DNA of 23,026 bases from a virus: positions 1 to 23,026 of the IMG/VR virus record IMGVR_UViG_3300007516_001751; one strand, written 5' to 3'. Position 1 is the stretch's first letter; each line of letters starts with the position of its first letter. Positions 1 through 23,026 of this stretch are shown piece by piece. The position numbers were made by a program, and so were the translations under genes. Under the pieces are notes generated by a model. It was not told the origin of the DNA. It did not search any database and saw nothing but the letters and a program-made list of their open reading frames with translations.

Positions 1-984
1 GCGCTTCGGGTGCTCAAGCCGGGCGGGCACATGTTCGCCTTCGGCGGGACCCGCACCTATCACCGGATGGTATGTGCGATTGAGGACGCAGGCTTCGAAA
101 TCCGGGATCAGTTCGCCTGGGTATACGGCACGGGGTTTCCGAAGTCGCATGACGTGGCGAAAGCCGTTCATGCTCACCAGACAGTCGGGGGGTCATCCCC
201 CCGCAAACGGCGCCAAGCCGAGATGGGGCAGGATTACACCCCCGGCGAGTCATTCGGCCGAGGATTCGACCTCGAACGCATTTATGGCAAAGCCCGCGCC
301 GGGCATCGGCCGATGCATCCGGACGATTTATGTGCCGAGGCCCGCAAATGGCAGGGATGGGGCACAGCGGCCAAGCCTGCGTGGGAGCCCATCTGTCTCG
401 CCCGCAAGCCGCTTGCCAAGGGAATGACCGTTGCGGCCGGCGTGCTGGCGCATGGCACAGGGGCGCTGAATATCAACGGGTGTCGGGTAGCGACAACCGA
501 GAACTTAAATGACGGCGGTTATTCGGGCGGGGCAAAGCGAGCCGAGGACGCCACGAGTTACGCCACCGGGGTAACCGCCGGGGCATTTGTCCAACCCACC
601 GGACGCTGGCCCGCCAACCTGGTGCATGACGGCTCGGACGAGGTGCTGGCGGGTTTCCCGGGTGCGGATTCCGGATCTGCCGCCCGGTTTTTCTACTGCG
701 CCAAGGCGGGCAAGGGCGACCGCGCCGGCAGCAAGCATCCTACCGTCAAGCCCGTCTCCCTCATGCGGTGGCTGGTGCGGATGATAACCCCGCCCGGCGG
801 CGTCGTGCTAGACCCGTTTGCCGGCAGCGGCACCACGGGGCAGGCGGCCATGGAAGAGGGGTTCCGCGCCGTCCTGATCGAGCGGGAAGCCGAATACGTC
901 GCGGACATCCGCCGGCGGTTTGAGGTCATGCCTTCGAATCTGAAGAGCTTCTGGCGTGAGTACCCTCACGATCCAGTCTGGTAA
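1..984 (+). CDS. Site-specific DNA methyltransferase, beta-class architecture (5'-truncated)
   Basis: Transfers a methyl group from SAM to adenine N6 or cytosine N4 in DNA; the base cannot be decided. The frame is open to the window's left edge, so the N-terminus, including the expected DPPY/SPPY catalytic motif, lies outside. Visible are LKPGGHMFAFGG just after the edge (the strand following motif IV), a central variable region with WEPICLARKPLAKG, then HPTVKPVSLMRWLV and the SAM-binding motif DPFAGSGTTG near nt 811-840. That order, catalytic motif before SAM motif, is typical of beta-class enzymes. GC content is strikingly higher than in all following genes, with GC-rich third positions. 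The last 15-20 residues are less family-like. A GTG at 10 could be misread as the start, but the homology-like frame continues upstream of it. Either a recently acquired phage or host gene, or a contig join. Confidence 0.85.
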   Translation, partial: ALRVLKPGGHMFAFGGTRTYHRMVCAIEDAGFEIRDQFAWVYGTGFPKSHDVAKAVHAHQTVGGSSPRKRRQAEMGQDYTPGESFGRGFDLERIYGKARAGHRPMHPDDLCAEARKWQGWGTAAKPAWEPICLARKPLAKGMTVAAGVLAHGTGALNINGCRVATTENLNDGGYSGGAKRAEDATSYATGVTAGAFVQPTGRWPANLVHDGSDEVLAGFPGADSGSAARFFYCAKAGKGDRAGSKHPTVKPVSLMRWLVRMITPPGGVVLDPFAGSGTTGQAAMEEGFRAVLIEREAEYVADIRRRFEVMPSNLKSFWREYPHDPVW

Positions 985-1008
985 TATAACGAAAGCATCA
1001 AATATATA

Positions 1009-1437
1009 ATGGTTGAGATTTTCAAAGACTATATTCCATCGATCCTGCATACAAAGCAGGATCATATGGTAGATGAAGATGCGGAGAAGGTGTATGCACC
1101 TTTTCTCATAAATAGGGCATTATCCCATCATTTTGATACCGTAATGATGGCAAATATGATGAATCTGTCATCAAATATTAGTAAAAGAATGCATTACGAC
1201 TTTCTTCTTGGTACTGTAAGGTCCGTAAAACGTCCGTTTAAGAAATGGCATAAATATATACAGCCTGATGATATTGATATCATTAAGGAAAACTATGACT
1301 GTTCAACCGAGAAGGCCTTGGAGATTCTAAAGCTTTTAACGGTAGATCAAGTACAGAGTATCAAGAATAAGACCAATAAAGGCGGTGTAGACAATGTTAG
1401 AAACCATGATCGAGGTAACACTAAAAACAAGAAATGA
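1009..1437 (+). CDS. 62: DNA polymerase clamp loader small subunit (T4 gp62-like)
   Basis: Small subunit of the T4-type clamp loader, which with the gp44 ATPase loads the gp45 sliding clamp for the replicative polymerase. Recognised by family-like blocks: KVYAPFLINRALSHHFDTV near residues 27-45, HYDFLLGTVRSVKRPFKKWH near 62-81, and ENYDCSTEKALEIL near 94-107 with a lysine-rich IKNKTNKGG segment after it. At 142 residues it is shorter than T4 gp62 (187). The ATG at 1009 has only a poor Shine-Dalgarno, which fits translational coupling to an upstream gene. In T4 that gene is 44, but here the upstream neighbour is a GC-rich methylase. The 3' end overlaps regA by 32 nt, matching the T4 order 62-regA. 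Confidence 0.85.
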   Translation: MVEIFKDYIPSILHTKQDHMVDEDAEKVYAPFLINRALSHHFDTVMMANMMNLSSNISKRMHYDFLLGTVRSVKRPFKKWHKYIQPDDIDIIKENYDCSTEKALEILKLLTVDQVQSIKNKTNKGGVDNVRNHDRGNTKNKK

Positions 1438-1780
1438 TTTTTTGGTAGTAAAAGAAACATTAACTCGAATCGGAGTTGCTTCTAAAAAAGATAATACTCT
1501 TTATCAATCATGCCATATACTTCATAAGCAAGGACAATATTTCATTGTTCATTTCAAAGAAATGTTTCTACTTGATGGTAAGAAATCAGATTTTACCCAG
1601 GAGGATATCGCGCGGCGAAATACTATTGCAAATCTATTACAAGAATGGAAACTACTTACATTAGTTGATCCTAAAAAAAGTTCAACGCCAGTTGTACCAG
1701 TATCATCATTAAAAATACTTCATGCTGACGAAAAAGTTGATTGGGATCTTTGTGTTAAATATACAATAGGTAAAAAATAA
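1406..1780 (+). CDS. regA: Translational repressor RegA
   Basis: RNA-binding repressor of the T4 family that binds near start codons of early phage mRNAs, including clamp and clamp-loader messages, and blocks translation. The protein is very close to T4 RegA in layout: MIEVTLKTRNDFLVVKETLT at the N-terminus, then LYQSCHILHKQGQYFIVHFK, KEMFLLDGKK, an acidic/arginine stretch EDIARRNTIANLL, and the ending VKYTIGKK. I chose ATG 1406, giving 124 residues, because T4 RegA begins MIEITL; an in-frame ATG at 1394 would add four residues. It overlaps the end of gene 62. In T4 the next gene is 43; here dut and a large inserted block intervene. Confidence 0.93.
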   Translation: MIEVTLKTRNDFLVVKETLTRIGVASKKDNTLYQSCHILHKQGQYFIVHFKEMFLLDGKKSDFTQEDIARRNTIANLLQEWKLLTLVDPKKSSTPVVPVSSLKILHADEKVDWDLCVKYTIGKK

Positions 1781-1792
1781 TGGAGATTTATA

Positions 1793-2299
1793 ATGACAAT
1801 TTTGAAAGTACACAAGACTCATGAAAACCACAATCTACCTGTATATGCTACCGAAAATTCAGCATGTTTCGATATTTCGTTTCAGTGTTTGGGTAAAACA
1901 TTTGTGACGGGGTTTGACCGCACTAGTCAGGCTATAACGCAAAATATTGAAAATGAAACTATTATACTTTATGCTGGTGATAGAATTTTGGTTCCCACAG
2001 GATTAATATTTATTCTCGATCCGGGCACAGTCTTAAAGCTTTATGCGAGAGGATCGACGGGAATCAAAAAAGGATTGCGACTAGCAAACTCGGTTGGTAT
2101 TATCGATGCCGATTACTTTCATGAAACATTTATACCTCTGGTAAACGATACGAATGTTAGTATCATCCTTACTCATGGCGATAGGTTGGCTCAGGCTGAA
2201 GTCTGCCGGTATGAAAAAATGACATTTGTTCAATCTCTTCTACCACCAGATCAAACTACTAACAGAGTAGGTGGGTTTGGCTCCACGGGTATCAACTAA
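1793..2299 (+). CDS. dut: dUTPase (deoxyuridine 5'-triphosphate nucleotidohydrolase)
   Basis: Hydrolyses dUTP to dUMP and pyrophosphate, keeping uracil out of phage DNA and supplying dUMP for dTMP synthesis. The five trimeric-dUTPase motifs are visible in order: ENSACFDI (residues 21-28), ARGSTG (85-90), GIIDADYFHE (102-111, with the catalytic Asp region), THGDRLAQ (127-134) and RVGGFGSTG (158-166, the P-loop-like tail). At 168 residues it is a little longer than the usual 140-155, from an insertion between motifs 1 and 2. The ATG at 1793 follows a GGAG at 1782-1785. It lies 12 nt after regA and is probably co-transcribed with it. Confidence 0.95.
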   Translation: MTILKVHKTHENHNLPVYATENSACFDISFQCLGKTFVTGFDRTSQAITQNIENETIILYAGDRILVPTGLIFILDPGTVLKLYARGSTGIKKGLRLANSVGIIDADYFHETFIPLVNDTNVSIILTHGDRLAQAEVCRYEKMTFVQSLLPPDQTTNRVGGFGSTGIN

Positions 2300-2310
2300 G
2301 GAGTATGAAT

Positions 2311-2487
2311 ATGGAGACTGATTTTGGTGATGATTTTAACTTATTTCCACCAGCACTTAAGAAGGGAACAGTGGAAAAGCTGATTATTGATCAGATGGCT
2401 GGCACCTTTAAGATTACAGGAAAGCTTAATGTTCCAGTTGATAATAAATCCAAGAAGCAACTGCTAAATGAGGGTCTTAAGCCTTGA
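2311..2487 (+). CDS. Small hypothetical phage protein, 58 aa
   Basis: Not recognised. The protein is acidic at the N-terminus (METDFGDDFNLFPP) and contains a short beta-rich middle (TFKITGKLNVPV) and a lysine-rich end. No signal peptide or membrane segment is visible. I prefer ATG 2311 over ATG 2305 because the AAGGAG at 2298-2303 is then 7 nt upstream, whereas 2305 would sit almost on top of it. It starts 12 nt after dut and ends inside the next promoter, so it is likely the last gene of the gp62-regA-dut transcript group. Confidence 0.6.
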   Translation: METDFGDDFNLFPPALKKGTVEKLIIDQMAGTFKITGKLNVPVDNKSKKQLLNEGLKP

Positions 2488-2513
2488 CATTACACTAAAT
2501 ACTAGTGTAGAAT
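2484..2513 (+). promoter_or_regulatory. Sigma70-like promoter upstream of small dual-start gene
   Basis: The -35 box TTGACA (2484-2489, perfect) is followed by an 18-nt spacer and TAGAAT (2508-2513, one mismatch to TATAAT). The predicted transcription start near 2520 falls within the Shine-Dalgarno of the ATG at 2530. Transcripts from here may therefore not initiate well at 2530, which would favour the internal start at 2653. Two other intergenic sites in the window share the same CTTGACA core. Confidence 0.7.
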
Positions 2514-2529
2514 GGAAGGAGATAGACTA

Positions 2530-2874
2530 ATGACGAATATATTTAGCTTTTTACTTCCAGGACTTTTTATTGCAAGCGAGCTGGATAAGTTCGAAACCAG
2601 ACTTAAAAATATGAATGATATCTTATATTCTATTAAAAAAGGAGAAATATATATGTCAGTACAACTAGATAAGCTAACAGCAGAGGTTGAGGAGATTGGT
2701 ACTGTGGTTGATTCGGCAGTTGAATTGATTACCAATCTCGCAACTCAAATCCTTAATCTTAAGGACGACCCGGCCGCTCTAGAAGCATTGGCCGCAGAAT
2801 TGGATGCTAAGGCCGCCGTCTTGGCAGAAGCAATATCGGTTAATACTGTAGCAGAGGATGAGGTAGACGAATAA
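2530..2874 (+). CDS. Small phage coiled-coil-like protein with two possible in-frame starts
   Basis: Function unknown. The C-terminal 73 residues, from MSVQLDKLTAEVEEIGTVV on, form a heptad-like, Ala/Leu/Glu-rich helical protein containing LKDDPAALEALAAELDAKAA. It resembles a common type of small phage protein that predicts as a coiled coil. Two starts have good Shine-Dalgarno sites: ATG 2530 (AAGGAG at 2516-2521) and ATG 2653 (AAAAGGAG at 2637-2644). The long form adds 41 residues with a short hydrophobic segment, NIFSFLLPGLFIASELD, that could touch a membrane. The short form matches the usual family length, so it is the safer product. The gene follows its own promoter and is closed by a strong hairpin. 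Confidence 0.65.
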   Translation: MTNIFSFLLPGLFIASELDKFETRLKNMNDILYSIKKGEIYMSVQLDKLTAEVEEIGTVVDSAVELITNLATQILNLKDDPAALEALAAELDAKAAVLAEAISVNTVAEDEVDE

Positions 2875-2889
2875 CTTCAACCACTTAAC

Positions 2890-2921
2890 GTCTCCGAGGA
2901 ATAATTCCTCGGAGACACTTT
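2890..2921 (+). terminator. Terminator-like hairpin before the glycan gene block
   Basis: A perfect 12-bp inverted repeat (GTCTCCGAGGAA at 2890-2901 and TTCCTCGGAGAC at 2905-2916) with a 3-nt loop lies 15 nt after the preceding stop codon. Only a weak T-run, ACTTTAT, follows, so it may terminate partially or act as an mRNA-end stabiliser. No convincing promoter lies between it and the gene at 2940. Confidence 0.7.
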
Positions 2922-2939
2922 ATGATCCAGTGAGGCTTA

Positions 2940-3707
2940 ATGAGCAAAATACCGTCCGCTATTGTTATAACCCCATCTATAAATTCCACGAAACTATATG
3001 ACGCCGTTGATTCTGTTGCGTCTCAAACCTACTGTGAACTAACCCATCTGATTGTTATGGATGGTATCATTCTTAGTGAATACCACAAACGAGAGTTGCA
3101 TAAAAGATCATTTAAGAACATTGCAGTTGTTGAACTACCTTTCAATACAGGAAAGGTTGACAATCAAAGCTTTTATGGTCATCGTATCTATGCTGGTTTT
3201 TCACAGTTGGTTAATGCCGATTATGTATTCTTTCTTGATGAAGATAACTGGTTTGATAACTTTCATGTCGAATCACTGATTGATCTTCTTGAGAGCAGAA
3301 AAGAACTTGACTTTGCCTATTCTCTGAGAGGAATATACAATAAAGATCGAGACTTTTTGATCAATGATAACTGCGAATCCTTGGGTAGATGGCCTATTTG
3401 GTGCACCCCTACGGATAAGTTGCAATATCTAATAGATACATCCTCCTTTTGTTTTAGGCATAACTTCATTAGAGATACTGGATGTTTATGGAACAGTGGT
3501 TGGGGTGGAGATAGACGATATCTATCTTTGGTTGCAGATAATGCCAAATTTGATACAACTGGTAAGCATACCCTATGCTACAGATTAGATGGTAATCCCA
3601 ACTCTGTAACTGAAGAATTCTTCATCGAGGGCAATCGAAGCGTCACAAACTCATATAAAAAGCTAAATTCAACGCATTTTCCTTGGGGAGAACCACTACC
3701 ACTATGA
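2940..3707 (+). CDS. GT2-like glycosyltransferase
   Basis: Probable GT-A-fold enzyme transferring a sugar from a nucleotide sugar to an unknown acceptor. The N-terminus IVITPSINSTKLYDAVDSVA followed by QTYCELTHLIVMDG is the GT2 nucleotide-binding start, and FFLDEDNWF (residues 98-105) supplies a DxD-type metal site with Asp100 and Asp102. SGWGGDRRYL (186-195) may be the acceptor or base region. At 255 residues it is a catalytic domain only, with no membrane helix visible. First gene of the sugar block; its stop overlaps the next ATG by 4 nt. The start at 2940 has GAGG 4 nt upstream. Donor and acceptor are unknown. Confidence 0.82.
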   Translation: MSKIPSAIVITPSINSTKLYDAVDSVASQTYCELTHLIVMDGIILSEYHKRELHKRSFKNIAVVELPFNTGKVDNQSFYGHRIYAGFSQLVNADYVFFLDEDNWFDNFHVESLIDLLESRKELDFAYSLRGIYNKDRDFLINDNCESLGRWPIWCTPTDKLQYLIDTSSFCFRHNFIRDTGCLWNSGWGGDRRYLSLVADNAKFDTTGKHTLCYRLDGNPNSVTEEFFIEGNRSVTNSYKKLNSTHFPWGEPLPL

Positions 3708-4462
3708 GTAACCTAGCCCAACTCGCTTATAGATTGAAAGATAACTCCAACACTTTGCATGATTCCGAGGAGTTCTTCAAATTCATTGTGTCCAACCTAA
3801 AGGAAACTCACTCTCAGTCTTTCCAGGACTTGTGGGTTGCATATGAGTCTTATCGTAATGATCCCCAATCCTGTGATACTAGATTCTATGTCGAATTCGG
3901 TGCGCATGACGGTCAGGATGGAAGTAATACTCTATTTTTGGATAACAAATACCTGTGGGATGGTTTATTGATTGAGCCAAATCCCCATACCTATAAGAAG
4001 CTGAATGCCCATTCACTAGAACATAGACTCGGTGGCTATGAGATAGAAAACAAGGCGATCTATGATGTTACTGGCGAACTGATGCCGTTTACGGCTACAC
4101 TTGACGACCATCAGTTTTCAACATTTAGTGAGAATCTGAGTCAGGTTCCCCGCGAACTAAGTCAAAATATTCAACATTTATTTGTCCATACTGCAACTCT
4201 CTATGATATTTTAGATATCTGGGATGCACCCAAGATTGTAGACTACGTTTCAATGGATACGGAGGGGTCTGAATATAGAATTTTGAAGAAGTTCTTAGAG
4301 GAAAACAAGAGCACATATAAGGTTGGTATGTGGACTATTGAGCATAACTACAAACCAGAAAGAGAATCTATTTATCAACTTATGATCGAGAATGGTTATA
4401 TTCGAAAATTTGAAGAATATAGCCGCTGGGATGATTTTTACATTTTAGGAGCTAAAGCATGA
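3704..4462 (+). CDS. FkbM-family SAM-dependent methyltransferase
   Basis: Probable O-methyltransferase acting on a sugar or other small acceptor. Family features: FYVEFGAHDGQDGSNT near residues 63-78 (SAM-binding motif I), GLLIEPNPHTYKKL (about 90-103), VSMDTEGSEYRILK near 180-193 (the FkbM hallmark) and WTIEHN further on. The first 60 residues, with FQDLWV, resemble the usual lead-in of the family. I use ATG 3704, which overlaps the preceding stop as ATGA; an upstream in-frame ATG at 3683 would add seven unlikely residues. FkbM enzymes often occur in polysaccharide clusters, which fits its place between two glycosyltransferase-like genes. The end overlaps the next start by 4 nt. Confidence 0.88.
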   Translation: MSNLAQLAYRLKDNSNTLHDSEEFFKFIVSNLKETHSQSFQDLWVAYESYRNDPQSCDTRFYVEFGAHDGQDGSNTLFLDNKYLWDGLLIEPNPHTYKKLNAHSLEHRLGGYEIENKAIYDVTGELMPFTATLDDHQFSTFSENLSQVPRELSQNIQHLFVHTATLYDILDIWDAPKIVDYVSMDTEGSEYRILKKFLEENKSTYKVGMWTIEHNYKPERESIYQLMIENGYIRKFEEYSRWDDFYILGAKA

Positions 4463-5466
4463 CATTTGAAGATACAAAAACTTTGACGGCCTATGAAGAG
4501 TCTGTCTGTAGTAATATTGTACTCACGCCCGAGGAGTTTGAGCCGGTCGACCTGGTTATCGGAGCCTTTGATGGTTATACCTGGAAAGATATAGAACCTT
4601 GGGTTGTATCTTTGGAGAGGTGCGGGTTCAAAGGAGAAAAGGCTGTCATTGCGTATAATGTCGAAGCCAGTGTGATTAAGAAGCTTGATGATAGAGGCTT
4701 TAAGGTCTATGCGTTTGGTTTTGACGACCGAGGAAATGCAAAGGCTGAAAACCTCCGTTCTATTGTGGTTGAAAGGTTTTTGCATCTATGGTCCATATTA
4801 TCACCACTTGAGGAAAAATATAGATACATCATTACAACAGATGTAAAGGATGTTATTTTCCAGAGTAATCCTATTGATTTACTTGAAACATTCTCACCTG
4901 ATGGTTTTGAAATCTTTGTGGCTGGCGAGGGTATTACTTATAATCAGGAGCCCTGGTCACGAAATAATATGGATATGACATTTGGTAATGTATTTTTGGA
5001 TCGCGTAAAATATAGGGAGATTTTCTGTGCTGGGGTTATCGGCGGCACTTCTACTCATTTTTTGGACTTGTGTATGAATATAGCTATGGTTTGTAGAGGA
5101 ATACCATGGTCCGTCCCTGGTGGCGGCGGCCCCGACCAAGCTGCATTGAATATATTACTGTCCCAACTAATATGGGAGAGAACCACGATGTTTTTTGATG
5201 TATGGTGGCCGTGGTGTCGCCATTGCGGTACAACCAAAGCGGCTATGGAAGCTGGTTCAGGGCAACTCGGATTTGAAGCCAAGAATAATCCTGATTTTGA
5301 TCCAAAATCCGTAGATTTTTTGTCTATGGATCCTGTGTTGGTGGATGGTAAGTTATGTATGATGAGGGGTTCCCCTCGGGGTAAAGAAGCCGTCCCTTAT
5401 GCTATAGTTCATCAATATAATCGAGTCCCAGCCTGGGCTAATCTTGCGGATAACTATCGTGAATAA
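4459..5466 (+). CDS. Putative GT-A-type glycosyltransferase, unassigned family
   Basis: I infer a glycosyltransferase from motifs, not from a known family. YRYIITTDVKDVIFQ (residues 121-135) resembles the DxD loop of GT-A enzymes (Asp128, Asp131). CAGVIGG (190-196) and VPGGGGPDQAALN (219-231) resemble the acceptor and DQ segments of GT8/GT6-type folds. HQYNRVPAW near the C-terminus could supply the late His metal ligand. Length is 335 residues; no signal peptide or membrane helix is seen. It overlaps the FkbM gene by 4 nt and the next methyltransferase by a few nt, so it is translationally coupled into the sugar operon. Alternative: a non-catalytic or differently acting member of this fold. 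Confidence 0.65.
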   Translation: MTFEDTKTLTAYEESVCSNIVLTPEEFEPVDLVIGAFDGYTWKDIEPWVVSLERCGFKGEKAVIAYNVEASVIKKLDDRGFKVYAFGFDDRGNAKAENLRSIVVERFLHLWSILSPLEEKYRYIITTDVKDVIFQSNPIDLLETFSPDGFEIFVAGEGITYNQEPWSRNNMDMTFGNVFLDRVKYREIFCAGVIGGTSTHFLDLCMNIAMVCRGIPWSVPGGGGPDQAALNILLSQLIWERTTMFFDVWWPWCRHCGTTKAAMEAGSGQLGFEAKNNPDFDPKSVDFLSMDPVLVDGKLCMMRGSPRGKEAVPYAIVHQYNRVPAWANLADNYRE

Positions 5467-6061
5467 TATATATACAGATCAAGATTTCAAAACTATCGAG
5501 CACCACCGAGACCTCGGTATATGGTCCCCGGATCATTACTCCTCAATAGGGTTGGCCCCATATATCAAAAGGTTGGGAAATGATATAGAGGGTATTGAGA
5601 TTGGTACAGGTAAAGGTGAGTCGGCCTATCTGTTGCTTGATCGATGCCCCAATATCAAGAAACTATACACTATAGACCCATTTTCTCAATGGGATAACTG
5701 GAACGGTACCGATACTCAAGAAGATCAGGATAGATTTAAGGAGATCGCTCATAATAACCTCCTAAAGTTTGGTAGTAGAGTAGAAATATTGGAATTAAGT
5801 TCTGCTGTTTGTATAGCGGAGGATGGGTTTGACCAGGAATCTATGGATTTCATTTTTATTGATGGGGATCCCTCTACCGAAAGTACAATGTTTGATCTGG
5901 CCAACTACTATCGATTACTTAAGGTAAAGGGAATGTTTGCAGGACACAACTTTCAGTTCAAGACCGTTTACGACGCCGTGCAAGAGTTTCGAAAGAAGTA
6001 TAATATCAATATACCGATTCAAAAATCAACAAACGGTACATATTTTTGGTATAAGGTGTGA
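5459..6061 (+). CDS. Class I SAM-dependent methyltransferase (Methyltransf_24-like)
   Basis: Probable small-molecule or sugar O-methyltransferase. GIEIGTGKGESAYLLLDRCP (near residues 44-63) is SAM motif I with the strand-2 Asp in YTIDPF. MDFIFIDGDPS is the motif usual in the Methyltransf_24 group, where the Asp binds metal or SAM. The LLKVKGMFAGHNF stretch corresponds to the post-III strand, and a basic RKKY segment follows. The start is uncertain: GTG 5459 overlaps the preceding stop and gives 200 residues, TTG 5444 adds five more, and no clear Shine-Dalgarno is present. It lies between two glycosyltransferase genes, suggesting it modifies the same glycan. Confidence 0.75.
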   Translation: MNNIYTDQDFKTIEHHRDLGIWSPDHYSSIGLAPYIKRLGNDIEGIEIGTGKGESAYLLLDRCPNIKKLYTIDPFSQWDNWNGTDTQEDQDRFKEIAHNNLLKFGSRVEILELSSAVCIAEDGFDQESMDFIFIDGDPSTESTMFDLANYYRLLKVKGMFAGHNFQFKTVYDAVQEFRKKYNINIPIQKSTNGTYFWYKV

Positions 6062-6063
6062 CA

Positions 6064-6990
6064 ATGGAAAAACCGCCACTTAGGTTATCATTTACTGATA
6101 CCTATGATAATGCAAAGAAGTTCTGGGTCTGGGCTCTAGGCACACGTTATGATGTTTCAGTCGTGGATCAAGACACGGATTTACTTATTTTTGGAGACCA
6201 AAACTTTGGTTCAGATCATTTGAGCCAAAAGTGGAATATCACCAAGAAGTTGTTTTTTACCGGGGAAAATGTCAGGGCGACATGGACTGAGTGTGATTAT
6301 TCCTGTGATTTCGATTACAACTTTAATGTACCAGAGAAACTTCATCGTTTCCATTATAGACTTCCCCTATACGTTTTGGAAATGTGGGCTTATATGGATC
6401 AGCACGGATATGCATTTGATTATTTGTATAACCGGCATGAGGGGGTGGATCTAGAGAAAGAATATGATATTAAAACCAGGTTCTGCTCATTTATCCAGTC
6501 TAATCCTAATGTAGAGGTGAGGAATCAAGTATTTCATTGGCTCAATAGTGTCCAAAGAGTGGATTCTGGGGGACCATTGTTTAATAATATGGGATATGTG
6601 GTTGATAGACCGGGTGGTCATATGAGTAAACATGACTTCATAAAGACTAGAAAGTTTAATCTGGCGTTTGAAAATGGTTCGCATATTGGATATACAACCG
6701 AGAAGCTACTCAATGCTTTCTATGCCAATGTCATTCCGATCTACTATGGTAATCCAGAAGTGGTATTGGATTTCAATAAAGAGGCATTTATCAATGTCCA
6801 TGATTTTGTTGGTAATGATGGGCGCATTAATGGTGATGCATTACTGAATAGTATCGCGATTCTTAATCTTCACAAAGGAATGTACCTTGACATGATGAGC
6901 AAAACAGTGTTTAATAGTAATAATACATCAACGGATATTATGAAACTGACAGACTGGTTTCATGAGAATGTTTATAAGGAGATTATGTAA
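6064..6990 (+). CDS. GT10-family glycosyltransferase (fucosyltransferase-like)
   Basis: Resembles alpha-1,3/4-fucosyltransferases, which transfer fucose from GDP-fucose to a GlcNAc- or glucose-containing acceptor. The C-terminal half carries the family hallmark: FNLAFENGSHIGYTTEKL followed by FYANVIPIYYGNPEV (around residues 196-233), where FEN, GYTTEK and IYYG line the donor site. The N-terminal half contains LIFGDQNFG and the LFFTGENVRATW element seen in the acceptor domain. At 308 residues from ATG 6064 it has GT10 length without the C-terminal heptad repeats of Helicobacter enzymes. AAGG at 6052-6055 supports ATG 6064; GTG 6058 is an alternative. No GDP-fucose synthesis genes are visible, so donor supply from the host is inferred. 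Confidence 0.85.
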   Translation: MEKPPLRLSFTDTYDNAKKFWVWALGTRYDVSVVDQDTDLLIFGDQNFGSDHLSQKWNITKKLFFTGENVRATWTECDYSCDFDYNFNVPEKLHRFHYRLPLYVLEMWAYMDQHGYAFDYLYNRHEGVDLEKEYDIKTRFCSFIQSNPNVEVRNQVFHWLNSVQRVDSGGPLFNNMGYVVDRPGGHMSKHDFIKTRKFNLAFENGSHIGYTTEKLLNAFYANVIPIYYGNPEVVLDFNKEAFINVHDFVGNDGRINGDALLNSIAILNLHKGMYLDMMSKTVFNSNNTSTDIMKLTDWFHENVYKEIM

Positions 6991-7235
6991 TGAAAAAGAT
7001 TTTTCTAAAGTTGAGCATGATTGAAACCAAGAATGATATTTATATCGACCCATTTGAAATCGTGTCATTTGTGGAAAAAACTGAACGTTCTGGTAGAATG
7101 GATAATGACGGTAAGTTCGAGCCGTCGATAACTTTTGTAGAACTTCACACCAAGACCGGTGCGCTGATCAAGGTTATTGCCACGGGACAGGGTATTGTTG
7201 ACTTGATCAACCAAGCCAATGAAATCAATGTCTAA
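6990..7235 (+). CDS. Small hypothetical protein, 81 aa
   Basis: Not recognised. It is a compact, probably beta-rich protein: KIFLKLSMIETKNDIYIDPFE at the start (split here as KIFLKLS and NDIYIDPF), then ITFVELHTKTGALIKVIATG, ending in a short helix GIVDLINQANEI. The layout resembles small phage proteins that state a setting or threshold domain, but no function can be assigned. It starts within TAATG at the stop of the GT10 gene and overlaps the next gene, so it is made from the sugar operon mRNA. It is the only obviously non-enzymatic gene inside the block. Confidence 0.6.
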   Translation: MKKIFLKLSMIETKNDIYIDPFEIVSFVEKTERSGRMDNDGKFEPSITFVELHTKTGALIKVIATGQGIVDLINQANEINV

Positions 7236-8250
7236 ACGATTACTCTTTGTTGTTCACCGATACGCGCCGTTTCCGGGCGGTTCGGAGTACTATGTGCAAA
7301 ATATGGCGGAAGAAGCCCTATCCCGAGGCTATGACGTTACGGTCTTGACTCATGAACACCAAGGAGACCTTAATGGGGTCAAGGTGATAGATGATTATTC
7401 CGTACTGACCAGAGAAAAATGGGGTCTTATCATAGTTCATGGTGGGGACGTAATAAGTCAAAATATTGTTCATTATTACTCGGAAGAGATTAAACAACTA
7501 TCTCCCATTCTTTACCTTATTGTGAAGCCTTCATCCAGCGTCACCTGCCTTAAAGGTATGAAAAATGCAACCTATCTGGGTTGCTCAACCATCGAAGATG
7601 TTGACCATTGTGTTTCTAATGGTTATAAGGATAAGATCGTCAGTGTGAGGCATGGTATTCCGGTCGAAAAGTCAATAGTGCCAAAGACTTGGGTTACCCC
7701 CTTTGTGCATTTTTCTTCCGTGGGTGGGTTTTGGAACCATAAGAGGTTCCCTGAGTTGGCCGCGACGTTCATACGAGTAACTAAGAAATACCCCCATACT
7801 CGGTTGCATCTATATGGATATGGTGGGGATGATATAAAGAACATACCTTCCCATCCTAATATTTCTATAGTACAAGGTGCTGACCATGATAAGATATTGG
7901 AAGTTATCGCGAATTCTGACATATACATCATGAATTCCAGTGAAGAAGGTTTCGGTCTTGTGTTGCTGGAAGCAATGATAAATCGGACGCCATGGTTTGC
8001 CAGAAGCATTGCCGGCGCCAAGGTATTGAGAGAATATGGAAGTTTATACACAACCCAAGACCAACTAGAGTACTTGATGGAAATGTATGTCAAATTCAAG
8101 TTATATATGTCTGAAACCGGGGACGCGGCCGACTTTGAGTCTGATAAGGATATAGCATTTTCACATATAAGGTTGAACCATGATATAAAAAATACAGTTA
8201 ATGATGTGGAGGCGGTTTTGATCAAATATACAAGGACAAAGAGATACTAA
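7219..8250 (+). CDS. GT4-family glycosyltransferase (GT-B fold)
   Basis: Transfers a sugar from a nucleotide sugar, retaining mechanism expected for GT4. RLLFVVHRYAPFPGGSEYYV at the N-terminus is the classic glycine-rich acceptor loop. HGIPVEKS, then FSSVGGFWNHKRFPELAATF and LHLYGYGGDD belong to the C-terminal Rossmann domain. SSEEGFGLVLLEAM (about residues 236-249) is the E-x7-E donor motif, followed by a helix-capping PWFARSIAG. Length of 343 residues is normal. The start could be ATG 7219 or ATG 7228; neither has a clear Shine-Dalgarno and both overlap the upstream gene, so coupling is likely. It ends in TAATG with the next gene. Confidence 0.9.
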   Translation: MKSMSKRLLFVVHRYAPFPGGSEYYVQNMAEEALSRGYDVTVLTHEHQGDLNGVKVIDDYSVLTREKWGLIIVHGGDVISQNIVHYYSEEIKQLSPILYLIVKPSSSVTCLKGMKNATYLGCSTIEDVDHCVSNGYKDKIVSVRHGIPVEKSIVPKTWVTPFVHFSSVGGFWNHKRFPELAATFIRVTKKYPHTRLHLYGYGGDDIKNIPSHPNISIVQGADHDKILEVIANSDIYIMNSSEEGFGLVLLEAMINRTPWFARSIAGAKVLREYGSLYTTQDQLEYLMEMYVKFKLYMSETGDAADFESDKDIAFSHIRLNHDIKNTVNDVEAVLIKYTRTKRY

Positions 8251-9053
8251 TGCAAATAAGTTTTGGTGTTTGCGCCGGCTCTACTCAATATTTGGATATT
8301 CTCCTGGATAGTATCGTGGATACACTAAGAATTGCTCCATTTTATAACTTTGGAGATGGATATGAAATTTTGGTGATTGGTAATCAAGATGTATGCGCCT
8401 GGATTTCACATAATTCTAATAGACACCCTAAAGTATACAAAACTATACTGTTTGAGGATGAACGGCCGGGTTGGATCACGCGAAAGAAAAATATCTTAGC
8501 AAAGAAGGCAAAGTATCAAAACCTGTGTATAATGCACGACTATGCACTATTAGATGAACAGTGGATGAGTGGTGTTATCAATACTGATCGTAATGGCGAT
8601 TGGCAAGTTATGATCAATAAGGTGCAAAATCGCAATGGTACAAGGCATGCCGATTGGATTGTTGATCCAAAATATATGCAAACGGTGATCAATACTGATC
8701 CAGTTAGATTTACTAATATGCTTATGGCAGTAGCTCCTCATGAGAACGGACCTCTTTATGTCAATTCGTTACCCTATGATGTAACGGATCTTACTCATAT
8801 ACAATATGTTTCTGGAGGTTTCTTCGTGGTTAAAAAGGAGGTTCTACTCGAATATCCTTTTGATGAATCAATGATTTGGGGGGACAGTCCTGGGGAAGAT
8901 ATAGTTTGGTCTAATGATTTGAGAAAAGCCGATAAAATAATACGGTTTAACTCTCAATCATCGGTAACGTTGCAAAAACCTGGTAAGTGGCAAGTTGAAG
9001 TTATGCCAGAAGAATTTGTTAATGAACTAAGAAAATATTACGGTAGTCGTTGA
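8250..9053 (+). CDS. GT2-like glycosyltransferase
   Basis: Probable GT-A glycosyltransferase. ISFGVCAGSTQYLDILLDSI is the N-terminal nucleotide-binding strand and helix. GWITRKKNILAKKAKYQNLC followed by IMHDYALL (residues 94-101) matches the K-N...HDY arrangement in GT2-like enzymes, where HDY replaces the classic DxD. YVSGGFFVVKKEVLLEYPF and then GDSPGEDIVWSNDLR carry the acidic ED of the acceptor or base region. It is 267 residues with no membrane segment. The ATG at 8250 shares its A with the preceding stop (TAATG). Donor and acceptor are unknown. A second gene at 12291 has a similar catalytic-domain-only build. Confidence 0.82.
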   Translation: MQISFGVCAGSTQYLDILLDSIVDTLRIAPFYNFGDGYEILVIGNQDVCAWISHNSNRHPKVYKTILFEDERPGWITRKKNILAKKAKYQNLCIMHDYALLDEQWMSGVINTDRNGDWQVMINKVQNRNGTRHADWIVDPKYMQTVINTDPVRFTNMLMAVAPHENGPLYVNSLPYDVTDLTHIQYVSGGFFVVKKEVLLEYPFDESMIWGDSPGEDIVWSNDLRKADKIIRFNSQSSVTLQKPGKWQVEVMPEEFVNELRKYYGSR

Positions 9054-9073
9054 CACAAAAGGTATATGAAAAT

Positions 9074-10453
9074 ATGAAAAACTATCAAACTCTTGTAATC
9101 TTTGATCTAGATGGAGTCTTAATCGACAGTAGAGATATGCACTTTGATACATTAAATAAGGCTTTGGCTTTGGTTGATTCGAAATATGTCATATCTCGTG
9201 AATCGCATCTCGCATCATATGATGGTTTATCCACAACAAAAAAGTTAGAAATGCTTCATCACTCCAAGGGATTGGATAGAGATACTTTCGACTATATATG
9301 GTATCATAAACAGTTATATACCGCAGAGGCCTTGGAGAATCTAAAGCCTGATACCGAACTTATTGATATTTGTTTATGGTTGTTAGAGCAGAATATCGTC
9401 ATTGCTGTTGCTTCCAATGCAGTAAGAAAAACTGTGGATAAGACATTGGAAAAACTAGGAATCGCTAGATATATCTCAAATATCAAAACAAATGAAGATA
9501 CAACTAAAGGAAAGCCATACCCAGACCTATATTGGAGGGCGATGTTTGATGCTCATGCAATACCATCGACAACTATAATCATTGAGGATAGCCATATCGG
9601 TAGAGCCGGCGCGATAGATTCGGGAGCTAAACTATTGGCGGTAGAGAGTAGAGGAGATTTGACGTTTGATAAGATTCGGAATGCTGTTGCTGAATTACAG
9701 GGGGCGCCAAAACAATCTATTCCTTGGATAGACAAGAAGCTGAACGTTGTTATACCAATGGCGGGAGCCGGTTCTAGATTTGCCAAGGCTGGTTATACTT
9801 TTCCTAAACCCCTCATCGAGGTTAATGGAAAACCAATGATACAGGTTGTTGTTGAAAATCTCAATATTGAAGCAAACTATATCTATATCGTCCAAAAAGA
9901 ACATTATGAAAAGTATCATTTAGGATACCTACTCAATCTTATAACTCCTGGTTGCAAGGTGGTGCAGATAGACGGTATGACCGAGGGGGCGGCATGTACT
10001 GTATTGAAGGCCGCTGAATATATAAACAATGATTTACCTCTATTGATTGCAAACTCTGATCAATTCATGGAGTGGAATTCTAATGAATGTATGTATGCCT
10101 TTGCAGCCGACCAGATTGATGGTGGAATTTTGACGTTTAAGTCAACACACCCAAAGTGGTCGTATGTGAAGTTGGATGATAATGGATTTGTTTCTGAGGT
10201 CGCAGAAAAAAAGGTTATTTCTGATGATGCAACCGTTGGTGTATACTACTGGAGACGTGGCTCCCAGTTTGTTGATTCGGCGAAACTAATGATCGAAAAT
10301 GACGAAAGAGTGAATGGGGAGTTTTACGTTGCTCCAGTATATAACTACGCTATCAAGGCCGGCCGTAAGATTCGCATTAAGGCTGTTGATAAACTATGGG
10401 GACTCGGGGTACCGGAGGATTTGGATACATTTTTGAGGGAGTATAAGTGTTGA
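9074..10453 (+). CDS. HAD phosphatase-nucleotidyltransferase fusion
   Basis: A two-domain sugar-nucleotide enzyme. Residues 1 to about 215 form a HAD hydrolase: FDLDGVLIDS (10-19, nucleophile and acid Asp), ASNA (113-116, motif II), KGKPYPD (motif III Lys) and IIEDSHIGRAGA (169-180, motif IV). Residues about 223-459 form an NTP-transferase domain: VVIPMAGAGSRFAKAGY with PKPLIEVNGKPM, then TEGAACTVL and IANSDQF (metal Asp). Inference: one domain dephosphorylates a sugar or polyol phosphate and the other couples a sugar-1-phosphate to a nucleotide. ATG 9074 is preferred; TTG 9050 would overlap the previous stop and add eight residues. It is the clearest donor-synthesis gene in the block. The exact sugar and nucleotide are unknown. 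Confidence 0.9.
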   Translation: MKNYQTLVIFDLDGVLIDSRDMHFDTLNKALALVDSKYVISRESHLASYDGLSTTKKLEMLHHSKGLDRDTFDYIWYHKQLYTAEALENLKPDTELIDICLWLLEQNIVIAVASNAVRKTVDKTLEKLGIARYISNIKTNEDTTKGKPYPDLYWRAMFDAHAIPSTTIIIEDSHIGRAGAIDSGAKLLAVESRGDLTFDKIRNAVAELQGAPKQSIPWIDKKLNVVIPMAGAGSRFAKAGYTFPKPLIEVNGKPMIQVVVENLNIEANYIYIVQKEHYEKYHLGYLLNLITPGCKVVQIDGMTEGAACTVLKAAEYINNDLPLLIANSDQFMEWNSNECMYAFAADQIDGGILTFKSTHPKWSYVKLDDNGFVSEVAEKKVISDDATVGVYYWRRGSQFVDSAKLMIENDERVNGEFYVAPVYNYAIKAGRKIRIKAVDKLWGLGVPEDLDTFLREYKC

Positions 10454-10770
10454 TCAGCAAGAATTTAAGTGACTTTACCCGAGGATGGGTAGTCGGAGAT
10501 TTCAAGCCAAGTTTATTTCAATCGAAGGATGTGGAAATAGGGTTACATTATTATCGAGAAGGGGAGGATCATCCGGCTCATTACCACAGAGAAGTTACTG
10601 AATATAATGTTGTTATCTCTGGAGTTGCTACTGTTAATGGTGCAACCTTTGTAGCCTCTGATATATTCATCATAGAAAAAGGTGAAGTGACTGAAATCGA
10701 ATTTTTAACGGATACATATATATTATGTATAAAGACACCCTCGGTACCTGGTGATAAAGTTTTAGTTTAA
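10447..10770 (+). CDS. Cupin-domain protein
   Basis: Small single-domain cupin, 107 residues. HPAHYHREVTEYNVVISG (near residues 41-58) has the HxH...E cupin 1 metal-binding pattern, and the later GEVTEIEFLTDTYILCIKTP forms the second barrel half with a weak cupin 2 motif. Such proteins may act as sugar isomerases or epimerases, or be structural; which applies here is unclear. The start is GTG 10447 or TTG 10450, both overlapping the stop of the fusion enzyme, which implies coupled translation. Its place right after the nucleotidyltransferase suggests it acts on the same sugar (inference). Confidence 0.78.
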   Translation: MLISKNLSDFTRGWVVGDFKPSLFQSKDVEIGLHYYREGEDHPAHYHREVTEYNVVISGVATVNGATFVASDIFIIEKGEVTEIEFLTDTYILCIKTPSVPGDKVLV

Positions 10771-10786
10771 GGAGAAGGAGATAATA

Positions 10787-11473
10787 ATGACTGATATAAT
10801 TAAGCAATTTTGGGAGAACCAGGCTTCTGGTTGGTCTCCAGAGAACAGAAACCCTCTAGTGGGGTGGTATGATGAGCATAATGCCGACGAAACGGAACAA
10901 AAGCTTTTGTTCCGCGGCGTAAAGACTGATGGTAGTTTGGTTGCTCTGGAATATGGCTGCGGTCCTGGTAGAAACATTATTAAACATAAGGATTTATTCG
11001 CTAGAATTGATGGGGTCGATATCAACAGAACAATACTCGACAAAGCCTCGGATTTCCTAAAGGATAATAATATTAATGATGTGTATTTGTTTCATACTAA
11101 TGGATTTGAATTGAATGGTCAGTATTGTGATATCAAATCAACGACTTATGATGTTGTATTTTCGATTATCTGTTTACAACATATAGGTTCCTGGGAATGG
11201 AGACAGTCTCTATGGAATGAGTTTTACAGAGTATTGAAACCCAAGGGGGTTTTGACATTCCAAATGGGGTACGGTCCTGGACACCCTATCTCGGTGGATT
11301 ATTTCCATAATTATGACGAAACTGACGACATGCATAGAGATGTTAGAATAGAGAGCGAAGGGTACCTGGTTGATGACCTTAGAAAAGCCGGTTTCAAGGA
11401 CATTACTCTAGAGATCACTAATCCGACGCATGATCAGCACCCCCATTGGATTTGGGTACAAGCAAGGAAGTAA
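10787..11473 (+). CDS. Class I SAM-dependent methyltransferase
   Basis: Probable small-molecule methyltransferase. ALEYGCGPGRNIIKH (near residues 53-67) is SAM motif I, IDGVDIN supplies the strand-2 Asp, YDVVFSIICLQHI is motif II with the QHI signature, and RVLKPKGVLTFQMGYG is motif III. The end, HPHWIWVQARK, is the terminal beta hairpin. At 228 residues it is a normal catalytic-domain length. The start is certain: a strong AAGGAGAAGGAG lies just before ATG 10787. The following gene carries a closely similar motif set and looks like a tandem paralogue. Probably methylates a sugar or sugar nucleotide made by this operon (inference). Confidence 0.85.
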   Translation: MTDIIKQFWENQASGWSPENRNPLVGWYDEHNADETEQKLLFRGVKTDGSLVALEYGCGPGRNIIKHKDLFARIDGVDINRTILDKASDFLKDNNINDVYLFHTNGFELNGQYCDIKSTTYDVVFSIICLQHIGSWEWRQSLWNEFYRVLKPKGVLTFQMGYGPGHPISVDYFHNYDETDDMHRDVRIESEGYLVDDLRKAGFKDITLEITNPTHDQHPHWIWVQARK

Positions 11474-11475
11474 TT

Positions 11476-12294
11476 ATGAAAGCAAATTATACGAGAATAA
11501 CAGTAGAATCAGACGGATACAACTACCATTTTTACGGTAGTGATGTATCGCGATATGACGAGCAAATGATAGCCTATGCTCAAATGGCCAAGAGGTTTAT
11601 GAATAAACCTTTCAACTCACCTTTGGATATAGTCGGTAACTACGACTGGCACCAAGAATTTCCCTATGAGGAGCATTTATTTAAGCATCTCGATAAACCA
11701 GTAGTTGCGGGATCACTAGTGATTGATTTTGGTTGTGGTCCGGGTAGAATGGTTGAGCGTATAACCAAGTATTTTGGAGAGGCTGTTCATGGAATAGACA
11801 TTTCGGAGTATGCTATAGATTATGCGAGAAATCAGTTTCCCGACTCCAGATTTTTTGTTTCTTCTGGTATAGACGTGGGTGCAGTCCCAGAAAACACCTA
11901 TGATGTGTTGTATTCCACGATTGCAATACAACACATTCCCGTCAAAACAATACGAGAGAATTTGTTTCGAGCATTCTATAATACCTTAAAACCAGGAGGG
12001 TTTATCTGTATTCAAATGGCTTATAATGCCAACCAACAGGCTGGTGTGTGGTCGCCAGATACAGAACATGCATCGTATGATTCTGATTTTTGGAATGCAA
12101 AAGCCACAAATGGTCACGCCGATTGTGTATTGAATGCCGAATCGATGCCTAGATTTGAAGAGGATTTCGGAAAAATCTTTAATAATGTCAAGGTTGAATT
12201 GGTTGATGTTGCTGCAAAATATGGAAATCTAAACGGTAAATACCATGCTCCATATTGGGCCAGCGACTGGGTATTCATAAGTGGTACGAAATGA
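11476..12294 (+). CDS. Class I SAM-dependent methyltransferase (paralogue of preceding gene)
   Basis: A second methyltransferase of the same type, 272 residues. VIDFGCGPGRMVERI is motif I, GIDISEYAIDYA strand 2, YDVLYSTIAIQHIPV motif II, and TLKPGGFICIQMAYN motif III. It shares GCGPGR, the IxxQHI block and the FQM/IQM block with the gene upstream, supporting duplication or a shared origin. It has an added N-terminal stretch of about 70 residues containing YGSDVSRYDEQM and a C-terminal APYWASDWVFISG. I use ATG 11476, with AAGGAAG 5-11 nt upstream; an in-frame ATG at 11446 falls inside the previous gene. It overlaps the next glycosyltransferase as ATGA. Confidence 0.85.
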   Translation: MKANYTRITVESDGYNYHFYGSDVSRYDEQMIAYAQMAKRFMNKPFNSPLDIVGNYDWHQEFPYEEHLFKHLDKPVVAGSLVIDFGCGPGRMVERITKYFGEAVHGIDISEYAIDYARNQFPDSRFFVSSGIDVGAVPENTYDVLYSTIAIQHIPVKTIRENLFRAFYNTLKPGGFICIQMAYNANQQAGVWSPDTEHASYDSDFWNAKATNGHADCVLNAESMPRFEEDFGKIFNNVKVELVDVAAKYGNLNGKYHAPYWASDWVFISGTK

Positions 12295-13076
12295 ATATAG
12301 ATTTCTGGATTTTAACATTTGAGAGACCCTTAGCTCTCGATAGATTAATAACACAATTCGGGAAACAGGGAGTTAAAGTTAATGTATTTTCGAATTCTCC
12401 TCATATTGAACTGAATAAAAGTACATTTGAAACTTATAGTCCATCCATAATAGTGAATTCTCTTAATGACAGAAACTCTAGTTCATGGTGTGCTCGTGCA
12501 TGGAATTCTATTTTCCTTAAGGGGTTTCAAAATTCTGATGCGCTAGTTTGTATACAAGACGATACCAATATATCTGATGACTTTATCGAATGGTTGGAGA
12601 ATGTTTCGCAGCAAAATGACTTCATTTCGGGACCGGCTGGTGACCAATTTTTCTACATTCATAAGAAGGTGTTTCAAAAAATAGGTTGGTGGGATGAACG
12701 TTATCTTGGTTGTTATTGTGGTGATGCTGATTATTTTAAGAGAGTATATTTAGGATATGATAAAACCCGGGTATCCATACAAGACACCCATAACTGGGGC
12801 ACCATTTACAATCCCTGTGGAGTAATGGATAGCATCATTACTACGTTTGAGTCAAAGACTATTGATCCAAATTATGATAATCAGCACTGGGTTCTAGAGA
12901 AACTATGTGAAAGTAATCCTACACTACAGCATTCACAAGGTTGGTATAGAAGAAAATGGGGAATCGATCTTGACATTAATGCTTCATTTATATGCAATGG
13001 TGTAGATAAAATAGAATCAGATGTAAACTGGTACCCTTCTCACAGTAAAATATTAGGAGTTACAGCATATGACTAG
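12291..13076 (+). CDS. GT2-like glycosyltransferase
   Basis: Probable GT-A glycosyltransferase. IDFWILTFERPLALDRLITQ at the N-terminus is a GT2 start, VCIQDDTNISDDFIEWL (around residues 82-98) provides the acidic metal-binding cluster, and GWWDERYLGCYCGDADYFKR corresponds to the conserved base region with GDADY. The C-terminus, with GWYRRKWG, is not recognised. At 261 residues it is a single catalytic domain without membrane helices. ATG 12291 overlaps the preceding stop by 4 nt and is preferred to an ATG at 12255 inside the methyltransferase gene. It overlaps the next gene by 8 nt. Confidence 0.8.
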   Translation: MNIDFWILTFERPLALDRLITQFGKQGVKVNVFSNSPHIELNKSTFETYSPSIIVNSLNDRNSSSWCARAWNSIFLKGFQNSDALVCIQDDTNISDDFIEWLENVSQQNDFISGPAGDQFFYIHKKVFQKIGWWDERYLGCYCGDADYFKRVYLGYDKTRVSIQDTHNWGTIYNPCGVMDSIITTFESKTIDPNYDNQHWVLEKLCESNPTLQHSQGWYRRKWGIDLDINASFICNGVDKIESDVNWYPSHSKILGVTAYD

Positions 13077-13749
13077 AATTATTGCACATAGAGCCAACCT
13101 GGACCTTCCAAACATATCTAAGCACTTGGGAATGAAAGAAAAAATCTTGGCCTGTATAGATGCAGGATTTTTTGTTGAGTTAGACGTCCGCGCGAAAGAG
13201 CCTGCACATTCGGTGATTTATACTGATTATTACAGAGATACTTTAATACAAATACAGAAATTCATGATCAGTCATGATCTGTATCCTAATACAGAGCCGT
13301 TATCATTTGAAGATGTTTATATTTCTACGAAAATCTATGAGAAGGCGTATTATCATGCTAAGGATATAAAGTCGGCTCAATTATTAGAAAGACTAACCAA
13401 TAGCCGGCCGGCGGAGACGCCCCCGCATGGCTGGTGTGCCTTGGCGCCGCGGTGGTTTGCGCAAGATAAGGACAAGTTTAGTATTGTGCGGGCAGGGTAT
13501 CCGAATGATTCGAATGGGTTTAATTCCTATGATCTGCAAGTTTGGATAAATGCCACGGATAGAACGAGGCCTCTACGAGAAGAACTTGAGGGATATCAAC
13601 GTGAAGGTGTTGATTTGTCGTCTGCGATTATTTGTCTGAATGATTATATTGAATCGGACTCTGCCACACTACGAATTTTGAATACATGTTCCGGTGTTTG
13701 TGTGGATCGGCCTTTTCTATATGAGACACTTTTGAAGGCCTATAAATGA
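13069..13749 (+). CDS. Glycerophosphodiester phosphodiesterase-like (GDPD/PLC-barrel) protein
   Basis: Resembles the GDPD family: TRIIAHRANLDLPN (residues 2-15, the HR catalytic pair with His7), then ILACIDAGFFVELDVR (26-41) with the metal-binding E-x-D (Glu37, Asp39), and a closing GVCVDRPF, like the family's last strand. True GDPDs hydrolyse glycerophosphodiesters to glycerol-3-phosphate and an alcohol. The middle is divergent and the second catalytic His is not clear, so activity is uncertain. At 226 residues it is near the small end for the family. A short GC-rich patch at about 13402-13460 (encoding SRPAETPPHGWCALAPRW) stands out from the AT-rich surroundings. Within a glycan operon it could act on a phosphodiester-linked substituent (inference). 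Confidence 0.65.
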   Translation: MTRIIAHRANLDLPNISKHLGMKEKILACIDAGFFVELDVRAKEPAHSVIYTDYYRDTLIQIQKFMISHDLYPNTEPLSFEDVYISTKIYEKAYYHAKDIKSAQLLERLTNSRPAETPPHGWCALAPRWFAQDKDKFSIVRAGYPNDSNGFNSYDLQVWINATDRTRPLREELEGYQREGVDLSSAIICLNDYIESDSATLRILNTCSGVCVDRPFLYETLLKAYK

Positions 13750-14936
13750 GAACTGTGGTTGTTATTGGTGCGGCTGGTCACGTCGGATTGCCGTTTTGCC
13801 TTACTCTGGCCCAAGCCGGGTTTGCCGTTACTGGTATAGATCGAAATGAAAAGCTTATTGCATCGCTAGATGATGGATTTTATCCCTATATTGAAGATAA
13901 TGGCCAGGAAACGCTAAAGAAGTATCTTGGCAAAAACCTCATGTTTACTAATAGTTATTACCATATTCAAAAAGCGGATGTGGTTGCAATCATGATCGGC
14001 ACACCCAAGGATGAAAATGGTAATCCTAGAATTGATGACTTGATGCAGTTTGTCCGAGAAGAGTTGATTACCAGAATTGGTGCCTATACACTAATCATAT
14101 TACGGTCGACGGTGATTCCTGGTACCACGGATCTTATCATTAGAGAAATAGAGGAGTTGCGTCCTGATCTTAAAGAAGGTATTAATTTTGAAGTAGCATT
14201 CTGTCCTGAGCGTGTCCAACAAGGCAAATCTTTGGTTGAAGCTGTTGATTTACCTCAACTTATTGGTACTCATCGAGACCTCGAAAGTGATAAACACAGT
14301 GAGGCATATAAGTTCTTCTCTACCTTTGTCAAGGAATGTATTCCGTTAACGCCAAAGGAGGCAGAGTATGCCAAACTGGTGACAAATATGTACCGATATG
14401 TTAACTTCGCTCTAGCCAACGAGGTTTATATGTTGACAAGAGATCAGAATGTTGATATAGTAAGAGTTATTGATGCGGCTAATAAAGACTATCCGAGAAT
14501 GAACATGCCAAAACCTGGACCCGCCGCAGGTCCTTGCCTTGGAAAGGATGGAGAGTTTCTTCTTCAAAACATGCCTTTCTCTGGTCTTATCAGTTCTGCT
14601 AGTCGAATCAACGAGGGTTTACCAGCCTTCTTACTAAATGAAGCCCTGAAACAAAACCCTGATATTCGTACCTTATGCATTCTAGGAATGACGTTCAAAG
14701 CGAATTCTGATGATATTCGGAATAGTCTAAGCTTCAAGCTAAAAACATTGGCTGAAAGTAAAGGTATCAAGGTTTATTATAACGACCCCTACTGGGAAAG
14801 TAATATTGAGTTACGACGTATTTGGGAGCACGACGCGACGATTATCATGACCCCTCATGACCAGTTTAAGGGGTTATCCAAATGGTTTGTACCAGGACCG
14901 GTACTAATAGATATATGGGGGATTTCAAATGCCTAG
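13746..14936 (+). CDS. UDP-glucose/UDP-ManNAc-type nucleotide-sugar 6-dehydrogenase
   Basis: NAD-dependent oxidation of a UDP-hexose C6 alcohol to the uronic acid in two steps. VVVIGAAGHVGLPF (residues 4-17) is the Rossmann NAD motif, STVIPGTT (121-128) and AFCPERVQQG (151-160) are family blocks, and EAEYAKLVTNMYRYVNFALA (206-225) holds the catalytic Lys and Asn. PGPAAGPCLGKD contains the active-site Cys264. The C-terminal UDP-binding domain is present (GMTFKANSDDIRNS, then DPYW). At 396 residues it is full length. PGPxxGPCL is nearer the WecC/ManNAc-dehydrogenase style than the UDP-glucose style, but the substrate is not fixed. Overlaps its neighbours by 4 and 8 nt. Confidence 0.9.
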   Translation: MRTVVVIGAAGHVGLPFCLTLAQAGFAVTGIDRNEKLIASLDDGFYPYIEDNGQETLKKYLGKNLMFTNSYYHIQKADVVAIMIGTPKDENGNPRIDDLMQFVREELITRIGAYTLIILRSTVIPGTTDLIIREIEELRPDLKEGINFEVAFCPERVQQGKSLVEAVDLPQLIGTHRDLESDKHSEAYKFFSTFVKECIPLTPKEAEYAKLVTNMYRYVNFALANEVYMLTRDQNVDIVRVIDAANKDYPRMNMPKPGPAAGPCLGKDGEFLLQNMPFSGLISSASRINEGLPAFLLNEALKQNPDIRTLCILGMTFKANSDDIRNSLSFKLKTLAESKGIKVYYNDPYWESNIELRRIWEHDATIIMTPHDQFKGLSKWFVPGPVLIDIWGISNA

Positions 14937-15915
14937 AGTGCTTGTCACTGGATCAGAAGGAAGCCTAATGCAGGCGGTGATTCCGAAACTGCTGGCTCTT
15001 GGTCATGATGTTTATGGTGTCGATAAAGTGTTTCGCAAGTCACATCGAAATGCTGGCTATCATTACAAGGTGATCAATCTGACACGACCATTTGAGGTGG
15101 ATGATCATTTCAACGAGTATGATTTTGATTATGTCATTCAAGCGGCCGCTCAAGTTTATGGTGTTGGAGGGTTCAACCAATACTGTGCGGATATTGTATC
15201 CAATGATACGACACTACATTCAAACATACTGAATTCTTCAATTAGATATGATGTAAAGCGAGTGATATTCATTAGCTCTAGTATGGTGTATGAGAGCGTT
15301 CAAAAAGCAATCAATGAGACTTCCCTTGAAGGCGACCCCGATAAGTGGCCGGCCCCTAAGACAGATTATGGTCTTTCCAAGTTCTTTAACGAAAGGTTGA
15401 GTTTATCGTTTGAAAAACAGCATGGTCTGGACTATACTATTTGGAGACCATTTAACGTTATTACACCCTATGAAATAGCCCATGATACTCCTGGTTATGC
15501 CCATGTTTTTGCAGACTTCATTCGTTCCATTATAACAGAGGGTAAAAACCCTATACCCATCATAGGTGATGGTGAGCAAGTCCGTTGTTTCACTTGGATT
15601 GATGAAGTGGCGGCCGCCATCGCAAACTTTAGCTTTGATGGCAAAACTCGAAATGAAGTATTCAACTTGGGTAGGAAAGAACCTATCACTATGAAAACTT
15701 TGGCTAATCTGATATACGATGCCGCCAAAGAAGCTTATCTAAGTGATTCTGGAAAGTTGAAGTTTGAGACTGTTGAAAATTTCAAAAATGATGTGACTAT
15801 CAGGATTCCAAATGTTGATAAAGCCAAGAACATATTAGGCTGGGAAGCAATCAAGAGTGCCAGATGGTCAGTCAAGCAATGTGTAAATGAGTATTACAAG
15901 AACGTGAAATGGTGA
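14929..15915 (+). CDS. Extended SDR nucleotide-sugar epimerase/dehydratase
   Basis: NAD(P)-dependent enzyme acting on a nucleotide sugar, as an epimerase, dehydratase or reductase. VLVTGSEGSLMQAVI (residues 4-18) is the SDR dinucleotide loop, slightly divergent in its third glycine. YVIQAAAQVYGVGGFNQY (68-85) and SSSMVYES follow, with catalytic Ser116-118 region and YxxxK at Tyr147-Lys151 (TDYGLSKFFNE). RPFNVITPYE and a RCFTWIDEVAAAI block complete the extended SDR layout. At 328 residues it is full length. Last gene of the sugar block; after it comes a 200-nt gap with a promoter and a tRNA. With the upstream dehydrogenase it may supply an unusual uronic acid or deoxysugar donor (inference). 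Confidence 0.9.
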   Translation: MPRVLVTGSEGSLMQAVIPKLLALGHDVYGVDKVFRKSHRNAGYHYKVINLTRPFEVDDHFNEYDFDYVIQAAAQVYGVGGFNQYCADIVSNDTTLHSNILNSSIRYDVKRVIFISSSMVYESVQKAINETSLEGDPDKWPAPKTDYGLSKFFNERLSLSFEKQHGLDYTIWRPFNVITPYEIAHDTPGYAHVFADFIRSIITEGKNPIPIIGDGEQVRCFTWIDEVAAAIANFSFDGKTRNEVFNLGRKEPITMKTLANLIYDAAKEAYLSDSGKLKFETVENFKNDVTIRIPNVDKAKNILGWEAIKSARWSVKQCVNEYYKNVKW

Positions 15916-15971
15916 TCTGCACACAAACGACTCATGGACTCTAAAAACTAGTATTTGGTCCTCTAAATATC

Positions 15972-16000
15972 TTGACAAGGGGCCATCATTCTGCTATGAT
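15972..16000 (+). promoter_or_regulatory. Sigma70-like promoter upstream of tRNA
   Basis: TTGACA (15972-15977) and TATGAT (15995-16000) are separated by a 17-nt spacer. The expected start near 16007 is 10 nt before the tRNA-like gene. The preceding 56 nt after the SDR stop hold no recognised element. The promoter would drive the tRNA and the metallophosphoesterase cluster after it. Confidence 0.75.
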
Positions 16001-16016
16001 AGTACCTACTTAATAT

Positions 16017-16093
16017 GACTCAGTGCGCTGGAACGGTTACAGCACGGTCTGCAAAACCAAAGAATGCAGGTTCGAATCCTGTCTGGGTCTCCA
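16017..16093 (+). tRNA. tRNA-Cys(GCA)-like gene
   Basis: The 77-nt element folds as a tRNA with acceptor stem GACTCAG/CTGGGTC (one G-T wobble), discriminator T73 and encoded CCA. The T arm is GCAGG-TTCGAAT-CCTGT, and the D arm is GCTG/CAGC with a GG in the loop. The anticodon loop CTGCAAA gives GCA, which reads UGC/UGU. T73 and GCA together fit tRNA-Cys identity. The anticodon stem is weak, with only three clean pairs (GGT/ACC) followed by C-A and A-A mismatches, and spacing around positions 10 and 26 is irregular. It is either a functional but divergent phage tRNA or a decaying one. Confidence 0.75.
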
Positions 16094-16119
16094 ATAAACA
16101 CCATGCCTTGTGAGGATCG

Positions 16120-16800
16120 ATGACTAGACTTGCTATAATCAGTGATCTCCATCTAGACCATTGGATGAACGATTGGTCTCTAAATGTTGATTCGACCATG
16201 TTTTATTTGATAGCTGGCGACTTGGCGGAAAAGTCGGAGCACCGGGCGCTATGGTTTGCCAATAATTTTGGTGATCGTAACAACTATATGTTCATTAAGG
16301 GTAACCATGATTATTATGGTGACCATCTTACAAATCCAATGAATGAATGTCAGTCAATCGTATGGCAGGGACTAAGGATCTCTGGGGCCACACTATGGAC
16401 CGATCTTTCTAATCACTCAAACTGGATTCGCTATCAGAAAGGTCTTATAGACTGTCGGCATATTAGGGGAATGAACTTTGATTCATATAACAACACACAT
16501 CAAATTCAAAGAGACTACCTCTTGACTTCTGGTGCGGATGTTATCGTGTCCCATCATTGCCCTTCACCTCAATCGGTAGCAGAAATCTATAAAAACTCCC
16601 CCCACAATACCTCATTTTATAGCTATTTGGATGAATATATCATGAATCTTAAAATTCCTCCAAAGCTGTGGGTTCATGGGCATACTCACCATGAATTTGA
16701 CTATATGATTGGATCAACAAGAGTTATCTGTCACCCCATGGGTTATCCCTTTGAAAGAAAAGGTAAAGTTCTCTATGAACCGAAGATTATAGAGGTATAG
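16120..16800 (+). CDS. Metallophosphoesterase (calcineurin-like)
   Basis: Dinuclear-metal phosphohydrolase; the substrate is unknown, with nucleic acid, nucleotide or phosphoprotein all possible. All family motifs are present: ISDLHLD (residues 7-13), LIAGDLAE (about 30-37), KGNHDYYGD (about 60-68), IVSHHCPSP, and VHGHTHHEFDY close to the C-terminus. At 226 residues it is a compact single domain without extra regions. The start ATG at 16120 has GAGGA at 16112-16116. It lies 26 nt after the tRNA and probably shares its promoter. Confidence 0.9.
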   Translation: MTRLAIISDLHLDHWMNDWSLNVDSTMFYLIAGDLAEKSEHRALWFANNFGDRNNYMFIKGNHDYYGDHLTNPMNECQSIVWQGLRISGATLWTDLSNHSNWIRYQKGLIDCRHIRGMNFDSYNNTHQIQRDYLLTSGADVIVSHHCPSPQSVAEIYKNSPHNTSFYSYLDEYIMNLKIPPKLWVHGHTHHEFDYMIGSTRVICHPMGYPFERKGKVLYEPKIIEV

Positions 16801-16852
16801 ATGCAGATTAGGTTGATAGGTATCAATAATTTTAACAACCAGGAGTATAAAA

Positions 16853-17101
16853 ATGGCAACTAATGAATATATCATGATCGGCTGGGCGCCTTGGGCTAAA
16901 GGCTCTAAAGTCTATAATAGACGACCTTTGGGTAAGTCTTGGTGGTCTAGAAAGAAACCCATAACTATTTACTCTAAAGAAACCGTATGTAAAAAGTATC
17001 TTGAGGAAAACGAAATCACTGTCCCTGTTTATGTAAAGGTCGATATTGATGACTATGTAAAGGTTGATAATGATGACTCAGAAAAAAACACTAGTTCCTA
17101 A
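16853..17101 (+). CDS. Small hypothetical protein with duplicated acidic tail, 82 aa
   Basis: Not recognised. The N-terminal half is basic and aromatic (MIGWAPWAKGSKVYNRRPLG, then KSWWSRKKP), and the C-terminal part is acidic. The tail holds a near-perfect duplication, YVKVDIDD followed by YVKVDNDD, encoded by a 24-nt tandem repeat. No membrane segment or signal peptide is visible. The start is well supported by AGGAG at 16842-16846. It overlaps the next gene, suggesting coupled translation. Confidence 0.65.
   Translation: MATNEYIMIGWAPWAKGSKVYNRRPLGKSWWSRKKPITIYSKETVCKKYLEENEITVPVYVKVDIDDYVKVDNDDSEKNTSS
17030..17077 (+). repeat. 24-nt tandem duplication inside the 82-aa gene
   Basis: Two adjacent 24-nt units (17030-17053 and 17054-17077) begin TATGTAAAGGT and end GATGAC, differing at two positions. 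They encode YVKVDIDD and YVKVDNDD. The second copy also supplies the likely ribosome-binding AAAGG for the next gene at 17070. Confidence 0.85.
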
Positions 17102-17357
17102 GGAAGCCCTTGAGAAGGCATGGCATAAACCACATACCGGTGGTAGTACCAGAAAGAAACTAGAAGATCAATATAAGAATAGCACTAGTTGGTCTGTGGA
17201 GGGGTATACACAAGCTCTTGGTTTACGAGAACCCTATAAATACAATGTCCTGGCTAAAAACCATGACGTGGCTGTTGATATTGTAAAAAGCCTTCTAGAG
17301 CAGGAACGTTCCCGTAGTATTATAGTGACGACAGCCCGAGTATTAAAAAATGATTGA
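17070..17357 (+). CDS. Small hypothetical protein, 95 aa
   Basis: Not recognised. A mostly basic, helix-rich protein: KEALEKAWHKPHTGGSTRKK at the N-terminus, then SWSVEGYTQALGL and a C-terminal helix-strand region VAVDIVKSLLEQERSRSIIV. No catalytic motif or membrane segment is seen. The start is taken at ATG 17070, with AAAGG 7 nt upstream; ATG 17073 and TTG 17064 are alternatives. It overlaps both neighbours, so it sits in the transcript of the metallophosphoesterase group. Confidence 0.6.
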   Translation: MMTQKKTLVPKEALEKAWHKPHTGGSTRKKLEDQYKNSTSWSVEGYTQALGLREPYKYNVLAKNHDVAVDIVKSLLEQERSRSIIVTTARVLKND

Positions 17358-17943
17358 TTTTGATATCAATTTTGAAATACCCCCATCTATATGTTATAGT
17401 GGTGGGGCTAAAGGGGCTGATCAGTTGTTTGGCTCCTTGGCTCAAGAGTTCGGCCACAAGGTTTGTCACTTTTCGTTTCTAAACCATAAATATGATAATC
17501 TTTGCGATCCATCCACAATTATTCAATTAAATTCGGTTCAACTAGCAGAAGCAAAATCCCCTCTTAAGGAGGCCGCTAAACTTCTCGGCCGCACAAACGG
17601 TAGATATGAATATACTCAAAATCTATTACAGAGAAACTACTGGCAAATCAAATATACGGATAGAGTTTACGCCATAACTACCATCGATTGGGAAAATGGT
17701 GGTCGTCCAAATGGTGGCACCGGTTGGGCTATAGCAATGGCATATTGCAAGGATCCCAACCCGGCCGTATACGTTTATGATGTAAATAAGTTACAGTGGT
17801 ATAAGACTGTATTCAAAATCAATCAAGAAGCAATGGATTGGGAGGAATGTGTACCTCCAAGACCATTTGGACATTATACTGGAATCGGTACCCGCGATCT
17901 CACTAAAGAAGGTCGGGCTGCAATAGAAGGATTATATCAATGA
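17350..17943 (+). CDS. SLOG-superfamily protein (YpsA-like), permuted motif order
   Basis: A Rossmann-like SLOG protein; members bind nucleotides or related ligands. SGGAKGADQLFGSLAQEFGH (residues 17-36) is the ligand-binding GGAxGAD motif at the N-terminus. YTGIGTRDLTKEG (176-188) at the extreme C-terminus resembles the strand that usually comes first (YTGIGSR) in phage SLOG proteins. The middle includes GGRPNGGTGWAIAMA (around residues 117-131), which could be the second glycine-rich segment. This order matches a circular permutation, for which a cpYpsA family name exists. At 197 residues it is a single domain. ATG 17350 overlaps the previous gene. Function in the phage is unknown. Confidence 0.75.
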   Translation: MIDFDINFEIPPSICYSGGAKGADQLFGSLAQEFGHKVCHFSFLNHKYDNLCDPSTIIQLNSVQLAEAKSPLKEAAKLLGRTNGRYEYTQNLLQRNYWQIKYTDRVYAITTIDWENGGRPNGGTGWAIAMAYCKDPNPAVYVYDVNKLQWYKTVFKINQEAMDWEECVPPRPFGHYTGIGTRDLTKEGRAAIEGLYQ

Positions 17944-18137
17944 AAGTAGAATCGACACTGTTTCGGGTCGAGTTTAAGCAGCGCAACCATGACGGAAAAT
18001 GGGTAAAGTTTGGTCAGGTTGTCGATTTTGATAACATTTATAACTACAAGGATAACTATGGTCGAACCATGCAAGTAATCCCCATGATGTGGATTATCCT
18101 GAATGTCTATGATTATGAACTAGAATTTGTCGATTAG
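17940..18137 (+). CDS. Small hypothetical protein, 65 aa
   Basis: Not recognised. A short beta-rich protein with alternating charged and aromatic residues (FRVEFKQRNHDGKWVKFG, then NIYNYKDNYGR) and an acidic end ELEFVD. No membrane segment, although PMMWIILNVYDYE is mildly hydrophobic. ATG 17940 overlaps the preceding stop as ATGA, so translation is probably coupled to the SLOG gene. Confidence 0.55.
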   Translation: MKVESTLFRVEFKQRNHDGKWVKFGQVVDFDNIYNYKDNYGRTMQVIPMMWIILNVYDYELEFVD

Positions 18138-18148
18138 AGGAGAATATA

Positions 18149-18547
18149 ATGACAACCAATAATGTTCAACTACTTAAGTTTAGCTCCGGTGAAGAAATCA
18201 TTGCCGATATTACAGAAATCAAGAATGATTCTGAAGTAACGGGGTATAAGGTATCAAATGCCATTCGTGTCGTTATCATGCCGCCCGAAAATTCAAATGA
18301 TCCCAAGGCCCTGCCTAGGATTGTTTTCGCGGCATTTATTCCATATCTCAAGACCAATGAGTTCACGCTATTGATGAAGGATGTGTTATTTGTTGCTCAA
18401 CCGGTTGATGAGATTGTTGAACAGTGGAAAGCGATCTTTGGGAAAAGCACTTCTATTTGGTTGCCTGGTGGCGACAAGGGGCCCGGTGGCGTTCCAAACC
18501 CCGTCGGCTCATTGATTATGGGTGGTGGATCGTCAACAAAACATTAA
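18149..18547 (+). CDS. Sm-like domain phage protein
   Basis: Resembles the small Sm/LSm-like proteins found in T4-type phages, including marine ones. The N-terminus VQLLKFSSGEEIIADITEIK (residues 6-25) is an Sm1-like strand pair with the GEEIIAD turn, and PRIVFAAFIPYL is a later core strand. The C-terminal third, with GGDKGPGGVPNPVGSLIMGG, is glycine/proline-rich and probably disordered. By analogy it could bind RNA as a ring, but this is not shown. The start has GAGGAG at 18137-18142. It closes the small-gene cluster immediately before the polymerase promoter. Confidence 0.7.
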   Translation: MTTNNVQLLKFSSGEEIIADITEIKNDSEVTGYKVSNAIRVVIMPPENSNDPKALPRIVFAAFIPYLKTNEFTLLMKDVLFVAQPVDEIVEQWKAIFGKSTSIWLPGGDKGPGGVPNPVGSLIMGGGSSTKH

Positions 18548-18551
18548 ATGC

Positions 18552-18580
18552 TTGACAACCACCTCTCTTCATGAGATAAT
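18552..18580 (+). promoter_or_regulatory. Sigma70-like promoter for DNA polymerase
   Basis: TTGACA (18552-18557) and GATAAT (18575-18580, one mismatch) are separated by 17 nt. The predicted start near 18587 gives a leader of about 23 nt before the polymerase ATG at 18610. It lies in the 62-nt gap after the Sm-like gene. Confidence 0.75.
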
Positions 18581-18609
18581 GTAAGCTTCAAGCAGCATAA
18601 TGAGGGGTA

Positions 18610-21168
18610 ATGTCTAAGGAAGTGTACACAAACGTTTCTGTACAGGGATCTAAAATCCTCTATAGAGGCATCATAAATGGCAAACGTCGTAATGTAAAAT
18701 ACGACTATAAGCCGACTATTTTCTTACAAGCTCAGGAACCAACAGAATTCAAAACGCTCCATGGGGGAGACTTATCTCCCATGGAGTTTCCAACTATTCG
18801 CGACGCCCAAGATTTTATTCGGCGTTACCAAGATATCGACAATTTTAAGATGTATGGTAACACCAAATGGGAATACAACTTCATAAACAACCAGTTTCCT
18901 GATGAAATCAAGTGGGATATCAATGATCTGAATATTGTTCCTTTGGATATCGAGGTTGATTCCGAAGGCGGTTATGCAGATGATGTGGAGGATCCCTGGC
19001 AACCAATCGTGGCCATCGCCTTGGAATTGTCTCAAAAGAGGTATGTTTTAGGTGTGCCGTCATCTGGTTGGGAAGGCAAATATGTCAATAACGATCCAAA
19101 TGTGACGTATGTTGAGTGTGAAACCGAAATAGAGTTACTCCAGAATTTTATCAGATTATGGTCAAAGGATTACCCAGACATTATCACGGGTTGGTATATC
19201 AAGGAATTTGATATACCCTATATTATCAATCGTATAAGAAGAGTTTTAGGACCAGAAGCAGCCAAGAAGATATCTCCTTGGAACTACTTCTATAAGAGGT
19301 CATTCTCCGGAAAGTTTGGTAAGACTCAGACTGTTTTCGTTATTTCTGGTATTGCAACTCTAGATTACATGGATTTGTATCGCAAGTTTGACTTGAAGGG
19401 CCAATCTCAAGATTCCTATTCATTGGATAACATTGCCTGGGTTGTGCTTAAGAAGCGGAAAGTTAACTATTCTGAGTATGCAAACCTGGCTGAATTATAC
19501 AGAAAGAACTATCAGAAATTTATCGATTACAACCTTGAGGACATGGACCTTATTCGTGAACTTGAGGAAAAAATAGGCTTGATTTCTCTTGCACTAACAT
19601 GGGCTTACGATTCAAAGGTTAACTTTGAGGATGTGTTTTCCCAAGTTCGAATGTGGACAGTAATGATCCATAATGAGTTACTGAGTCGTGGCATCGTCGG
19701 TCCTCAAAAGCAGGATGCTGATGTGGAAATCACCGAATATATTGGAGCATATGTCAAGGAACCCAGACCTGGTCGTTACGGTTGGGTTGTAGGGTTCGAC
19801 TTGACCAGTCTATATCCTCATTTGATCATGCAATATAATGTCAGCCCTGAGAGATTGGTTGAGCCTGAATTCTATACATCAGATATGAGAGATATCCTAT
19901 CACAACATGTCACAATAGATAGATTGTTGAATAAAGAGGTTGATACATTCAAACTTAAGAACGCCGGTGTAACTTTAACTCCCAATGGACAATTCTTCTA
20001 TATTCAGGAGCAAGGGTTTCTTGCAAATATGATGCAATCTATGTTTGAGGACAGAGATATGTATAAGAAGAAGATGAAGGAGGCCAAGAAAGAAAAGGAA
20101 GAAGCTACAACCGTTGAAGCCAAATCTTCATCAGATCAACTTGTCGCAATGTATAACAACTTGCAAGGATCAAAGAAGATCAGTTTGAATTCTTGTTATG
20201 GATCGCTGGGTAACATTCATTTTTTCTTATATGATACTCGACAGGCCGAGGCGATTACTTCCTCCGGCCAGTTGGCTATTCGATGGGTAGCCCGCGATGT
20301 TAATCTATACCTCAATAAAATTCTCAAGACATTTGATGTGGATTACATCATTGCTTCGGATACAGACAGTATCTATTTGAATTTTGATGAGTTGGTCGGC
20401 CAATCCTTTGGATCAAACGTCAAGGATCCCGCAAAGGTTACTGAGTTTCTTGATGCCATTTGCAAGCAAAAGATCACGCCGGTTATCAATAAGTCATTTG
20501 ACGAGTTGGGTGAATACCTAAATGTCTTTGCTCAGAAAATGAATATGAATAGAGAAGCTATTGCATATCCTGCGATTTGGACTGCAAAGAAGCGATATAT
20601 TCTCAATGTCTGGGACATGGAAGGTACCCGATACAAGGAGCCTGATATCAAGATTTCTGGTTTAGAGGCAGTCAAATCCTCAACTCCTCGGTCGTGCCGA
20701 GAGAAAATTCGCGACTGTATCAAGGTGATACTGGACGGTAATAATGACGATGTTATCAAGTTCATTGAAAGTTACCGGGAGGAATTCAAGACATTACCGC
20801 TTTCAGAGATTGCATTTCCTCGATCCGCCAACTTCGGTGAAAAATCATTGGGGGATAAAGGTTTACCTATTGCTCAAAGAGCCGCAATACTGTATAATAA
20901 GTTGTTGGTCGAGAAAAAATTGACCGAGAAATATGTGCATATCAAGGATGGTGAGAAAATCAAGTTTATACACTTGAAGTTACCCAACCCTGTACAATCA
21001 AATGTTGTCGGATTTCTGACGGAACTTCCCAAAGAATTTGATCTTCATAGATATGTGGACTATAACACTCAGTTCGAAAAGGCTTTTGTGGAGCCTATCA
21101 GGGCGATATTAAGTGTTATGGACTGGAAGGTAGAATATATTAGTTCATTGGAGAATATGTGGACGTGA
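18610..21168 (+). CDS. 43: Family B DNA polymerase (T4 gp43-like)
   Basis: Replicative DNA polymerase with 3'-5' proofreading. Exonuclease motifs: Exo I DIE (Asp113, Glu115), Exo II FDIPYIINRI (Asp201), and Exo III YNLED (Tyr307, Asp311). Polymerase motifs: A FDLTSLYP (Asp397), B KISLNSCYG (ending near residue 531), and C SDTDS (Asp584, Asp586). The C-terminal tail with SLENMW probably binds the sliding clamp. Length of 852 residues is close to T4's 898, and the frame is intact with no intein. ATG 18610 follows GAGGGG and a dedicated promoter. In T4, gene 43 directly follows regA; here about 17 kb separates them. Confidence 0.97.
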   Translation: MSKEVYTNVSVQGSKILYRGIINGKRRNVKYDYKPTIFLQAQEPTEFKTLHGGDLSPMEFPTIRDAQDFIRRYQDIDNFKMYGNTKWEYNFINNQFPDEIKWDINDLNIVPLDIEVDSEGGYADDVEDPWQPIVAIALELSQKRYVLGVPSSGWEGKYVNNDPNVTYVECETEIELLQNFIRLWSKDYPDIITGWYIKEFDIPYIINRIRRVLGPEAAKKISPWNYFYKRSFSGKFGKTQTVFVISGIATLDYMDLYRKFDLKGQSQDSYSLDNIAWVVLKKRKVNYSEYANLAELYRKNYQKFIDYNLEDMDLIRELEEKIGLISLALTWAYDSKVNFEDVFSQVRMWTVMIHNELLSRGIVGPQKQDADVEITEYIGAYVKEPRPGRYGWVVGFDLTSLYPHLIMQYNVSPERLVEPEFYTSDMRDILSQHVTIDRLLNKEVDTFKLKNAGVTLTPNGQFFYIQEQGFLANMMQSMFEDRDMYKKKMKEAKKEKEEATTVEAKSSSDQLVAMYNNLQGSKKISLNSCYGSLGNIHFFLYDTRQAEAITSSGQLAIRWVARDVNLYLNKILKTFDVDYIIASDTDSIYLNFDELVGQSFGSNVKDPAKVTEFLDAICKQKITPVINKSFDELGEYLNVFAQKMNMNREAIAYPAIWTAKKRYILNVWDMEGTRYKEPDIKISGLEAVKSSTPRSCREKIRDCIKVILDGNNDDVIKFIESYREEFKTLPLSEIAFPRSANFGEKSLGDKGLPIAQRAAILYNKLLVEKKLTEKYVHIKDGEKIKFIHLKLPNPVQSNVVGFLTELPKEFDLHRYVDYNTQFEKAFVEPIRAILSVMDWKVEYISSLENMWT

Positions 21169-21746
21169 AATATAATGTAATATATGCTGATCCTCCCTGG
21201 GATTTCAAGAGTTGGTCCAAGAAAGGTCAGGGACGGTCCGCCCAGGCTCATTATGATTGTATGTCTCTGAATGATATTGGTGATATACCAGTTGCTGATA
21301 TGGCGAGCGACAACTCAGTTTTATTAATGTGGATAACAGATCCATTTCTTGATCGAGGGTTCGATATCATTAGGAAATGGGGGTTTACCTATAAGACTGT
21401 TGGTTTCTATTGGGTGAAATTAAATAGAAAAAGTCCCGGACTGTTTACGGGAATGGGTCGATGGACGAGAGCAAATCCTGAACAATGTCTGTTGGCTACC
21501 AAAGGATCACCAAAGAGAAAGTCGGGAGGCGTCCGCAAAACCATTTTGGAACCTCGGAGGGAACATTCAAGAAAACCTGATCGCATCTATAGTGATATTG
21601 AAAAATTGGTGGATGGCCCGTATCTTGAGATGTTTTCTCGAAGTTCCCGAGAAGGTTGGGATACTTGGGGAAACCAAGCAGGGCTATTCGACAACGGAGC
21701 AGTAGAAACCCGTAGATTTTCATCAAATTCAAAGGAGATAGAATAA
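21159..21746 (+). CDS. MT-A70-family adenine methyltransferase
   Basis: SAM-dependent N6-adenine methyltransferase of the MT-A70 family. The catalytic motif ADPPWDF (residues 10-16) is right at the N-terminus, SVLLMWITDPFLD follows, and NPEQCLLATKG, EHSRKPDRIY and MFSRSSREGWDTWGNQ complete the usual layout. At 195 residues it has the compact prokaryotic/phage form with no extra recognition domain. In phages it probably modifies phage DNA, possibly against host restriction; RNA is an alternative target. GTG 21159 has GGAG 5 nt upstream; GTG 21165 is the alternative. It overlaps the polymerase end by 10 nt. Confidence 0.9.
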   Translation: MDVKYNVIYADPPWDFKSWSKKGQGRSAQAHYDCMSLNDIGDIPVADMASDNSVLLMWITDPFLDRGFDIIRKWGFTYKTVGFYWVKLNRKSPGLFTGMGRWTRANPEQCLLATKGSPKRKSGGVRKTILEPRREHSRKPDRIYSDIEKLVDGPYLEMFSRSSREGWDTWGNQAGLFDNGAVETRRFSSNSKEIE

Positions 21747-22030
21747 TGGCAAAATATGATCAAGGCGGAGGCTGCAACTGCGGACTATACAAAACTTGTA
21801 CTTGTAAAAAGGATCCTGACGCGGCCGAAAAGAATAAGTCTGAATATACTATAGGTGTAAGTTCGGCATACAAAGAAAAACCAGAAATGAATATATTTGA
21901 TGATCCGGTTGTTAAGTCCACCCTTCAAGATTTGTCATATATACATACAACCAAACCCCAGTATATGAATAAGGATACAATAATTTTCATATACCAGGCT
22001 CTCATATCATATATGCAGTCTAAATACTAA
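21746..22030 (+). CDS. Small Cys-rich hypothetical protein, 94 aa
   Basis: Not recognised. The N-terminus carries a tight cysteine cluster, CNCGLYKTCTCKK (residues 10-22), in a CxC-x5-CxC spacing that could bind zinc or another metal. The rest is charged with a helical end KDTIIFIYQALISYMQSKY. The start within TAATG at the MT-A70 stop has AAAGGAG 9-15 nt upstream. It lies between the MT-A70 gene and uvsX, suggesting a DNA-metabolism accessory role (inference only). Confidence 0.65.
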   Translation: MAKYDQGGGCNCGLYKTCTCKKDPDAAEKNKSEYTIGVSSAYKEKPEMNIFDDPVVKSTLQDLSYIHTTKPQYMNKDTIIFIYQALISYMQSKY

Positions 22031-22031
22031 T

Positions 22032-22047
22032 AGACGGAGATTCGTCT
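22032..22047 (+). other. Short hairpin in the uvsX leader
   Basis: AGACG (22032-22036) and CGTCT (22043-22047) form a 5-bp stem with a 6-nt loop, right after the preceding stop and 20 nt before the uvsX ATG. There is no T-run, so it is unlikely to terminate. It may be only a chance or leader structure. Confidence 0.35.
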
Positions 22048-22067
22048 TAACTGATTAGGAGATACTA

Positions 22068-23026
22068 ATGGATATATTTAACTCGCTGCTGAAAACGGCA
22101 GATAATGAATACGCGGCTATTGTTGAAGATGGCATTGACGCGGGAGATATCAAGTTCTGGATCGATACCGGTTCATATTCACTAAATGCTCTACTCTCAG
22201 GCTCAATTTTCGGCGGCCTGGCTGGCAATAAACGAACAGTTTTTGCCGGTGACCCCTCAACCGGAAAGACATTCTACACCTTGAGTATCGTCAAGGATTT
22301 CCTCAATCTACACCCCCAAGCATTTGTATTCTACTTTGAATCTGAAGGTGCTGTATCAAAGCAAATGATGGTAGATCGAAACATCGATGTTACCAGAATC
22401 GCAGTTATGCCTGTGGTCACTGTCCAGGAGTTTAGAACCCAGGCCGTCAAGATTCTTGATGCATATAAGGCCGCGGGAGGTAGCCCCGATAAAAATCCTA
22501 TGATGTTTGTTTTGGATTCATTGGGCAACCTATCGACCTCAAAGGAAGTCGAAGATATTGCGGATGGGAAAGACACGCGGGACATGACTAGGGCCCAGTT
22601 GATCAAGGCCGCCTTTCGTGTGTTGACGCTGAAACTTGGGCAATTTGGTGTACCTTTAATCACAACCAATCACGTTTATGCAAATATCGGTGGGTATGGA
22701 CCTCTCAAGAAAATGGGAGGGGGATGCTTGGTTGCGGGTACGATGATTCAAATGTCTAATGGTACCAAGCCTATAGAGGAAATAGTTGTTGGCGATGAAG
22801 TGTATACTCTTTATGGGGCGAAGCCTGTTATTAATACATTTGAATTTAATGATAAGGATGTGTATGAAATCCAATTTGAGGATGGGACAATAGTGAAATG
22901 TTCCAATGAGCACAAGTTTTTCGTGGATGGAGTTTGGGTTACAGCGGAGGACTTGGCTCAAAATACAAATCTTCCAAACTTGGAGGTGGAGGATATATTT
23001 GGAGATAACAATGTTCTTAGACAACA
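22068..23026 (+). CDS. uvsX: UvsX recombinase (RecA-like), interrupted by an intein, 3'-truncated
   Basis: RecA-family strand-exchange protein that coats single-stranded DNA with UvsY help and drives T4-type recombination-dependent replication. Extein residues 1-219: a core start FWIDTGSYSLNALLSGSIFG, Walker A AGDPSTGKT (60-68), YFESEGAV (89-96) with the catalytic Glu, MFVLDSLGN (Walker B, Asp150), and TTNHVYANIGGYGPLKKMGG (199-218), the L2-region lead-in. The frame then continues into intein sequence from Cys220 without a stop and is open at the window end. The start has AGGAG at 22057-22061, 6 nt before ATG 22068. The C-terminal extein is outside the window. Confidence 0.9.
   Translation, partial: MDIFNSLLKTADNEYAAIVEDGIDAGDIKFWIDTGSYSLNALLSGSIFGGLAGNKRTVFAGDPSTGKTFYTLSIVKDFLNLHPQAFVFYFESEGAVSKQMMVDRNIDVTRIAVMPVVTVQEFRTQAVKILDAYKAAGGSPDKNPMMFVLDSLGNLSTSKEVEDIADGKDTRDMTRAQLIKAAFRVLTLKLGQFGVPLITTNHVYANIGGYGPLKKMGGGCLVAGTMIQMSNGTKPIEEIVVGDEVYTLYGAKPVINTFEFNDKDVYEIQFEDGTIVKCSNEHKFFVDGVWVTAEDLAQNTNLPNLEVEDIFGDNNVLRQ
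22725..23026 (+). other. Intein N-terminal segment inserted in UvsX (partial)
   Basis: Protein-splicing element beginning at Cys220 immediately after KKMGGG. Block A is CLVAGTMIQMSNGTKPIEEI, then VGDEVYTL. Block B is DGTIVKCSNEHKFFVDG, with Ser in place of the usual Thr in TxxH and the conserved His retained. The sequence VWVTAEDLAQ that follows is typical of the Hint fold. The window ends before any homing-endonuclease domain or the C-terminal HN and +1 residue, so a full or mini intein cannot be distinguished. A split intein is also not excluded. Confidence 0.88.

Follow-up and report, generated by a model that had tools for sequence, protein, structure and literature searches.

A two-layered glycan gene island between regA and gene 43 of a T4-related aquatic phage

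Results

The window analysed here is a 23,026-nt stretch of the IMG/VR record IMGVR_UViG_3300007516_001751, an incomplete genome fragment of a T4-related phage of aquatic bacteria that has many uncultured relatives. Within it, an island at 2940–15915 is filled by sixteen open reading frames on the + strand, each overlapping its neighbour or separated from it by at most 16 nt, which confirms the compact same-strand arrangement described in the initial annotation. The flanks are T4-like, with PHROG matches to gp62, regA, dUTPase, gp43 and UvsX: the first three form the left border (1009–2299, + strand; PHROG 225, 242 and 135), while the gp43 DNA polymerase gene marks the distal border of the interval (18610–21168, + strand; PHROG 262, 4e-291). 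The right border of the island consists of a sigma70-like promoter (15972–16000, + strand) and a tRNA gene (16017–16090, + strand), the latter detected by Rfam though ARAGORN reported no tRNA in the window; L086 carries a tRNA-Gly at the equivalent border. With regA ending at 1780 and gp43 starting at 18610, the two genes are 16.8 kb apart, compared with 78 bp in T4, in agreement with the earlier remark that they are contiguous in T4 and lie about 17 kb apart here. The GC content is 0.397 in the island and 0.37–0.41 in the flanks; in the window's first 1 kb it rises to 65%, whereas the rest is at 40%.

Pfam, profile and fold matches bore out the predicted content of six glycosyltransferase (GT)-like enzymes, four SAM methyltransferases, one GDPD-like protein and nucleotide-sugar enzymes (a HAD-nucleotidyltransferase fusion, a cupin, a UDP-sugar dehydrogenase and an SDR epimerase), which together with one small protein make up the sixteen genes. 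Seven of these form a frame common to the relatives, in the order GT2-GTx-MT24-GT10-GT4 ... UGDH-SDR. The first is a GT2 glycosyltransferase (2940–3707; PF00535, 5e-7) with a DED motif at residue 100, whose homologues, about 50% identical, lie immediately 3' of regA/dut in relatives. The second, GTx4459 (4459–5466), has no Pfam match and gave no PDB match by profile search, and its fold was used instead: the AlphaFold (AF2) model (pLDDT 88) adopts a GT-A fold, and Foldseek comparison with the PDB returned GT6 alpha-1,3-GalT/BoGT6a as the best matches (E 1e-10 (1.6e-10) to 1e-8), together with weak fold matches to giant-virus GTs. GTx4459 has at least 587 viral relatives; it gave no match in 369 cellular genomes from the class to which Methylophilaceae LSUCC0401 belongs, in a search that had no positive control and shows little. 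It is followed by the Methyltransf_24 SAM methyltransferase MT24 (5444–6061; PF13578, 4e-12), present in 55 of 80 GTx loci, a GT10 alpha-1,3-fucosyltransferase-like protein with a FucT_N domain and an EKLLNA motif (6058–6990; PF00852, 6e-13; PF18025, 6e-12) and a GT4 glycosyltransferase (7219–8250; PF13692, 3e-11). The frame resumes with a UDP-sugar 6-dehydrogenase, UGDH (13746–14936; TIGR03026, 5e-73; PDB 4r16, 3e-47), whose catalytic Cys is present within GPCLGKD, and closes with an SDR epimerase/dehydratase (14929–15915; PF01370, 2e-38; PDB epimerases) bearing a YGLSK motif. A scan of viral contigs with UGDH peptide patterns, which were too specific, gave no match. Interspersed with the frame genes are an FkbM-type SAM methyltransferase (3683–4462; PF05050, 2e-13; homologues in L086 and L176) and the small protein (6990–7235), which has no family match.

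Between GT4 and UGDH the window carries a cassette. It opens with the GT-like x8250 (8250–9053; profile match to the PDB glycosyltransferase 6p61, E 7e-4), found close to HAD-NTP in 36 of 80 HAD-NTP loci. HAD-NTP itself (9050–10453; PF13419 (HAD_2), 2e-24, and PF12804; PDB 4evw, 5e-17) is a HAD phosphatase-nucleotidyltransferase fusion with at least 513 viral relatives, and its matches to HddC-like and RmlA-like proteins were all weak, so that its sugar could not be named. The adjoining cupin (10447–10770) scored 0.0098 with Cupin_2, below the cut-off; L177 has a cupin at the equivalent position, and in L175, a bacterial MAG, a HAD gene is followed by a single ORF covering both cupin and NTP homologies. 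Judged from this gene arrangement, the cupin is likely to be the sugar-pathway partner of HAD-NTP. Two class I SAM methyltransferases follow (10787–11473; PF13649, 1e-12; and 11446–12294; PF13649, 6e-16, 64% in L086), and then GT12255 (12255–13076; 50% in L086), a glycosyltransferase assigned to the GT-A fold from an AF2 model with a pLDDT of only 67 and its Foldseek matches to enzymes of that fold (E 8e-6). PDB profile matches of GT12255 to solute-binding proteins were weak and were taken as chance, the fold being used instead. The GDPD-like protein (13069–13749), for which a PDB profile search gave no match, retains the H/R, E-x-D and H residues in an alignment with cyanophage and Prochlorococcus homologues, and those homologues adjoin HAD or HAD-NTP genes. 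A literature search found no described pathway of HAD, cupin, nucleotidyltransferase and GDPD. Catalytic motifs were intact in all the enzymes checked for them, and no island protein had a convincing TM segment.

The synteny comparison proposed in the initial annotation showed that independent viral contigs repeat the island gene order in the span from regA/dut to gp43, with both borders seen, supporting a dedicated glycan or methylated-sugar module in this interval of a T4-like phage. Counted as 95% nt clusters, there are 17 distinct relatives in which regA is followed by the first part of the island, and the order of the frame genes is retained in 30 of 37 loci. The GT4/UGDH junction measures 0–35 nt in 13 of the 16 clusters having both genes and is filled by a HAD-NTP cassette of 2.2–5.4 kb in 3 (5.5 kb in the window). 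Because divergence from the window is as great for the frame genes (39–52%) as for the replication genes (42–43% for gp62 and dut), the island is an old resident locus; the description of it as inserted stands relative to T4 and not otherwise. On these sequence comparisons the cassette is secondary, nested inside the old locus, and the whole is organised like an O-antigen locus, with constant ends and a changeable middle.

We then considered genes with which such an island might cooperate, searching for them in relatives rather than in the window's own incomplete genome. No initiating sugar-phosphate transferase (PF02397 or PF00953) was found in 13 relatives (the LSUCC0401 control was positive for PF00953), no Wzx flippase (PF01943) in 13 + 10 relatives (controls positive), and no Wzy polymerase/ligase (PF04932) in 13 relatives, a search that a divergent Wzy could escape. 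In LSUCC0401, by contrast, the cellular HAD-NTP homologue shares its cluster with a flippase (PF01943) and a transferase (PF00953). The set, which the initial annotation judged complete enough to suggest a dedicated glycan, does not suffice by itself for making a surface polysaccharide, since initiator, flippase and polymerase are missing. Neither in the window nor in six relatives was the T4-type late promoter TATAAATA found upstream of the island; late expression gains no support from this, and the promoter result leaves the target undecided.

Discussion

Glycan clusters are already known in T4-like cyanophages and pelagimyophages, and the island, too, is a cluster of GT and NDP-sugar genes in a T4-like genome. 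Cyanophages B23, S-CAM9, S-PRM1, S-8S53/55/56 and DSL-LC03 encode a full-length HAD-NTP fusion (49–60% identical) along with GTs and an epimerase, and some of them a GDPD-like protein and a HAD gene. However, the four records inspected place the cluster outside the regA-gp43 interval, in the neighbourhood of psbA/nrd or of tRNA and hli genes. Its remaining annotated GTs are different, and neither GTx4459 nor GT12255 has a homologue in these phages. We did not find psbA in 16 relatives of the window phage, five of them of at least 167 kb (the window genome itself being a fragment). Pelagimyophages (PMC7029224) likewise combine GTs, a UDP-glucose 6-dehydrogenase and a variable region, but their GTs, among which GT8 dominates, are mainly located beside tail-fibre genes or in scattered pairs and triplets, whereas the island lies outside the tail-fibre host-recognition region, between regA/dut and gp43. 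In pelagiphage Mosig the regA-gp43 interval is about 2 kb and GT-free. The regA-gp43 site and the two-layer architecture look like a new variant among the glycan clusters of T4-like phages. Bacterial O-antigen and capsule loci share the constant ends, the variable middle and the joining of GTs and NDP-sugar enzymes in one operon; unlike the Wzx/Wzy-type loci, the island has relatives in which initiator, flippase and polymerase were not found.

The island of soluble enzymes probably builds a methylated sugar chain. Our tentative preference, ahead of a host-surface or DNA target, is for a methylated, uronate-containing oligosaccharide built in the cytoplasm on a virion protein, which would be the likeliest acceptor because the searches turned up neither an initiator acting on a lipid carrier nor a flippase, polymerase or ligase. 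We infer the sugars, the order of reactions and the acceptor as follows. HAD-NTP, with the cupin, would activate a sugar-1-phosphate, UGDH would convert a UDP-hexose to the uronate, and the SDR would epimerise or decarboxylate it; about six soluble GTs would then assemble the oligosaccharide in the cytoplasm, and the four methyltransferases may add O-methyl caps or decorations. The conserved frame (GT2, GTx, MT24, GT10, GT4, UGDH and SDR) would supply a shared stem, while the GT4-UGDH cassette would alter the outer sugars in the manner of an O-antigen locus. The acceptor protein would receive its glycan ahead of assembly, on the pattern of chlorovirus capsids: most GTs of PBCV-1 are soluble cytoplasmic proteins expressed early, and together with methyltransferases the GTs make the capsid glycan (PMC9614988). 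PBCV-1 and giant viruses (CroV has a cluster of GT, UGDH and MTase genes) resemble the island in their soluble GTs, sugar-nucleotide enzymes and sugar methyltransferases, but they are eukaryotic viruses and the likeness is a functional analogy only. Among phages, though different ones, mycobacteriophages encode GTs that glycosylate capsid and tail-tube proteins, according to Freeman et al. 2023 as cited in PMC12619734; phage-encoded GTs, a requirement for virion protein glycosylation, are present in the island. Against a virion target, host lipid carriers and a flippase could be borrowed, TATAAATA is missing upstream, the island sits in a replication block that is also home to early host-takeover genes, and pelagimyophage GTs have been published as O-chain modifiers (PMC7029224).

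The same observations make remodelling of the host surface a serious possibility, if a less probable one. The GTs and methyltransferases would act early on the host's lipid-linked O-antigen or core precursors and so block adsorption of other phages, with initiator, flippase and ligase provided by the host. This is the published reading of pelagimyophage (PMC7029224) and cyanophage (PMC9602691) GT clusters; it accords with an island placed among replication genes with no late promoter upstream, with a variable middle that suits rapid change of surface antigens, and with the position of the LSUCC0401 HAD-NTP homologue in a cellular cluster of surface-polysaccharide type. However, given relatives without initiator, flippase or Wzy_C-type polymerase/ligase and an island without a membrane protein, this path would depend wholly on the host system.

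Hypermodified DNA, the other target raised in the initial annotation, is very unlikely. Sugar-modified hydroxymethylcytosine occurs in some phages, and the proximity of the DNA polymerase gene to GTs and a sugar-nucleotide dehydrogenase would suit sugars on modified bases, as in T4 or RB69-type phages. Yet no island GT matched a DNA-glucosyltransferase family, and a search directed at the hydroxymethylcytosine route, which found T4 gp42, recovered no gp42-type dCMP hydroxymethylase in 26 relatives: 25 had none, and the remaining one has a PF00303 match (305 aa, 3e-106) that resembles thymidylate synthase. That assembly joined a bacterial polysaccharide locus onto a phage contig is extremely improbable: a chimeric end is conceivable in the GC-rich first 1 kb, but the GC of the island equals that of its flanks, many contigs share order and borders, and recurrence at the equivalent place in independent viral contigs rules out a chimeric host contig for the island itself.

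Whichever the target, the empty or filled GT4/UGDH junction at a fixed locus provides a simple marker for metagenome surveys. Were it the host surface, the island would represent a compact set of tools with which to remodel the surfaces of aquatic bacteria. If instead the particle is modified, as we tentatively prefer, virion glycosylation would extend to T4-like phages, and lytic phages would have swappable glycan coats, with consequences for adsorption, grazing, antibody recognition and superinfection. It is conceivable, though we hold this with some doubt, that an uncultured aquatic T4-like lineage carries its own O-antigen-style locus at a fixed site in the replication block and glycosylates its virion proteins in the cytoplasm, giving rise to glycan serotypes.

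Gene content and location of the island

The window is a single virus record of 23,026 bases. Between positions 2940 and 15915 it carries 16 open reading frames on the plus strand that overlap or lie no more than 16 nt apart, as the initial annotation had described for 16 tightly spaced, same-strand genes. Profile searches against Pfam, NCBIfam and PDB, complemented by two AlphaFold models, assigned their products to six glycosyltransferase-like (GT) proteins, four methyltransferases, a HAD phosphatase-nucleotidyltransferase fusion (HAD-NTP), a cupin, a sugar-nucleotide dehydrogenase, an SDR, a GDPD-like protein and one small unknown protein, matching the set first read from the sequence (in which the GT-like enzymes numbered six or more and the dehydrogenase was a UDP-sugar dehydrogenase). 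The models of the island proteins GTx4459 (pLDDT 88) and GT12255 (pLDDT 67) both adopt a GT-A fold, the former being closest to GT6 enzymes, and catalytic motifs were present in the island enzymes examined for them.

The island is flanked by gp62, regA and the dUTPase gene (dut) on one side and by gp43 and UvsX on the other. The distance from regA to gp43 is 16.8 kb, compared with 78 bp in T4, which bears out the earlier statement that these genes, adjoining in T4, are here about 17 kb apart. The interval measures 0.6–9.7 kb in 27 other viral contigs that possess both genes and lack island genes; among named phages, it spans about 2 kb in Mosig and 5.7 kb, with a sulfotransferase, in DLP_6. 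A tRNA gene missed by ARAGORN (16017–16090; Rfam 38.8 bits; anticodon GCA, read by eye) is accompanied by a promoter-like TTGACA-17-TATGAT site, and a tRNA-Gly occupies the matching island border in the related contig L086.

A conserved frame and a variable cassette

Scanning with the GTx4459 profile returned at least 587 relatives, and the set of GTx4459 loci compared comprised 128 loci, or 83 clusters at 95% nucleotide identity. The island begins after regA in 17 of these clusters, and the order of the frame genes (GT2, GTx, MT24, GT10, GT4, the UDP-sugar 6-dehydrogenase UGDH and SDR) is kept in 30 of the 37 loci that hold at least four of them. Two contigs, L086 and L176, share the window's order of GT2, FkbM, GTx, MT24, GT10, GT4, x8250, HAD-NTP, methyltransferase, GT12255, UGDH, SDR and gp43, with gp62, regA and dut also visible upstream on L176; the synteny comparison proposed in the initial annotation thus recovered both the gene order and the borders of the island.

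Variation centers on the stretch between GT4 and UGDH. The two genes are separated by 0–35 nt in 13 clusters, and by 2.2 kb in L194, 4.9 kb in L086 and 5.4 kb in L176, where the gap contains HAD-NTP; in the window it reaches 5.5 kb. The HAD-NTP cassette genes appear to move as a set, since other contigs (L088, L148 and L110) have HAD-NTP together with GTx, GT4, x8250, MT10787/MT11446 and GT12255 at a position beyond uvsX and about 8–10 kb 3' of gp43. The HAD and nucleotidyltransferase modules probably belong with the cupin, because a Falkowbacteria MAG contig (L175) encodes a HAD gene followed by a single open reading frame that covers both the cupin and nucleotidyltransferase homologies. This CPR contig holds homologues of HAD, cupin, nucleotidyltransferase, two x8250, GT10 and GT4 in one cluster.

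GT clusters have already been documented in T4-like phages (PMC7029224, PMC9602691). HAD-NTP-centered clusters are present in isolated cyanophages as well; in the genomes inspected, they are located away from the regA-gp43 interval. Our search of the open-access literature found no description of a conserved regA-gp43 island with a constant frame and an exchangeable cassette.

The island is an old resident

The frame genes are 39–52% identical between the window and its relatives, gp62 and dut 42–43% and gp43 about 46%, and the GC content of the island equals that of its flanks. Because the frame genes are as diverged as their neighbors and share their composition, the island is an old resident and not a recent insertion. 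The initial description of an inserted module holds, relative to T4, as regards a large gene block in the regA-gp43 interval; divergence and GC content speak against a recent arrival.

The window's gp43 is closest to those of cyanophages (46%), and its RegA to that of a Stenotrophomonas phage (63%), followed by a pelagiphage and an OM43 phage (58–60%); psbA was not found in 16 relatives. Two short contigs from other metagenomes (L002 and L003), which do not extend as far as the island, are 100% identical to the window in gp43, so the same phage has probably been sampled more than once.

Neighboring genes and contig ends

Directly before gp62, at the place expected for gp44, positions 1–984 encode a DNA methyltransferase of 65% GC (40% elsewhere). 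Its best relatives are encoded by EBPR siphovirus 2 and a Caulobacter phage; this segment is either a recent acquisition or a chimeric contig end. The gp44-gp62 junction has taken up genes in other contigs as well, with a DNA methylase between the two genes in L196 (3193–4008) and an HNH-endonuclease-like frame, recognized by eye, in L186 (about 3314–3733). Immediately 3' of gp43 lies an MT-A70-like adenine methylase (21159–21746; DPPW motif, by eye); the corresponding place in pelagiphage Mosig is taken by a putative adenine methyltransferase. UvsX is apparently interrupted at about 22720–23026 by an intein-like sequence (GGGCLVAGT...), within which the contig ends; hits to further PHROG families (helicases, DNA polymerase) are limited to that stretch.

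Possible targets of the glycan

A simple hydropathy scan revealed no membrane-spanning island protein, and values above 1.6 in HAD-NTP and UGDH fell only on stretches belonging to soluble folds. Initiator, flippase and Wzy_C families were not found in the relatives searched, with positive controls giving matches; by contrast, in Methylophilaceae LSUCC0401, the cellular HAD-NTP homologue sits with a flippase-family gene and a PF00953 gene. Those missing families speak against a glycan destined for the host surface, but the gene content is also compatible with the borrowing of the host's own lipid carriers, and we regard this target as a serious possibility that falls clearly short of even odds. 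Glycosylation of DNA is very improbable, given that dCMP hydroxymethylase was not found in the relatives whereas the T4 control was detected. Whatever probability is not taken by virion protein, host surface or DNA is assigned to other readings.

Taken together, the lack of a membrane protein in the island, and of the initiator, flippase and Wzy_C families and dCMP hydroxymethylase in the relatives, fits assembly on protein in the cytoplasm, and the gene content would be compatible with the soluble pathway reviewed for the chlorovirus PBCV-1, which builds its glycan on protein in that compartment (PMC9614988). By analogy, the soluble island enzymes would assemble a glycan in the cytoplasm on protein, and we tentatively consider a virion protein, at just under an even chance, to be its target.
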